Shown: positions 1 through 62,203 of the stretch, piece by piece
How positions within the stretch are numbered: position 1 is the stretch's first letter
Layout of the letters: each line of letters opens with the position of its first letter
NCBI RefSeq assembly: GCF_900107035.1
Contig: NZ_FNOJ01000018.1
Location: 1 to 62,203, forward strand
Source: Alicyclobacillus hesperidum
Lineage (GTDB): Bacteria; Bacillota; Bacilli; Alicyclobacillales; Alicyclobacillaceae
Direction: 5' to 3'
Length of the DNA stretch: 62,203 bases
Position numbers and translations under genes: made by a program
Notes under the pieces: generated by a model
Seen by the model: only the letters and a program-made list of their open reading frames with translations
Told to the model about the DNA's origin: nothing
The model's database searches: none

Positions 1-67
1 CCATCACGGCGGCGAAAAGCATACTAACACCTTTCGCCGCCTGTGTCAACATCTCAAACGAAACATC

Positions 68-114
68 AAAAAAGAGGCTGTCCAACAGTTCAGCGATAGA
101 ACTGTGTCCAGCCT
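68..114 (-). terminator. Rho-independent terminator of the GNAT gene
   Basis: On the minus strand an imperfect hairpin (outer arms AGGCTG/CAGCCT, inner arms ACAGTTC/GAACTGT) is followed by a run of six T at 68-73. It overlaps the last codons of the acetyltransferase gene and would end its transcript. Confidence 0.75.
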
Positions 115-881
115 CCGATTTCTTCAAACCCAAGCCGTTGATAAATCCTACCCGCCTTCGGATTATCGTAAAACAAACAAAGGCCCTTGCCACGCTGGTC
201 GTACGTTTCACAGATTTTAGCCAAGCACTGCGTGGCATATCCCTGCCCTCGATATAAGGGCCTGGTGCAAACGCCTACTACCATTGCCGAAAGTGAATTC
301 TCGGCGACAGTGGAAGCGGATGATGCAAGTTCTCCTGCTTCGCCGGGCACAAAGTAGTGAAGTCCCGTCCGTGATTGAATGGATTGCCTGAGGCTTTCTC
401 GGGTCGTTGTGCTATCCGCGAACTCGACGATGGTTCGCCGCAATTGCAACAATGCGTCAACGTGATCGAGCGTCGCTTCCTGTACCAAAGAGGTATCTAT
501 GGACGGACGTGGCGCACCGGGTTTGCGTTCTGCAAAGTGGAACTCACGCGTACGACTAGGTATGTATCCAACAGCCTTGCGAAATGTCGCAAGCGACAAT
601 GAATCTCCCTGAAGCAAAGTCCATGCGGTGTTCGCCGCAAGAATGCGCACGACTTCTTCGGAGCCTTCTCCTGTTTCTGTTGAATAAATATAGCTACCGA
701 AGTAGCGCAAGAGCATGGTGTGTACATCGCCCTGATCGTCGATGTACCCCCACACTTCCTGAAACGGTGCATCATAACCGTGCGCCTCAATATCGCCAAG
801 CAGAAACAGATTCTGCGACGGTCTGCGCGTCAAGAACGGCATCACCCGGTCGTGATCGCAAGCGGTCAACTTCCGGAACAT
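90..881 (-). CDS. GNAT-family N-acetyltransferase
   Basis: A 263-residue protein. Its C-terminal half carries the GNAT acetyl-CoA fold: a strand ending in VVGVCTRPLYRGQGYAT (the R/Q-x-x-G-x-G/A pyrophosphate-binding loop) followed by LFYDNPKAGRIYQRLGFEEIG, the classic N-x-x-A-x-x-x-Y-x-x-x-GF motif. The N-terminal half looks like a degenerate second GNAT-like lobe. The start ATG has AGGGGAAGGA just upstream, and the gene ends in its own terminator, so it is monocistronic. The acyl acceptor cannot be read from the sequence; the family includes amino-acid, peptide and small-molecule acetyltransferases. Confidence 0.85.
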   Translation of the reverse strand: MFRKLTACDHDRVMPFLTRRPSQNLFLLGDIEAHGYDAPFQEVWGYIDDQGDVHTMLLRYFGSYIYSTETGEGSEEVVRILAANTAWTLLQGDSLSLATFRKAVGYIPSRTREFHFAERKPGAPRPSIDTSLVQEATLDHVDALLQLRRTIVEFADSTTTRESLRQSIQSRTGLHYFVPGEAGELASSASTVAENSLSAMVVGVCTRPLYRGQGYATQCLAKICETYDQRGKGLCLFYDNPKAGRIYQRLGFEEIGGWTQFYR

Positions 882-935
882 TCCTTCCCCTCATTTCCCG
901 ATCCGCCGCAGTAATCGGCAGCCAAGCGTGTTTCG

Positions 936-1046
936 TTATTCTTTGACGAGCGCGTTCACGACGATGAAACAGAGCACCACAAAAACGGCAAACGCAAGGT
1001 ACATAGCTGCCGTATGCACAAGAAACGTCCAAAGCACATTGCTCAT
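936..1046 (-). CDS. Small single-pass membrane peptide (36 aa)
   Basis: A short ORF between gyrA and the GNAT gene. It starts at an ATG preceded by a strong AGGAGGAG Shine-Dalgarno and ends in TAA. The peptide begins MSNVLWTFLVHTAAMYLAF and continues as one hydrophobic helix (about residues 4-31) with a short charged tail ending VKE. No family is recognised. The ribosome-binding site, uninterrupted hydrophobic segment and clean stop favour a real gene; it is short enough that chance remains possible. It lies 87 bp downstream of gyrA on the same strand and may be cotranscribed. Confidence 0.5.
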   Translation of the reverse strand: MSNVLWTFLVHTAAMYLAFAVFVVLCFIVVNALVKE

Positions 1047-1097
1047 CGGCGTCTCCTCCTCGGATTTCATCCTAGCAAACTAAGGCGAGTATCTCCA

Positions 1098-1121
1098 GTG
1101 GGTGGCATGTCAACCACCCAC
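1098..1121 (-). terminator. Hairpin downstream of gyrA
   Basis: A perfect 8-bp stem (GTGGGTGG/CCACCCAC) with an 8-nt loop lies just past the gyrA stop codon. No T-run follows on the minus strand, so it may be an imperfect terminator or an RNA-stabilising structure. Confidence 0.4.
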
Positions 1122-1132
1122 GCGAGCGCAAC

Positions 1133-3607
1133 TCATTCGCTTGGCGAATCGCCTTCGTCAGCATCATCATCCGCGACCACCCGGCTGACGGAAGCCACTT
1201 CCTGTCCCTCATCTACGTTGATCAACCGCACGCCTTGCGTATTCCTGCTTTGCGTAGAGATATCGCGCACATGAATGCGTATTGCAACGCCTGATTGCGA
1301 AATGATCATCAAGTCGTCGTCCGCTGTAACCATACACATTTCTATAGCTTGCCCGTTTTTCGGGGTGCAATTGATGGTCTTAATACCTTTGCCACCCCTC
1401 GACTGCGCACGATACTCCTGCACCGGCGTACGCTTCCCGTAGCCGCGCGACGTGACCACAAGGACATCGTGATCATCCTCTGCAACGTCCATGGCAATCA
1501 CTTCATCCTTGGCACCAAGAGAAATGCCCTTGACTCCTGTCGCGGCACGCCCCATCGGACGAACATCGGTCTCAGGGAAGCGGATGGCGAGGCCTTGGCG
1601 AGTCACCATCATGATTTCCTTTGTTCCGTCTGTCAATTTAACGCCAACCACGTCATCATCATCGCGAAGATTGATAGCAATTAAGCCGTTCTTGCGAATG
1701 TTAGAGTACTCGCTGAGCGGCGTCTTCTTGACGATGCCCTGGCGAGTTGCAAACACGAGATTGATCCCTTCGATCTCGGCCGGATCCAACGACTTCACAG
1801 GAATCACAGCGTTGATCTTCTCGTCTTGCTCGACATTCAGCAGATTCACGATTGGAATGCCACGCGCCTGCCGGCTGAACTCCGGCACGTCGTACGCCTT
1901 AATGGCGTACATCCGCCCACGATTGGTGAAAAACAATAGATAATCGTGCGTTGATGTGACATGTAAGCCTTCGACGAAGTCTTCATCGCGCGTTCCCATG
2001 AGCGACATGCCGCGTCCCCCACGCTTCTGACTGTGGTACGTCGAAAGTGGAATCCGCTTGATATAGCCGCGATGCGTGATGGCGATCACGACGTCGTGCA
2101 CGGGAATCAAATCTTCCTCGTTAATCTCGCCCTCCGCCGCGATGATCTTCGATTTCCGATCATCTCCGTACTTGTCGCGAATCTCCTTCAGCTCATCGCG
2201 AATCACACCCAAGAGCAACGACTCATCAGCCAAAATGGAACGTAAGTAGCGAATGCGCTCCATCAACTCTGCATATTCCTGCTCAATTTTTTCACGTTCC
2301 AAGCCAGTCAAACGCTGCAAGCGCATGTCGAGGATGGCCTGCGCCTGTTCCTCTGAGAGACCGAACGAAGTCATCAAACCCTCGCGTGCTTCATCAACCG
2401 TTTGCGATGCGCGAATGAGCGCGATCACGGCGTCCAAGTGATCGAGTGCAATCCGGAGTCCCTCCAGAATGTGTGCACGCGCTTCGGCTTTGTTTAGATC
2501 ATACTGCGTACGTCGCCGTACGACTTCGCGCTGGTGATTGAGATAATGGACCAGCGTCTCCCGCAGCGTCAGAATCTTTGGCTCGCCGTTGACCAAAGCC
2601 AAGTTGATAACTCCAAAGCTCGCCTGCAGGCTTGTGTGTTTAAACAGATTGTTCAACACGACCTGTGGCCGCACGTCGCGCCGCAACTCGATCACGACGC
2701 GCATGCCCTTCCGATCACTTTCGTCGCGCAAATCGGTGATACCGTCGACCTTCTTATCGCGCACCAATTCCGCGATTTTCTCGACAATCCGCGCCTTGTT
2801 CTGTTGGTATGGAATTTCCGTGACAACAATGCGCGTTTTGCCTGCCGACATCTCTTCAAAGTGCGTGACCGCACGAACCGTGATGGATCCTCGTCCCGTC
2901 TCATACGCTTTGCGGATCCCGTCACGGCCGAGAATTAAACCACCTGTCGGAAAGTCGGGGCCTTTGATGACCTTCATGAGATCATCAACTGTGGCATCAG
3001 GTCTGTCGATAAGCATGATGACACCATCGATGACCTCACGCAGGTTGTGTGGCGGAATGTTGGTCGCCATACCGACAGCGATGCCACTCGATCCGTTGAC
3101 AAGCAAATTCGGAAACCGCGAGGGCAAAACGACAGGCTCCTGCTCTTGCTCGTCATAGTTCGGGATGAAGTCGACCGTCTCTTTGTTGATATCGCGTAGC
3201 AACTCGAGCGCGATCGCAGACATACGAGATTCGGTATACCGCATAGCAGCGGCCGAATCGCCATCGATTGAGCCAAAGTTACCGTGGCCATCGACTAGTG
3301 GATACCGCGTCGAAAAATCCTGCGCCAAGCGCACCAGTGCGTCGTATACGGCTGTGTCACCATGCGGGTGAAATTTACCGAGAACATCACCTACGATACG
3401 CGACGACTTTTTATACGGTTTGTCCGGCGTCATGCCAGCGTCGTACATCGCATACAAAATTCTTCTATGGACAGGCTTAAGGCCATCGCGGACATCGGGA
3501 ATTGCCCGGGCAACGATGACGCTCATCGCGTAATCCATGAAGGAGTTTCGCAACTCCTGACTGATATCGACCGGTAGGACGCCGCGAGAACTATTCTGTT
3601 CTGCCAT
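1133..3607 (-). CDS. gyrA: DNA gyrase subunit A
   Basis: Breakage-reunion subunit of the A2B2 enzyme that introduces negative supercoils. The protein of about 824 residues begins MAEQNSSRG. The active-site tyrosine lies in AAMRYTE (about Tyr124). The quinolone-resistance-determining region reads [10 protein letters not shown], with Thr where many species have Ser (E. coli Ser83 position). The GyrA box QKRGGRG, needed for DNA wrapping, is present in the C-terminal beta-pinwheel, and the tail is acidic. The ATG at 3607 is preferred over an in-frame GTG three codons earlier because GAGGGG sits 8 nt before it. It lies 55 bp after gyrB in the same orientation. Confidence 0.97.
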
Positions 3608-3662
3608 GCCATTCACCCCTCATCGGAATTTCCCCGCCTGGGCTCCCTTTAGTAGAGCGCGA

Positions 3663-6746
<3,084 letters not shown>

Positions 6747-6760
<14 letters not shown>

Positions 6761-6971
6761 GCTCATCTCCGACCAGTCGGTAGGTCTTGGCACCAATGAC
6801 GAGAATGTCGCCAGGAACCAACTTCCGTCCTCGGCGTTGTTCTGGCTCACCATTGACACGAACGGATTGTCCTGCGAGATAGGCCTTAACCTCTCCGCCC
6901 GAAGAGACGATGTCGAGTCGTTTTAGAAGCTGTCCCAATGTGATGTACCCATCTTCTATGCGTACGTCCAT
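6747..6971 (-). CDS. yaaA: S4-domain RNA-binding protein YaaA
   Basis: A 74-residue S4-like protein: ITLGQLLKRLDIVSSGG and AYLAGQSVRVNGEPEQRRGRKLVPGD form the alpha-L RNA-binding motif seen in ribosomal protein S4 and in small homologues conserved between dnaN and recF in Firmicutes. Its exact job is not settled in the family; a role in ribosome assembly or RNA binding has been proposed. The ATG at 6971 is preceded by GGAGGT; an upstream GTG lies inside that ribosome-binding site and is less likely. It starts 3 nt after dnaN and overlaps recF. Confidence 0.92.
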
Positions 6972-6973
6972 GT

Positions 6974-8095
6974 TTACCTCCACAGCACTGGCGAAATCAG
7001 CTGGAGGATCGATGAGTCGCCGGTCTTTTCTATGACAAACGCCTGTGTTGGACCGTTAAATCGAATATTGACTTCCGCTGCATTGAGAGCTCGTAACGCA
7101 TCCATGACATAGCGCGCATTAAATGCAATTTGCAGGTCTTCCCCTTGTCTCTGCAGGACTTGCACCGTTTCTGAGACATTACCGATTTCCGGCGAGCTAG
7201 ATGAGACCGTAATGGCGTCCTGTTCCATTTCAAGGCGAACCATATTGTTATCGCGATCGCGGGCAATCAAAGCAGCCCGGTCAATTGCGCCGAGCATTTC
7301 ATCGCCTGAGACGACCAGTTCGGTTTTGGCTGATGTAGGGATCAAGCGTGAAGTATCAGGATACGTGCCTTCGAGCAAGCGTGTATAAAAACTGGTCTGT
7401 CCGCAAACGAACAAGCTGTGGCTGGGCGTTAGATAGATTTCAACTGGCTCATCGTTGTCCGGCAAGATCTTGGCCAGTTCAACCAGTGATTTTCCTGGTA
7501 TAACGGCTTCCCAATTTGGAAGATCGGCTTGGACGACACGATGTTTGGCCAAGCGCAGACCATCGGTTGCGATAAAAGTCAGTTCGTCATTTTTACACGT
7601 GATCGAAATCCCTGTCAAAATAGGACGAACTTCCGATGTCGCCGTGGCAAAAGCAGTCGTTTCAATCAATCTTGCTAGTGTGGACGATGGGATTTGGGCC
7701 CCTGTGATACCGAGAAACTTGGGTAATTCGGGGAATTCATCGGCATCGATGCCATGTAGATGAAACTGCACCTTACCAGATGAAATTTCAGTCATATAGT
7801 TGCTCGCGACTTGCATAGTAATTTGTGTGTCCGGAAGCTTGCGGACAATGTCGCTGAAGTAACGCGCCGGTAGCACGATGGAGCCCGGATCAAGCACGGT
7901 CAACTGATTATGTTCATCGCTTTGGATTCGCATTTGAATCGCCAATTGCAAGTCATATGCCGTTGCAATGAGTTCATGTTCGCGAACTTCAAGCAAAATC
8001 CCTGTCAATGCCTGTTTCGGGGTACGGACTGCCACAGCCTTCGAAACGGTTTGTATCGCAAGTACCAACGCCGTTTTGGAAATGGCAAAACGCAT
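6974..8095 (-). CDS. dnaN: DNA polymerase III beta subunit (sliding clamp)
   Basis: A 373-residue processivity clamp, made of three similar beta-clamp domains, that forms a dimeric ring around DNA and tethers polymerase and repair proteins. Family features include the N-terminal MRFAISKTALVLAIQTVSKAV and the C-terminal QLISPVLWR, close to the usual end of the third domain. A clear GAAGGAG ribosome-binding site precedes the ATG. It follows dnaA on the same strand after a spacer of about 230 bp that carries DnaA boxes, so origin binding may influence dnaN expression. Confidence 0.97.
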   Translation of the reverse strand: MRFAISKTALVLAIQTVSKAVAVRTPKQALTGILLEVREHELIATAYDLQLAIQMRIQSDEHNQLTVLDPGSIVLPARYFSDIVRKLPDTQITMQVASNYMTEISSGKVQFHLHGIDADEFPELPKFLGITGAQIPSSTLARLIETTAFATATSEVRPILTGISITCKNDELTFIATDGLRLAKHRVVQADLPNWEAVIPGKSLVELAKILPDNDEPVEIYLTPSHSLFVCGQTSFYTRLLEGTYPDTSRLIPTSAKTELVVSGDEMLGAIDRAALIARDRDNNMVRLEMEQDAITVSSSSPEIGNVSETVQVLQRQGEDLQIAFNARYVMDALRALNAAEVNIRFNGPTQAFVIEKTGDSSILQLISPVLWR

Positions 8096-8214
8096 GCACG
8101 TCGACTCCTTCCTGAGGCCGAAGATGAGCCTTAGGTGTCTCGTTTTCTTAATTTAGAATAAGTAGGTTAGATCTTTAACAAGATCGTATTCATAGTCATA
8201 GGTGCGGTGAATCA

Positions 8215-8302
8215 TGTGGATAAGTGTCGGATCATGAAGAAATATATCATACACAGCTTGTTGATAAACGTGTGGATAAGTGCATAAATCACGTTGTCCA
8301 CA
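8215..8302. other. DnaA-box cluster between dnaA and dnaN (second origin lobe)
   Basis: Two perfect DnaA boxes in the orientation TGTGGATAA (8215-8223 and 8271-8279) and a one-mismatch box TTGTCCACA (8294-8302) lie in the 228-bp dnaA-dnaN spacer. Bipartite origins with boxes on both sides of dnaA are known in Bacillus. The motifs are seen directly; origin function is inferred. Confidence 0.7.
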
Positions 8303-8323
8303 TGTGCATAGTTGTGTACAGAT

Positions 8324-9721
8324 TCACATAAGTGTGCGGATGGCCTCTGCCAGTCGGTCGATGGTTGCACGTAAATCCGTATCTTTCTCCATTTCCTCCG
8401 CGACGCGATCGCAAGCATGCATGACTGTAGTGTGATCGCGCCCACCGAATGCCTCTCCAATGCGCGGCAAAGACATGTCGGTCAATTCGCGTGTCAAATA
8501 CATGGCGATTTGGCGCGGGAACGCAATATTGCGCGTGCGCTTTTTACCACGTAAGTCCTCGATGCGCAGGCCGTAGTGATCACTGACAACTTTTTGTACC
8601 TGGTTGACCGTGACGGCGCGCGGCCGGTTGGGCTGAATAATATCTTTTAGCGCCACCTGTGCAAGTTCGGGCGTTACGTCTTCATTGACCAACGACGAGT
8701 AGGCGACGACACGAATGAGTGCTCCTTCCAGCTCGCGTATATTGGAGTCGATCTGATCCGCAATATACGCAAGTACATTTTCGGAGATATCGAGTCCGTC
8801 GGATTTCGCCTTTCGCTGCAAGATAGCGATTCTGGTCTCGAGATCTGGCGGCTGAATATCGGTGATGAGCCCCCATTCAAAGCGCGATCGCAAGCGGTCT
8901 TCCAGCGTCGGGATTTCACGCGGCGGGCGATCGCTGCTGATGACAATTTGTTTTCCCGCTTCATGAAGGCTGTTGAACGTGTGAAAAAACTCTTCCTGGG
9001 TCTGTTCTTTGTTTGCAAGAAATTGAATATCGTCGATCAGCAGGACGTCTATCGAGCGATACTTGCTTCGAAACAGTTCTGTGCTGCCATCGCGAATGGC
9101 CGTGATGAATTCATTGGTGAAGCGTTCTGATGACAAATAGCGAACCTTGGCCAACGGATTGTACTCTTTGACGTAGTGCCCAATCGCGTGCATGAGGTGC
9201 GTCTTGCCAAGGCCGACACCGCCATAAATAAACAACGGGTTGTACGCTTGTGCCGGTCTCTCTGAGACAGCCAAGCACGCGGCATGTGCGAATCGGTTGC
9301 TGGCACCGATGACGAAGGTTTCAAAGGTATAGCGAGGGATGAGTGACGCAGTGGTATCCCCGTCCTCTTCCGTTGCCGCTTGTCCAGCCGTTTGCGCAGG
9401 TTGGCGATCCTTCGCTGGCGTTTCCAATGTCGCAGCCGTTTGTTCTTCTTTAGAAGGCGTAACGAATCGAATCCGATACTCCTGCTCTGTCAGCGCAATA
9501 ATGAGGTTTTGAATCATGGATGTATAGCGCTGTTCAATCCAGTTTCGTACAAAGGTAGACGGCACAAGGACATATAAAATGCGCGCTTCCTCATCTAGCC
9601 GTACAATCTTTGTTTCTTCAAACCAGATGTTGAATGTCGGCCCGGATAAGCGCTCCTTGAGCATGATCAGCACCTGATCCCAGAGGGTATCAAGGTACGT
9701 CGCGTCTAAGCCTGCATTCAT
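8324..9721 (-). CDS. dnaA: Chromosomal replication initiator protein DnaA
   Basis: A 465-residue AAA+ initiator that binds DnaA boxes and melts oriC. Domain I (about residues 1-85) is followed by a variable linker rich in Gln, Thr and Glu, then the AAA+ core with Walker A GGVGLGKTH and Walker B VLLIDDIQFLA. The C-terminal helix-turn-helix contains GGRDHTTVMHACDRV, the DnaA signature contacting the 9-mer. It is flanked on both sides by DnaA boxes, so autoregulation is likely. It faces away from rpmH across oriC, the standard Bacilli arrangement. Confidence 0.98.
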   Translation of the reverse strand: MNAGLDATYLDTLWDQVLIMLKERLSGPTFNIWFEETKIVRLDEEARILYVLVPSTFVRNWIEQRYTSMIQNLIIALTEQEYRIRFVTPSKEEQTAATLETPAKDRQPAQTAGQAATEEDGDTTASLIPRYTFETFVIGASNRFAHAACLAVSERPAQAYNPLFIYGGVGLGKTHLMHAIGHYVKEYNPLAKVRYLSSERFTNEFITAIRDGSTELFRSKYRSIDVLLIDDIQFLANKEQTQEEFFHTFNSLHEAGKQIVISSDRPPREIPTLEDRLRSRFEWGLITDIQPPDLETRIAILQRKAKSDGLDISENVLAYIADQIDSNIRELEGALIRVVAYSSLVNEDVTPELAQVALKDIIQPNRPRAVTVNQVQKVVSDHYGLRIEDLRGKKRTRNIAFPRQIAMYLTRELTDMSLPRIGEAFGGRDHTTVMHACDRVAEEMEKDTDLRATIDRLAEAIRTLM

Positions 9722-10120
9722 ATGACAAGAAGCCCCCTAGTGATGAAAGAAAAAAGTTATCCACAGCACCTGGGAGTCGAGGAATGACAAGTGACGGCAA
9801 TCCTTCAAAGAGGCGTCCCTGTGGATATATTCTACGAATCTATAAACATATAAATAGGCTGTGGGAAAGGTTATCCACAACCTGTGGATAAAGCTGTGGA
9901 TATAAGCGAATCATACACAGCGTCTGTGGATAACGATAGGGCTTATCATAGCAGATAAATTCAGAGTCGAGCAATGTCGAAATGTATCTTTTCCACACAA
10001 TCCATAGCAAAGGATGTCGAAGTGGATTTCGGTTGTGGAAATGTGCGCGTTGCTGTGGATGAAGAGAGGTTGTGGAAAATAAAATAGGGCTTTGAGATGT
10101 GTTATCCACATGTGGATAGG
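9722..10120. other. oriC: Chromosomal replication origin oriC
   Basis: The gene-free stretch between dnaA and rpmH is crowded with DnaA boxes. Perfect boxes: TTATCCACA at 9757-9765, 9871-9879 and 10102-10110, and the reverse form TGTGGATAA at 9883-9891 and 9925-9933. One-mismatch forms lie at 9820-9828, 9895-9903, 9989-9997 and 10111-10119; weaker TGTGGAAA-like forms at 10034-10042 and 10071-10079. An AT-rich stretch around 9838-9857 is a possible unwinding element. Gene context (rpmH-oriC-dnaA) agrees with Bacillus. The exact melting site cannot be fixed by reading. Confidence 0.93.
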
Positions 10121-10135
10121 TGGATGGCTGTTCGA

Positions 10136-10162
10136 TTGACAAGAGGAGTATCATTGTGTAAT
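10136..10162 (+). promoter_or_regulatory. Candidate sigma-A promoter for rpmH-rnpA
   Basis: A perfect -35 TTGACA (10136-10141) is followed 15 nt later by TGTAAT (10157-10162), one base from the -10 consensus. The spacing is short, so the true -10 could be shifted by a few bases. It lies about 40 bp upstream of the rpmH start and directly next to the outermost DnaA boxes. Confidence 0.45.
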
Positions 10163-10204
10163 GTACCTAACGTCTGTCTTTTGTCTTAAGAGGGAGGTGT
10201 CCTG

Positions 10205-10339
10205 ATGAAGCCGACCTATCAACCGAATGTACGGAAGCGCAAAAAGAACCACGGATTTCGTAAGCGGATGTCGACAAAGAACGGTCGTCGCGTCTTGGCC
10301 GCACGTCGCGCCAAGGGCCGTAAAGTTCTATCAGCGTAA
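10205..10339 (+). CDS. rpmH: 50S ribosomal protein L34
   Basis: A 44-residue, strongly basic protein beginning [18 protein letters not shown] and ending GRKVLSA, a textbook L34. The ribosome-binding site GGGAGGTG precedes the ATG. It is the first gene rightward of oriC and is separated from rnpA by a terminator-like hairpin, which probably sets the excess of L34 over RNase P protein. Confidence 0.97.
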
Positions 10340-10340
10340 G

Positions 10341-10363
10341 GGCCACGTTTCGTGGCCTTTTTT
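10341..10363 (+). terminator. Intrinsic terminator or attenuator between rpmH and rnpA
   Basis: A perfect 7-bp stem GGCCACG/CGTGGCC with a TTT loop is followed by six T. It starts right after the rpmH stop. Because rnpA has no obvious promoter of its own, partial read-through is the likely mode. Confidence 0.8.
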
Positions 10364-10394
10364 GATGACTGTATCGGGACTGGAGGACTGGGTT

Positions 10395-10733
10395 TTGCAG
10401 AGCCAGTTTCGTTTAAAGGAAAATCGCGATTTTCGCCGTGTGTTTCGGCGAGGGAAGTCGTTTGCGACAGCAAGACTTGTATTGTATTATTGCGACAATC
10501 GTCACGATGGCGTACGTGTTGGTTTTTCGATAAGCAAAAAGGTTGGCAATGCGGTCGTTCGCAATCGTTTAAAGCGTGTGTTGCGGGCGGTTTTTCAGAC
10601 GTGGTTGCCAGAGTTGAAAGACAAGTCCATTGATATTGTAGTGGTATGCCGTACAGACGCTGCCGACGCGGATTTTCAAATTTTGTATCAAGATGTGTCG
10701 AAGCTCCTCCACAAGTCAAAAATCGTGATATGA
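10395..10733 (+). CDS. rnpA: Ribonuclease P protein component
   Basis: The 112-residue protein subunit of RNase P, which with the RNA subunit matures tRNA 5' ends. It shows FRLKENRDFRRVFRRG at the N-terminus and the RNR-type signature AVVRNRLKRVLRAVF. The open frame begins far upstream inside rpmH, but a TTG at 10395 has GGAGG 8 nt before it and gives the family-like start LQSQFRLKENRDF, so I chose it. It is followed by yidD and yidC, the common rpmH-rnpA-yidD-yidC order. Confidence 0.93.
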   Translation: MQSQFRLKENRDFRRVFRRGKSFATARLVLYYCDNRHDGVRVGFSISKKVGNAVVRNRLKRVLRAVFQTWLPELKDKSIDIVVVCRTDAADADFQILYQDVSKLLHKSKIVI

Positions 10734-10754
10734 TGTGACCGGGGATGAGTACGG

Positions 10755-10973
10755 ATGCGATGGTTGCTGATTAAGTTGATTCGCGCATATCAGTTGTTTA
10801 TTTCACCGATGACGCTTCCGACTTGTCGGTTTACTCCGTCGTGTTCTGAATACGCTGTACAAGCTGTTGCGAGATTTGGGCCTGTTTACGGTAGTTGGCT
10901 CGCGGTTCGCCGATTGGTTAAATGCGGTCCATGGCATCCAGGCGGCGTTGACGAAGTTCCGCAGGCGAAGTAG
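10755..10973 (+). CDS. yidD: Membrane protein insertion efficiency factor YidD
   Basis: A 72-residue protein with the YidD core: [18 protein letters not shown], then [15 protein letters not shown] and [17 protein letters not shown]. The N-terminal amphipathic helix associates with the inner face of the membrane, and the protein assists YidC/Sec insertion. It lies between rnpA and yidC, 12 bp before the yidC start, consistent with cotranscription. Confidence 0.95.
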
Positions 10974-10985
10974 GGGGATATCTGG

Positions 10986-11984
10986 TTGAAGTCAAAACGC
11001 ACGCAGAGAAAGTGGACGTTTTTACTCAGTGCGGTAGTGGTGCTGGCCGTAACCGGGTGCGGTATGTACCCAAGCAAGCCTGGCCATTGGCCGCATAACG
11101 TATGGGGTACTATCCTTCATGGCATTTCGGACTTGATGGATTTCTTTGCTCGACATCTCGGCAATAACTACGGGATTGCCATCCTAATTATGACCATCAT
11201 TGTCCGTTTGATCATTCTTCCGTTGTTTATTCGGCAACTCCGTTATCAACGAGTCATGATGGAGCTGCAACCACAGATTCAGAAGATTCGTTCCAAGTAC
11301 AAGGGCGACAACCAGAAGATTCAAGAAGAAACCATGAAGCTATATCAAGAGACGGGCGCCAATCCGCTTGCGGGATGTTTCCCAATGCTTATTCAGCTCC
11401 CGTTTTTGTACGCGTTTTACGGCGCTATATTGGGCAATCCCAATATGCGTGAGAGTACGTTCCTCGGAATTTTCCGCTTGGGACAACATGACCCTTACTA
11501 CGTCTTGCCGATTTTAGCCGGCTTGTCGACACTGTTATCGTCGTGGTTGACCATGCGCAATCAGCCCGCGCAACAGCGCGCCATGTTGTTTGTGATGCCC
11601 GTGATGATTTTCTTTATCGGTGCGCGCTTGCCAGGCGGACTTGTGTTGTACTGGATTTACACCAACCTGATCACGGCTATTCAAACGTACTTTTTCATTA
11701 CTCGCCCAACTGCTAAAGGCACTTTGGCTCCAGCAGGAGCGTCTGCGACGGCTTCAGCACCAGCTCGGTCTGCGGGGGAGAAGCGCGGGTCTGCCAAGGT
11801 TTCAACGAGTCCGAAGGGGTCAAATCGCACGACGCCCGCGAAGGCAAACCGCAGTGAGAAAGATATGTCGAAGGCTGATTCGACGAGCGGAAGTAAGTCA
11901 GAAAAGCGTAAATCAAGTGCTCCTAAACAAGTTGATCAACAAGATCAGTCTTCGAGTCGTTCGGACACAGAGACGGTGGATTAA
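10986..11984 (+). CDS. yidC: Membrane protein insertase YidC/SpoIIIJ/OxaI family (lipoprotein)
   Basis: A 332-residue insertase. The N-terminus is a lipoprotein signal (basic SKRTQRK, hydrophobic core, lipobox AVTGC), as in Gram-positive YidC1/SpoIIIJ. The conserved insertase core follows: YGIAILIMTIIVRLIILPL carrying the groove arginine, a cytoplasmic helical hairpin (MMELQPQIQKIRSKYKGD), then four more membrane segments. The last 90 residues are a Ser/Thr/Lys-rich cytoplasmic tail, of the kind that helps bind ribosomes. It starts with TTG after a GGGGG ribosome-binding site. In spore formers SpoIIIJ also supports forespore activation. Confidence 0.95.
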   Translation: MKSKRTQRKWTFLLSAVVVLAVTGCGMYPSKPGHWPHNVWGTILHGISDLMDFFARHLGNNYGIAILIMTIIVRLIILPLFIRQLRYQRVMMELQPQIQKIRSKYKGDNQKIQEETMKLYQETGANPLAGCFPMLIQLPFLYAFYGAILGNPNMRESTFLGIFRLGQHDPYYVLPILAGLSTLLSSWLTMRNQPAQQRAMLFVMPVMIFFIGARLPGGLVLYWIYTNLITAIQTYFFITRPTAKGTLAPAGASATASAPARSAGEKRGSAKVSTSPKGSNRTTPAKANRSEKDMSKADSTSGSKSEKRKSSAPKQVDQQDQSSSRSDTETVD

Positions 11985-12033
11985 ACGGTTAGCGAGGGTC
12001 GCGTGCAACGTGTTGACTGAGGGAGTGGCCTAG

Positions 12034-12684
12034 ATGAAAAAAGTGGTCGCAACCGGACGTACGGTTGAAGAGGCGATTACATCGGCGCTTGTCCGCCTTG
12101 GCGTCTCGAGATCGCAGGCGGAGATTCGCGTGATTTCTGAGCCGGTAAAGGGGTTCTTTGGATTTATCGGTGGCAGGGATGCTGAGGTGGAGGTTTGTGT
12201 TATGGAGACTCCGCTTGATATGGCCAAGGAGTTCTTGCACGGCCTGCTCGAGAAAATGGGGATCTCCGCAGATGTCACGGCCGAGAATCAGTTGACAGAG
12301 GATGGGGCAGTACCTTTAGCCATAACGTGTGCAGAAGATGCGCTACCGATTGTGATTGGACGTCACGGATCGACGCTTGACTCGATGCAGTACCTGGTCA
12401 ATCTCGTTGCAAATCGCAATGCCCATTCGGTGGTCAAATTTGCCGTAGATGCCGGGGGATACAGGCAACGTCGGCGAGAAAACTTGCGACGCATGGCTGA
12501 CCAGGCGGTGGACCGAGCCGTCCGCTTAGGCCGGCCGGTTTCATTAGAAGCGATGCCGTCTGCGGATCGCAAATGGATTCACACATATCTGCAAGGGCGG
12601 GACGATATTACGACGTTGAGTGAAGGTCAAGAACCGTACCGACGAGTGAAGGTGGCGCCTAAGCGGAATCATTTTGTCGATTGA
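12034..12684 (+). CDS. khpB: RNA-binding protein KhpB (Jag/EloR)
   Basis: A 216-residue protein with the three Jag parts: N-terminal Jag domain (KKVVATGRTVEEAITSAL, ending VKGFFGFIGG), a KH domain (about residues 70-150, with VIGRHGSTLDSMQYLVN replacing a standard GxxG loop), and an R3H domain (about 150-210; ADRKWIHTYLQ includes the RxxxH motif). It binds RNA and, in other Firmicutes, influences cell elongation together with KhpA. The position right after yidC is conserved. Confidence 0.93.
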   Translation: MKKVVATGRTVEEAITSALVRLGVSRSQAEIRVISEPVKGFFGFIGGRDAEVEVCVMETPLDMAKEFLHGLLEKMGISADVTAENQLTEDGAVPLAITCAEDALPIVIGRHGSTLDSMQYLVNLVANRNAHSVVKFAVDAGGYRQRRRENLRRMADQAVDRAVRLGRPVSLEAMPSADRKWIHTYLQGRDDITTLSEGQEPYRRVKVAPKRNHFVD

Positions 12685-12736
12685 CGGAGTCAACGGAGAG
12701 TTGAACCGTTGGATAGAACTGAACGATTTTCGAGTG

Positions 12737-12761
12737 ACCCCGCTGCGAAGTGGGGTTTCTT
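12737..12761 (+). terminator. Weak terminator between khpB and mnmE
   Basis: A 7-bp stem (ACCCCGC/GTGGGGT, one G-U pair) with a TGCGAA loop is followed by TTCTT. It lies between the khpB stop and the mnmE ribosome-binding site. Confidence 0.45.
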
Positions 12762-12785
12762 GTTACGATGGGTGGAGGTGAGAGT

Positions 12786-14165
12786 GTGCAGGAGGATACC
12801 ATTGCGGCCATTGCAACGGCGATTGGCGAAGGCAGTGTTGGAATTGTTCGTGTCAGTGGTGAGATGGCGAAGTCTATTGGCGAGAAGCTGGTGCGTACCC
12901 CATCTGGGAAGCCGATACGATTGGCTCGGCGCAACATACGCTATGGCCGGGTTGTGCAGCCAGATTCGGAAGATCCACTCGATGAGGCAATCGTCCTGTG
13001 GATGCCTGGTCCGCACAGTTACACGGGTGAGGACGTACTTGAGTTGCAAGTGCACGGAGGTGTGCATGTGTTGCAATCCGTTCTTGCGGCATGTCTCGCG
13101 GCCGGTGCTCGCATGGCGGAGCCAGGGGAGTTTACAAAGCGAGCATTTCTCAATGGACGCATGGACTTGTCACAAGCCGAAGCCGTGATCGACTTAATCC
13201 GAGCCAAGACCGAATTTGCGGGCAAAATGGCGTTGCGTCAAGTGGAGGGTCGCTTTGGTGACGAGGTGCGATCCATTCGCAAGGAGTTACTGACCCTGCA
13301 AGCACATGTCGAGGTAACGATTGATTATCCAGAACACGATGTCGAAGACGTTGCGTGTCAACAGGTGCTGACTGTCGGCGAAGGCCTGTTAAAGCGGATA
13401 GACAAACTGATAGCCTCGGCAGCGCTCGGGCGAGTGTTGCGTGAAGGTGTCGCAACGGCCATCGTCGGGCGTCCGAATGTCGGTAAGTCGTCGCTGTTAA
13501 ACGCGCTGCTCCAGAGGGAGCGTGCGATTGTCACGGATATTCCAGGGACGACGCGGGATGTGCTCGAGGAATATATCAATCTGCGTGGCATCCCACTTAA
13601 ACTCATGGATACGGCTGGCATCCGGCAAACCGAAGATGTGGTCGAACGAATCGGTGTTGATCGATCACGCCAGTCGATGGCCGATGCTGAATTGGTCCTT
13701 CTCGTCTACGACGGCAGCCAGCTGCTAAATGAGGACGATCGTGCACTTGCAAGTGAAACGGGTAACATGCGGCGGATTGTTGTGGTGAACAAGTCTGACC
13801 GTGGAGTGCGACCCGAAACGCGAGCGTGGATCGAAGGGTTGGCGTCGGAGGGCGTCGTCTATCTTTCGGCGAAGACAGGAGAGGGCGTCGATTCACTTGC
13901 GGATCGCGTGATTGACGTGATTGAACGGGACATCGCTGTGGATATGGACGTGAGTTACATGGCGAATGCACGTCAGACGCAATTGTTACAATTGGCAAGG
14001 CAGGATTTGTCCTCTGCTATGGAGTCAGCTGCCGCAGGTGCTACACTCGACCTGGTAGCCGTTGCGCTGCAAGCGGCGTATGTCCAGCTTGGTTACGCGA
14101 TTGGCGAAGAAGCAGGGGAAGATTTATTGGACGAGATTTTCTCGCGATTTTGTCTAGGTAAATAG
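12786..14165 (+). CDS. mnmE: tRNA modification GTPase MnmE
   Basis: A 459-residue GTPase which, with MnmG, makes the carboxymethylaminomethyl (or related) modification of U34 in tRNA. The N-terminal folate-binding domain starts EDTIAAIATAIGEGSVGIVRVSG; the inserted G domain shows G1 GRPNVGKSSLLN, G2 TTRD in DIPGTTRD, G3 DTAG and G4 NKSD; the C-terminus ends in FCLGK with the catalytic cysteine. The GTG at 12786 is preceded by GGAGGTGA and gives the expected length; the frame extends further upstream. Next gene is its partner mnmG. Confidence 0.96.
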   Translation: MQEDTIAAIATAIGEGSVGIVRVSGEMAKSIGEKLVRTPSGKPIRLARRNIRYGRVVQPDSEDPLDEAIVLWMPGPHSYTGEDVLELQVHGGVHVLQSVLAACLAAGARMAEPGEFTKRAFLNGRMDLSQAEAVIDLIRAKTEFAGKMALRQVEGRFGDEVRSIRKELLTLQAHVEVTIDYPEHDVEDVACQQVLTVGEGLLKRIDKLIASAALGRVLREGVATAIVGRPNVGKSSLLNALLQRERAIVTDIPGTTRDVLEEYINLRGIPLKLMDTAGIRQTEDVVERIGVDRSRQSMADAELVLLVYDGSQLLNEDDRALASETGNMRRIVVVNKSDRGVRPETRAWIEGLASEGVVYLSAKTGEGVDSLADRVIDVIERDIAVDMDVSYMANARQTQLLQLARQDLSSAMESAAAGATLDLVAVALQAAYVQLGYAIGEEAGEDLLDEIFSRFCLGK

Positions 14166-14202
14166 AAAACGAGTTCTTAGTTTCGGAAAGAGGTGAATAC
14201 AG

Positions 14203-16089
14203 ATGCGATTTTTTGCCGGCGAATATGACGTGATTGTCATTGGTGCGGGCCATGCCGGTTGTGAGGCGGCCTTGGCTTCGGCACGGATGGGTTGTAAGAC
14301 ACTCTTGTTGACGATTAACTTGGATACCATCGCTTACATGCCGTGTAATCCGTCGATTGGTGGGCCTGCAAAGGGTATTGTCGTTCGTGAAATCGATGCG
14401 CTTGGTGGGCAAATGGCTCGCAACACAGACGCGACCTACATTCAGATGCGGATGTTAAACACGGGTAAGGGGCCTGCAGTTCAAGCATTGCGTGCACAAG
14501 CGGACAAGGCATATTACGCATTGAATATGAAGTGGACATTGGAGCGGACGGAGAACCTTGATCTGAAGCAAGCTTTGGTCGAAGAGTTACTGACGCAAAA
14601 TGGCGCTGTATATGGTGTCGTCACAAAGAGTGGGCAGGAGTTTCACGCAAAGGCAGTCGTCTTGACCACGGGAACGTATTTGCGCGGGCGTATTTTTATC
14701 GGGGATGTTTCGTATGAGAGTGGTCCAAATGGGCAGATGCCGGCAGTCAAACTATCGGACTCATTGCTTGATCTCGGTTTCCAACTGGTTCGCTTTAAGA
14801 CAGGCACACCCCCGCGAATCAATCGAAATTCTATCGACTTCAGCAAGTTAATTGCACAGCCCGGAGATCCAGTGCCCAAACACTTTTCATTCGACCCAGA
14901 CACGCCGATCCGCGAGCAGGTGCCATGTTGGCTTACCGGTACAACGGAAACAGGGCATTCCATCATCTTAGAAAATCTCGATCGCGCTCCGATGTACAGC
15001 GGCGAGATTAAAGGTACGGGTCCTCGCTATTGCCCCTCAATTGAGGACAAGGTGGTGCGTTTCCGCGACAGGCCGAGCCATCAGATCTTTTTGGAGCCAG
15101 AAGGGCCTAACACGTGCGAATGGTATGTACAGGGGCTGTCGACGAGTTTGCCTGAAGATGTGCAAATTCAGTTGTTGCATAGTATTCCTGGCCTCGAAAA
15201 GGCGGAGATGCTTCGGCCAGGGTACGCGATCGAATATGATGCCATCGTTCCGACACAGCTATGGCCGTCGTTGGAGACAAAGCGGGTCGCAGGACTGTTT
15301 ACGGCGGGCCAAATCAATGGCACGTCCGGCTATGAAGAAGCTGCAGGACAGGGTATTATGGCGGGCATCAACGCTGCGCGCAAGGTACAAGGCAAGGAAC
15401 CTGTTGTGCTATCGCGATCGGATGCGTATATCGCGGTGATGATTGACGATCTCGTCACCAAAGGCACGAATGAACCGTATCGGCTGCTGACATCACGAGC
15501 TGAATACAGGCTTTTGCTTAGGCACGATAATGCGGATCTACGGTTGATGGAGATTGGTTATCAGGTTGGGCTCTTACCGGAAAAGGCGTATAGCCGGATG
15601 ATGCGAAAGAGAGAGGGTATTGCACAAGAATTGCAACGGTTGTCAAGGACACGGGTTAAGCCGGCGGAGGCCAATCCGAAGCTGATAGAGTATGGTTCGC
15701 AGCCGTTGGAGGATGGGGCAACACTCGCTCAATTGCTTAAGCGACCGGAATTGACCTATGAGCAGGTAAGGGAGATGGATCCGACAGGTGGCGTTGAACT
15801 TGATCCTGAAGTACAGGAGCAAGTCGAGATTGAAATGAAGTACGCTGGGTATATCCAAAAGCAGGCCCAAGTAATTGAACGTCAGAAGCGTTTGGAAAAT
15901 CGGGTTCTGCCCGATGGTATCGATTATCCTTCGATCCGGGGATTGGCCAAGGAAGCTCGTGAAAAATTGTCGCGGATTCGACCGCGGACTGTGGGGCAGG
16001 CGTCGCGCATACCAGGCGTAACACCTGCAGATATTTCTATCCTGCTCGTCTATCTTGAATCGTACGAAGGACGTATGATGCATGGGTAA
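14203..16089 (+). CDS. mnmG: tRNA uridine-5-carboxymethylaminomethyl modification enzyme MnmG (GidA)
   Basis: A 628-residue FAD enzyme, partner of MnmE. The N-terminal dinucleotide-binding motif is [21 protein letters not shown]; the GidA signatures [12 protein letters not shown] and [12 protein letters not shown] are present, as is [16 protein letters not shown] near FAD. The C-terminal helical domain interacts with MnmE and tRNA. GAGGTG precedes the ATG. The stop overlaps the rsmG start by 8 nt. Confidence 0.97.
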
Positions 16090-16801
16090 TGACATGGAGT
16101 GGCTAGCGTGGCCCGTCGCGTTGAACGAGTTCCAGTTAAGGCAGTTTGCTCGTTATTATGAAATGCTTGTCGACTGGAATGAACGCATCAACTTGACCGG
16201 TATTGTTGATGAGGATGAGGTATATATCAAACACTTCTACGATAGTCTGGCTGTCGCAAAGCTACCTGTGTGGCAAGAGGCGGCAAGACAGGGGGGGCGT
16301 GCTATCGACATTGGGTCGGGAGCCGGCTTCCCTGGGATTCCGCTTGCGATTGCTTATCCCAACATGTCTTTTGTCTTATGCGATGCGCTTCAGAAGCGGA
16401 TTCACTTTTTGCAGGAAGTCTGTTCCGATCTCGGTTTGAATCACGTTGAGTGTGTTCATGGCAGATCAGAAGATATGGGTCGCGATTCAGCGTGGCGGGG
16501 TACATTTGATGTAGCTTTGGCAAGGGCCGTGGCACGTGCCAATGTGCTTATGGAGTATATGGCTCCTTTTCTGAGGCCCGGTGGTGCAGGCATCTGCTAT
16601 AAGGGACCCTCGTTTGTACATGAGGAGTTCGACGATGCAAAACGTGCCGCCACCAAGTTGCATTGTCGTCTACTGGATCCGTTGACATATGATTTGCCTC
16701 GGGGGTTAGGGAATCGGACATTCGCTTCATTTATCCAGCTGCAACTTGTGTCGAAGTCCTATCCCCGTCGAGCCGGTGTACCGAGTAAGCAGCCTTTGTG
16801 A
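16082..16801 (+). CDS. rsmG: 16S rRNA (guanine527-N7)-methyltransferase RsmG (GidB)
   Basis: A 239-residue SAM-dependent methyltransferase acting on G527 of 16S rRNA. Motif I is [17 protein letters not shown]; upstream is the family segment [10 protein letters not shown], and DVALARAVA lies in the catalytic region. The ATG at 16082 overlaps mnmG; an alternative ATG lies four codons later. The mnmE-mnmG-rsmG-noc order is typical of Bacilli. Confidence 0.95.
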
Positions 16802-16956
16802 CATGTGAACGACACGGTATGTCGAATCGTGTCAGTTCCGTGAGTCTTTTGTAAATATATGAGAACGTTTGTCACCATGAAGGAATCCGGGGCTTATATG
16901 GTGAATTCGACAATGAGTGTCGATACTCGTTTGTTGATCGGAATTGAGGGGTCATC

Positions 16957-17799
16957 ATGAGGGAATCTTGGGGACGATTCATCAGTCTGCGCGATTCCGG
17001 CAGCGCGAATGCACAGACGCAGGTAGTGGATATCCCTGTCCAAAACATTGTGTCGAATCCATATCAGCCACGCACCATCTTTAATCAAGAAGCGATTGAA
17101 GAGTTGGCGAAAACGATTCACACACACGGCGTCATCCAGCCGATTGTCGTTCGAAAGAAAGGTAATGTGTACGAGTTGATCGCGGGGGAACGTCGCTTGC
17201 GGGCGGTACGCCATCTTGGTTGGTCGACGATTCCAGCGATTGTACGCGACATGAACGATGCGCAAACGGCTTCAGCCGCGTTGATTGAAAATTTACAACG
17301 GGAAGGACTCACGCCTATTGAAGAGGCGGTGGCTTATCAGCAGTTGCTTGAACTGCACGGTTTGACACAGGAGAGCCTTGCACAACGATTGGGCAAGGGA
17401 CAATCTACGATTGCAAACAAATTGCGTCTTTTGCATTTGCCGGACACGGTACAGCAGGCTCTGCTAACCAAGCAGATCACGGAACGCCACGCACGTGCTT
17501 TGCTAGCCTTACCAACCGAGGAAATGCAGATTGAACTGTTAAATGAGTGTTTGGAAAAAGGTTGGAACGTCAAACAGATGGAAGAACGCGTAAAAGCCAA
17601 GCTTACTTCGCTGGAGACGGCGGGGGGCAAGCGTTCTAAAACGCGCCGACGTGCACTATCGAAAGATGTGCGTTTGGCAGTGAATACGATACGTCAGTCA
17701 CTGGAAATGATTCAGCAGACTGGCCTCGACGTCGTGTGTGAAGAATCAGATGAAGAGGCGTTCTATCAGTTTACGATTCGTGTACCTAAGTCGGTGTGA
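16957..17799 (+). CDS. noc: Nucleoid occlusion protein Noc
   Basis: A 280-residue ParB-family CTPase-like protein that blocks division over the nucleoid. It matches B. subtilis Noc in layout: an N-terminal amphipathic segment ([11 protein letters not shown]) of the type that targets the membrane, ParB boxes [21 protein letters not shown] and ALIENLQRE, then a helix-turn-helix [17 protein letters not shown] and the Noc-type tail [22 protein letters not shown]. Being distinct from Spo0J and placed between rsmG and soj supports Noc rather than a second ParB. Confidence 0.93.
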
Positions 17800-17856
17800 T
17801 GTGTACACGTTTCCTGACTATTGAAATCATACCCTTTTATCTTCGGTTTGCGTGAA

Positions 17857-17875
17857 AGCGGCCGTAAAGGCCGCT
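17857..17875 (+). terminator. Hairpin after noc
   Basis: A 7-bp stem AGCGGCC/GGCCGCT with a 5-nt loop lies 58 bp past the noc stop. It has no T-run, so termination is uncertain. Confidence 0.35.
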
Positions 17876-18018
17876 GATTCGCAATCTCTTTCCCCTGGGT
17901 GTATGCTAGAATGCGTTGTTTTCTCCATACTTTTTTCGCCACATCCAATCCGTTTTGAAGTAGAATGATAAAAGTCCGTGACGTTTGGTCACCCACGTAT
18001 TAGTAAGGAGGACTGTTT

Positions 18019-18786
18019 GTGTCCAACGCCCGTGTTATCGCCATTGCAAATCAAAAAGGTGGCGTGGGGAAGACGACAACTGCAGTCAACCTTGGCGCGT
18101 GTTTAGCAACACTGAATCAGCGCGTCTTGCTCATTGACATCGATCCGCAAGGAAATACCACGTCTGGCGTCGGGATTAACAAGGCGGATGTGAAGTACTG
18201 TGTGTACGATGTCATTATCAACGACGTCGCGATGGCGGATGCGATTATGCCGTCAGGGTTGGAAAATTTGTCGCTTCTGCCTGCAACCATTCAGCTCGCC
18301 GGTGCCGAAATTGAATTGGTGCCGACGATTTCACGCGAAGTTCGCTTGCGGCGTGCTATTCAAACCATGCGCAATCAGTACGACTATATCGTGATCGATT
18401 GCCCACCATCACTCGGGTTGTTGACCGTAAACGCCTTGACGGCCGCGGACTCCGTGATGATTCCGATTCAGTGCGAGTACTACGCGCTAGAAGGCTTGAG
18501 TCAATTACTCAACACCGTGCGCTTGGTGCAAAAGCATCTGAATACTTCACTTGAGGTCGAGGGTGTCGTATTGACTATGCTGGATGCGCGGACCAATCTG
18601 GGTTTGCAGGTGATTGAGGATGTTAAGAAATTCTTTCGCGATAAGGTGTACAAGACGATTATTCCACGGAATGTTCGTTTGAGTGAAGCGCCAAGTCATG
18701 GTCGACCTATTATTCACTATGATCCAAAGTCACGTGGAGCCGAATCCTACATGGAATTGGCGAAGGAAGTGATAGGGCGTGACTAA
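18019..18786 (+). CDS. soj: Chromosome partitioning ATPase ParA (Soj)
   Basis: A 255-residue ParA-family ATPase with the deviant Walker A KGGVGKTTTAVNLG, a Walker A' region (LLIDIDPQGNTT) and Walker B YIVIDCPPSLG. Soj works with Spo0J in origin segregation and regulates DnaA. The GTG start has AAGGAGGA upstream. It overlaps spo0J by 8 nt, giving a coupled soj-spo0J operon. Confidence 0.96.
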   Translation: MSNARVIAIANQKGGVGKTTTAVNLGACLATLNQRVLLIDIDPQGNTTSGVGINKADVKYCVYDVIINDVAMADAIMPSGLENLSLLPATIQLAGAEIELVPTISREVRLRRAIQTMRNQYDYIVIDCPPSLGLLTVNALTAADSVMIPIQCEYYALEGLSQLLNTVRLVQKHLNTSLEVEGVVLTMLDARTNLGLQVIEDVKKFFRDKVYKTIIPRNVRLSEAPSHGRPIIHYDPKSRGAESYMELAKEVIGRD

Positions 18787-19630
18787 ACGTGGTTTGGGGC
18801 GCGGATTAGATGCTTTGATTCCGCAATTGAGTGTCTCGGATGAGGACAAGGTTGTGTCCGTTGACATCCGCGATTTGAGACCAAATCCGTATCAACCTCG
18901 ACGGACGTTTAACGAAGAGAAGCTTCAAGAGCTATCCAATTCGATTAAAGAGCACGGGATCATTCAACCGCTGATCGTGCGTAAGAGTGAGATTAAGGGT
19001 TTTGACATTGTGGCAGGTGAACGTCGCTTTCGTGCCGCCAAGCTTGCTGGACTGCAGGTTGTTCCTGCGGTGGTTCGCGACTTTAGCGATGTCCTTCTCA
19101 TGGAGATTGCGTTAATCGAGAACTTGCAACGTGAAGATTTGAATCCCATTGAAATTGCAGACGCATATGCCAACTTAATCGAAAAGTGCGATCTGACTCA
19201 AGACGAGTTGGCAAAGCGCGTTGGCCAGAGCCGCAGTCATATCACCAATATGCTGCGTTTATTACAATTGCCGAGTGAGATTCAAGATATGGTTTCACGT
19301 GGAACATTGTCGATGGGACACGCTCGAGCGTTGCTTTCTGTCGAAGATACTGACTTGCAGTTAGGTTTAGCGGAGCAAGCAGTGCGGGAAGAGTGGAGTG
19401 TTCGCAAATTAGAAACCGTGATTTACGAACCGAAGAAGAAAGTTTCACGTGAAACAAAATCAAATAACCTACCGGCCGAGTTTAGACGGTATCAAGAACA
19501 GGTGCAAGCATATCTCGGTACATCAGTCCGTATACAACAGGGGAAAAAGCGGGGGAAAATCGAGATCGAGTATTTCTCGGATGAAGACTTGAAACGCATT
19601 ATGGATTTAATGCTTTTGCATGCACCATGA
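18779..19630 (+). CDS. spo0J: Chromosome partitioning protein ParB (Spo0J)
   Basis: A 283-residue ParB CTPase: N-terminal RGLGRGLDALIP (ParA-stimulating segment), CTP-binding motifs NPYQPRRTF, DIVAGERRFRAA and [30 protein letters not shown], and a C-terminal dimerisation domain. It nucleates on parS, spreads and loads SMC. A near-perfect parS lies inside its own gene, as in B. subtilis. The start GTG lies within the end of soj. Confidence 0.96.
   Translation: MTKRGLGRGLDALIPQLSVSDEDKVVSVDIRDLRPNPYQPRRTFNEEKLQELSNSIKEHGIIQPLIVRKSEIKGFDIVAGERRFRAAKLAGLQVVPAVVRDFSDVLLMEIALIENLQREDLNPIEIADAYANLIEKCDLTQDELAKRVGQSRSHITNMLRLLQLPSEIQDMVSRGTLSMGHARALLSVEDTDLQLGLAEQAVREEWSVRKLETVIYEPKKKVSRETKSNNLPAEFRRYQEQVQAYLGTSVRIQQGKKRGKIEIEYFSDEDLKRIMDLMLLHAP
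19441..19456 (+). promoter_or_regulatory. parS: parS centromere site inside spo0J
   Basis: AGTTTCACGTGAAACA matches the ParB-site consensus TGTTNCACGTGAAACA at every fixed position but the first. A parS within spo0J is known in B. subtilis. Confidence 0.92.
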
Positions 19631-19680
19631 ATCTGAAGCTTGCTGTAACGGCTTTGGTTTGTAAAGGCTGAGGTGAACCT

Positions 19681-20388
19681 ATGTTTCTATTCGGGACGAT
19701 CGTGGACGCATTAGCCATCATCCTAGGTACGACGATAGGTGTGATGCTTCCAAAGATTCCGGACCGAATGCGCGATACGGTAACTAAGGGACTTGCACTC
19801 TGCGTGATCATCATTGGTCTTAGTATGGCTCTCAGCGATATGTCCGACATCCTGTTAATCATTATCTCTATCGTTGCTGGTTCGATTCTGGGGGAGCTAT
19901 TGAACATAGAGGGCGGATTGAACAGGGTTGCACATCGACTGGAGCGAGCGGTTACGCGAATATATCGTGGGCCCATTGCAGAAGGTTTTATTTCAGCGAC
20001 TCTGTTGTATTGTATCGGTTCTATGGCGATTGTCGGCGCTATCCAGGACGGGATCCAAGGTGAGTACCGCACATTGCTCGCCAAGTCGATGTTAGACGGT
20101 TTTATGGCGGTTGTCTTATCTTCTACACTTGGTTTGGGCGTTGGTCTATCAGCCATTCCGGTGTTTTTGTATCAAGGCACAATTGCCTTCGTCTCACACT
20201 TGGTCGGCAATGTACTGAATACACCGATGTTTATCGACACCGTTACGGCAACCGGGGGCCTCTTGATTGTTGCAATAGGCTTGAATATCAGCGGGTTAAC
20301 AAAAATCGCTGTCGGTAATATGCTGCCCGCTATCGTACTGGCGCCTCTCTGTAAAGAGATTGTGCATGCCATCCACGCCTTTTGGTGA
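19681..20388 (+). CDS. DUF554 family membrane protein
   Basis: A 235-residue, very hydrophobic protein with about seven membrane segments and the DUF554 start GTIVDALAIILGTTIGVMLPKIP. Internal features such as GSILGELLNIEG and YCIGSMAIVGAIQDG are typical. Homologues (YdfK, YqgA) are uncharacterised transporter-like proteins. GAGGTG precedes the ATG. It follows spo0J by 50 bp on the same strand. Confidence 0.85.
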   Translation: MFLFGTIVDALAIILGTTIGVMLPKIPDRMRDTVTKGLALCVIIIGLSMALSDMSDILLIIISIVAGSILGELLNIEGGLNRVAHRLERAVTRIYRGPIAEGFISATLLYCIGSMAIVGAIQDGIQGEYRTLLAKSMLDGFMAVVLSSTLGLGVGLSAIPVFLYQGTIAFVSHLVGNVLNTPMFIDTVTATGGLLIVAIGLNISGLTKIAVGNMLPAIVLAPLCKEIVHAIHAFW

Positions 20389-20538
20389 CATTGTAGCCCG
20401 ATCTGGGTTGGCTAATACAACCAATGATTGGATGATGCAAGGATTGGCGATCACGCTATACTACAACCGTTTGCGAATTCGGGGGTTATCTGCAATCCAT
20501 CCAGTATGTATCCTTTTGCGAAAGGACGAAACGTTACA

Positions 20539-21057
20539 ATGAACTTAGCTTCTCTTCAACCGTACACCCTGGATATCGCGTTAGCGAGCGGTGCAGTGGC
20601 CATTATTTGTTTTATCCTTGCGGTGTCCAGTTTGGCGCGTGCCTCAAGTTTGCGTCGCAAGCTTAACCGATTGCGGGAGATCAGTTCGGCCGCGGATTTG
20701 GAACAGGTCTTTACGGAGACCAAAGATGCTGTGCAATCGCTGCAAGCGCAACTGGATGCTGCCAAGGTGCATATCTCCCAGTTGGAGAAAGCCTTGAACA
20801 AAAAGGTCTCCACTCCTGTGATTCGTCGTTACAATGCGTTTTCAGAGGTAGGTAGCGATTTAAGTTATTCAGTTGCATTCCTCGACGACCAGGGGGATGG
20901 TGTCGTTTTGACATCTATCTATGGCCGAGAAGATTCTGTAACGTATGGCAAGCCAATCGAAGCAGGAGAATCTCCATACCTTCTGACAGAGGAGGAGCAA
21001 AGCGTGATTTCCGGCGCGATGGGGACTTTGGAGCGCCAGCCAGCGAGAATTTCATAA
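20539..21057 (+). CDS. DUF4446 family protein
   Basis: About 172 residues: one N-terminal membrane segment (ALASGAVAIICFILAVSSLA), a coiled coil (about 35-90, SLRRKLNRLREI through LNKKV), then a small C-terminal domain (IRRYNAFSEVGSDLSYSVAFLDDQGDGVVL) that marks the DUF4446 family often found beside ParB genes in Firmicutes. No function is established. The frame extends upstream, but the ATG at 20539 gives the family N-terminus and has AAAGGACG before it. Confidence 0.8.
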   Translation: MNLASLQPYTLDIALASGAVAIICFILAVSSLARASSLRRKLNRLREISSAADLEQVFTETKDAVQSLQAQLDAAKVHISQLEKALNKKVSTPVIRRYNAFSEVGSDLSYSVAFLDDQGDGVVLTSIYGREDSVTYGKPIEAGESPYLLTEEEQSVISGAMGTLERQPARIS

Positions 21058-21089
21058 CTGTCATTGCAAATTGTACAATGTCGCCTTGT

Positions 21090-21122
21090 GGGGATGTGAA
21101 CACGCTGTTTGTTCACATCCCC
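21090..21122. terminator. Long hairpin between the convergent DUF4446 and yyaC genes
   Basis: A perfect 12-bp stem (GGGGATGTGAAC/GTTCACATCCCC) with a 9-nt loop overlaps the yyaC stop codon. It can fold from either strand. No T-tract is present, so strength is uncertain. Confidence 0.5.
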
Positions 21123-21724
21123 ATTCGCATTGCTACGGAGTGTTGCCACTTTTGAAGACTCGACGATAATGCCTGTACCACGATGTCCGACATGCGCATG
21201 ACAATACCAAGTCGCGTGTTTTGTAACACGAAGTACTCCATGAAGCCACTGACATTCACAATTCCTGTAATGGTTACGTCCCCAAACTCCGGTAAAACCT
21301 TTTTAACGCCGGCCCCGGGACGCAAGGGACCGCGTTCCACGGCAATGTGACCGACGTGATCGAACTTGCCAAGGCAGGCGTCGATTGCGATGATGAAAGG
21401 TCGTTCGTGATACATGGTCTCGATCCGTTCCAAAGTTGCACTCAAATTGACGGCGTGCACCGGCTCGTCCAAAGTACCGAATATGTCGATGAAGGGAATG
21501 CGGAGATTGTGGCCAAGGCGTGAACCGATAATGGGACCGAATGCATCACCTGTCGATCGATCTGTACCAACACAAACAATAAGAATGCGTTGTGACTGAA
21601 CAGAACCAAGAATGCCATCCAAATAGGCCTCGAGTTTGTCTGCCGCGAAGGTGTCTTCCAAGGAAACGCGGCCGATCACGTCCCCGATTTCAACTGATGG
21701 AGACTCTATCTGCCGATTGTTCAC
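21113..21724 (-). CDS. yyaC: Sporulation protein YyaC (DUF1256, GPR-like fold)
   Basis: A 203-residue protein of the YyaC family, distantly related to the germination protease and hydrogenase-maturation proteases. LIVCVGTDRSTGDAFGPIIGSRL, FGTLDEPVHAVNL and IIAIDACLG are the family motifs. Its role in sporulation is poorly defined. The GTG at 21724 is preceded by GGGGG at good spacing and is preferred over the ATG six codons upstream. It lies next to the parAB region, as in Bacillus, and supports a spore-forming host. Confidence 0.9.
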   Translation of the reverse strand: MNNRQIESPSVEIGDVIGRVSLEDTFAADKLEAYLDGILGSVQSQRILIVCVGTDRSTGDAFGPIIGSRLGHNLRIPFIDIFGTLDEPVHAVNLSATLERIETMYHERPFIIAIDACLGKFDHVGHIAVERGPLRPGAGVKKVLPEFGDVTITGIVNVSGFMEYFVLQNTRLGIVMRMSDIVVQALSSSLQKWQHSVAMRMGM

Positions 21725-21817
21725 GGGATATCCCCCTAGCATGGAATATTCCCAGTATACGTAGGCGTACCATCAACTATACCTGTCCAAGATTCCTGTA
21801 AATTAGGGGAGACAAGC

Positions 21818-22426
21818 GTGATCGATTTGTGTTTATTCGCGGAGGCCTGCTGGATTTGGCTGTGGATTCGAACGAAGCAAACAGAGCAGGCACTTCTGTA
21901 TGTGGCGGCCATCTTGACCTCGATGTATGTGGCTGTACACCTGACGCCATGGTTTGTACGAACGTTCATTGAAACAGGGTCGGCTTTCTCATGGCTTATG
22001 CAGGAGATATCCCTAAATACCCACGCCGTAGGGTGGATGCAACATGTGGTACCCTCTGTTCCTGCTTCGAATGCTGATGCATCGTCCTATTCAAGATGGC
22101 TAAGCATACAGGTACTCCATGTGTTGATCACCATTATGATGGCTTGGGCTGTCTTTATGGTCTTTGTTGCGGTGGACTCGGTTGCAGAGGCGATTTGGGA
22201 TGTGCCACAACATGCTCAACATTTTGTGGGAGAGCGGTTGTTTCGCAATCTTGCCGCGACGTTTGCTGGCTTATGGGTTGCAGCTACTACGCTGTGCTTG
22301 CTCGTGACATTAGACTGGATACAACCGCTTCAGTCAATCGCCAAGTATGCGATTGCTTCGCTGAGTTATCAAGGCTTGGACATCCTTCTGCGTGCCCTAC
22401 CAGGTCTGCGTATTATGATATCATGA
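21818..22426 (+). CDS. Membrane protein, possibly CvpA-like
   Basis: A 202-residue protein with four likely membrane segments (about residues 5-17, 24-48, 97-122 and 140-165). The layout, with a short first helix, a second at ALLYVAAILTSMYVAVHLTPW and two later helices, recalls the CvpA family, but I see no decisive motif. GTG start with AGGGGAGA upstream. It precedes the mechanosensitive channel gene on the same strand by 27 bp, suggesting an envelope operon. Confidence 0.55.
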   Translation: MIDLCLFAEACWIWLWIRTKQTEQALLYVAAILTSMYVAVHLTPWFVRTFIETGSAFSWLMQEISLNTHAVGWMQHVVPSVPASNADASSYSRWLSIQVLHVLITIMMAWAVFMVFVAVDSVAEAIWDVPQHAQHFVGERLFRNLAATFAGLWVAATTLCLLVTLDWIQPLQSIAKYAIASLSYQGLDILLRALPGLRIMIS

Positions 22427-22453
22427 GCATAATGCGGGACAGGGGGTGGACGA

Positions 22454-23308
22454 TTGCAGTCGTTCTGGAAACATATTGAGGACAAAGCCTTTAGTGACAT
22501 GCCAAGCGTGGAAGTTGTCATCTGGGACGTTGTCAAGATCGTCGTATTCTACTTGCTCGCAAGGCTAATCATCCGCGCAGGCATTCGTGTTATGAAGCGA
22601 ATGCTCGCCATGCATGCGCGCATGGAATCGCGGCGGAAGGCGACCTTGGAATCCTTGTTTGCAAACGTGATTCGTTACACGGTGTACTTTGTGTTCGTGG
22701 TACAGGTGTTGGCGATTTTTCATGTCAACATCTCCGCCATTCTCGCTGGTGCAGGGATTGTCGGTGTGGCCGTTGGTTTTGGGGCCCAGAGTCTCGTCAA
22801 AGACGTCATCACTGGGTTGTTTATTTTATTTGAAGATCAGTATGCTGTGGGAGATACGGTTCAAATCAATGGATTCACGGGCACGGTTGTGTCCATTGGT
22901 GTTCGCTTGACTCGTGTGCAGGCTTGGACCGGGGAAGTTCAGGTCATTCCGAATGGGCAAATTACGACGATCACCAACTTCTCCCGGACCTATTCCACGG
23001 CCGTGATCGATATCACCGTGCCGTACGATTCGGATGTCAATGACGTAAAATCTGTGATGGAACATGTGCTTAACACCATGAAGCGCGAGCAACCGGATGT
23101 ATTGACGGGTGATATCCACGTGCTTGGGGTTCAGGAAATGTCCAATTCAACTGTCGTGGTTCGTGCCACAGCGATTTGTGCGCCGACCAAAAATTCGTCA
23201 GTACAGCGAGAGGCACAAGAACGGATCAAGGAAGCACTTGATACGTTGCAGCGAACTGAAGCCGAGGGTGGCTATGCACATGGCGCGGGTGAATTGGCGA
23301 CCGAATGA
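22454..23308 (+). CDS. Small-conductance mechanosensitive channel (MscS family)
   Basis: A 284-residue MscS-type channel: an N-terminal helix, then the pore-lining third helix with the Gly/Ala pattern (ILAGAGIVGVAVGFGAQSLVKDVI), followed by the beta domain (VGDTVQINGFTGTVVSIGVRLTRV, then VIPNGQITTITNFSR) and the alpha/beta C-terminal domain. It releases solutes on hypo-osmotic shock. Starts at TTG with GGGGGTGG upstream. Closest in size to B. subtilis YkuT. Confidence 0.93.
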   Translation: MQSFWKHIEDKAFSDMPSVEVVIWDVVKIVVFYLLARLIIRAGIRVMKRMLAMHARMESRRKATLESLFANVIRYTVYFVFVVQVLAIFHVNISAILAGAGIVGVAVGFGAQSLVKDVITGLFILFEDQYAVGDTVQINGFTGTVVSIGVRLTRVQAWTGEVQVIPNGQITTITNFSRTYSTAVIDITVPYDSDVNDVKSVMEHVLNTMKREQPDVLTGDIHVLGVQEMSNSTVVVRATAICAPTKNSSVQREAQERIKEALDTLQRTEAEGGYAHGAGELATE

Positions 23309-23323
23309 GAAGGGGGCGATATT

Positions 23324-23560
23324 GTGCCAATCTCGTTTGGACTCAACGATATTGTAAAGATGAAGAAGCCACATGCGTGTGGAGAGAACATGTGGCAAAT
23401 TATCCGTTTAGGCATGGATATTCGTATCAAGTGTCAAAAGTGCGGCCACAGTGTGTTGATCCCGAGGGCGCGGTTTGAGCGGCTGATTCGCAGTGTACTG
23501 GTGAAAGGGGAGGAGGCTAAGGATGAAAGTCAAAACAGCATGCCCGATGGACTGTTATGA
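23324..23560 (+). CDS. DUF951 family protein
   Basis: A 78-residue protein with the DUF951 pattern: NDIVKMKKPHACGENMWQI, then RLGMDIRIKCQKCGHSVLIPR, a compact zinc-ribbon-like fold with CxxC. The family is small, widespread in Firmicutes and has no assigned function; it commonly sits between mscS-like genes and ychF. GTG start. Its 3' end overlaps the oxidoreductase gene by 38 nt. Confidence 0.85.
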   Translation: MPISFGLNDIVKMKKPHACGENMWQIIRLGMDIRIKCQKCGHSVLIPRARFERLIRSVLVKGEEAKDESQNSMPDGLL

Positions 23561-25565
23561 CAGCTGCAGCATTCTTGCAGAGGTTGATGGGCAAGGGAAC
23601 ATTAAGCTCGAAGGTAATCCCGAGCATCCTATCACAAAGGGTGCTTTGTGCAATCGCGGAAGGCAACTAAGTATTCGGAGGAACAGTGAGAACCGGGTAC
23701 TGCGTCCGCTCAAGCGAGTGGGAGACACATTTGTTCATATCTCTTGGGAGCAAGCCATCGCGGAGATCGCTGCGCAGGTTCAGGCGACACTTGATGAAGT
23801 GGGGCATCACGGTATTTTTCATTGTTACGATTGGGGTTCCGGAACGCTGTTGAAGAATTTGAATCAGCGGTTCTTTTACGGCCTCGGCGGTTGTACGGAA
23901 ACGGTCGGGAGTTTGTGCTGGGATGCGGGTCTCACGGCACAGACGTACGATTTTGGCAGGGCAAACAGCCATGCTCCAGAGGATACGGCGGAGCATGCAC
24001 GGGCCATCGTCGTCTGGGGACGCAATGTGGCTAACACCAATGTACACATGACACCCTTTATCAAGACCGCGCAAGCACGTGGCGCGCAATTGGTGGTCAT
24101 CAGTCCGCTTTCGCAGGATCTAGGGCGCCGGGCAGACAAGTGTCTCTATCCGCGCCCAGGCACGGATGGCCTACTGGCTCTGGCGGCGCTCCGCGTCTGC
24201 CGAGATCGCAATTGGATTGATCACGACTTTATTCGTGAGGCTACGCTTGGCTGGGACGCGATTGCCGCTGAACTCGATATGTATGATCCGGAAACGGTTG
24301 CTTCGCTAACCGACGTGCCTGTCGAAGACATATACTGGTTGGCTGAGTTATACGGCTGTACACGGCCAGTGGCAACCATTCTCGGGATTGGTATGCAACG
24401 TTATGCGCAAGGAGGACAGACGGTACGTGCCATTGACGCGCTAGTCGCTGCAACTGGGCACGTAGGCGTTCCGGGCGGTGGTGTCAGCTATGCGCAGCGT
24501 CAACTTGCAAGCTTCTTCGACGAGGAGGCATTGACCGGGCGTAGTAAAGCTGACGTTCGTGAATTTGAACGGGCGACACAGGCAGCTGACATTCTTGCGG
24601 CGAATCCACCCATCCGCGTTGCTTTTGTCACGCGCACGAATCCAGTGCTACAAGTGCCCGATTCGGCTTTGTTCCGCAAGGCGTTCGCATCGATACGGTG
24701 TAAAGTCGTGATCGACACGTTCATGACGAAGACAGCAGAAATGGCCGACTATGTTCTACCGTGTACCAACGTCTTAGAGGAAGAAGATGTCGCCTACACG
24801 ACGATGTGGCACGATTATGTCAGCTACGTGAAGCCAGTCGTCGCGCCAAGAGGGGAAGCGAAGCCGGATTGGAAGATTTTTTCCGATCTCGCTTGTGCCC
24901 TTGGCAGGCCGGAGATCATGGAGGGCAGTGTGGATGTGTGGATTAAGAGGGCGCTGTCGCCATGGCCGCAGGAGAAAGTTGCGGAACTGAAAGAGTGTGG
25001 CTTTGTCAAATTGGATGTACCGTCTGTGGCCTGGGCGGATCGCAAATTTGGTACGCCAAGTGGAAAGTTTGAGTTTGCATCAAGTTTGGCAGTCGCCGAT
25101 GGCCATCATCCCGTTGCGCGGATCGAGATCGACAAGTTGCAACGGGGAACTGAAATGTATCCGTATGTCCTTCTCACGATTCACCCGCGCAAGTGGCAGT
25201 TGTCGCAGCGCGAGACGTTCCCGGAAGGCCGCGGTGAGTGCCCAATCGTCGAGATTGGTCGAGGGATTGCGAATGAACAGGGGATTGCCGACGGCGATTT
25301 TGTTTATGTAGAAAATGAACGTGCTCGGATTCGGGCAATTGCTCGCGTGCAAGCTGCAGGGCACGCGAAGTCGGTGCGCCTTGAGATTGGTTGGTCTGGG
25401 CAAGGTGTGACCGCAAACGACTTTACCGATACGCGTAAAGCTGACTTTGGCAGCCAAAGCGCTCAATACGATTGCTTTTGCAGTGTTGTCCGTGCTCCTG
25501 CACATGAAGAAGAGCCCTCTCAGCGAGAGCTCTCCGCGATTGCCCCGGCAACTACCGGGAAGTGA
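23523..25565 (+). CDS. yyaE: Molybdopterin oxidoreductase, YyaE-like
   Basis: A 680-residue member of the DMSO-reductase superfamily. The N-terminus carries a 4Fe-4S-type cysteine set (CPMDCYDSC plus Cys43 in KGALCNRGR), then the molybdopterin domain (WEQAIAEIA, VWGRNVANTNVHM, MTKTAEMADYVLP) and the C-terminal dinucleotide-binding domain. No Tat signal is visible, so it is probably cytoplasmic. The substrate cannot be read. B. subtilis has the related yyaE just before ychF, matching this position. Ribosome-binding site GGGGAGGAGG. Confidence 0.88.
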   Translation: MKVKTACPMDCYDSCSILAEVDGQGNIKLEGNPEHPITKGALCNRGRQLSIRRNSENRVLRPLKRVGDTFVHISWEQAIAEIAAQVQATLDEVGHHGIFHCYDWGSGTLLKNLNQRFFYGLGGCTETVGSLCWDAGLTAQTYDFGRANSHAPEDTAEHARAIVVWGRNVANTNVHMTPFIKTAQARGAQLVVISPLSQDLGRRADKCLYPRPGTDGLLALAALRVCRDRNWIDHDFIREATLGWDAIAAELDMYDPETVASLTDVPVEDIYWLAELYGCTRPVATILGIGMQRYAQGGQTVRAIDALVAATGHVGVPGGGVSYAQRQLASFFDEEALTGRSKADVREFERATQAADILAANPPIRVAFVTRTNPVLQVPDSALFRKAFASIRCKVVIDTFMTKTAEMADYVLPCTNVLEEEDVAYTTMWHDYVSYVKPVVAPRGEAKPDWKIFSDLACALGRPEIMEGSVDVWIKRALSPWPQEKVAELKECGFVKLDVPSVAWADRKFGTPSGKFEFASSLAVADGHHPVARIEIDKLQRGTEMYPYVLLTIHPRKWQLSQRETFPEGRGECPIVEIGRGIANEQGIADGDFVYVENERARIRAIARVQAAGHAKSVRLEIGWSGQGVTANDFTDTRKADFGSQSAQYDCFCSVVRAPAHEEEPSQRELSAIAPATTGK

Positions 25566-25580
25566 GTGTAGGTATAGGAA

Positions 25581-25700
25581 TTACGACGCATGATAACGGG
25601 GTCTTGTCCGGTTCACACGAGCGGAGGGTCCAGTTTCGATGGCCAATGCTTTCGGTGAGAGCTTGCGGACCCTCAATCGACGCAAAAGTCGACGCAGCAT
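25581..25700 (-). CDS. Candidate 39-residue arginine-rich peptide
   Basis: In the 327-bp gap between yyaE and ychF, the minus strand holds an ATG preceded by GAGGAGGTGATC, an almost perfect anti-16S match with 9-nt spacing. It encodes MLRRLLRRLRVRKLSPKALA followed by 19 more residues, ending YHAS. The peptide is very basic and could bind nucleic acid. An inverted repeat GAGGGTCC/GGACCCTC (25624-25631, 25667-25674) lies inside it, so an RNA function is an alternative. No family is recognised. Confidence 0.35.
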   Translation of the reverse strand: MLRRLLRRLRVRKLSPKALAIETGPSARVNRTRPRYHAS

Positions 25701-25892
25701 TCGCGATCACCTCCTCAGTGGATTAGTATTCCTACGTGGAGATTCTCTATCCAGGTAAACGCCCGGGTTGCGAACGGATTTGCAAACTTTTTTGATTATC
25801 GGTACCGAACGTTGAGAAATCTCCAATTGCGTGTTGCCAGTTGGGGACAACCGTCTATACTTATCCTGCAAAGAACATGGCGAGGTGTCAAC

Positions 25893-26993
25893 ATGCCACT
25901 ACAGGCTGGAATTGTAGGCTTGCCCAATGTAGGCAAGTCGACTTTGTTTAACGCCATCACAAAGGCCGGGGCAGAGGCCGCAAACTATCCATTTTGCACA
26001 ATTGATCCAAATGTCGGCGTCGTCGAGGTGCCGGATCCGCGCCTCCAAAAGCTCGCTGAGATTGTACATCCAAAGCGGATTGTGCCGACAGCCTTCGAAT
26101 TTGTCGATATTGCGGGCTTGGTCAAAGGAGCAAGCAAGGGCGAGGGACTGGGCAACCGGTTCCTGGGTCATATTCGCGAAGTCGATGCCATCGTCCACGT
26201 CGTTCGTTGCTTTGAAAATGGTGATATCACACATGTATCGGGCTCTGTTGATCCCATCCGAGACATTGAGACCATTGATCTCGAGTTGATCTTAGCCGAC
26301 CTCGAGACCGTGCAAAAGCGGCTGGAGCGAACGAAAAAGAACATGAAGAGTGGCGATAAGCGCTTTAGGTTGGAAGCCGAGGCCCTAGAACGCATCGCGG
26401 CAGCTCTGGAAGCGGGACAAGCAGCTAGATCTGTCGAGCTCAACGACGAGGAACAGGCCTTGCTACGGGATCTTCACTTGTTGACGCGGAAGCCAGTTCT
26501 GTATGTCGCAAACGTTGGCGAAGAAGATGCTGCCGACAGTTCGGCTAATGTGCATGTCAAAGCCGTCGAAGCGCGTGCAGAGACGGAAGGGGCACAGGTG
26601 GTCGTTGTCTGTGCGCAGTTAGAGTCGGAAATCGCTGAACTGGAGGGCGAAGACCGGGATGCCTTTTTGTCGGATCTAGGCCTCGCCGAAGCAGGCCTGG
26701 ACAGGTTAATCCGCAAGGCCTACCAATTGCTCGGGCTGCGTACTTATTTTACGGCTGGCGAACCGGAGGTTCGGGCGTGGACGATTCGAACCGGGACCAA
26801 GGCCCCACAGGCAGCAGGGGTCATTCACAGCGACTTCGAACGCGGTTTTATCCGCGCAGAAGTAGTCGCTTATGAGGATCTAATAGCCGCCGGCAGTTAT
26901 CAAGTTGCTCGAGAACAGGGCAAGGTTCGTTTGGAAGGTAAGGATTATATCGTAGAAGACGGCGACGTGATGCACTTCCGTTTCAATGTCTGA
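25893..26993 (+). CDS. ychF: Redox-regulated ATPase YchF (OLA1 family)
   Basis: A 366-residue Obg-family P-loop protein: G1 GLPNVGKSTLFN, G2/G3 region NYPFCTIDPNVG and DIAGLVKGASKGEGLGN, and the C-terminal TGS domain RAWTIRTGTKAPQAAGVIHSDFERGFIRAEV. YchF prefers ATP, binds ribosomes and affects stress responses. The frame is open upstream, but the ATG at 25893 gives the exact family N-terminus and has GAGGTG before it. B. subtilis yyaF occupies the same place before rpsF. Confidence 0.96.
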   Translation: MPLQAGIVGLPNVGKSTLFNAITKAGAEAANYPFCTIDPNVGVVEVPDPRLQKLAEIVHPKRIVPTAFEFVDIAGLVKGASKGEGLGNRFLGHIREVDAIVHVVRCFENGDITHVSGSVDPIRDIETIDLELILADLETVQKRLERTKKNMKSGDKRFRLEAEALERIAAALEAGQAARSVELNDEEQALLRDLHLLTRKPVLYVANVGEEDAADSSANVHVKAVEARAETEGAQVVVVCAQLESEIAELEGEDRDAFLSDLGLAEAGLDRLIRKAYQLLGLRTYFTAGEPEVRAWTIRTGTKAPQAAGVIHSDFERGFIRAEVVAYEDLIAAGSYQVAREQGKVRLEGKDYIVEDGDVMHFRFNV

Positions 26994-27027
26994 TGAATTT
27001 GACTTGTGATGTTGGGCTGTTCGTGAT

Positions 27028-27080
27028 AGCATAGACAATCGGTGCATGATCTATGCTGCCAACATCCTTGCTCCGCAAGG
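27028..27080 (+). promoter_or_regulatory. Candidate structured leader of the rpsF operon (S6:S18-type)
   Basis: Two hairpins lie just before the rpsF ribosome-binding site: AGCATAG/CTATGCT (27028-27034, 27051-27057) and CCTTG-CTCCG-CAAGG (27066-27080). The rpsF operons of many bacteria are autoregulated by S6:S18 binding a leader stem with an unpaired CCG; the CCG in the second loop is suggestive. This is an inference. Confidence 0.4.
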
Positions 27081-27110
27081 GGCCATCAGACCAGAAGGAG
27101 GTGTCACGGT

Positions 27111-27398
27111 ATGCGTCAGTACGAAACGATGTTCATTGTGAATCCAACATTGGAGTCTGAGCAGACCTCTGAGTTGGTTCAGAAATATCAAACGCTCATC
27201 TCTGAACAAGGCGGTCAAATCGACGAACTTCAAGAGATCGGCAAGCGTCGTTTGGCGTACGAAATCGAAGGCAACCGTGAGGGCTACTACGTGTTGTTTA
27301 AATACACGGCGGGCACAGATGTGTCCAAAGAGCTCGAACGTGTAATGCGCATCGACGAAAATGTCGTTCGTTATTTGACAGTCCGCGTGGGTGAGTAA
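27111..27398 (+). CDS. rpsF: 30S ribosomal protein S6
   Basis: A 95-residue S6: MRQYETMFIVNPTLESEQ, GKRRLAYEIEGNREGYYVLFKY and the C-terminal RIDENVVRYLTVRV. AGAAGGAGGTG precedes the ATG. First gene of the conserved rpsF-ssb-rpsR operon. Confidence 0.97.
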   Translation: MRQYETMFIVNPTLESEQTSELVQKYQTLISEQGGQIDELQEIGKRRLAYEIEGNREGYYVLFKYTAGTDVSKELERVMRIDENVVRYLTVRVGE

Positions 27399-27416
27399 TT
27401 CGCGGAGGGGAAAACG

Positions 27417-27890
27417 ATGCTGAACCGGGTCATTTTAATAGGACGGCTGACGGCGGATCCTGAACTGCGCTACACCAACAATGGAACGGCGGTTGCGTCG
27501 TTTACACTGGCGGTAGATCGAATGCGTTCCGGGCAAAGCGGTGAGCGCCAGACTGATTTTATCAATATTGTCGTGTGGCAGAAGCAGGCCGAGATTGTTG
27601 CACAGTATCTGCAAAAAGGCAGACTGGCAGCGGTCGATGGTCGCCTTCAGATTCGCACCTACGACAATCGCGAAGGTCAAAAGGTCCGCGTTGCGGAAGT
27701 TGTCGCGGAAACCGTTCGCTTTTTGGATCGCGGATCAGATGTTGCACAGTCAGCTGGTGGGTTCAGTGGTGGTTCAACACCAATGAACAGGCCACGTCCT
27801 GATCGGAGTTCAGCTCCTCTTTACGAAGACGATCCGTTTGCGGATGACAGCCAAACTATCGATATTTCGGAAGATGATTTGCCTTTTTGA
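27417..27890 (+). CDS. ssb: Single-stranded DNA-binding protein
   Basis: A 157-residue SSB: N-terminal OB fold (MLNRVILIGRLTADPELRYT, then FINIVVWQKQAEIVAQYLQKG), a Gly/Pro/Arg-rich linker, and the acidic protein-docking tip ending DLPF. The complete tip indicates the main replication SSB. It lies 18 nt after rpsF. Confidence 0.97.
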   Translation: MLNRVILIGRLTADPELRYTNNGTAVASFTLAVDRMRSGQSGERQTDFINIVVWQKQAEIVAQYLQKGRLAAVDGRLQIRTYDNREGQKVRVAEVVAETVRFLDRGSDVAQSAGGFSGGSTPMNRPRPDRSSAPLYEDDPFADDSQTIDISEDDLPF

Positions 27891-27977
27891 TTTCGATGCC
27901 CAGAGGCTGACACTGCTCGCACGAGCGTGTGGGACGGGCGTATTAGCCGCTGGAGAAAACGACGAGGAGTGAGTGGA

Positions 27978-28208
27978 ATGCCGCGTAAAGGTCGTGGTGG
28001 AAAGCGCCGCAAAGTATGTCAGTACTGCGTCGATAAGATTGACTACGCAGACTACAAGGATATAGGCCGTTTGAGCAAGTTCTTGACGGAGCGTGGGAAA
28101 ATTCTCCCGCGGCGCATTTCTGGAAATTGCGCGCGCCATCAACGCCAGGTGACGGTCGCGATTAAGCGGGCTCGCCAGGTTGCATTGTTGCCATACACCA
28201 CAGAGTGA
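27978..28208 (+). CDS. rpsR: 30S ribosomal protein S18
   Basis: A 76-residue S18 with [22 protein letters not shown] and [19 protein letters not shown]. The N-terminal CQYC pair with a later Cys suggests a zinc-binding (C+) form of S18. GAGGAGTG precedes the ATG. Last gene of the rpsF operon. Confidence 0.97.
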
Positions 28209-28249
28209 GCTGTCTAACGTACGGCGAATGGCCGTTCGGGATTGCGGAT

Positions 28250-28276
28250 CGCCCGCAATTTCGGGCGGCCTTTCTT
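28250..28276 (+). terminator. Terminator after rpsR
   Basis: A 6-bp CGCCCG/CGGGCG stem with a CAATTT loop is followed by GCCTTTCTT. A longer alternative stem using GGCC further out is possible. Confidence 0.55.
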
Positions 28277-28364
28277 CGTCTTGGCACAGCAGGACTTATT
28301 CGTGAGTTTGTGGAATGCGTAAAGATATAAGATTTGCCGAGTGCACCAATTGGGAGGTAGCGCG

Positions 28365-28670
28365 GTGACGGGTATGGAAGCGGAGACAAACTTGACGAGA
28401 AAGCTGCAGGCTGTGGAGCATGATCGGATCGAGTTGGTGCAGCAGGCGGTTGAAGTTTTACGCAGCGTCCAATCGGGAAACCAGACACTTTTGACCGAAG
28501 CGTTGGCTGGCGTTGTTGGCTTTGCATACCTGCTGGGTGTTCAAATGGGAATTGCACCGCACCGGATCGATCGCGAAGTCATAGCGGCCTTTCAGGACGC
28601 GCCGTCCGTAGACAATCCACGGCGAGACGAAATGGCGGACATCGTGCGCCATCTCCGTGGTCGCATCTAG
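28365..28670 (+). CDS. MazG-like family protein
   Basis: A 101-residue helical protein with the small MazG-like pattern: KLQAVEHDRIELVQQAVEVL, then ESLAGVVGFAYLLG-type helices (here EALAGVVGFAYLLGVQMGI) and IDREVIAAF. True MazG proteins hydrolyse nucleoside triphosphates through an ExxED motif that is not obvious here, so activity is uncertain. The GTG at 28365 has GGGAGG upstream. A homologue at this position, between rpsR and rplI, is common in related Bacilli. Confidence 0.7.
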   Translation: MTGMEAETNLTRKLQAVEHDRIELVQQAVEVLRSVQSGNQTLLTEALAGVVGFAYLLGVQMGIAPHRIDREVIAAFQDAPSVDNPRRDEMADIVRHLRGRI

Positions 28671-28793
28671 GGTGTACAGCGGTTGGCGGCGAGATGAACG
28701 TGTCGGATCCGAAGGTGACCGATCTTGGTCGGTTTTGCATTTGCGCCCGCAACCATGCGGCGATACGATGGATTTTGATTGGGGGTCGGTACG

Positions 28794-29237
28794 ATGAAAG
28801 TGATCCTGTTGCAAGACGTAAAAGGCCAAGGTAAACAAGGCGAACTCAAAGATGTGAGTGAAGGGTACGCTCGCAACTTCCTGTTGCCCCGCGGGTTGGC
28901 CGAGGAGGCTACACCTGCTGCTTTGCGCGAGTTGGAGCAGAAACGCGAGAAGGACAGGCGTCACAAGGCACAAGAACTGGCTGATGCGAAACAATTAGGC
29001 GCACAGCTGGAGAATCAAAAGATTGTTGTTAAAACGCAAGCCGGCGAAGGTGGACGCCTGTTTGGGGCCATCACGAGCAAGCATATTGCTGACGCGATGA
29101 AACAGCAGGGCTTTACGGTCGATAAGCGTAAAATCAGCCTCGGTGAACCCATTAAGTCTTTGGGAGGGCACCGCGTGACCGTTAAACTCCATCCGGAGGT
29201 TCACGTACAGGTGCTTGTCTACGTCGAGGCGGAATGA
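28794..29237 (+). CDS. rplI: 50S ribosomal protein L9
   Basis: A 147-residue L9: [20 protein letters not shown] and [17 protein letters not shown], a long central helix, and a C-terminal domain with [19 protein letters not shown]. The ATG at 28794 is preferred over an upstream in-frame start. It lies 3 nt before dnaB, as is usual. Confidence 0.97.
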
Positions 29238-29240
29238 CGG

Positions 29241-30626
29241 ATGGCCATGGTGAATGAGGGTGCTCTCTGGCCGTCGCCCGCTGCGGATACAGGGCTTCGA
29301 ATGCCACCGCAGCAAGTTGAGGCGGAGCAGGCTGTCCTGGGTGCAATGCTGATTTCGCCAGACGCCGTGGCAGAGGCGCTTGAAATCCTAGAGCCGGACG
29401 ATTTTTACCGAGCGGCTCATCAGTCTATTTTTCGGGCGATGCGCGACGTCTATGATGCAGGGAACCCAGTCGACGTGGTCACGGTGGCAGCGGCTTTGCG
29501 CACGCGCGATGACGCGCTGGATGCCGTTGGTGGCGCAGAATACTTGGCAGATCTCGCCGCCGCGATGCCTACGGCGTTACACGTCGTGCAATACGCAGAA
29601 ATTGTGCGTGAAAAAGCCTTGCTGCGGAGGATTATTGCGGCTGCTACGCACATTGCGGAGGCAGGCTACGCGCAGGAGGTACCGGCGGCAGACGTTCTAG
29701 CAGACGCTGAACGGGCGATTCTCGAGCTTGGGCAGTTTCAGCGGACTCGGGATTTCACGCATATCTCCGATGTATTGCAGACGACGTTCGAGCGGATCGA
29801 ACAACTCTATGAGAGCGATGGCAACATCACAGGTGTGCCAACGGGTTACAGCGAACTGGATCGGATGACGAGCGGTTTTCAAAAGTCTGACCTCATCATT
29901 GTTGCAGCGCGTCCCTCTGTCGGTAAGACGGCGTTTGCTCTGAACATCGCGCAGAATGTGGCAGTGCGCAGCGGGTTGCCCGTTGCCATTTTCTCTCTCG
30001 AGATGTCAAAAGACCAACTCGTTCAACGTATGCTCTGTGCAGAGGCATATATTGACGGCCATAAGTTGCGTAACGGTACGCTGGATGATGACGATTGGCC
30101 GAAGCTGTCCATGGGCGTGACCACCTTAGGCAATTCGCCAATTTACATTGACGATTCGCCGGGCATCACCGTGCCAGACATGCGCAGCAAGCTGCGCAGA
30201 TTGAAGATGGAGCATGGACTTGGCTTCGTCGTCATCGACTATTTGCAGTTGATTCACGGCCGTCGATCCTCTGGCGAAAATCGACAACAGGAAATCTCGG
30301 ATATCTCCCGGTCGCTCAAGCAACTCGCGCGCGAGTTGGAGGTTCCCATCGTGGCGCTGGCCCAGTTGAGTCGTTCGGTTGAACAGCGCCAGGACAAGCG
30401 TCCGATGCTCTCTGACATTCGCGAATCGGGCTCCATTGAGCAGGATGCGGATATTGTCGCGTTTCTCTATCGCGATGATTACTATGACCCGGAGACGGAG
30501 CGTCAGAATATCGTCGAGGTCATCATTGCGAAACAGCGTAACGGCCCAACTGGCAAGGTCGAGTTGGTATTCCTCAAAAACTACAACAAGTTTGTCAATC
30601 TGGAGAAAGCGCATAGCGGACCATGA
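29241..30626 (+). CDS. dnaB: Replicative DNA helicase DnaB
   Basis: A 461-residue hexameric helicase (DnaC in Bacillus naming). The N-terminal primase-interacting domain starts MPPQQVEAEQAVLGAML; the RecA-like domain has Walker A ARPSVGKTAFALNIA, Walker B LGFVVIDYLQLI, the IPIVALAQLSR region (here VPIVALAQLSR) and DIRESGSIEQDADIVAFLYR. Coupled by an ATGA overlap to the next gene. Confidence 0.97.
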   Translation: MAMVNEGALWPSPAADTGLRMPPQQVEAEQAVLGAMLISPDAVAEALEILEPDDFYRAAHQSIFRAMRDVYDAGNPVDVVTVAAALRTRDDALDAVGGAEYLADLAAAMPTALHVVQYAEIVREKALLRRIIAAATHIAEAGYAQEVPAADVLADAERAILELGQFQRTRDFTHISDVLQTTFERIEQLYESDGNITGVPTGYSELDRMTSGFQKSDLIIVAARPSVGKTAFALNIAQNVAVRSGLPVAIFSLEMSKDQLVQRMLCAEAYIDGHKLRNGTLDDDDWPKLSMGVTTLGNSPIYIDDSPGITVPDMRSKLRRLKMEHGLGFVVIDYLQLIHGRRSSGENRQQEISDISRSLKQLARELEVPIVALAQLSRSVEQRQDKRPMLSDIRESGSIEQDADIVAFLYRDDYYDPETERQNIVEVIIAKQRNGPTGKVELVFLKNYNKFVNLEKAHSGP

Positions 30627-31081
30627 ACAACGATGAATCGGAACAACTAGCGGGGTTGACGGTGCCGCGCACACTGACGCGGAAAGAACGTCGCGAAATG
30701 ATGCTTAAGCAGCAAAAGCGCCGGCGTCGGCGCAGGCGGGCGCGCGTGCGTCGCGTCAAGGCATGGCGCGCCTTGCGCAGCCTTCAGTTTTGGACGCGGG
30801 CGGCAATCGCGCTCGCACTGCTACTATTGCTTGCATTTTGGGCGCGCTTTGCGTACGTGTATGACATTCCGAGCTATGCGGCGTCTGTTCTGCCACCCCA
30901 CATACGCGCATATGTCACAGTCAAGCCGTGGTGGTTTGGACCGCCTATATTCGATCTCGGCCTGTACGGCCCGGATTTAAGTAGTGGAACCATTTCGGAT
31001 CCTTATGCGGTGCTGTTATACAAGCTGGGGCAGTATGCGCCGATATTGACTCATCCACAAATCATTTGGGTAAGTCACTGA
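30623..31081 (+). CDS. Unknown basic single-pass membrane protein
   Basis: A 152-residue protein whose start overlaps the dnaB stop by 4 nt. The N-terminal 60 residues are extremely basic, with a run of arginines, then one membrane helix (AAIALALLLLLAFWARFAY) and an extracytoplasmic domain of about 70 residues rich in Pro, Tyr and Trp. No family is recognised. The topology resembles tethering or division-associated membrane proteins, but that is speculation. It sits where B. subtilis has purA, between dnaB and walR. Confidence 0.75.
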   Translation: MNNDESEQLAGLTVPRTLTRKERREMMLKQQKRRRRRRRARVRRVKAWRALRSLQFWTRAAIALALLLLLAFWARFAYVYDIPSYAASVLPPHIRAYVTVKPWWFGPPIFDLGLYGPDLSSGTISDPYAVLLYKLGQYAPILTHPQIIWVSH

Positions 31082-31104
31082 CACCGTCGAAAGGAGGGCG
31101 TCAT

Positions 31105-31794
31105 GTGCAGCACATTTTGGTCGTCGAGGACGAAGAGCCTATTGCCAATATCCTACGCTTTGCACTCGAACGCAGTGGCTACCGCGTGACATGTGCGTAC
31201 GACGGGCGCGAGGCGGTCGATCTCTGGCGTGCACATGCGCCGGACTTGATGTTGCTCGACGTGATGTTGCCAGAGTTAGACGGGTTTGATGTATTGCGCA
31301 CTGTGCGCCAAACCTCGGGTATACCTGTCATTATGCTGACGGCTAAGGACGACGAAGTCGACAAGGTACTTGGCTTGGAACTCGGTGCAGATGATTATGT
31401 GACCAAGCCTTTTAGCACGCGAGAGTTACTTGCGCGTGTCAAGGCGAACCTCCGGCGCGCCGGCGATGTGTTGAACGATGGCAAGGAGAGCGAGCGATAT
31501 ATTGTGCAGGATCTTGTCATCGATCTGCAAGAGTATAGCGTGGCCAAGGGTGGACAGCCCATTTCGCTGACCCATCGCGAGTTCCAAGTTCTTGCATTGC
31601 TCGCGGCTCACCCTGGGCGGGTATTTACTCGGGAACAGCTCGTCGACCAGGTTTGGGGCATCGATTATGTGGGGGACACGCGAGCGGTCGATGTGACGAT
31701 CCGCCGCTTGCGTGAAAAACTGGAACCTGATCCCAGCCAGCCGCGCTATGTTATGACACGGCGCGGAGTCGGCTACTATGTGAGGAACGAATAA
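31105..31794 (+). CDS. walR: Cell-wall response regulator WalR (YycF)
   Basis: A 229-residue OmpR-family regulator. The receiver domain has acidic residues D9 and E10, phospho-acceptor D52 in LMLLDVMLPELDGFDVL, and K102-type AKDDEVDKVLG/VTKPFS; the winged helix follows with TRRGVGYYV near its end. It controls autolysins and wall metabolism with WalK. The GTG at 31105 has AAAGGAGG at ideal spacing and is preferred over a TTG upstream. First gene of the walRKHIJ operon. Confidence 0.96.
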   Translation: MQHILVVEDEEPIANILRFALERSGYRVTCAYDGREAVDLWRAHAPDLMLLDVMLPELDGFDVLRTVRQTSGIPVIMLTAKDDEVDKVLGLELGADDYVTKPFSTRELLARVKANLRRAGDVLNDGKESERYIVQDLVIDLQEYSVAKGGQPISLTHREFQVLALLAAHPGRVFTREQLVDQVWGIDYVGDTRAVDVTIRRLREKLEPDPSQPRYVMTRRGVGYYVRNE

Positions 31795-33561
31795 ATGCGC
31801 TGGCGGAGTCTGCGCGTCAAACTTGTGCTGGTGTACACCTTGCTCATCCTGTTTGCAGTCGAGCTGATTGGTGCGTACTTTGTGCGTGCCCTGACGTCTT
31901 CCTTGATTCACAATCAAGCCGCGGCGGCCAAAAACCAGGCTCAGCTTATGGCAACCTTGGTGGCTCCACAAATCCAAAGCGACGCCAAAAGTGTGGGCAC
32001 ATCTATTACAACCGTCCTGCAATCGGTTCCTCAGTTTTTGAACGGAACCGTGTATGTTCTGAACCAGGATGGGTATGTGATGTACACCACCGCGGGCGGG
32101 GCGTTAATTGGGCAAAAGCGCATTGATTCTGTCGCAACAGAGGCGTTATTACATCACTCAAACGCCCAATCTGTACGTTATGACCCAGTTTCAAAGAGCC
32201 ACTTGTTGGCGATTGCGGTTCCCATTGAGCTCCACGGGTCATACCTTGGCATCCTCGAATATGTCTTATCTATACAATCCACATACGAGACAATTCATCA
32301 AGCCACCAGCATTTTTTACACCGGATCGATGGGGGTCCTTGTGCTTACCGTCATTCTTGGCATGGTCGTCGCTCGTGCCCTCACGCGTCCTGTGCTGGAA
32401 GTGACGCGGCAGGCACAGATTATGGCAAAAGGAGACTTCTCAAAGCGATTGACGGTGAGTGGGAACGACGAGTTTGGAGAACTCGTTGCGTCCATCAACC
32501 ATCTTGCGGATGAACTCGACGAGGCGCTTGCCAGCAATCGGCTGGAACAGGAACGCCTGCGCGCCGTCATCACGTCGATGGGTGAGGGCGTCATAGTCCT
32601 CGATTCGTCCTGCCAGGTGTTGATGATGAATCGGGCAGCCAGGCAAATGCTGCGGACTGCTGCGAACGAAGAGGACGAAGCGCTCGCGCTCTTAGAGCTC
32701 GATGGCATGGCGAAGGCAGATGTATCATCAGGTGTTCGCCAAGTGCGCGTTGTCGGCAATGCCATTTTTCATATCATCCTGACGAGTATCCAGCGGCGCG
32801 GCCAAATCGATGGCTTCGTGGCTGTCGTGCGGGATGTCACAGAGCAGGAACAGCTTGAGCAAGCGCGTCGCGACTTCGTCAGCAATGTTTCGCACGAGTT
32901 GCGCACGCCGCTGACGACCGTGAAGTCATACATCGAAGTTCTGCGCGATCTCGATGACGATGAACACGCAACCAGGCAGGAGTTCCTAGGCGTGATCGCA
33001 GAAGAGACGGACCGCATGGTACGCCTCACGCGGGACTTGCTGCAACTGTCGGGGCTTGATCGCGGTGGGTCAAAGGCTTTTGCGCTACAAGCGTTACGGG
33101 TTCAACCTTTACTTGCCGGGGTGGCACAACGCTTTGCGCTACAAGCCTCGCGTCAGCAATTGAGATATCGCGTGCACGGACCCACAGAGGCGTCCTTGGC
33201 TGTGTATGGAGATAGCGACATGGTCAATCGCGTCCTTGACAATCTGATTTCGAACGCGCTCAAATATACCGCGCCTGGCGGTGAGATCGACGTCCACGTA
33301 AAAGCGGCTGACGAAGTTGTCACGTTTGCTGTGTCGGACAACGGCATAGGTATCCCCGCTGAGGATTTGCCCCATGTCTTTGAGCGGTTTTACCGGGTTG
33401 AAAAGGGGCGCAGTCGGCGTCGCGGCGGGACAGGCCTTGGTCTTGCGCTTGCTCGTGAGATGGTCGAGCGCATGGGTGGGGAAATCCGCATTGTCAGTCA
33501 ACCCAACCAAGGGACGACGGCGTACGTTTCGTTGCGGCGCGCAGAGGAGGAGACCTTATGA
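31795..33561 (+). CDS. walK: Cell-wall sensor histidine kinase WalK (YycG)
   Basis: A 588-residue kinase: two membrane helices (about 9-31 and 175-198) around an extracellular sensor domain, HAMP (about 197-250), PAS (about 255-345), HisKA with phospho-acceptor His367 in VSHELRTPL, then the HATPase domain with N box NLISNALKYT, G1 DNGIGIP and G2 GGTGLGLALA. It begins 1 nt after walR and overlaps walH by 4 nt. Confidence 0.96.
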   Translation: MRWRSLRVKLVLVYTLLILFAVELIGAYFVRALTSSLIHNQAAAAKNQAQLMATLVAPQIQSDAKSVGTSITTVLQSVPQFLNGTVYVLNQDGYVMYTTAGGALIGQKRIDSVATEALLHHSNAQSVRYDPVSKSHLLAIAVPIELHGSYLGILEYVLSIQSTYETIHQATSIFYTGSMGVLVLTVILGMVVARALTRPVLEVTRQAQIMAKGDFSKRLTVSGNDEFGELVASINHLADELDEALASNRLEQERLRAVITSMGEGVIVLDSSCQVLMMNRAARQMLRTAANEEDEALALLELDGMAKADVSSGVRQVRVVGNAIFHIILTSIQRRGQIDGFVAVVRDVTEQEQLEQARRDFVSNVSHELRTPLTTVKSYIEVLRDLDDDEHATRQEFLGVIAEETDRMVRLTRDLLQLSGLDRGGSKAFALQALRVQPLLAGVAQRFALQASRQQLRYRVHGPTEASLAVYGDSDMVNRVLDNLISNALKYTAPGGEIDVHVKAADEVVTFAVSDNGIGIPAEDLPHVFERFYRVEKGRSRRRGGTGLGLALAREMVERMGGEIRIVSQPNQGTTAYVSLRRAEEETL

Positions 33562-34871
33562 TGCCATCCTTCCTACGCACGGTAAAAACGGCGATTCTCG
33601 TCCTGTTGGTGGCAAGCAGCATGGTTTTGAGCTTTTTGCTGTGGTCAGACAACCTCCAAGAAGGGAGCGAAATTGGTCTGGCCCAGCCACATTCTTTACC
33701 TATCGCGGCGACGCCGAGTTTGGCGCAAACGATCCGGCCATATGAGATCGATGTGGAGACAGGCGATAGACATACTGTGATCCGACCAGGTAGTGCAGCG
33801 TATGCATTTTGGACAGGACAATTGCTCACAGCTCGACCGATGCATCCGATTGTGAGCACCGACATGCCGAACAGTGCCACTTTGCGCGTTTCCTTTCAGT
33901 TTGGTATTCCACTGAACGGGGCTATCGGCAAGTCATGGTTAGATGGTCTAGGGCAGGAGTTGGTCGGTTGGCAATGCCGCACCATCGTGATCTATGCAAT
34001 GCCAGGTTGGAGTACTTGTAGCATGGCGTTGATAGGTAACGACGCGGGCGGGCAAACGCAAATCTTCATGGAACAAACGACTCTTTCCGTGCCGTCACTT
34101 GAGAGCACGGCGCAAAGTGAAGCAGCAGAGGCTCCCTACAGCGTTTGGGACGACTTTGAGGGAGAAAGCAGGGTTCCCGAAAATGGACACATGCAACGCA
34201 TTGTGTATAGCTATACGGAACCAGAAGCCTTGCCGCTCATTCAGTCGTTTTTCCTCAATCCACAAGCAATCACCAAGATCCAAGAAAACGCTTCAACGAC
34301 ACTCTGGACTGACGGCAGTCGAGCTGTGCAAATCGACAAGGGTGCAGACCAGCTGGAATATGAGGATCCGAATGCAGGAGCTTCGGGCCTGCATTCGGAA
34401 GACTATCTCACCGCAATCGACTTCCTGCACGCACACGGGGGCGGCCCGGAGAATCTGATTGGGTTCGACTTGCTTGGCATGCTGACCGTCAATTTGAATG
34501 GTCCGACGCTGTCGTTCGCGCAGTTTGTCGATGGCTACCCGATTCTCGACAATGCGGCCGACTATAATCTCGATATTGAGAGTGGGCACGTACTCGAGTT
34601 TGATCGCCCATTGTGGACGCTTTCAACAGTCGTAAGGCAAACTCAAGTTAGCGTGATCGGACAAAGTCAACTAATCTCGTCTCTCGAGAGGCTTGGTTCA
34701 CGCGTCAATGTGCATACGTTTCACGTGGAACTTGGTTATGTTCCGGTGCGCCAGAGTATGCCCGCAGGTGAGATAGAACTGGAGCCGGCTTATTATGTGA
34801 CCAACAACGGTGGCGACGTCTGGGTCTTGGATGCCGTGAATGGCGCTATCATTGCGGAGGGGTTGGCGTGA
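33558..34871 (+). CDS. walH: WalRK regulator WalH (YycH)
   Basis: A 437-residue protein with one N-terminal membrane anchor (TAILVLLVASSMVLSFLLW) and a large extracytoplasmic part. Position and architecture match YycH, which with YycI modulates WalK activity at the membrane in Bacillus. Sequence is poorly conserved in this family, so the call rests mainly on context and topology. A parS-like site lies inside the gene at 34717-34732. Confidence 0.85.
   Translation: MMPSFLRTVKTAILVLLVASSMVLSFLLWSDNLQEGSEIGLAQPHSLPIAATPSLAQTIRPYEIDVETGDRHTVIRPGSAAYAFWTGQLLTARPMHPIVSTDMPNSATLRVSFQFGIPLNGAIGKSWLDGLGQELVGWQCRTIVIYAMPGWSTCSMALIGNDAGGQTQIFMEQTTLSVPSLESTAQSEAAEAPYSVWDDFEGESRVPENGHMQRIVYSYTEPEALPLIQSFFLNPQAITKIQENASTTLWTDGSRAVQIDKGADQLEYEDPNAGASGLHSEDYLTAIDFLHAHGGGPENLIGFDLLGMLTVNLNGPTLSFAQFVDGYPILDNAADYNLDIESGHVLEFDRPLWTLSTVVRQTQVSVIGQSQLISSLERLGSRVNVHTFHVELGYVPVRQSMPAGEIELEPAYYVTNNGGDVWVLDAVNGAIIAEGLA
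34717..34732 (-). promoter_or_regulatory. parS: Second parS-like site, inside walH
   Basis: CGTTTCACGTGGAACT reads on the minus strand as AGTTCCACGTGAAACG, matching TGTTNCACGTGAAACA at all fixed positions but the two ends. It lies about 15 kb from the parS in spo0J and on the same side of oriC. Confidence 0.7.
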
Positions 34872-35707
34872 ATTGGGAGGTTGCAAAGTCGTGGTTGATT
34901 GCACTGTTTATTGTTCTGGACGCCGTGCTTGGGTGGCAGTTGTATGAGTCGAGGCAGCTAGCAAGTGATTATGCAGAATCGCCGGCAGACTTGCTTGCCA
35001 ATACGAAGACGCTACTGGCGAACCACGGATTCAGTTTGGACACGCCGGTGCCAAGTGGGCAACCGAATCTTGTGACCTTTCAGGCGGACCTTGCCAATCC
35101 CAAGTTAAGCGCGTTGGTACAGGCTGCATTCCCAAATGTAAAAGGCAAATTGACCTATTCAGGAAATGTTGGGGTGACCACCAACCAGGGTAGCATTACC
35201 GTCACTGCACAAGGCAATTGGACGGTTGAATATCAAAGTCCTATGCAGATTACAACGACGCATACAGTGCTGTCCTACGTATATCGGGGCAGTGACTACA
35301 CGCCGGATCCCATCTCGTCGGATCCGAATCATGCGGTGTATTATGAGATGGTGGACAATTACCCGATTTTTGATGCGGCCATTGTTAGTACAGAGTCAAA
35401 AGGGCTTTTGGTGGCGTACAGTCAGACACTGGTCGAACATGTTGTGGCCAACAGCTCACCGAAGCCAGTCATCAGTGCGTTGGACGCATTGGACAGTTTA
35501 GCCGACGCAGTTGATAAAACGGATACGGCGACGAGTAGTACGGTCGTCAGGGTCGATCTCGGATATGCGCGCAAAGTTCAGGTTGCGTCAGGAAACCAAC
35601 AGGTGCTACAAAGCTACTGGTTTCCGGTATGGCGCATCGTAACGACTGCAGGAACCTATTATGTCAATGCGTTTACAGGAGAGGTCGAAATGGCCACGGC
35701 ATTTTAG
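34868..35707 (+). CDS. walI: WalRK regulator WalI (YycI)
   Basis: A 279-residue protein with an N-terminal membrane anchor (AKSWLIALFIVLDAVLGWQLY, the typical YycI start) and an extracytoplasmic domain ending VRVDLGYARKVQ and TYYVNAFTGEVE. It partners YycH in controlling WalK. GTG start after GGAGGGG, overlapping walH by 4 nt. Confidence 0.88.
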   Translation: MNWEVAKSWLIALFIVLDAVLGWQLYESRQLASDYAESPADLLANTKTLLANHGFSLDTPVPSGQPNLVTFQADLANPKLSALVQAAFPNVKGKLTYSGNVGVTTNQGSITVTAQGNWTVEYQSPMQITTTHTVLSYVYRGSDYTPDPISSDPNHAVYYEMVDNYPIFDAAIVSTESKGLLVAYSQTLVEHVVANSSPKPVISALDALDSLADAVDKTDTATSSTVVRVDLGYARKVQVASGNQQVLQSYWFPVWRIVTTAGTYYVNAFTGEVEMATAF

Positions 35708-35755
35708 TCAATTTCGATACAAATACGGTCTTGCAACCGTAAGGAGGTTCCGGTA

Positions 35756-36562
35756 GTGCGTTTTTCAGTACTCGCGAGCGGGAGCAATGGCAATGCCGTC
35801 TATATTGAGGATGGTGAGACCAAGATTCTGCTTGATGCAGGCATCAGCGGCAAGCAGTTGCAGACGCGATTGCAATTCGCCTGTACTCAGGAAATATCGA
35901 ATCTCACTGCCATTTTAGTCACACACGAGCATGACGATCACGTCCGGGGTTTAGCACAGGTATGCAAAAAAAGTCAGGCGCCAATTTATATGACCGAGGG
36001 TACATACGCAAACCTTCCAGATAAGGCGAGACTGGAAGATGAGTCCCGCTTTCAAGTGGTTCGTGAAGAAGAATCGTTCACCATCGGCGATATTCAAATC
36101 ACGCCTTTTGCCGTGTCGCATGATGCCGAGCAACCCGTGGCATATCGTTTTGATACGCCTGATGCCAGCCTTGCCGTTGTGACTGACCTTGGGTACGTCA
36201 GTGATCGCCAAAAGGAGCTTCTGCAAAACTGTGACGCTTATGTGTTTGAAAGCAATCACGATACGGACATGCTACGCGCTGGCAGGTATCCATGGCACCT
36301 AAAACGGCGGATTCTCGGTGATAAAGGCCACTTGTCTAACGTCGATGCAGGTTACGCTTTAATTGACATCCTTCCGGAATCGCCTGTTGAGGTCTATCTG
36401 GCTCATCTAAGCGCAGATAACAATCTACCCGATCTGGCCGAACTGACTGTCGAGCAAATCGTGATCGACGCTAGACCTAGACTGGCTGAGGTCCTGACGC
36501 TTAAACGAACGAGCCGCCAAGAGGCGACGACGTTAACGGAAATTTCCCGGGCAAGAGTATGA
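35756..36562 (+). CDS. walJ: Metallo-beta-lactamase-fold exonuclease WalJ (YycJ)
   Basis: A 268-residue MBL-fold protein: SVLASGSNGNAVYIEDG at the N-terminus, the metal motif THEHDDHVRGL, then SHDAEQPVAYRF, and later FESNHDTDML and KGHLSN with ligand residues. B. subtilis YycJ is a nuclease linked to mismatch repair and wall metabolism. GTG start with AAGGAGG upstream. Fifth gene of the wal operon. Confidence 0.93.
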   Translation: MRFSVLASGSNGNAVYIEDGETKILLDAGISGKQLQTRLQFACTQEISNLTAILVTHEHDDHVRGLAQVCKKSQAPIYMTEGTYANLPDKARLEDESRFQVVREEESFTIGDIQITPFAVSHDAEQPVAYRFDTPDASLAVVTDLGYVSDRQKELLQNCDAYVFESNHDTDMLRAGRYPWHLKRRILGDKGHLSNVDAGYALIDILPESPVEVYLAHLSADNNLPDLAELTVEQIVIDARPRLAEVLTLKRTSRQEATTLTEISRARV

Positions 36563-36654
36563 TCCCATGCCTCAACGCCCAAAATAACCCCTGATTATGA
36601 TCGCGTGGTACGGTGTTGGCCTCATCCACGCAGGCCGGCAGGAGGGGTGTTGAG

Positions 36655-37869
36655 GTGAACGAAAACCAGGACAGAGAGCAATCGCGCCACTCGCGGCGCT
36701 TATGGTCAGGGAGCGCAGCTCGCTGGATGACAGTGGTCGCCTTGTCGGCACTATCAGGATCTGCTTTGACCATCGGATTGACGCGCGTTTCTGCAGAAAG
36801 CAACCATGTGACTCAGCCAAAGCCCATAGCGACACGGTTAGTTGGGCAGCCGATGACCATCCAAATTTCAAGTGATGTCACACAAGCGGTTCGCAAGGTC
36901 GAACCGGATGTGGTTGGAGTCGAGAATTATCAACTGGTCTCTAATTTTTTCTCGCAGCAATCCAAGTTACAGGCTACCGGCATTGGTACGGGTGTCATGT
37001 TTTATAAGGACGATAAGTCTGCGTATCTGGTTACGAACAATCACGTGGTAGAAGGCGCTGCGAAGGTGGATATTGTTCGCGACTCAGGCAAGCATTACAA
37101 CGCTGAGGTCGTGGGAACGGATCCGTACACCGATCTGGCGGTGTTGAAGGTTCCAGCCAGCGTTTTCAAAGGCGTTGATGCCATCAATTTCGCCGATTCC
37201 GATAAAATTGAGGCGGGAGAACCAGCAATCGCCATTGGCACGCCGTTAGGGCTTGATTTTGCGGATACGGTGACAAGCGGTATTGTAAGCGCCAAGTCGC
37301 GCATCATGCCAGTACAGGATGAGGCAACTCAACAGACTTTGGACTATCAAACGGTTATTCAAACAGATGCGGCCATTAACCCCGGCAACAGCGGTGGTCC
37401 GTTGGTCGACATTCATGGCGATGTGATGGGCATCAATAGCAGCAAAATCGTAGCGCAAAATTTTGAAGGTATGGGCTTTGCAATTCCGTCGAACGAGGTT
37501 AAAGTCGTGGCTAAGCAACTCATGCAAACCGGGCACGCGATTCATCCCGCACTTGGGATTGAGGCGTATTCACTGACTTCGCTGCCACAACAGATGTGGC
37601 CGGACGTGCCGGTGGATTACGGTGTGTGGGTTAAGAAAGTCACTTCTCCAGAGACACGTGCCGCAGGCCTGCGGTCCAATGACGTGATCGTCGGGTTAAA
37701 TGCGACAACGATTCGCACGATGGCTGACTTGCGGACGCAGGTGTTCCAGACGAAGCCGGGGGATACGGTGACACTGAAGGTGTACCGGGACTCTCGCCTT
37801 GTGACGATGCGAGTGAAAATTGGCTCGATGGACACGCAATTGACGACGGGAGATGTGGGCTCTCCGTAA
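36655..37869 (+). CDS. htrA: HtrA/DegP-like membrane-anchored serine protease
   Basis: A 404-residue protease: short cytoplasmic tail, one membrane helix (about 23-43), a trypsin-like domain with catalytic His130 (VTNNHVVEG), Asp160 (YTDLAVLKV) and Ser246 (NPGNSGGPL), and a C-terminal PDZ domain. It corresponds to B. subtilis YycK/HtrC at the end of the wal operon. The GTG at 36655 is supported by GGAGGGG and lies downstream of an in-frame alternative. Confidence 0.94.
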   Translation: MNENQDREQSRHSRRLWSGSAARWMTVVALSALSGSALTIGLTRVSAESNHVTQPKPIATRLVGQPMTIQISSDVTQAVRKVEPDVVGVENYQLVSNFFSQQSKLQATGIGTGVMFYKDDKSAYLVTNNHVVEGAAKVDIVRDSGKHYNAEVVGTDPYTDLAVLKVPASVFKGVDAINFADSDKIEAGEPAIAIGTPLGLDFADTVTSGIVSAKSRIMPVQDEATQQTLDYQTVIQTDAAINPGNSGGPLVDIHGDVMGINSSKIVAQNFEGMGFAIPSNEVKVVAKQLMQTGHAIHPALGIEAYSLTSLPQQMWPDVPVDYGVWVKKVTSPETRAAGLRSNDVIVGLNATTIRTMADLRTQVFQTKPGDTVTLKVYRDSRLVTMRVKIGSMDTQLTTGDVGSP

Positions 37870-37885
37870 ACAGGGGACGGGGAAC

Positions 37886-38365
37886 ATGCAGGTTGCCGTG
37901 ATCGCGGTAGGGAAAGTGAAAGAGCGGTATTGGCTGGAGGCGCTTCGCGAATACGAGAAGCGCCTTTCGGCTTATGTCGAGCTGACTATGCACGAGGTTT
38001 TGGACGAGCCGGTGCCGGAGCGGATGAGCGAAGCGGACAGGCAGCAGGCTTTGAGGCGGGAGGCGGATCGCATTGAAAAGCTGTTACGCCCCCGCGACGG
38101 TGTCATCGTGCTCGACATTGGTGGGAAGCAGCTGTCATCGGACGGTTGGAGCCAGGCGTACGCCGATTTGCAGGCGCAGGGGTACGGGAGGCTCGCGTTT
38201 GTCATTGGCGGATCTTGTGGTGTGCACGACCGCCTGCGGAAACAGGCGACGATGCGCTGGAGCTTTGGGCCGATCACGCTGCCACATCAACTGGCGCGAG
38301 TGGTGCTGCTCGAGCAGTTATATCGCGGGATCAGGATTATGCGGGGGGAACCGTATCATCGATAG
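37886..38365 (+). CDS. rlmH: 23S rRNA (pseudouridine1915-N3)-methyltransferase RlmH, with a 3' end supplied by the mobile element
   Basis: A 159-residue SPOUT methyltransferase acting on m3-psi1915 of 23S rRNA. MQVAVIAVGKVKERYWLEA, LDIGGKQLSSDGW, FVIGGSCGVHDRL and the knot-forming C-terminus EQLYRGIRIMRGEPYHR are typical, and length equals that of B. subtilis RlmH. The last few codons (from about 38348) come from the inserted element: a second GEPYHK-stop lies at 55326-55346 and is presumably the original end. The protein is thus preserved, with only Lys replaced by Arg. Confidence 0.95.
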   Translation: MQVAVIAVGKVKERYWLEALREYEKRLSAYVELTMHEVLDEPVPERMSEADRQQALRREADRIEKLLRPRDGVIVLDIGGKQLSSDGWSQAYADLQAQGYGRLAFVIGGSCGVHDRLRKQATMRWSFGPITLPHQLARVVLLEQLYRGIRIMRGEPYHR

Positions 38366-39994
38366 GTGACGTTTTTGGGGTAAAAAAATGGTCCGGTAAA
38401 GCAGAAGATGTTCGACGGGGTTATGTACGGGATCCTCTGGATCCGATGAATCGGGTTCCGAGGACTCCTCTCCCATAACGAACGAGAAATGCACTCTTTT
38501 GAGAGACTTGTTGTGAACTTCGATTTTCGTGATACTGGCTTGAAGCAACTGCCTGACTTCTCCTACGTCAAGATGTTTTTTGAGTTCGAAGAACTCCTGC
38601 AACTGCCGTCCAAGCTGAGCAGGTGTCACGGGGCGTAAGCTGGTCTTTTTCTGGTCTGTTGTCACGCCGTTGCTGGCCAGTTCTTGCTCAATTTTTGCGA
38701 TACTCTCTCTTATCGGTTTGAGTTTTTCGGTGGATTCAGCCGCAGTGTATATCCCTGCCTCGAATCCTTCATGAATGCGACGCTTCTGTTCCTCAAGTGC
38801 CTCTAACCGACGCATCAATTGTTGCGAACCATCTGGTTCGTAATCATTGTGGCGGATAATCTGGGTGTTCACCCGCTGTGCAAGTTCCTGAAGGATTTCG
38901 TCGGTAGTCATGGCTTTGACCAAACGTTCCCAAACGGCTTCCTCCAGGCGCTCGGCGGGAACGTAGTTGGGCCGACATACGGCTCTCCCGCTATTATGAT
39001 AACCGCCGCATACATAATACCGCCGCTTGGAGCCATCTTTGCGCTTACCGCCATACATGCTTGTCATATATGACCCGCATTCTGGGCATTTCGTCAGCCC
39101 TGTGAGAGGGAATGTGCCACTGTATTGACGGGGGACACCCGTTGCACGAGAATCGAGAATACGTTGCGCCTCATCCCAGAGTTCTTCAGCAACAATGGGT
39201 TCGTGGTGTCCCTTGGTGATATCAGGTTCCTTGTTTGTGCCCTTCCGCCGGAGCTTGTCCCAATTAACGACCTGGTTAAACCGCACATAACCTTTGTAGA
39301 TCGGATTGCGAAGAATCCGATGCACACCGTCCACCTTGAAAGGCTTCCCACTCTTTGTCCGATACCCGCATGTGTTGAGGTAGTTGGTCAGTCGCTTTCC
39401 GCCCCAACGCTCATGAACACACTTCTCAAAAATGAGTCGTACGATCGCCGCTTCTTGGGGCACGATTTTAAGCATTTTATCCACACTTTCATACCCCAAG
39501 ACCCTGCCACCGTTCCAGTACCCTTCTCTGGACCTCTGAGTCATGCCGAGCTGCACATTTTCCGCAAGTTCTTCACGTTGGTATTCGGCGACAGCGCTCA
39601 AGATGTTGAATCTTAACTTGTCGTGGGGTGAACCGTACTTCCCTTCCTTCAAGGAGACGAATTCCACGCCACTCTCATCGATTTCTTTAACAATGAGAAG
39701 CGAATCAGTCATATTTCTCGCCAGCCGACTTACTTTCCATGTCAGGACTGCGTGAATCTTACCTGCCTTGACATCCCGCAGCATTTGTTTCAGTGCTGTA
39801 CGTTTATTTGTTGACTTCCCGCTTTCACCTCCGTCCACGTAGACTTGGAACTGAACATCATCGCCGTACTCTTGTTTGATTCGGTCTTTACATGCCTCCA
39901 ATTGGCCATCAAGGCTATAGCCTTCATCGGCTTGTGCTTTGGTTGATACCCTGATATAGATCGCAATCAACAAGATCTTCAATGCTTGTGACAA
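38318..39994 (-). CDS. Large serine recombinase (site-specific integrase of the element)
   Basis: About 558 residues. The resolvase catalytic domain has nucleophile Ser17 in IYIRVSTKAQ and the arginine-bearing TWKVSRLARN; then the recombinase domain (GYESVDKMLKIVPQEA, with RILRNPIYKG), a zinc ribbon (CPECGSYM...YYVCGG...AVC) and a coiled-coil segment (about 395-450), ending LLYRTIFLPQK. The TTG at 39994 follows GGGGGTGA. Its last ten or so codons lie within rlmH sequence, left of the crossover. In the excised circle the frame would instead end after MIRFTVPI. It should catalyse both integration and excision, the latter probably with a directionality factor. Confidence 0.93.
   Translation of the reverse strand: MSQALKILLIAIYIRVSTKAQADEGYSLDGQLEACKDRIKQEYGDDVQFQVYVDGGESGKSTNKRTALKQMLRDVKAGKIHAVLTWKVSRLARNMTDSLLIVKEIDESGVEFVSLKEGKYGSPHDKLRFNILSAVAEYQREELAENVQLGMTQRSREGYWNGGRVLGYESVDKMLKIVPQEAAIVRLIFEKCVHERWGGKRLTNYLNTCGYRTKSGKPFKVDGVHRILRNPIYKGYVRFNQVVNWDKLRRKGTNKEPDITKGHHEPIVAEELWDEAQRILDSRATGVPRQYSGTFPLTGLTKCPECGSYMTSMYGGKRKDGSKRRYYVCGGYHNSGRAVCRPNYVPAERLEEAVWERLVKAMTTDEILQELAQRVNTQIIRHNDYEPDGSQQLMRRLEALEEQKRRIHEGFEAGIYTAAESTEKLKPIRESIAKIEQELASNGVTTDQKKTSLRPVTPAQLGRQLQEFFELKKHLDVGEVRQLLQASITKIEVHNKSLKRVHFSFVMGEESSEPDSSDPEDPVHNPVEHLLLYRTIFLPQKRHLSMIRFPPHNPDPAI
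38335..38365 (+). repeat. attL: left attachment site in rlmH
   Basis: The rlmH end reads GGG GAA CCG TAT CAT CGA TAG (38345-38365). It shares GAACCGTA (38348-38355) with attR (55329-55336), with the mismatches beyond this at codon third positions. The probable crossover dinucleotide is GA at 38348-38349. Confidence 0.8.
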
Positions 39995-40019
39995 TAGAAT
40001 CACCCCCACATAGTCATTA

Positions 40020-40139
40020 TTAGGCCGCTTCGATGGCGTCCGCCGTTTCTTCGAGCATACCAGAGCGCAGTAATGCCAAAAACAAAATCTTGGCGATTGT
40101 ATCCAGCAACTCGGTCTGCGTCCCAGTGTTCTCTTCCAT
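40020..40139 (-). CDS. Small helical protein (39 aa) upstream of the recombinase
   Basis: Begins MEENTGTQTELLDTIAKILF and ends ADAIEAA. It is acidic and amphipathic, lies about 25 nt before the recombinase start on the same strand, and is preceded by a moderate GGGCGGTGA site. Position makes it a candidate small partner of the recombinase, for example a directionality factor, but there is no sequence evidence for that. Confidence 0.45.
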   Translation of the reverse strand: MEENTGTQTELLDTIAKILFLALLRSGMLEETADAIEAA

Positions 40140-40223
40140 TTACGTCACCGCCCTTCAAATCCGACATTTGTTCTGAACCCCCAGCGATTGTGTAAGGTCA
40201 CATGCTCGAAAAAATGGTTACAT

Positions 40224-40421
40224 TTACTTGAGACGTTGGCGGGACAGCTTCGCCCGCTGTGACCGCACTTGCGATTCATAGTATTGAAATTCGGCGAGGA
40301 TATCGGTATGGAGTTGGTCACTCAGGCCAGTCCAGAAAAAGCCGTGACAGGCATGGGATGATGATTTTTTCAACTCCACACCCTCGTCTGTACGTGAGTA
40401 AAGGACTTCCGATTTTTGCAT
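40224..40421 (-). CDS. Hypothetical protein (65 aa)
   Basis: Starts MQKSEVLYSRTDEGVELKKS with AGAGGAAGTGG upstream of the ATG and ends in a basic segment SQRAKLSRQRLK. It heads the minus-strand run that includes the 39-residue ORF and the recombinase. The basic C-terminus would suit DNA binding. No family is recognised. Confidence 0.5.
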   Translation of the reverse strand: MQKSEVLYSRTDEGVELKKSSSHACHGFFWTGLSDQLHTDILAEFQYYESQVRSQRAKLSRQRLK

Positions 40422-40674
40422 AACACCACTTCCTCTCTGATTTGATGTTCCCAGCCTACAGGGATGCGTGGCAAAAGGTCAAAATTTACGAATCAGATCC
40501 CCAGGAGCTAGGATTTCAACAAGTTTTGTGCAACTTGCTGCTAGGGTATTGCCGCCATGGTAATACGAGGATATTCGCAAAGTCCAAAATTACGGTTTGG
40601 TTGCAATACGATACAGATGGAAACCGAAGACCAGCAAAATCAAGAACACGCTGATATCGCCGCATAGATATACT

Positions 40675-40700
40675 TATCCACCACGAACTTGTGGTGGATA
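40675..40700. repeat. Perfect hairpin in the gene-free stretch 40422-40806
   Basis: TATCCACCAC and GTGGTGGATA form a 10-bp stem around a GAACTT loop. The surrounding 385 bp has no convincing gene. It lies between the divergently oriented recombinase cluster and the DUF3800 gene, so an operator or terminator role is possible. Confidence 0.5.
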
Positions 40701-40806
40701 CATAGTGAGAGTAAGTATAGTAGTGATGCCATAATTTGTTGCTACTCACCGAAATAGAAGATTTTCTATGAGAACGATCGTGAGAAGCAACGAGAGGAGT
40801 TCGTTT

Positions 40807-41616
40807 GTGGAATATCTCATCTACTGCGACGAATCAGAAAAGAACGGGGATCTTTTCACGAATTTTTACGGAGGAGCACTTGTACGATCGGTGGACTACC
40901 ATGAAGTTGTCGATGCGCTTGAACAGTACAAGACCGACAATCATCTGACGAGTGAAATGAAGTGGACCAAGGTAACGGCGCAGTACGTCGATAAATACAA
41001 GGGCCTTATGGATGTATTCTTTGATTTGGTGCAGGCTGACAAAATAAAGATGCGTGTCATGTTTCAGCAAAAAGAACGATCAGAGCCACGGCTGCGGAAC
41101 TTAACCAGGGAACAACGTGACGATTCCTATTTCCTGTTGTATTACCAATTTTTCAAGCATGCATTTGGTCTGGCGTATTCCAACCCTTCACGGGACCCGG
41201 TTTACTTGAAGATTTTCTTTGACCAAATACCTGACACTCGTGAGAAAGCCCAACGTTTTAAGGACTATATCTATAGATTGCAGTTTCAGCGGACTTTCTT
41301 GGAGTCAAATTTGAAAATTCGAACGGAAGACATAATCGAAGCGACCTCACATGATCATGTAATCCTACAATGTGCTGACATTGTAACAGGTGCAATGTGG
41401 TTCAGATTAAACAAATTACACCTTGTCAAACCGGAAGGGTCCCGATTTAGAGCAAAACGGACTAAAGCCAAAAGTGACTTGTACGATCACATCAATCGCA
41501 GACTTCGTGAAATACGTCCACACTTCAACATTGGGGTAACAACGGGAACAAATAGTTATGCCGACCGTTGGGAACAACCATACCGACACTGGCTGTTCGT
41601 TCCTAACGAAACCTGA
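40807..41616 (+). CDS. DUF3800 domain protein
   Basis: A 269-residue protein with the DUF3800 pattern: an N-terminal strand ending in acidic YCDESE, a middle segment with VYLKIFFDQ, and a C-terminal LQCADIVTGAMWF. The family is thought to adopt an RNase H-like fold with acidic metal ligands and is frequent in mobile elements and defence-rich islands; activity is unproven. The GTG at 40807 follows GAGAGGAG; the frame is open upstream. Confidence 0.8.
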   Translation: MEYLIYCDESEKNGDLFTNFYGGALVRSVDYHEVVDALEQYKTDNHLTSEMKWTKVTAQYVDKYKGLMDVFFDLVQADKIKMRVMFQQKERSEPRLRNLTREQRDDSYFLLYYQFFKHAFGLAYSNPSRDPVYLKIFFDQIPDTREKAQRFKDYIYRLQFQRTFLESNLKIRTEDIIEATSHDHVILQCADIVTGAMWFRLNKLHLVKPEGSRFRAKRTKAKSDLYDHINRRLREIRPHFNIGVTTGTNSYADRWEQPYRHWLFVPNET

Positions 41617-41852
41617 TTGGGCGGTTTTCTGTATTGCAAATTCAAAAAATGTTGTTTACGATGTATGCAAGAAGATATGGCTCTGTCGATCCGAAGGCTT
41701 GCGTTCCTACGTGGGCTCCTTAGTAGGTGAGATGGGGCCATTCGTCATTTCCGGAGTGACTCTCGTTCATAAGACGGGAGTGCGTTGAAAGTATTCAATC
41801 ATCAAAGCGACCGGGATGCATCAGTTTTTTCACTGTGATCGAGGTGACGAAA

Positions 41853-42227
41853 ATGGCGGACAAGAGGATCGAGATCGTACCAAAGGGCGAGAGCGGATGG
41901 TTTGTGATCAAGGGCATCACCCCCCCTCCGGCGACGAATGGCATCGAGGTGTTTTACGGTCAAAAGAAAGAAATAATCTCCGTAGAGGCTCCGGAGCTAT
42001 GGACCATTCGTGCACACCTGAATGATGGCTGTGTATACGACTATGATGTGACGAATCTAGCAAAGGCCGGTGGGCCATGGCGTGCGTTGCGAGCTGATCC
42101 TGATGCCTATTTTTCTTGTATAGAGGCTCAGCCCAAATGGATAATCTGGCGGGTGTCGGATGATGAACAGCAGTGCCCACGTGTGCCCCTCGAGGTGATT
42201 TTACGTGACGGTCAGAGAGTTGAGTGA
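41853..42227 (+). CDS. Hypothetical protein (124 aa)
   Basis: Starts MADKRIEIVPKGESGWFVIK after GAGGTG. The composition is that of a soluble, beta-rich protein with Trp residues spread along its length; two Cys are present (C89 and C109 regions). It probably forms a pair with the short gene that follows 11 nt later. No family recognised. Confidence 0.6.
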   Translation: MADKRIEIVPKGESGWFVIKGITPPPATNGIEVFYGQKKEIISVEAPELWTIRAHLNDGCVYDYDVTNLAKAGGPWRALRADPDAYFSCIEAQPKWIIWRVSDDEQQCPRVPLEVILRDGQRVE

Positions 42228-42238
42228 GGTGAAAGCAT

Positions 42239-42427
42239 GTGTGGAAGTGGTTCCGGCGGAGGAGAGAAAATCGACGCCCGGCCGGTGCTGACGAACACGC
42301 AGCCCAGACCCTGCTACCACCGGCTCGCAAAGTTGTTGTGGGCGGAGAGCTGTGGTTCGTGCGAGACCTTCCTTTGGATTTCCGGTACAATCATAAGGGG
42401 AAAAGTTGTTTTTCCGTACAGAATTAG
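42239..42427 (+). CDS. Hypothetical small basic protein (62 aa)
   Basis: GTG start with GAGGTGAAAG upstream, encoding MWKWFRRRRENRRPAGADEH and ending SCFSVQN. The N-terminus is strongly basic and aromatic. An overlapping ATG two bases earlier opens another frame (85 residues), so which frame is used is uncertain. A strong terminator begins at its end. Confidence 0.4.
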   Translation: MWKWFRRRRENRRPAGADEHAAQTLLPPARKVVVGGELWFVRDLPLDFRYNHKGKSCFSVQN

Positions 42428-42468
42428 CCACCAGATCTGCTATAACCAGGGTTGGCTAATTCTTTTTT
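42421..42468 (+). terminator. Strong rho-independent terminator
   Basis: GAATTAGCCA and TGGCTAATTC form a perfect 10-bp stem, followed directly by six T. It closes the DUF3800-side transcription unit and separates it from the iteron-like region. Confidence 0.85.
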
Positions 42469-42507
42469 ATGCACCTTCAAAGGTATCGTCGTAGGGCTCA
42501 GCGTCAT

Positions 42508-42724
42508 TTGAACCACGAGGTTGTTGATTGAACTACGAGGTTATTTCTTTTGCTCACGTGGTCTCCGTTCCTTTGGTTACGTGGTTTTGTTCTTTCAGTT
42601 ACGTGGTGTTTTGCCTTCACCACCGTATTTCAAAGTGAATTTTCAAAAATTCTCTCTCATTTGATCAAAAATCTTTCGAAAAACGTTCTTTCAGTTACGT
42701 GGTTCCTTAGACTACGAGGCTTTT
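42508..42724 (+). repeat. Seven iteron-like direct repeats
   Basis: Short repeats with the core (A/T)ACG(A/T)GGT: TTGAACCACGAGGTT (42508), TTGAACTACGAGGTT (42528), TGCTCACGTGGTC (42551), TTGGTTACGTGGTT (42573), TTCAGTTACGTGGTG (42594), TTCAGTTACGTGGTT (42690), TTAGACTACGAGGCT (42708). They occupy the gene-free interval 42469-42852 next to the replicon-like genes and resemble initiator-binding iterons. The alternative is a set of regulator sites. Confidence 0.6.
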
Positions 42725-42852
42725 GCAACAATGTGCAGTGAAGGTTTGCTTGATTGGTGGGCTGATTGTAGCGCTTTCCGCAAACAAAGACTTGTTTTAT
42801 CCCATCAACCCTTGGCACTATGTCTCCATCTTGATCATAGGAGGTGGTCATC

Positions 42853-43218
42853 ATGGAGATGCAGAACCAAACTACAATTGGCACAGAGGAGTTAATCACG
42901 TGTCAACGCTGTCGGACTGACAAACCACGGAGCGCCTATCGTCAAGTTGCTAACCCGACGATTTGTCTGGAGTGCTATGCGGCAAAGCGGCGGGAGGCAC
43001 GACATGCCCAGGTGTCTGAAATCATCGAGGAGACAGAGGGGGTGGCGAAACAGCGTGTTGGTGCATATCTGTCCCCTTTGGCGTATGCCACACTAAGGGC
43101 GATGTCGCTAAAGTACAAGAGTGACAGCGATGTGATCGAGCAATTGCTGTTAAAGGCCTACGGCACCATGACTCCAGATGAAAAAGCGGTAGTAGCGTAT
43201 GTGCGGAAGCCGATGTAG
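42853..43218 (+). CDS. Zinc-ribbon protein (121 aa)
   Basis: An N-terminal treble-clef-like zinc ribbon (CQRCRTDKPRSAYR...ICLECYAAKRREAR) precedes a helical C-terminal part (YLSPLAYATLRAMSLKYKS, SDVIEQLLLKAYG) reminiscent of a ribbon-helix-helix or plasmid accessory DNA-binding protein. AGGAGGTGG precedes the ATG at 42853. Sitting directly after the iteron-like repeats, it is a candidate to bind them. Confidence 0.6.
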   Translation: MEMQNQTTIGTEELITCQRCRTDKPRSAYRQVANPTICLECYAAKRREARHAQVSEIIEETEGVAKQRVGAYLSPLAYATLRAMSLKYKSDSDVIEQLLLKAYGTMTPDEKAVVAYVRKPM

Positions 43219-43238
43219 AGGCCCCGGTAGGCCTCACA

Positions 43239-43306
43239 ACCCTCATCATCCGGCGATGAGGGTCCTATACATGCCCCTTCAGGACGCATCCGCCCCTTGC
43301 GGGGCG
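43239..43306. terminator. Two hairpins between convergent genes
   Basis: ACCCTCATC/GATGAGGGT (9-bp stem, 43239-43263) and CGCCCC/GGGGCG (43291-43306) lie between the zinc-ribbon gene and the tyrosine recombinase gene. No T-runs follow either. Confidence 0.45.
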
Positions 43307-43324
43307 TAGGATCATCCAGTCCAC

Positions 43325-44320
43325 CTAGCTCCTGACCTTGTGAAGCGGTGAACCAACGGTGTACGTGTCGAGAATTTGGTCACGATTATGTCCGATAGCT
43401 TGTGAGGTGGCTCTCCTCGCATCTCGGATGTTATCGTACTTCTCTACGTTTTCCACCAGTGTATTCTGCGTGTAGTGATGTCGGATCCCGTGGGCCGTCA
43501 GATTTGCTCTCTTTTCCCCTTTGCCTCGATCTTTGTCCTGAAAGGCATCTCGGTATCGGTACAGCCAGTTTTGGATGCTCTTGGATACGCTTTTCATGGT
43601 TTCTCTCTTGCGATGGTCCACCACAATATAGCCGTTTAGTACTCCATGGGCTGATGCCACTTTGAGCAAGCCTTCAAGAACCTGACGGGCTTCTGGAGTA
43701 AGGGGGATATCTCTCGGACGACCATGCTTTTCTTGGCCCCTCCTGACATGGAAAACCCCATCACGAAGAGCTTCCTTGACTTGTTCGACAGTTGTTCTGA
43801 CGAAGCCGCCGATGCGAAAACCGAGGTGTTGGTCGACCTTGAGAAACTGTTCAACTTTCCACCAGCTCGCCTTTTGGACCGCCAGATTGAGGGCTCGCTC
43901 GAGTTCTGCTGGGGACCATGCCCGTTCCACGGCTTCGGTCTGTCGATTTTCCATTTGTTCTCCTTTTTCCGCCAGGTACTGCCGGATGTCATCAATTTCC
44001 GGAACGTGGCGATGTCCCGGAAGTTGGCGATCAAGGTATCGGAGGGCATCTATCTCCTTATACATCGAGCTCGTTGAAAGGCCTCGTTCAACCATTCCAT
44101 CGGCATAACTGAATACGTGTTTCGCATCAAAGTTTTTCAGGCTCTGCAACCGATAGTCGTCCGCCAGGTGGGCGCAGAAACGCCGGAGGCACGCTTCGTA
44201 ACTCTCTCGTGTATTATGGCCGCCTTGGTTAGCGTGCCGAAACACACTCTCGAGTTGTTGCGAAAGAGACCGGTATATCCCTTCGTTTTGTACGGCATCA
44301 ACCAATCCTGGATTTTTCAT
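43325..44320 (-). CDS. Tyrosine recombinase / integrase
   Basis: A 331-residue recombinase: N-terminal SAM-like core-binding domain (about 20-105), catalytic domain with Arg169 (GFRIGGFVRTTVEQV), a beta-strand lysine region (VRRGQEKHGRPRDIPL), H277-x-x-R280-H281 (HGIRHHYTQN), His311 and nucleophile Tyr320. All catalytic residues are present. The ATG at 44320 has AAGGAGGTGAT upstream; a GTG inside this site is rejected. Because the serine recombinase explains the element ends, this enzyme may resolve multimers of a plasmid-like form or derive from an older element. Confidence 0.85.
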   Translation of the reverse strand: MKNPGLVDAVQNEGIYRSLSQQLESVFRHANQGGHNTRESYEACLRRFCAHLADDYRLQSLKNFDAKHVFSYADGMVERGLSTSSMYKEIDALRYLDRQLPGHRHVPEIDDIRQYLAEKGEQMENRQTEAVERAWSPAELERALNLAVQKASWWKVEQFLKVDQHLGFRIGGFVRTTVEQVKEALRDGVFHVRRGQEKHGRPRDIPLTPEARQVLEGLLKVASAHGVLNGYIVVDHRKRETMKSVSKSIQNWLYRYRDAFQDKDRGKGEKRANLTAHGIRHHYTQNTLVENVEKYDNIRDARRATSQAIGHNRDQILDTYTVGSPLHKVRS

Positions 44321-44487
44321 TTGTATCACCTCCTTGACCCAAAATATGTAAAACGAAAAAACCGGTCTATTCCTATCTTTTCATCTCTTTTCCACCCTTT
44401 TTCCCGGCCTTTTTTCCGTAGGTTACGTTTTTCATCTTTTCATTCCCTTTTCCTATAAAGGATCTCCCGATTTTGTTCCTTGTTGTT

Positions 44488-44592
44488 CCCCTACGTTTCC
44501 TCCTGCGATAGCTCGCTTCAATCGCTGCATGGTCGACGTAGAGCGTCGACCATTTGCTCTCTCGCTTGCCATAGCAGGAGGAAACGTAGGGG
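44488..44592. repeat. 105-bp nested palindrome (possible replication or transfer structure)
   Basis: The outer arms CCCCTACGTTTCCTCCTGC (44488-44506) and its exact complement (44574-44592) form a 19-bp perfect stem. At the centre ATGGTCGACG/CGTCGACCAT (44529-44538, 44544-44553) forms a 10-bp stem with a TAGAG loop. The stretches between are partly complementary. No transposase or clear target duplication flanks it. It lies in the gene-free kilobase 44321-45348, before the replication protein. Confidence 0.8.
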
Positions 44593-45192
44593 TGTGAAAA
44601 GGGTTTGAACCGGTTTCAAAAGGGTTGAAAACAAGTAAAGCAAAAGGTTTGAAAAAGGTGGTACATGGGTTGAGCAGATTACCTATGCGGACTGTCATCC
44701 GTGTTGTGCAGCCATGCCCATGGCCGCTGCAACTAGGCTTGTCGGGCTTCTCGCTCGGTTTTAGGTGAGCGATCTGACGCACCAGGCGCTTGGTCTATGA
44801 CCAGCCCTCCGTTATGGAGCTTTTGCGGCTTTGGGCACCGCCGGGGCTACAAGACCCGTTCGCATTTCTTGCAAGAGGCGTTTATTACCGAGGGGTTCCA
44901 TCTCTATAAAACGAGGGTTCAATCTCATTTCCAGCCTGTAGACGTGATTCACTCATATGGGTGTGCGATTCACCTTTTCATCTCTCCCTTCATCTCTCCT
45001 TTGTTCAACGGTTGCGATCTTATAAACGGTTGCTCTTCCAATGCAAGGCCACCTTCAAACATTTTTTCGGTATCGAGTGACACTTGCAATTTCCGATCAA
45101 GGCTCAGTAGGTTTTCCGTCAAGAAGTGGGGCATTGCTTATAACGCAAAATCCGCCCCGGTGCTTGGAACACCGAGACGGATATCATGCCCC

Positions 45193-45325
45193 CCAGTCAG
45201 GCGACGACTGGAGTGATTGCTGAAGTCACTATGCGCAAAGTTATAGTGACTTTGCAAGTGTTAAAAGCACCTCCCTGGAAATCATCCCGATTTCTCAAGT
45301 CGCCCGGCTGAGAAGTCGGTTTTTT
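45193..45325 (+). promoter_or_regulatory. Attenuator leader of the replication gene
   Basis: Three hairpins in a row: CCAGTC/GACTGG (45193-45211), AAGTCACTAT/ATAGTGACTT (10-bp, 45223-45252), and CCGA-TTTCTCA/TGAGAAGTCGG followed by six T (45287-45325). The last is an intrinsic terminator ending about 10 nt before the ribosome-binding site of the primase gene. Such a layout is typical of attenuation, often antisense-RNA-controlled, in plasmid copy-number control. The mechanism is inferred. Confidence 0.65.
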
Positions 45326-45348
45326 GTTTGACGAAAGGAGGGTGACGT

Positions 45349-47442
45349 ATGGCCAAGACGGTCGACAACCATCAAAAGCTACGAATGGTAGCGAATCGAA
45401 CAGCGCTTTGTGTTCGTTCCTCACAATCACTAAGCACACCAGGTCAAAATCCGTCGCTGGCTGAACAGTTGCGGCAGGAGATGGATGGAGCCAAACGTGC
45501 TGTGGATCACATCAAAAAACACCACGAGGGTACACAAGGCTGGATCGCATTTTTTCAAAAACTGGACTTCTACGACAGTCAATCTTGGAGTAACCAGATT
45601 TTTGTGCGTCTGACACCAGTGTACGAGCGGGTAATATCGTGTGCTGCGTACGAGCTCACAGAAACCGAACAAAATCGCATGGAAGAACTTTCAGAGGAAG
45701 AAAAGGTGCAATACTTGGCTGATTTACGGACTATCAAAGCCGAAAAACGCCTTGAGAAACTACGCAAGGATGGCGGCAGCAAGCTCCTCATTCGACCGGT
45801 AAAACGCAGCAGACAGTACACCTATCAGCTCAATGAAATAACGGAGGAACTGCTTCTTCAATGGGGGATGAGGGACCTTTACTTCGTCCAAAACCCGAGT
45901 TTTGTCGCAGGACGGCGGACGGAGAACACCGTGAAAGAGGTACGCTCGTTGTATGTGGATCTTGACATCTTGGAACTCACCAGCATGACCGTAGCGCAAG
46001 CCTGGACTAAGGTGCGAGAGTGCTTTGGTGTTATGGTTCCAACGCCTAACGTAGTGGCCTTCACCGGTGGCGGTATCCACCTGGTGTGGTGGATCAATCC
46101 CGTTAGTCACTACAAGGTGGATCTTTGGAAGAAAATTGAGGCTCGGCTTATCGAGATTTTCCAGCCGTATGGCGTCGATACTGGAGTCAGCGATGTTGTG
46201 CGTGTTCTGCGGCCAGACGGAAGCTTTAACAGCAAACGTGGGAAGACTACAGAAGTTCTGTATCTTCGGGCAGAGAGATACGATCTCCGCCAATTTGGCG
46301 AGCGGGTGATGCCCGACTGGATTCCATTTGAGGAATGGCTGTCAAAACACGAGAATCAGTCCAAGCTGTCGGAGGAGCAGGAAAAGCCGGCTCGGGCGCC
46401 GTCCAACGTCGTTCCTTTTACACAGCGTTCGTCGAAAGCTAGTAAAAGGAGAAAAGCTTCTACGGCAAAGAACGAATCCCAGCCTGGTCATGCTGAGGAA
46501 CCCAACAAAAATGTTGTTGTATCATTTGTTCCACAGGCAAAAAAACGGCTACAAGACCTCGAAACCCTGCGGGAAATGGGTGCCTTCGACGGAGATCGCC
46601 GTCGTAGGGCAGTTTTCCTGTACCGAGTCACTGCGCTGTGTGCCTATGAGTCCGAAAAGGCGCTTGAGATGACCCGTTCCTTTAACGAGCGTTTGAAGTC
46701 ACCCCTAGACGATTACGTCGTCGAATGTGAGACCCGCTATGCAGAGATAAAGCGGTACTGGTACTCCACGGAGAAAATCGTGGACTGGCTGGAAATTACG
46801 CCAAAGGAACAGTCCGGCTTGCAAGTTCTTCGTCTTGATTGTGTATCCAAGAGCACTCGTAAACAGAGCAGCATGACTCGTGAGGAGTATGTGGCCACTG
46901 CCCAAGAACGCCGCCGACGTATCGCAGAACTCAAGGCACAGGGCCTTAGTAATCGTCGCATAGCAGGCGTCTTGGACTGTTCAGAAGGCGAGATTCGGCG
47001 CTTGTTGAAGACGTCAGTGACAGCATTGAACAACACTGCTTCAGGTGTCAACGAAGAGGTGCGTAGGGTTGTATCTATATGTGCCGAGACGGAGGTGGTG
47101 TGGAGCTGCACGTGTGTGCGGTGCGAGCGTGTGCGGCATATTTTGAGGGAGGCTGCCCGTTGGTGGTCAAGCTCTCCTCTGCCTGATGACTACGTGGTAT
47201 TACCGATCGACGAGGGTGCTTACACTGTTGCTCAGGGAACTGAACCCTGTGATTCTGCATCAGTGTTCCTCGTGACGAGACTGTTGCCGCCGGATGCACC
47301 CGCTGTGTGCAAGAGGTACGTTGCAATAAAATTGTCGCTGGTTTCTCCACACGATTGGACGATCGAAGAGACCAGAGACTTGTACTTGTCGGTGATAGCC
47401 TATGTCGCTCAGGCGTCGAACGAAGAGGCTTCGGCAGGGTAA
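45349..47442 (+). CDS. AEP-type primase / replication protein with C-terminal HTH
   Basis: A 697-residue protein. Residues about 195-300 match archaeo-eukaryotic primase motifs: VDLDI (D204, D206), then TGGGIHLVWW (239-248) for the S/T-G-G-x-H-L-W motif, and SDVVRVLRPDGSFNSKRGK (281-299) with the acidic/arginine third motif. After a Lys/Ser-rich linker, the C-terminal part holds an HTH-like segment (ELKAQGLSNRRIAGVLDCSEGEIRRLL). No helicase Walker motif was seen. AAAGGAGGGTG precedes the ATG. Together with the leader and repeats it suggests autonomous replication of the excised element. Confidence 0.75.
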   Translation: MAKTVDNHQKLRMVANRTALCVRSSQSLSTPGQNPSLAEQLRQEMDGAKRAVDHIKKHHEGTQGWIAFFQKLDFYDSQSWSNQIFVRLTPVYERVISCAAYELTETEQNRMEELSEEEKVQYLADLRTIKAEKRLEKLRKDGGSKLLIRPVKRSRQYTYQLNEITEELLLQWGMRDLYFVQNPSFVAGRRTENTVKEVRSLYVDLDILELTSMTVAQAWTKVRECFGVMVPTPNVVAFTGGGIHLVWWINPVSHYKVDLWKKIEARLIEIFQPYGVDTGVSDVVRVLRPDGSFNSKRGKTTEVLYLRAERYDLRQFGERVMPDWIPFEEWLSKHENQSKLSEEQEKPARAPSNVVPFTQRSSKASKRRKASTAKNESQPGHAEEPNKNVVVSFVPQAKKRLQDLETLREMGAFDGDRRRRAVFLYRVTALCAYESEKALEMTRSFNERLKSPLDDYVVECETRYAEIKRYWYSTEKIVDWLEITPKEQSGLQVLRLDCVSKSTRKQSSMTREEYVATAQERRRRIAELKAQGLSNRRIAGVLDCSEGEIRRLLKTSVTALNNTASGVNEEVRRVVSICAETEVVWSCTCVRCERVRHILREAARWWSSSPLPDDYVVLPIDEGAYTVAQGTEPCDSASVFLVTRLLPPDAPAVCKRYVAIKLSLVSPHDWTIEETRDLYLSVIAYVAQASNEEASAG

Positions 47443-47511
47443 GGAGTTTTCTTTACAGCTGAACATCAACGAGAAAACGGGTGAAGGAATGGCGTTTTTT
47501 GTCCGGATTAG

Positions 47512-47538
47512 CTTGAAACGCGCGCAGCGCGTTTCAAG
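47512..47538. terminator. Perfect hairpin between convergent genes
   Basis: CTTGAAACGCGC and GCGCGTTTCAAG pair over 12 bp around a GCA loop, between the primase gene and the minus-strand gene at 47580. No T-run, but the symmetry suits bidirectional termination. Confidence 0.55.
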
Positions 47539-47579
47539 TACATAATCGCATTTGCAATTGTTCCAGCCTCCGTAGTTTA

Positions 47580-47978
47580 TCAATGTATGTATTGTAGAAT
47601 CACTTCGCTTGCTTTAAGCCGTATGCGATCATCATCGCTTTGTAATGCCCTTTCCAACACCCGCTGGGCTTTCTTACGTAATTCCATGTCACTGAGATCC
47701 GCCGCTTCAACATATACTCGATCAGCTTGATGACTATGCTTCTCTGCATGTTCAGCAATGAACTTTTCGATGACGTTGAAGGCGAACTTTTTGCGTCCAA
47801 TTGCCTGCACAAAACCCACAAGAACACTTCTTATTGGGTACTGTGTCATCCATGCCAGAAATTTGTCATTCTCGGCCACGCTCAATGGTCGACCCATGCC
47901 TTCTTCGAAAACCTCATGTACGATTCCCCACAGGTCATCCATGATTCGTCCCACCTTGTTTAGGAGATTTTCGTTCAT
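47580..47978 (-). CDS. Hypothetical helical protein linked to vsr
   Basis: About 132 residues, all predicted helical, ending RIRLKASEVILQYIH. The ATG at 47978 overlaps vsr by 44 nt; an alternative ATG at 47942 would overlap by only 8 nt. Tight coupling to vsr points to a role in the restriction cluster, but no family is recognised. Confidence 0.6.
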   Translation of the reverse strand: MNENLLNKVGRIMDDLWGIVHEVFEEGMGRPLSVAENDKFLAWMTQYPIRSVLVGFVQAIGRKKFAFNVIEKFIAEHAEKHSHQADRVYVEAADLSDMELRKKAQRVLERALQSDDDRIRLKASEVILQYIH

Positions 47979-48384
47979 GTTTGCGGATGAACTGTTCGAT
48001 TGTATCCACTGTCTGTTGAAGATCAGTCTTTACATCATGTTCCCAAACCCTAAGAATGCTCCATCCTTTTGATTCATAATAAGCATTCACCTCCTGGTCA
48101 CGGGCTTTGTTTCCATGAAGTTTCTGCGACCAGTATTCCATGTTCGTCGCCGGTGCGTTTCCGTGTTGCGGGCATGAGTGCCAAAAGCAGGAGTCGAGAA
48201 ACACAACCACTTTATATTTTTTCACAGCTATATCCGGTTTACCGGGCAAGTTGCGGACATTTCTTCGAAAACGCAATCCTCGACGCCACAGAGCCGAACA
48301 AACCCGATTTTCCATTATAGTGTTCTGCGAACGAATCGCCTGCATGTTTTTTCGTCTTATTTCCGGGGACAAGTTATCCGCCAT
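47935..48384 (-). CDS. vsr: Very-short-patch-repair endonuclease Vsr
   Basis: A 149-residue nicking endonuclease of T:G mismatches created by deamination of 5-methylcytosine. Landmarks: SPEIRRKNMQAIRSQNT, catalytic Asp51 in PGKPDIAV, and FLDSCFWHSCPQHG with zinc-binding Cys/His. The ATG at 48384 lies 11 nt after GGAGGG. Vsr normally accompanies a C5-cytosine methyltransferase; one lies in the same cluster at 50682-51791. Confidence 0.94.
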   Translation of the reverse strand: MADNLSPEIRRKNMQAIRSQNTIMENRVCSALWRRGLRFRRNVRNLPGKPDIAVKKYKVVVFLDSCFWHSCPQHGNAPATNMEYWSQKLHGNKARDQEVNAYYESKGWSILRVWEHDVKTDLQQTVDTIEQFIRKHERKSPKQGGTNHG

Positions 48385-48526
48385 GAAATTCACCACCCTC
48401 CGGATGAAAATAATCCACCAATTTGCTCAGCAAATCACCCCATGGCATGACATGCGGAAACAGAAAACAACATACGATAAGAATGCGATCGCAGTTCAAA
48501 AAAATCACGTTTTGGGGTGATAACCC

Positions 48527-49039
48527 TTGCAAAGCTCAGAAAAACCACAGAGTACCCCAACATCAGATGCGCTTAGAGGGCTCATCGACAAGATCATTGT
48601 ATATCGGTTTACAAGGAACGTGGACAGGGAACTGAAGGCAAGGAAGATTTCACACAGCGAATTGAGTGAAGCATGCGGGAGAGCTAGAAATTGGTTTAAC
48701 AATGCATTTAACGGGCTGGAAGACATGAGAGTATCAACGTTTCTCAAATTGTTCGCTGCGGTGTCCAAGCTCAGCGAGGCAAAAATGCAATTCCAATGGA
48801 ATCCTCCCGCCATAGAGGCATTGTTTGATGGAGATCTGTTCCGCTTAAGTGCGTTGGCGCTCGATCTTAGAACGGATGATATCGAAACATTGGCTGATCT
48901 CGATCCAACGCTTGTAGATTTTTTTGTCGGACTGAGAGTTTATGTTGAGGCTCTGAAAGGGGTACAAAAGAAGGCTACTGATGAAGAAATCCATGCGTTT
49001 GAGTACGTTCTTGAAACGTTACAGTCCAAGAGGAGATGA
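48527..49039 (+). CDS. HTH (XRE-like) protein of the restriction cluster
   Basis: A 170-residue protein with an N-terminal helix-turn-helix-like segment (VDRELKARKISHSELSEACGRARNWFNNAFNG) and a helical C-terminal part. The TTG start follows GGGGTGATAA. It ends 4 nt before the endonuclease start and is divergent from vsr, so a controller-like role in timing restriction is likely but unproven. Confidence 0.6.
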   Translation: MQSSEKPQSTPTSDALRGLIDKIIVYRFTRNVDRELKARKISHSELSEACGRARNWFNNAFNGLEDMRVSTFLKLFAAVSKLSEAKMQFQWNPPAIEALFDGDLFRLSALALDLRTDDIETLADLDPTLVDFFVGLRVYVEALKGVQKKATDEEIHAFEYVLETLQSKRR

Positions 49040-49043
49040 TGTT

Positions 49044-50648
49044 ATGGCTGATCGCAAAATTTGGTTTATCACCAGGCCTGAAAGAGACCCGAAATTCCAT
49101 CGGGATGCGCTTCTGGCACTCGCAGAGGCCACAGACGGGTTTCAAGTTAAGTGGTCAGGCAATAGGGCAGTGCACCAGAAATATGAAGAGGCGTTGAACG
49201 CCAGGGGAATCAAACGGGAACACATCAGCAATGACGGCTCGGGAGGGAGAACATGGGCGGCCATGCTGAAGACTTTCGCTTATGTGTATACAGACGACGA
49301 TGGCTATTTGCGTTTAACAAAAGTCGGACAAAAAGTCCTCGACAAGGAAAAGGTACACGACAATGTGACCAAACAGATTCTTACACTTCAGATTCCCAAT
49401 GCGTACTTCTTGGAGTCAGGGTTCCGACCGCCTTTTGAAAGCGGGTTTCGAATTAGACCTGCTCGGTTTCTTATCAAGTTGACGAACCAAGCTTGTTTGG
49501 ACTATTTCGTAACAAAGGAAGAAATCACATTTTTTGCGCTGACCGCCAAAACAGACAATGAATTATCTGTGGTCACTGACAAAATCCGTGCATTCAGAAA
49601 CGCATCTCCTGCTGAGAGAGAACTGATGAAGCAGTCTATTGCTGAAGAATATGACCACCGGGAACGATCCGACAGGGCAGCTCGGGATTATGAAGTTGCT
49701 CACGGTGACGTCGCACACACGTTCATGCTTATTTGCGAGTACACGGGCCTTGTTGAATACATCAGGGGAGAAGCCTTAAGGATCAATCCGTCCGACAGTA
49801 AACAGGTTTCTGATCTGATGGAGGTTTTTGACCAGCGGTATCCTTTCAACACACGGTATCTGATTTCTTTGCAACGGATGGCCGAGAACAACGGCCTTGA
49901 TGTCGACAGTTACAAAGCGAGTGCTTACGGCAATGTCAAGCCAGCAACGAATAGGGGGAAGACAGAGAACAAGGTTAGGGCGATGCTTGCGGAGTATCCC
50001 GATATAGGCGCACTTACACGTGATGAGATCAAGGCGATTTTGTTGAACGAGCTGCCCGAAAAGGATGCAGAGAAATATACCAATGAAGTCACCCAGGACG
50101 TTTCCCATGCATTGAATCAAGATTTTGTCGAGACGTATTTGCACGAACCCGATAACAGGGCATTTGAAGACAAGACCGGTGAGATCTTCAAAGCAATTGG
50201 CTTTGACGTAGAGATGCGTCCAAAACCAAATGCGGATGTTGAGACTGAAATAGAAATTCTACTAAAGTACGGTGATCGTGAATGCGGCATCATCGACGCT
50301 AAGAATTACAAGAACAAATTCGCCCTTTCGGCGAGCCTGGCATCCCACATGGCCAGTGAATACATTCCAAACTACGATGGATATGATGGCCGAAAAGTGA
50401 TGTTTTTCGGCTACGTTACAGCAGCGGACTGGAGTGGAGAACGGAATTTAACAAAGATCAGTCAACTGGCCGCCAGAACCATTCGAGGCAGGGAAATCAA
50501 AGGAATCATGCTTAGCGCAAGAGTCCTATTGGGGTTCTTGGACTACTGTATGGATAATAATTTGTCAAGGGAACAGCGAATTTCGAAGTTTCTCCGTGCA
50601 GTAAGGAACGAGGCGTATTCTACCTTGGGTGAATTTCTCCGGAATTAA
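49044..50648 (+). CDS. Type II restriction endonuclease, AlwI / N.BstNBI family
   Basis: A 534-residue protein. Its start MADRKIWFITRPERDPKF and the segment KTFAYVYTDDDGYLRLTKVGQKVL resemble the DNA-recognition part of N.BstNBI and AlwI (KTYGFVFVDEEGYLRITEAGK in N.BstNBI, from memory). The C-terminal third holds a PD-(D/E)xK-like nuclease: E at about 420 and GIIDAKNYK. AlwI-family enzymes cut outside asymmetric sites; the specificity here cannot be read. AAGAGGAGATG precedes the ATG. Convergent with the methyltransferase. Confidence 0.8.
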   Translation: MADRKIWFITRPERDPKFHRDALLALAEATDGFQVKWSGNRAVHQKYEEALNARGIKREHISNDGSGGRTWAAMLKTFAYVYTDDDGYLRLTKVGQKVLDKEKVHDNVTKQILTLQIPNAYFLESGFRPPFESGFRIRPARFLIKLTNQACLDYFVTKEEITFFALTAKTDNELSVVTDKIRAFRNASPAERELMKQSIAEEYDHRERSDRAARDYEVAHGDVAHTFMLICEYTGLVEYIRGEALRINPSDSKQVSDLMEVFDQRYPFNTRYLISLQRMAENNGLDVDSYKASAYGNVKPATNRGKTENKVRAMLAEYPDIGALTRDEIKAILLNELPEKDAEKYTNEVTQDVSHALNQDFVETYLHEPDNRAFEDKTGEIFKAIGFDVEMRPKPNADVETEIEILLKYGDRECGIIDAKNYKNKFALSASLASHMASEYIPNYDGYDGRKVMFFGYVTAADWSGERNLTKISQLAARTIRGREIKGIMLSARVLLGFLDYCMDNNLSREQRISKFLRAVRNEAYSTLGEFLRN

Positions 50649-50681
50649 CAGTGAGGACTCCCGGAAACGGGAGTCCATATC

Positions 50682-51791
50682 TTATAGCGACAGCACAATT
50701 TGTCTCTCCGGTACGAAGTCCTCCGTATTCCACGTGGCATCCGTATATTCGTACTCAACTCCAGCAAAGGTCTTCAAGATGGCTTCAATGATTACCTTCG
50801 CACCTTGAGGAGGAACTGCCATACCAACTTGCTGACGGACCTTCTCTTTTCCACCACAGAACACAAAATCGTCCGGGAAAGTCTGAAGTCTCGCCCGTTC
50901 TCGATTAGTAAGAGCTCTCGGCTCATCCCAGTGGTAAATATGCGTGCCGCCTCCGCCGCTACCAGTGACTGTGTACGCAGGGGCATCCGGCTCCAGCCTC
51001 TTGTATATTTGACTGAGCTTTGCTCCTTTAACATTGAGTCTCAGGTTCTCAGGAATGCCTTCATACCAAGCATTTTCTCCGGGAGGAATATGGTTAAGCA
51101 ATTCGATCACCTTGGCTGTATGCCGGGTGAATTCGTGGTTTGGCGCATCGTCAGCAATGGGAGGGTCCATCAATGCTTGACGTGCAGTACGATATGGTTT
51201 CGAAGTACCAGGTCCATGCGTTGGGGCGGGTACTTTGAACTCAAGGCCAAGATCATCCCGGATCCCGACGATAATAATTCGGTGTCGAGTTTGCGGTACA
51301 CCGTAATCTTGGAATTTGTAGAGATGGGGGGTGATTCTATATCCCGATTCAATCAAATCAACCAAGATTTGATTGAACGCTTGACCGTCGTTTGCGCTTT
51401 GGAGCCCAGACACATTTTCGGCAATAAACCACTTGGGTTGGAAGCGCCGCAACACTTTGACGCCATATGTATACAAAGGGCCGTAATCTCCATCCAATCC
51501 CTTATGTTCTCCGACAAGACTGTAGTCGTTGCAAGGAAACCCAAAAGTGAACGCATCGATCCCTTCAAGTTGTTCAATATCAAGTTCTCGTACGTCTCCC
51601 AAAATAACTGACTCTGGTCGGTCTGGGCAGATGTTCCGGATATATGTTTCACACGCAGATTCATCAATGTCATTGCTCCATTGATGTTCTACACGGTACT
51701 CGGTTCCATGCTTGTCCGTCACTCTGGCAAGTTTGGCAGCAAGTCCAAATCCCCCAGGTCCATTGAAGAATTCGCCCTTTTTGAAGATCAT
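50682..51791 (-). CDS. DNA (cytosine-5-)-methyltransferase
   Basis: A 369-residue C5 methyltransferase: motif I FFNGPGGFGLAAKLA, motif IV FGFPCNDYS with catalytic Cys87, motif VI AENVSGL, motif VIII QTRHRIIIVG and motif X QVGMAVPPQGAKV (MA replacing the usual N). The ATG at 51791 gives this start; the frame is open further upstream. It protects host sites against the neighbouring endonuclease, and its product explains the Vsr gene. It is convergent with the endonuclease gene, 33 bp apart. Confidence 0.93.
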   Translation of the reverse strand: MIFKKGEFFNGPGGFGLAAKLARVTDKHGTEYRVEHQWSNDIDESACETYIRNICPDRPESVILGDVRELDIEQLEGIDAFTFGFPCNDYSLVGEHKGLDGDYGPLYTYGVKVLRRFQPKWFIAENVSGLQSANDGQAFNQILVDLIESGYRITPHLYKFQDYGVPQTRHRIIIVGIRDDLGLEFKVPAPTHGPGTSKPYRTARQALMDPPIADDAPNHEFTRHTAKVIELLNHIPPGENAWYEGIPENLRLNVKGAKLSQIYKRLEPDAPAYTVTGSGGGGTHIYHWDEPRALTNRERARLQTFPDDFVFCGGKEKVRQQVGMAVPPQGAKVIIEAILKTFAGVEYEYTDATWNTEDFVPERQIVLSL

Positions 51792-51956
51792 GTCACACCA
51801 CTCCCAAACGTACGTTCCTTCTAAGTATAATGGACGTCGCAACATTTTGCAGCCCATAAATTGGAAGGCGATGGGGTGGGATGCGAAGAAGGTGAAAATC
51901 CCTCACTAGTCTGAGTATGACAAGGGGCTCAACCTGATGTGAAGAAGCCGCAATAG

Positions 51957-52175
51957 TCAATCTTCCATATATTCATCCCGGTATAAGACCAACCCTAGCC
52001 TACTGCATTCGGCTTCGATGTGTGTGATGAGTTCATCCGCTCGAATGTCATCATCCTTGAGAAAGGCAACGTCAGCCTGCTTGAGCAACATCGAGAGATC
52101 ATCGGGGAGATCTGACTTTTGCAGGCAATATATCCGGTCATCAATTGTATCGTGACGCCTCCTCACCTTTCTCAA
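51957..52175 (-). CDS. Hypothetical small acidic protein (72 aa)
   Basis: Ends ECSRLGLVLYRDEYMED; the middle is rich in Asp and Leu and predicted helical. The start is uncertain: a TTG at 52175 or a GTG three codons in, neither with ideal spacing. Lies between the methyltransferase and the conjugation operon, in opposite orientation to the latter. No family recognised. Confidence 0.5.
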   Translation of the reverse strand: MRKVRRRHDTIDDRIYCLQKSDLPDDLSMLLKQADVAFLKDDDIRADELITHIEAECSRLGLVLYRDEYMED

Positions 52176-52276
52176 TAATATTTGAAAACCTGATTTTTTT
52201 GCGAGATTTCGGGGCTGAAAGGAAGTAACTGTGCTAGAGTAATGTTATAAAATTCTGATTGGCCGGGGTGATAGTA

Positions 52277-52579
52277 ATGGCTAAGAGCGAGGAAACCATC
52301 AAAAGTGAGATCGACGCTCACATTCAGCAGTGCGGGGGTGCATATTCAAATTGGTATGTAGGAATTGCAGCCGATGCCCGAGACAGGTTGTTCTCTGATC
52401 ATACTGTCGACGAAAAAAAGGACGCCTGGATTTACAGAAATGCGGAGAATTCAACAGTGGCCCGACGAATTGAGAAATACTTCATTGAAACGTTGGGGAC
52501 AGATGGCGGTCCTGGAGGCGGAAGCGACCAAACCACCTATGTTTACGCATACAAAAAAAACGCTCATACAGAACCGTGA
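52277..52579 (+). CDS. GIY-YIG-like small protein
   Basis: A 100-residue protein. The segment YSNWYVGIAADARDRLF with His42, followed by an Arg/Glu helix (VARRIEKYFIE, Glu66) and a glycine-rich GTDGGPGGGSD, resembles the GIY-YIG nuclease layout (Y..YVGI..d..R...H then E), though the first GIY tyrosine is shifted. I recall similar orphan proteins but no assigned function. Ribosome-binding site GGGGTGAT precedes the ATG at 52277. It directly precedes the Ubl operon on the same strand, separated by a promoter. Confidence 0.6.
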   Translation: MAKSEETIKSEIDAHIQQCGGAYSNWYVGIAADARDRLFSDHTVDEKKDAWIYRNAENSTVARRIEKYFIETLGTDGGPGGGSDQTTYVYAYKKNAHTEP

Positions 52580-52599
52580 AAGAGCGAGTTGGCCTAGCG

Positions 52600-52628
52600 T
52601 TGTTGGATTGGTAGAATTCGGATATAAT
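52600..52628 (+). promoter_or_regulatory. Promoter of the Ubl conjugation operon
   Basis: TTGTTG (52600-52605) and a perfect TATAAT (52623-52628) are separated by 17 nt, about 45 bp upstream of the Ubl start. Confidence 0.6.
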
Positions 52629-52672
52629 AGCGGCAGAATATTTGAAAATCCAGATAAGCAGGGGGCGTCAAA

Positions 52673-52930
52673 ATGGCGGATCATGACCAGAGTCATCATG
52701 ACCACGATGGAAACATCTTCATAGACAAAAAGCGCTATCCAATTGAAAAGGATGCAATGACAGGTAGTGAACTTAAAAGCTTGGCAGGTATTCCTCAAGA
52801 CTACGAGTTGTGGCTTGAGGTACACAGCGGAGAGGACGACAAAATTGAGAACACCCAGAGTATCGAATTGAAGTCTGGAATGAAGTTTTTCTCTGTACCA
52901 CCCGTTATCAATCCTGGGAGCGGTCGGTAG
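52673..52930 (+). CDS. Ubiquitin-like modifier (Multi_ubiq-type beta-grasp protein)
   Basis: An 85-residue protein. After a His/Asp-rich N-terminus, one beta-grasp unit is visible: GNIFIDKKRYPIEKDAMTGSELKSLAGIP (two strands and a helix), then YELWLEVHSGEDDKIENTQ and IELKSGMKFFSV. The pattern fits the multiubiquitin family (Pfam Multi_ubiq), but with a single unit rather than two or more. The C-terminus is NPGSGR, short and Gly-ended apart from one Arg, so trimming by the JAB domain or another protease may be needed to expose Gly. First gene of the operon; E2-like follows after 3 nt. Confidence 0.75.
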   Translation: MADHDQSHHDHDGNIFIDKKRYPIEKDAMTGSELKSLAGIPQDYELWLEVHSGEDDKIENTQSIELKSGMKFFSVPPVINPGSGR

Positions 52931-52933
52931 TTT

Positions 52934-53302
52934 ATGCCTCTGCTAGAAGATGATGAGCAGTATTTGACGGAGAAGGGATGGCGTTTTGAGATTCATGAAG
53001 AGCCAGAGCGCACCCTGCTTGTGATAAAGGATTACCAATTGCCAAGCAAGTTCACCCTGGATATGACTGACGTCCTCATCATCATTCCGAGACTTTATCC
53101 CATGAATCCCCTTGATATGTTCTGGGTACGACCGGAAATTCGGTTGAAAGCATCAGGTGCTTATCCACAGGCAGCCGACTACTTCGAGAACTATCTCGGT
53201 GACCGTTGGCAACGATTTTCAAGACACTACCAGTGGCGGCCGAATATTGACAGTTTGGAAAGCCATCTACGGGTCATACAAAATTCTTTGGAACGGGCCT
53301 GA
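52934..53302 (+). CDS. E2-like ubiquitin-conjugating protein (Prok-E2_E type)
   Basis: A 122-residue protein. It has the E2 (UBC) core pattern: FTLDMTDVLIIIPRLYPMNPLDMFWVRP corresponds to the strand and P-x-x-Y/P-M-x-P region of E2s, and the tail shows W-x-x-F-S96-R97-H98-YQWRP-x-x-D-x-L-x-x-HL, the Prok-E2_E signature as I remember it. Unlike canonical E2s it contains no cysteine at all. Ser96 or the histidines are the only nucleophile candidates near the signature. Placed 3 nt after the Ubl gene. Confidence 0.75.
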   Translation: MPLLEDDEQYLTEKGWRFEIHEEPERTLLVIKDYQLPSKFTLDMTDVLIIIPRLYPMNPLDMFWVRPEIRLKASGAYPQAADYFENYLGDRWQRFSRHYQWRPNIDSLESHLRVIQNSLERA

Positions 53303-53342
53303 AATCACCGGCAGAAGTAGGTTGAGCCCTTTGCGATACTCA

Positions 53343-54737
53343 ATGACTTTTGTATCAGACGATTACGAAAAATTGACAGCCCACCTGTTTGAGGATTCCT
53401 CAGTGGAACAGGCGGCGTACTTGTTATGTGGAATTTCGCAAACCCAGTCAGAGATTCGGTTTCTAGTTCGGACCGTGGTCCTAGTTTCCCCCGATACATT
53501 GAAAGAACAGAGCGACAAGCATCTGTCTATCCCATCGTCCTCTTTTGTTCCTGTGTTGAAGCAGGCGGCTGACCGCCAAGAGTGTTTTTTCCTTGTGCAT
53601 TCTCATCCCCCAGGATTTGAGGATTTTTCATCGCAGGATGATCTCGAGGAACCAAAACTCTTTCGTACGGCTTACATTCGTGTTGGCTTCGGCATTCACG
53701 GTAGTTTAGTGTTTAGCGGGCGAGATACATTATCAGGACGAGTGTGGATCGACGATGGTGATGAATTGCGACCAATCCCACTCAATTTGATTCGTATCAT
53801 AGGTCGCAGATACGAGTTTTTGATTCCGGCAAATGGGCCAGCTCCGCAGACCGTAATGCCAAAGAGGTTTTTTGAACGGCAAATACGTGCGTTTGGTAAA
53901 GATCTACAGAGGTTGCTTGAGAACCTCCATATCGGAGTCGTTGGGTGTGGCGGTACTGGTTCCGCAGTCCTCGAGCAATTAGCACGTCTTGGCGTAGGTC
54001 AGATGACAATCGTCGACCCTGACAAGGTGGAAGACACAAACATAAGCCGGATTCATGGCAGTGGCCTATACGATAAAGGCCGTAGCAAGGTTCAAGTAAT
54101 GGAAGACATGATCAAGCAGATTGGGTTCGGGACGAGAGTTCATGTCATCGAGAAGAAAGTGATTTACGAGTCAGTCGCTCGTGACCTCCGTAACTGTGAC
54201 CTTATTTTTGGCTGTACTGATGACCAAGCCGGCCGGATGGTTCTAAATGAGCTATCCATTCATTACTATATCCCTCTCATCGATATGGGGGTTGTGATTG
54301 ACTCACATTTGGGCTACCTCCGTAGCGTGCTAGGCCGTGTCACGATAGTTCGACCCAAGGCGAATTGCCTACTTTGTAGACAATGGATCAGGATGGATTT
54401 GGTAGCTGCTGAACTAATGGCGGCGGAGTTGCGTGAGCAAAGAGTAAAGGAAGGATATGCGCCAGAACTTGAGGAGAAGGATCCAGCAGTCGTGAGCTTT
54501 ACCACGGCGGTCGCTACTCAAAGTGTTATGGAGATGCTACATCTTATCACTGGGTACATGGGAGACGAGCGTGATGTAAGAGACATTCTTTGGCGCCTGG
54601 ACTCGACAGCGTACAGCTTTCGTCCCGTCCCAAATTCAGAAGGATGCTCCTGTACCACTTATAAGAAAGTTGGACGGGGTGATCGAAGACAGTTTCTTGG
54701 AATGCTCTTCATGGCTGAACCGGAATGTGAGGTGTAG
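53343..54737 (+). CDS. JAB-E1 fusion: deubiquitinase-like plus ThiF-family activating enzyme
   Basis: About 464 residues. The N-terminal JAB domain (1-160) has a full JAMM set: Glu22, H86-S-H88 and S96-x-x-D99. The E1/ThiF domain (185-435) has nucleotide loop GCGGTG (201-206), VDPD (222-226), the ISRIHGSGLYDKG segment and GCTDD with Asp293. C342/C345 and C435/C437 look like a zinc site, and no other obvious catalytic cysteine lies in the crossover region. It should adenylate the Ubl and may process or remove it. The start is uncertain: ATG 53343 or TTG 53322. Confidence 0.85.
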   Translation: MTFVSDDYEKLTAHLFEDSSVEQAAYLLCGISQTQSEIRFLVRTVVLVSPDTLKEQSDKHLSIPSSSFVPVLKQAADRQECFFLVHSHPPGFEDFSSQDDLEEPKLFRTAYIRVGFGIHGSLVFSGRDTLSGRVWIDDGDELRPIPLNLIRIIGRRYEFLIPANGPAPQTVMPKRFFERQIRAFGKDLQRLLENLHIGVVGCGGTGSAVLEQLARLGVGQMTIVDPDKVEDTNISRIHGSGLYDKGRSKVQVMEDMIKQIGFGTRVHVIEKKVIYESVARDLRNCDLIFGCTDDQAGRMVLNELSIHYYIPLIDMGVVIDSHLGYLRSVLGRVTIVRPKANCLLCRQWIRMDLVAAELMAAELREQRVKEGYAPELEEKDPAVVSFTTAVATQSVMEMLHLITGYMGDERDVRDILWRLDSTAYSFRPVPNSEGCSCTTYKKVGRGDRRQFLGMLFMAEPECEV

Positions 54738-54743
54738 TAAAAC

Positions 54744-55130
54744 GTGTTTGGATGGGCGAAGCAACTATGGAAACTCTTTCGTGGTGAACGGGGAATCGAA
54801 ATATTTGGAAATATCATTGAAACGGACGAGCAACCGGATCTGATACCTGACGGGACGTTAGTTCTCGTGATGGGCGGTACAAGTCCCAAATGGCTAAAGT
54901 TCTCATGTCCATGCGGATGCGGTGCAATACACAGCCTGCCGTTGATGTCGAATCGGCGCCCCCATTGGCAAGTCACATACGAAAACAATGGAACTATATC
55001 GGTATATCCTTCCGTTGATGTAGCGGCGCCGGGGTGTGGAGCTCACTTTTGGATAAAGCGGAGCAAGGTAGTATGGGCAGAACTAAAGCCGAACCGTTCT
55101 ATAAGGAAGAAGAAGTCCGGTCTTCGGTGA
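54744..55130 (+). CDS. DUF6527 protein (Ubl-operon component)
   Basis: A 128-residue protein with CPCGCGAIHSLPL (Cys55, 57, 59) and PSVDVAAPGCGAHFWIKRSKVVWAEL (Cys98, His101). The pattern fits the DUF6527 family that accompanies bacterial Ubl/E2/JAB-E1 operons, which I recall being proposed as a protease. Family members I remember carry Ser in CxSHFW; here the residue is Ala100, so activity may be altered. GTG start 6 nt after the E1 stop, with GAGGTG upstream, so it belongs to the operon. Confidence 0.7.
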   Translation: MFGWAKQLWKLFRGERGIEIFGNIIETDEQPDLIPDGTLVLVMGGTSPKWLKFSCPCGCGAIHSLPLMSNRRPHWQVTYENNGTISVYPSVDVAAPGCGAHFWIKRSKVVWAELKPNRSIRKKKSGLR

Positions 55131-55212
55131 TTACGATCTAAACAGGTGGATGTTGCCCATATCGTGCCCATATGCTATCCGTGACGGCCCGTGACTAACA
55201 GTGAAATGCTAC

Positions 55213-55245
55213 CCCGGAAAACCCTGATTTCTCAGGGATTCCGGG
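55213..55245. terminator. Hairpin after the Ubl operon
   Basis: CCCGGAA-A-CCCTGA pairs with TCAGGG-A-TTCCGGG around a TTTC loop (13 pairs with one A/A mismatch). It lies about 80 bp past the DUF6527 gene and 75 bp before attR. No T-run. The remaining gene-free sequence 55131-55601 holds this hairpin, attR and a possible operator. Confidence 0.5.
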
Positions 55246-55320
55246 ATTGGATGAGACTATCTAAAACCACCCGTGACGTCTCCGACCGAATTCCTAAAGT
55301 ACATCCGTCACCTTTAGATT

Positions 55321-55346
55321 GGTACGGTGAACCGTACCACAAGTAA
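55321..55346 (+). repeat. attR: right attachment site with the original rlmH 3' end
   Basis: GGT GAA CCG TAC CAC AAG TAA encodes GEPYHK-stop, the normal RlmH C-terminus, with no gene in front of it. The site is centred on a perfect inverted repeat GGTACGGT GA ACCGTACC (55321-55338) whose central GA matches attL. This arm symmetry around a 2-nt core is typical of serine-recombinase sites. Confidence 0.8.
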
Positions 55347-55431
55347 ACTGAGGATCAGAGCACTGTGTTGCATGGCTGAATGGACGGTTGTCGCTAAGTT
55401 GCGCACATGTCTATGCCATAAACGCACTAAC

Positions 55432-55446
55432 CGATAATCGTTATCC
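55432..55446. promoter_or_regulatory. Possible Fur/PerR-family operator
   Basis: CGATAATCGTTATCC is a 7-1-7 palindrome differing from the Fur-type TGATAATNATTATCA at three positions. It lies about 155 bp before the glycosyltransferase gene. Low confidence, motif only. Confidence 0.3.
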
Positions 55447-55601
55447 GATTTCGTGATAATTGTACATGCCCTTATAACCAGTATGGATGCCTACAGGCGC
55501 TGGGAGCAAACAAAGACCATTTCGAGGTGCGCCTTGTAAACTATGAATACTGTGATGCCAACTCAGCATTTTGGAAATCTAACTGGAAAGAGGGCTTGTA
55601 G

Positions 55602-56867
55602 GTGAGTGTGCTGTGGTTGGGACGTCTGCGGCTATGGTGGTTCTCCTGTGCCATCGTGATCGTAATCGTGTGTGTTTGGAAGGAATGGACGGGTTTAGCG
55701 CATATCCACTTCCTGGGCTATGATTATGCGTTTTTTTATACGGCATTCCTGCATGTCATCGAGGGGCACGTGACATGGGCCGCATTATACAGTGGTACTT
55801 CGGAGCGTGCATTTCTGCAAACTCACCACTATCCAATGGATATGCACAATCAATATGTCTATCCACCCCAATTTGCTTGGTTATTCTCCTGGCTCGCCTG
55901 GTTGCCTTTTGGAGTTTCGCTGGCCGTATGGCGGTTGTTAACGGTTCTATGTGGCGTATTCGGCGTATTTTGGACGGCGAAGCTGTTGTGGGGGAGATTG
56001 CGCCGTGGTTATCTGTTGGGTCTCATGGTTGCAGTAATGACTTTGACTCCATTTCAATTGGACCTCGCTGTGGGCAACGTGAATACGGTGCTGTTCGGCT
56101 GCTTGTCGCTCGCTTTCTATCTTTTATATCGACGTAAATTAGAGACCGCCGCTGCACTGCCTATAGCCCTGGCTATTTTGATGAAAGTTACCCCCATCGT
56201 CATTTTGCTCCCGCTTGCCATGCAGCGAAAATGGAGGACGATATGGTACACAGCTGTGTTCGGTGCTTTGATCATACTGACATCATGGTGCTGGTTGGGA
56301 CCTGGGAGCACGTTTGGATACGCTATCCACTTCCTACAATTTAGCCACGACAGTATGCAAAATGGGCCGGCACCATACAATCAGTCGCTACTCGGGGTGA
56401 TGGAACTTTTCCTAGTTCATCTGAAGGGTCTATACCACCAACCTATGCTCCAGTTCACCTTCAATATCTACGCCGTAGCGGTCTTGGCGGCAATTGTGTG
56501 GAGGATTCGTCAGGCCAAGCACACCGAGGCTCACGTAAGTGTAGGGCTCACGTCGATGTTACCCATCTCGGTATCGCCGTTGCTTGAACAACCGCATATG
56601 GTTTTCACATTACCTGCAATGTTAACCGGACTCTACATGGCAGAACGGATGAACGTCAGTATCAAGTCGCGGTACCTTGCTATCATCGCACTTGCATACG
56701 GTCTTCAGACCTTGCCGGTGACGTTCTTGTTCAATGATCTGACCCGGAGAGTACCGTCGCTTTTCTGGTTACACACACAAATGTTTGTGTCTCTCGTTTG
56801 CCTTATCGTCATGCTGCTTGTTTTACAACGTCCTAGCACCCTAAAACAATTAGACGTGTCATTATAA
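55602..56867 (+). CDS. GT87-like (DUF2029) membrane glycosyltransferase
   Basis: A 421-residue protein with about ten membrane segments. The first extracellular loop carries LGYDYAFFYTAFLHVIEGH and the aromatic YVYPPQFAWLFS, typical of the polyprenyl-phosphate-sugar-dependent GT-C fold (GT87/DUF2029), with an acidic residue after the first helix. The family includes mannosyltransferases using lipid-linked donors. Acceptor unknown. GTG start after GAGGG. Confidence 0.75.
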   Translation: MSVLWLGRLRLWWFSCAIVIVIVCVWKEWTGLAHIHFLGYDYAFFYTAFLHVIEGHVTWAALYSGTSERAFLQTHHYPMDMHNQYVYPPQFAWLFSWLAWLPFGVSLAVWRLLTVLCGVFGVFWTAKLLWGRLRRGYLLGLMVAVMTLTPFQLDLAVGNVNTVLFGCLSLAFYLLYRRKLETAAALPIALAILMKVTPIVILLPLAMQRKWRTIWYTAVFGALIILTSWCWLGPGSTFGYAIHFLQFSHDSMQNGPAPYNQSLLGVMELFLVHLKGLYHQPMLQFTFNIYAVAVLAAIVWRIRQAKHTEAHVSVGLTSMLPISVSPLLEQPHMVFTLPAMLTGLYMAERMNVSIKSRYLAIIALAYGLQTLPVTFLFNDLTRRVPSLFWLHTQMFVSLVCLIVMLLVLQRPSTLKQLDVSL

Positions 56868-57032
56868 GGGGGTGAGTTAACCAGCTTTTATTCAAGAGTG
56901 TTTGGTATTGAGTCAATACAGTGGACACTCCAAAACCGAGAATGGATATGGTCATTCTCTGAAGCAGCTGAAAGTACATAGAGCCGAGCGTTTACGTTGT
57001 GCCATTTAATTGATCTAAGGGGATAGCCTGAC

Positions 57033-57389
57033 ATGCGGTACATACTTTTCGTGATGGATGACATGACCATTCGGTCCGATGCCGAGCTTACGAATGGCAC
57101 GGCAACCTCGGACGAGAGAGCGGCGATCGACGCCTTCAATGACCGACTAATGGCCGATGGCCACTTGCTTTTCGCCGGCGGTCTCGGATCTCCGAATTCG
57201 GCCACTGTGATAGACAACCGCAGTGGAGATGCCGTTGTCATTGACGGGCCATCCTCAGAATCAAAGGAGTATGTCGCTGGAATATGGATCATTGATGCTC
57301 CTGATATGAGCGTTGCACTTAGGCTTGCCGCTGATGGATCGAGGGCTTGCAATCGGAAAATTGAAGTACGGCAGTTTCATTCAGCGTGA
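57033..57389 (+). CDS. YCII-related domain protein
   Basis: A 118-residue YciI-like protein: MRYILFVMDDM at the N-terminus, a middle helix ERAAIDAFNDRLMADGHLLFAGGL and the C-terminal IWIIDAPDMSVALRLAADG. The family adopts a ferredoxin-like dimer and is thought to act as small enzymes or accessory factors, often beside sigma factors; none is nearby. AAGGGGAT precedes the ATG. Confidence 0.8.
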   Translation: MRYILFVMDDMTIRSDAELTNGTATSDERAAIDAFNDRLMADGHLLFAGGLGSPNSATVIDNRSGDAVVIDGPSSESKEYVAGIWIIDAPDMSVALRLAADGSRACNRKIEVRQFHSA

Positions 57390-57441
57390 TCGGTATCTAG
57401 AGGATTTATTGGTGGAAATACGCGAGGTGATGGCGTTGCTG

Positions 57442-57660
57442 TCATTTTGATTGGCACTTCGGCGATTCAACATCGTTGTGGGGGAATGACTGTGCGCAGG
57501 TCTTCCTGACCGGACAAGAGCGATTTTGTGGGTATACGATTGAAACCACACAAAAAGTGCCGCCTTGCTCCTGGTTCAGAATGCACTGTCGCATACATTC
57601 ATGAGAGGGAGTATAAGAACGGCATAATTCCATGTGATTTTGGATAGAGATCCTAGGCAC
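57442..57660 (-). CDS. Hypothetical cysteine-rich protein (72 aa)
   Basis: Seven cysteines are spread along the chain (for example ELCRSYT, CMRQCILN, CPVRKTC). The GTG start overlaps the stop of the upstream 55-residue gene, suggesting translational coupling; an internal ATG at about 57633 is an alternative. No family recognised. Confidence 0.45.
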   Translation of the reverse strand: MPRISIQNHMELCRSYTPSHECMRQCILNQEQGGTFCVVSIVYPQNRSCPVRKTCAQSFPHNDVESPKCQSK

Positions 57661-57820
57661 GAAGCGAATCCTTGTTCCATTTTTCGGACAGGTGGATAAC
57701 CTCCTTATAATTCAGGCAGATGGAGGATTGAACCCAGTCTTGGCGTGTGGCCTCAGGGAGCTCGTTTGCCGCTGTTGTCCACGTGTAATCATGTAGAAAA
57801 CGAACGAAGTTCTCTTGCAT
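57653..57820 (-). CDS. Hypothetical protein (55 aa)
   Basis: Starts MQENFVRFLHDYTWTTAANE after an excellent CAGGAGGG ribosome-binding site and ends WNKDSLRA. Acidic, probably helical, with two Trp in the N-terminal half. It precedes and overlaps the cysteine-rich gene, forming a small operon. No family recognised. Confidence 0.55.
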   Translation of the reverse strand: MQENFVRFLHDYTWTTAANELPEATRQDWVQSSICLNYKEVIHLSEKWNKDSLRA

Positions 57821-58022
57821 ATGTGCCCTCCTGTTTCAGAGACATCCTGAAAGCGTTATCGAGATGGTCCGTCAAAGCTGTACGATTGTCAACCACTTAA
57901 CGTTGCATACAGCCTCAGAGGGCAGTTTTTATCTGCTTTCAACCATTTTAAAATGTAGACTAGCGATGGCTCGTACCATGGTTACCATCATCACCGCAGG
58001 TTTATCAACCGTCACGGTTGGA

Positions 58023-58053
58023 GTGGCTGCCCCGATAAGAGTGGGGCAGCCAC
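58023..58053. terminator. Hairpin downstream of the Gln-rich gene
   Basis: GTGGCTGCCCC and GGGGCAGCCAC form a perfect 11-bp stem with a 9-nt loop, immediately past the stop codon of the minus-strand gene. No T-run on that strand. Confidence 0.55.
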
Positions 58054-58061
58054 GTTGCCAA

Positions 58062-58406
58062 TCACTGATGAAACATGGAGAAATTCGGCGTATGTGTCTG
58101 GCCGTAAGCGGGCGTGGATAGCGGGCGCTGGTATGCGGATTGTACTTCCGCGCCCAACCTGTCACACATTTGCTGAATGTGTTGCAGTTGTTGCATGACC
58201 ATCTGGTGCCCTTGTAACGCCTGTTGGATCATTTGCGCGGCTTGGCGTTCTCGTTGCGCCAGCTGTTCGAGCGTTTGGGCGTTTTGTAGTTCTTGTTGCA
58301 TCATTTGTTGATACTGCATCGACGCTTGTTGGGTCTGCTGCATCAATTGCTGTACCGTTTGTCGACACTGGTTCAGATAGGTGTGCGTCGTGTTCAGGTT
58401 ATCCAT
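58062..58406 (-). CDS. Glutamine-rich coiled-coil protein (114 aa)
   Basis: About one residue in four is Gln. Residues 5-90 form a continuous amphipathic coiled coil (for example YLNQCRQTVQQLMQQTQQAS); the tail is Pro/Ser/Thr-rich, ending TPNFSMFHQ. GGAGG precedes the ATG at 58406. Gln-rich coiled coils occur in spore-coat and surface proteins of spore formers, but there is no specific match; function unknown. Confidence 0.65.
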   Translation of the reverse strand: MDNLNTTHTYLNQCRQTVQQLMQQTQQASMQYQQMMQQELQNAQTLEQLAQRERQAAQMIQQALQGHQMVMQQLQHIQQMCDRLGAEVQSAYQRPLSTPAYGQTHTPNFSMFHQ

Positions 58407-58554
58407 GCACAAGCCTCCGTTTTACACAAACTTGGTAAACTCAATTCGAAGGCTAGAATGCCCCGTCCAGGGCGGTGTATACCAATTTGCAAGTGCGATC
58501 GCGCTTTGTCCCATGCACACCTTTGTAGGCTGTGTAGGGTGGCTCTTGGATGTG

Positions 58555-59958
58555 TTACCGTCTGGTCTCATCGTGATCGCCTTTAGCACCGCGAAAGCGC
58601 ACAAGTGCGTATATCCATACAATCAACAGAAACACGACTCCAGAAAAGACGGATACGCGCGTGAGTGGCGATAGGACGATGAACACGAACGTGCCGACGA
58701 GCAAGCACATGCCGAGGTAGGACAGAATTGGTCGGCGTAATGTGGAATGTTCTGTGATCGATGCAGATGTCATGGTTACCCTGCGCCCGGTGACATGCAG
58801 CAATAGAATGATAAACCAGGTCCACAACGACGCGAATGCGGAGGCACTGGTGATCCATACATAGGCGTAATTTGAGTTTAGGTACGTGATCAGTATGCCA
58901 ATTCCGATGGCCAGTGACGTCAGCCAGACAGCTACGTGGGGCACGTCTTTTCGGTTCAGGCGCGCCAGTCCACTCGAGAGCTGTCCTTGTCGAGCCATGG
59001 CATACAGCATACGACTACCACCATAAAGGCCCGTATTGCAGGACGACAAACCGGAACATACGATGACTAAGTTGACCAGGCCTGCCGCAATCGGGATGCC
59101 GGCGCGTGCAAACATCAGGGCGTACGGACTGCCGTTATGGTCAATGAGGTAAGTCCATGGGAAGGCACAAAGCATGACGAACATGGACCCGATATACACC
59201 ACGAGTACTCGCCAGGTCACGCCGCGAAAGGCGCGTTGCAACGTGCGTTTCGGGTTGGCTGTTTCCGCGGCCTCGACGCCAAGCGTTTCGATACCGCTGT
59301 AGGCCTGCACGACGAGCGACAGGGCCATCACGGCTCCCAGCCATCCGTTTGGCAGAAAGCCGCCGTGTGCGTACAGGTTTGCGATACCTAGTGGACCGCC
59401 AGTATGCAACCAGGGGGTCGCCATCATGAGTAAACCAAACACGATAAAGACGGCGATGGCCAAGGCCTTCAGCACGGCGAACCAGTATTCGATCTCGCCA
59501 AACATGCGCACGATGAGCAGGTTGGATAGCGTAAATAACGCGAGCGCAATCAGACCTGGCAACCAGGCCGGGACATTTGGCGCCCAAAATTGAATTAACT
59601 TGCCGATGGCGGCTAACTCCGACATCACGGTCGCCACCCAGTAAAACCACCACATGCCTGCCGTCACAAACCCGAGCCTATCACCCCATCTGCGCTTCGC
59701 AAGCATTGCGAACGATCCCGCGGATGGATCGGCAACTGTCATTTCGCCTAAAGCGCGCATCACAATGGCCACCATCACGCCACACAGCACGAAGTCCAGG
59801 ATCACGGATGGGCCAGCGAGTCGTACGGAGACGGTCGCCCCATAAAAGAGTCCGACACCAATCACGCCGCCAAACGCGAGCATCTGCACGTGACGGGCCG
59901 AGAGTGCCCGCCGCAAGTGCCGTTCACTGCGCAATGCGTTTCCAATTTCGTTGTCCAT
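58555..59958 (-). CDS. Amino-acid permease (APC superfamily)
   Basis: A 467-residue transporter with twelve predicted membrane helices. The start RHLRRALSARHVQMLAFGGVIGVGLFYGA holds the GGxIGxG substrate-binding motif of helix 1; the helix 6 region SLVVQAYSGIETLGVEAAETANPKRT carries the conserved E-x-x-N/PxR signature of the GabP/AnsP/ProY group. Substrate is not determinable by reading. No operon partner. Confidence 0.9.
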   Translation of the reverse strand: MDNEIGNALRSERHLRRALSARHVQMLAFGGVIGVGLFYGATVSVRLAGPSVILDFVLCGVMVAIVMRALGEMTVADPSAGSFAMLAKRRWGDRLGFVTAGMWWFYWVATVMSELAAIGKLIQFWAPNVPAWLPGLIALALFTLSNLLIVRMFGEIEYWFAVLKALAIAVFIVFGLLMMATPWLHTGGPLGIANLYAHGGFLPNGWLGAVMALSLVVQAYSGIETLGVEAAETANPKRTLQRAFRGVTWRVLVVYIGSMFVMLCAFPWTYLIDHNGSPYALMFARAGIPIAAGLVNLVIVCSGLSSCNTGLYGGSRMLYAMARQGQLSSGLARLNRKDVPHVAVWLTSLAIGIGILITYLNSNYAYVWITSASAFASLWTWFIILLLHVTGRRVTMTSASITEHSTLRRPILSYLGMCLLVGTFVFIVLSPLTRVSVFSGVVFLLIVWIYALVRFRGAKGDHDETRR

Positions 59959-60029
59959 GCCATCACCACCAGGTAGGCTATTACGCTTACCCTATGGCCG
60001 AGGCAGGGACATTTGTGTAGGATTCCAGC

Positions 60030-60920
60030 CTATGGTGAACTTTTCCCACTCTGCAAAAAGTCCCGAAACAAGATGGTCGCCCTCGTTTCAAACGCGGAGC
60101 GCCGCGTGACAATCGAGAACCAGCGGGTGATGGGTTCGTGGAGTGCCGGTACGATGCGCAGCGTTCCCCATGCCAGCTCTTTGCGAACGACCCAGCGCGA
60201 CAACAGTGCAATGCCAAGTCCGGCCTCCACAGATTCTTTAATGATTTGCGTGCTATTGTACTCGGCGACAGACGTGGGAGCGATACCGAGGCGGATAAAG
60301 AGCTGATCGACAAATTCCCGCGTGCCTGAGCCAGGTTCGCGAATCATCCAGTTGGCTGCCGCGAGATCAGCCGGGGTGACGTCACCTTCAGGCGGCCACG
60401 GCGCGTTCTTCGCGCATACAACGACCAACTCGTCCTCGGCAAAAGGCGTCAGTTCCACGTCATCGTGCACCACATCGCGACCTTCCACCACGCCGATATC
60501 GAGATCGCGCACCGCTACGCGATGGGCGATGGTTTGTGTATTTGCGATCTCGACGATAGGTTGAATCATCGGGTACCGCTTGCGAAACGAGGCAATCACA
60601 TGCGGCAGCACATATTCGCCGTAAGTAAGGCTGGCGCCGATGCGCAGGGAGCCGGATGGCTCCTCTTTGGCTTCCTCTAGCATGCGTTCCATGCGACTGT
60701 ATAGCGCGAGGATTTCCTTTGCATGTCGATAGACAATCTCGCCGGCAGGATTTAAGCGAATCCTTCGCCGTTCGCGATCGAGCAGGCGGACATCGAGTCG
60801 CTGTTCGAGCGCTTGAATGTGTTGGCTGATGGCCGGTTGGCTAATGTGCAATTTCTTTGCGGCATGTGTGAAACTTTGTTCTTCCACGACGGTGACAAAC
60901 ACGCGAAGTTGCCAATCCAC
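60030..60920 (-). CDS. LysR-family transcriptional regulator
   Basis: A 296-residue LTTR. The N-terminal winged helix shows FVTVVEEQSFTHAAKKLHISQPAISQHIQALEQ and the typical linker RRRIRLNPAGEIVYRHAKEIL; the effector-binding domain follows. The GTG at 60920 has AAGGGGGGC upstream and gives the family start VDWQLRVFV; a longer frame exists. It is divergent from the TDT transporter, whose expression it probably controls. Effector unknown; sulfur-related regulators such as CysL and CbbR-like proteins are the nearest type. Confidence 0.9.
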   Translation of the reverse strand: MDWQLRVFVTVVEEQSFTHAAKKLHISQPAISQHIQALEQRLDVRLLDRERRRIRLNPAGEIVYRHAKEILALYSRMERMLEEAKEEPSGSLRIGASLTYGEYVLPHVIASFRKRYPMIQPIVEIANTQTIAHRVAVRDLDIGVVEGRDVVHDDVELTPFAEDELVVVCAKNAPWPPEGDVTPADLAAANWMIREPGSGTREFVDQLFIRLGIAPTSVAEYNSTQIIKESVEAGLGIALLSRWVVRKELAWGTLRIVPALHEPITRWFSIVTRRSAFETRATILFRDFLQSGKSSP

Positions 60921-61045
60921 GCAATGCCCCCCTTGTGACATAAAGATAATGAATTCCTTATCACCTATATTGACATTATCTATTTTACCTAATCGTTAAC
61001 AAGACATACCATAAAGACGATTAGCACAGAAGGGGGTAGACCTGT
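60921..61045. promoter_or_regulatory. Divergent control region between lysR and the TDT transporter
   Basis: Contains GATAA-TGAATTCC-TTATC near 60945-60962, an imperfect palindrome of LysR-box type; a perfect TTGACA (60970-60975) facing the transporter; and an 8-bp inverted repeat CTAATCGT/ACGATTAG (60989-60996, 61017-61024). A matching -10 is not clear. Regulation of the transporter by the LysR protein is inferred. Confidence 0.45.
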
Positions 61046-62167
61046 ATGCGCGTCGTTCGACAATTCGGGTTAAATTGGTTCACAACGGTAATGGGCATTG
61101 GCATTGTTGCTGCTCTGACATACACGTCACCCATAACCATCCCATTGCAACATGTGGTGGGCGTCACTCTGTTTGCGGCGTTGAATGTGGTGTTTATATC
61201 TGCATTTGTCATGTGGCTCTTGCGCTGGGTGCTCGCAACGGAAACTGCGGTGGACGACTTCCGTAAACCTGGGAGAGCGCTTTTTTATGGTGCATTCGCC
61301 ATGGGATTAAACGTGGTAGGGAACGATTACTTTTTGATTGGAACCCACCTCTTGCCACGCTTACTGGCAATTCACATCAGTATCGGCATCTGGCTGGCTG
61401 GCACATTGGCGTCGCTGTTCACGGTCATTGTTGTTCCATACCTTTTGTTTGCCGAACATCGCGTCGAACGCGAAGAGACGGTAGCCTCATGGCTCATTCC
61501 GTTGGTGCCACCGATTGTTGCGGCGGCTACTGGAACCAATCTCCTTCCATACGTGGGTGGAAGCGCAGTGCAGTTTGCCATGTTGGCTGTTATCGTTGCC
61601 ATGTTCGGCGTGACCTTCTTTCTATTTATTCTGATGAGCACCTTGGTCTATGCGCGTTTGGTATATCATCGCCGTCTGAGTGGCCAGGAGGCACCGAGCC
61701 TATGGGTGGAAATTGGGCCTATTGGCATGTCGATGGGGACGATGTGCGGCTTGCCTATTCAGGCAAATCATCTGTTTGGGGCGTATGCAAACGCCTTGCA
61801 TGCATTTGCCGAGGTGTTTGCGATGGCCATGTGGGGCATTGGCGTTTGGTGGATTCTCATATCGACAATGCATACGCTCTTGCACGTGACTCGTCGCGGA
61901 GATGGACTGCCGTTTCACCTTGGCTGGTGGAGCTACGTATTTCCGATTGGCAGTTTTACGAGTGGAACCTATGCCCTTGACCACCTTATGGGACATTCGT
62001 TTTTTGCGATAGCGGGGGTCGTCCAGCTTGCCATCTTGTGGGTGTGTTTTACAGTTGTCTTTGTGCGTACAACGATGGGAATCGTCAAAGGGGAACTCAT
62101 GACATGGCGAGCGGTGCACCAGTTGGAGGGCAGTGAGCATGTTTGCGCGCAGGCCAAGCGAGCGTAA
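61046..62167 (+). CDS. TDT-family transporter (tellurite resistance/C4-dicarboxylate/sulfite exporter type)
   Basis: A 373-residue membrane protein with ten predicted helices, matching the TDT fold: FGLNWFTTVMGIGIVAALTY, a helix 2-3 loop, and the family-typical GPIGMSMGTMCGLP (PIG...G). Members export sulfite, malate or move tellurite/nitrite-like anions. The LysR neighbour fits a sulfite or dicarboxylate role. AAGGGGGGT precedes the ATG. Its 3' end touches the tandem repeat at the window edge. Confidence 0.88.
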   Translation: MRVVRQFGLNWFTTVMGIGIVAALTYTSPITIPLQHVVGVTLFAALNVVFISAFVMWLLRWVLATETAVDDFRKPGRALFYGAFAMGLNVVGNDYFLIGTHLLPRLLAIHISIGIWLAGTLASLFTVIVVPYLLFAEHRVEREETVASWLIPLVPPIVAAATGTNLLPYVGGSAVQFAMLAVIVAMFGVTFFLFILMSTLVYARLVYHRRLSGQEAPSLWVEIGPIGMSMGTMCGLPIQANHLFGAYANALHAFAEVFAMAMWGIGVWWILISTMHTLLHVTRRGDGLPFHLGWWSYVFPIGSFTSGTYALDHLMGHSFFAIAGVVQLAILWVCFTVVFVRTTMGIVKGELMTWRAVHQLEGSEHVCAQAKRA

Positions 62168-62203
62168 CGGTAAGATGGGGTGTAAACGGTAAGATGGGGT
62201 GTA
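62166..62203. repeat. Two tandem copies of a 19-bp repeat
   Basis: AACGGTAAGATGGGGTGTA occurs twice head to tail (62166-62184, 62185-62203) and runs into the window end, so further copies may follow. The first copy includes the TDT stop codon. Confidence 0.85.

Follow-up and report, generated by a model that had tools for sequence, protein, structure and literature searches.

The window (the whole 62,203-nucleotide stretch of Alicyclobacillus hesperidum DNA analysed here) carries, at 52673–55130, four same-strand genes, one each for a ubiquitin-like protein (Ubl), an E2, a JAB fused to ThiF (E1), and a member of DUF6527. The coordinates given in the original prediction hold, and all family matches exceed the curated Pfam cut-offs. 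The operon and its surroundings comprise the following features:

52673..52930, + strand: BubA-like Ubl, a single beta-grasp domain, 85 aa (Multi_ubiq, 8.9e-13)
52934..53302, + strand: BubB-like E2, 122 aa, with Ser96 in QRFSRH (Prok-E2_E, 1.6e-35; BubB match)
53343..54737, + strand: BubCD-like fusion, N-terminal JAMM plus ThiF/E1 (ThiF, 1.4e-37; Prok-JAB, 1.6e-5)
54744..55130, + strand: DUF6527 protein, 128 aa (PF20137, 9.3e-21)
38345..55340, no strand: SCC-like integrated element, about 17.0 kb (empty site in G402, locus L018)
37853..38365, + strand: rlmH, the host gene used as insertion site (NCBIfam RlmH, 3.7e-55, above cut-off)
38345..38359, + strand: left attachment core GGGGAACCGTATCAT, within the rlmH 3' end (empty-site comparison)
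55326..55340, + strand: right attachment core GGTGAACCGTACCAC, followed by AAGTAA as at the empty site (empty-site comparison)
38318..40009, − strand: large serine recombinase, CcrB/CcrC-like (Resolvase, Recombinase, Zn_ribbon_recom; NCBIfam CcrB, 1.9e-87, and CcrC, 2.6e-80)
48981..50648, + strand: AlwI-type type II restriction endonuclease (RE_AlwI, 9.6e-11; PADLOC REase_II, 6.6e-250)
50682..51857, − strand: C5-cytosine DNA methyltransferase (DNA_methylase, 3.2e-72; PADLOC MTase_II, 2.3e-117)
52277..52579, + strand: 100-aa protein directly preceding the operon (resembles GIY-YIG weakly, E=0.069, under cut-off)

The operon and the element that carries it

Both families on which the original prediction had been staked were found by profile search (Multi_ubiq for the Ubl, 8.9e-13, at 48.7 bits relative to a cut-off of 24.5; Prok-E2_E for the E2, 1.6e-35), and the JAB and ThiF/E1 fusion was recovered with its motifs, namely the JAMM HxH/SxxD residues (H86, H88, S96, and D99, with E22 upstream) and the adenylation loop GCGGTGS (residues 201–207). 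The Prok-JAB match of the fusion barely passes (25.2 bits, cut-off 25); a loose JAMM pattern is present in 87/87 loci. By profile comparison with the PDB, Citrobacter BubCD (9ea4) is the best match to the fusion (3.9e-37), and Citrobacter BubB is the best match to the E2 (3.8e-15). Judged by these matches to solved proteins, the operon is a Bub operon itself, which refines the earlier interpretation; the complete Ubl/E2/E1/JAB and DUF6527 operon that it described, on inserted DNA with type II restriction-modification genes next to it, stands.

The same gene order was seen again in homologues from several phyla, with a DUF6527 gene in 85 of the 87 operon loci examined, and the fusion has its closest named relatives in Bacillota. 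Bub is nevertheless rare near this host: Prok-E2_E exceeded its cut-off in 2/398 genomes of the phylum and 2/398 of the class, the window's own genome included in each. At one homologous operon (L009), the JAB-E1 gene is truncated and adjoins a transposase gene. The ORF list places the JAB-E1 start at GTG 53157, overlapping the E2 gene; TTG 53331 or ATG 53343 appears likelier, given a homologue from Peptococcaceae BRH_c4a (L020) and the upstream sequence. From their spacing, we infer that the four genes are co-transcribed. The "consensus promoter" claimed for them proved no better than chance, as both strands of 52150–55700 hold 2 sigma-70-like sites versus a shuffled mean of 4.7, and the perfect TATAAT at 52623–52628 is accompanied, at a spacing of 17 bp, by a −35 element that matches at only 3/6 positions (TTGTTG). 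The 100-aa upstream protein was rejected as a fifth subunit, since the ORFs of the 86 other loci include no relative of it at E<=1e-3.

An empty site in the same-genus genome G402 supports the claim that the operon is carried by a mobile element: two matches meet at window positions 38359 and 55326, with a 15-base overlap in G402. The element ends read TATCATCG and TACCACAA, and the empty site reads TATCATAA. With its insertion at the rlmH 3' end and its attachment repeats, the element is by sequence an SCC-like cassette, known from its presence and absence in two same-genus genomes; the recombinase beside rlmH resembles CcrB (294 bits) and CcrC (270 bits) at scores below the equivalog cut-off of 900. 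This element type was absent from the original prediction, as were the cysteine-free E2 and the Ubl C-terminal tail described below. Carriage by phages was also considered and set aside: viral_contigs gave 56 pattern matches and no confirmed relative, and two Acinetobacter phage records hold a ThiF-type gene matching fusion residues 168–316 only. No paper joining cassette chromosome, ubiquitin-like, restriction-modification, and anti-phage was found in a search that left most subscription papers outside and hence implies no absence from print.

Ubl tail, E2 serine, and accessory protein

The Ubl ends in INPG-SGR. Its terminal Gly falls in gap-free register in 83/83 aligned Ubls (the window and 82 others, Citrobacter included), in an alignment whose rows were all cut at the Gly, so that the ends are favoured to align. 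A C. braakii plasmid homologue served as stand-in for the solved Citrobacter Bub (PDB 9ea4, 9ea5, 9ea8, 9eae, and 9eav); its protein P0007 consists of Ubl and E2 fused, and the solved BubA chains, which end in NNG, stop within it at that point. BubB chain 9eae_C starts at the residue right after this NNG, and the alignment of chain 9eav_D begins two residues earlier. The register shared with Citrobacter BubA predicts Gly82 as the mature end and SGR as the propeptide, and the JAMM domain would therefore have to take off three residues; a terminal GSG as the mature end is less likely by the same register. The tag of the window's Bub branch seems to require trimming before use.

The window E2 (P0002) contains zero cysteines. 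Its Q-x-x-S-R-H motif is present in 85/85 E2 loci, and 29 of these 85 have E2 domains free of any cysteine (one, L087, being a partial match), which rules out a conserved E2 cysteine. Bub systems are described as conjugating the Ubl covalently through a non-cysteine intermediate. The serine of the motif (Ser96) is the likely Ubl acceptor, and ester chemistry on the E2, suggested by what is known of Bub together with the sequence, would be consistent both with the cysteine-free E2 and with a fusion that has no cysteine between residues 346 and 434 (a point likewise absent from the original prediction). ThiF/MoeB-type E1s carry their cysteine in that region. The fusion has 10 cysteines in all, including a CLLC...CSC set; those at 342/345 and 435/437 resemble metal ligands, and C291 lies within an FGCTDD motif. 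A cysteine found after the E1 FTT motif in many homologues is absent here. A D104A substitution in a deposited BubCD hits the JAMM Asp, the counterpart of window D99, provided that the chain is numbered like C. braakii P0008.

Residues of note in the DUF6527 protein are Cys55, Cys59, Cys98, Ser90, and His101, and its N-terminus is basic when compared with controls. Ser90 and His101 are kept in 70/70 sequences; Cys59 and Cys98 are lost jointly in 9/70 (eight retain Cys55 and one loses all three), and Cys59 alone is lost in 1/70. Given these losses beside an invariant Ser90 and His101, DUF6527 probably does more than bind metal, and a pure zinc ribbon was rejected. Profile comparison recovered no PDB relative of DUF6527 at E<=1, and the match of one C. 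braakii member, at 0.011, looks like chance. The term "DUF6527" occurred in no paper of the literature searched, from which subscription papers were mostly missing, so that absence from print is not implied.

Proposed pathway and competing explanations

Attachment of a ubiquitin-like tag to proteins is the predicted activity of the operon. We consider it probable that it is a Bub-type conjugation operon, from a branch for which no solved member was found, carried on an SCC-like cassette and acting by the following steps, whose chemistry, like their purpose for the cell (phage defence or stress response), we infer throughout. The JAMM domain of the fusion would trim the Ubl precursor after Gly82, releasing SGR; the ThiF/E1 domain would adenylate Gly82; and the Ubl would pass to the invariant Ser96 of the cysteine-free E2, or to another hydroxyl, as an ester. 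The Ubl would then be moved onto target proteins, from which the same JAMM domain could remove it. DUF6527 may act as an accessory that, through its basic N-terminus, possibly anchors the reaction at a membrane or on nucleic acid. A more elaborate version strikes us as rather unlikely. In it, this Bub lineage with cysteine-free chemistry would produce an inactive Ubl precursor ([NT]PG followed by 1–5 residues) for which the JAMM of its own operon is the sole activator; DUF6527, in which Ser90 and His101 are invariant, would be a novel enzyme or ligase factor held at a membrane or on nucleic acid by its basic amphipathic N-terminus; and SCC-like cassettes would help the lineage to spread.

Among alternatives to this chemistry, a canonical thioester pathway through a fusion cysteine (e.g., C285 or C291) could draw on the fusion's ten cysteines and on the residue that many homologues have after FTT, but the lack of cysteine in the E2 and across 346–434, the place of C291 in FGCTDD, and the metal-ligand-like character of 342/345 and 435/437 make it highly unlikely. 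A sulfur-carrier or cofactor operon (ThiS/MoaD-like) in place of protein conjugation is scarcely credible: the fusion does have a ThiF-type domain, which the NCBIfam ThiF model matches at 1.4e-25, but its 89.9 bits lie far under the equivalog cut-off of 275, the operon includes an E2 family gene, the Ubl belongs to Multi_ubiq, and Bub proteins supply the closest PDB chains. That the operon is inert cargo decaying on the element would suit its rarity and mobility and the truncated L009 homologue beside its transposase gene; four open frames, tight spacing, and the presence of the JAMM and adenylation motifs render this most improbable.

As to purpose, Bil systems are described as tagging phage proteins, and an antiphage module of this kind, shielding host or element, has in our estimate somewhat under an even chance. 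The mobile element and the adjoining type II restriction-modification genes favour it, as do the CapH/CapP-, CapW-, or CapK/CapS-type regulators common to immune operons that adjoin many Bub operons (PMC13373217, and loci examined here). Against it, restriction-modification next door proves nothing on function, window 48001–58000 yielded no HTH and ImmA pair (CapH/CapP-like) of the kind that precedes many Bub operons, and protection by Bub has not been demonstrated according to PMC13373217; the defence role claimed for this operon is accordingly an interpretation. A DNA-damage or general stress pathway, in which host proteins are modified under stress and phage is one trigger among several, is also a real, if tentative, possibility, raised by the authors of PMC13373217; Bub-linked regulators respond to DNA damage, but the surroundings of the window operon showed no recognisable regulator of this type.

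Bub pathways, which are related to ubiquitination, are recent and little studied. With one Ubl, a separate E2, and a branch in which we found no solved member, this compact operon offers a convenient test case for the generality of E2-serine ester chemistry, for JAMM maturation as a pathway gate, and for the role of DUF6527, and its cassette represents a possible route of spread.

Comparison with known systems

Bil (bacterial ISG15-like) systems encode Ubl, E2, E1, and JAB together, as the window does, with a catalytic cysteine in the E2 and with JAB and E1 as separate genes. The window operon falls outside Bil, having a cysteine-free E2 (P0002), JAB fused to E1, and a DUF6527 gene; BilA in the PDB matches its Ubl only at E=0.28. 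Type II CBASS has an E1-E2 fusion (Cap2) and a CD-NTase. Here, the E2 is a separate gene, no CD-NTase occurs among the 10 proteins scanned, and PADLOC E1-E2 models, among 25 of 33 matches listed, cover only the E1 residues of window P0005, so that this operon was not assigned to CBASS.

With Citrobacter Bub, the window shares the gene set and order including DUF6527, the JAB-E1 fusion, the terminal Gly register, and an E2 motif with serine and no cysteine (QRWSRH in C. braakii). Unlike C. braakii, where several Ubl domains with an NNG end are fused to the E2, its single Ubl has its own gene and an SGR tail, and its E1 retains the CLLC...CSC cysteines that the C. braakii fusion lacks. The two fusions are 27% identical and lie on different branches, the window in a supported 12-row branch apart from the solved Citrobacter lineage (support 100/99 and 99/92). 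Two HTH-type genes precede the C. braakii operon, and none similar was seen among the window neighbours scanned, with a profile set that excluded CapK/CapS. The Bub operon of Peptococcaceae BRH_c4a is sister to the window in the tree, with a fusion 56% identical, the same gene order, and a single Ubl (ending TPG-RDG), but unlike the window it has a tyrosine integrase gene downstream. Finally, the element resembles SCC/ECC cassette chromosomes in its rlmH 3' insertion, in TATCATAA at the empty site, and in its Ccr-like serine recombinase; it differs from them in the one recombinase found, which scores under the CcrB/CcrC cut-offs, in a host likely other than those described in PMC6222049, and in its Bub cargo.

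Gene families, phylogeny and distribution

The original prediction placed a four-gene operon for a ubiquitin-like protein (Ubl), an E2-like protein, a JAB-ThiF/E1 fusion and a DUF6527 protein at positions 52673–55130, and the same positions were recovered, with all genes on the + strand and separated by 3 nt (Ubl-E2), 28 or 40 nt (E2-fusion, depending on a fusion start at TTG 53331 or ATG 53343), and 6 nt (fusion-DUF6527). All five expected families exceeded Pfam curated cut-offs: Multi_ubiq for the Ubl (8.9e-13), Prok-E2_E for the E2 (1.6e-35), ThiF (1.4e-37) and, barely past its cut-off, Prok-JAB (1.6e-5) for the fusion, and DUF6527 for the fourth product (9.3e-21). Prok-E2_E and DUF6527 each had one match genome-wide. 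In the PDB, the fusion was matched best by Citrobacter BubCD (3.9e-37) and the E2 by Citrobacter BubB (3.8e-15), from a bacterial ubiquitination-like (Bub) operon; a profile search of the PDB returned no DUF6527 relative. Support for the "consensus promoter" also claimed upstream was no better than chance.

The E1 phylogeny proposed with the original prediction set the operon apart from the solved lineage. In an 84-row fusion tree, the window fell inside a 12-row set (support 100/99), sister to Peptococcaceae BRH_c4a (100/98) and next to two Paenibacillus (100/98). When the fusion of a C. braakii plasmid homologue, our stand-in for the solved proteins, and a same-class relative from genome G357 were included in a 36-row tree, those two formed a lineage of their own (100/99), and the rows of the 12-row set still grouped (99/92). 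Ten of the 12 rows have Ubl ends labelled [NT]PG or NNG; L025 read as NPG, and L024 is truncated by a contig end. Acidobacterial [NT]PG rows (L060, L092, L096) lie on the opposite side of the 84-row tree, so this end type is not limited to a single clade; the root is a midpoint, which does not fix the ancestral end type. L003 (G357), a second Bub operon, groups with the Citrobacter lineage, and its E1 is without a CLLC-type cysteine pair.

Prok-E2_E exceeded its cut-off in 2 of 398 phylum genomes and 2 of 398 class genomes, the window's own included in each, and a third class genome gave a sub-cut-off match. The fusion was matched in 119 of 72,556 plasmid records (E<=1e-20; identity below 60% in every one), and no relative was confirmed in the viral contigs searched. 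Among genome contigs, 271 stretches matched the pattern and 200 encoded a relative, of which the best 80 were retained; adding six plasmid loci and the window gave a set of 87 loci for examination. E2 and DUF6527 matches were each present in 85 of these, the non-matches including loci truncated by contig ends. The DUF6527 gene lies on the opposite strand in three loci, convergent with the JAB-E1 gene (Paenibacillus L021 and L022, 7361–7747; Acidovorax L028, 7337–7723). A Chroococcidiopsis locus (L009, 4369–6159) holds a broken operon whose JAB-E1 gene is shortened beside an IS4 transposase gene.

Conserved residues and predicted Ubl maturation

The window E2 is cysteine-free. Because E2 domains from 29 of the 85 loci (including L087, a partial match) have no cysteine, a conserved cysteine position is impossible; Q-x-x-S-R-H, however spelled, occurs in all 85 (QRWSRH 73, QRFSRH 7, others 5). 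Bub conjugation reportedly proceeds through a non-cysteine (oxyester) intermediate. ThiF/MoeB-type E1s have cysteines in the stretch matching fusion residues 346 to 434, where the window fusion has none, and a cysteine a few residues past the E1 FTT motif is present in many homologues and absent from others, the window among them. The fusion has the JAMM residues, and a loose HxH...SxxD pattern is found in 87/87 loci; the D104A substitution of deposited BubCD corresponds to the JAMM Asp, window D99, provided that C. braakii numbering applies.

TEG-type motifs (one being TTAG) end 66 of 83 Ubls, of which 31 stop at Gly, 26 are fused to E2 and 9 are short-tailed. Another 16 end in [NT]PG or NNG: 13 are tailed (1–5 residues; SGR in the window), two are fused (Paenibacillus) and one stops at NNG (L054); L061 has no recognisable motif. 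The terminal Gly aligned gap-free in all 83, including C. braakii, in rows cut at this Gly, which favours agreement. Aligned to the C. braakii Ubl-E2 fused protein, the solved BubA chains end at ...KDVNNG, and one BubB chain starts at the next residue while the other aligns two residues earlier. This register and these chain ends point to Gly82 as the predicted mature end, with the JAMM domain predicted to trim SGR off the precursor.

Ser90, His101, Pro56, Trp75 and Pro89 are invariant in 70 aligned DUF6527 sequences, and Cys55, Cys59 and Cys98 are retained in 69, 60 and 61. Cys59 and Cys98 are lost together in nine, with Ser90 and His101 unchanged throughout; this joint loss suggests that the two share a metal or disulfide site that some members can do without. 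Basic N-termini are the rule: net charge exceeds 0 in 75/79 and averages +3.5. They are also moderately amphipathic, with a mean z of 1.04 vs shuffles and z >1 in 39/79; E1 and E2 control starts, by comparison, have a mean z of 0.07 and -0.43 and a charge that is negative on average. As the DUF6527 start codons were picked by rule and the controls begin at profile matches, a basic amphipathic N-terminus is a lead.

The element at rlmH

That the operon lies on a mobile element, as originally proposed, is strengthened by a same-genus genome (G402) with both flanks and no insert. Its stretch matches 25955–38359 at 96.7% and 55326–56896 at 92.7%, the matches sharing 15 bases in G402, and the left copy of these lies within the final codons of rlmH. 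The empty site reads TATCATAA, given in PMC6222049 as a motif conserved across SCCmec and enterococcal ECC att sites; the two element ends in the window each differ from it at two positions.

Features of the element (window 38345–55340)
38345–38359: left att core, GGGGAACCGTATCAT
40768–41741: DUF3800 gene, then DUF3800-VIII RNA (60.2 bits; gathering 40.2)
45349–47442: replication-protein-like gene, 697 aa (phrog_9432, 8e-17; weak helix-turn-helix match)
55326–55340: right att core, GGTGAACCGTACCAC
Other cargo: AlwI-like endonuclease; C5 methyltransferase; Vsr-like gene; tyrosine recombinase

A large serine recombinase adjoins rlmH, with best NCBIfam matches to CcrB (1.9e-87) and CcrC (2.6e-80), both far under equivalog cut-offs. 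The final 15 codons of its ORF, together with the stop codon, lie inside the rlmH 3' end on the opposite strand (38318–38365), so its C-terminus is partly encoded by the insertion site. The element has 48.3% G+C, and the flanks 52.3% and 51.9%. Given the empty site, the att motif and the rlmH-adjacent Ccr-like recombinase, we class the element, by its sequence, as SCC-like. Recombinase matches at E<=1e-60 occurred in two further genomes (G398, G409) among 15 of the genus searched: in G398 (L102), a second CcrB/CcrC-like recombinase adjoins rlmH, which suggests repeated use of this site in the genus, and no rlmH was found within the 3.9 kb examined around the G409 match.

Function and relation to known Bub systems

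Of the six plasmid loci read first, five have HTH and ImmA genes upstream, and such genes also precede the operon in a number of genome loci; no such pair was found in window 48001–58000. PMC13373217 counts CapW or CapH+CapP at 219 of 544 Bub operons and CapK/CapS at 59, and describes phage protection by Bub as not demonstrated; a passage of PMC12687455 holds that the primary role of such systems appears to be phage defence. Taken together, these observations and statements leave defence and stress response about equally likely. The operon's value lies in its branch, in which no solved member was found and where the maturation and serine-ester predictions become directly testable; it adds a member to the known Bub kind.
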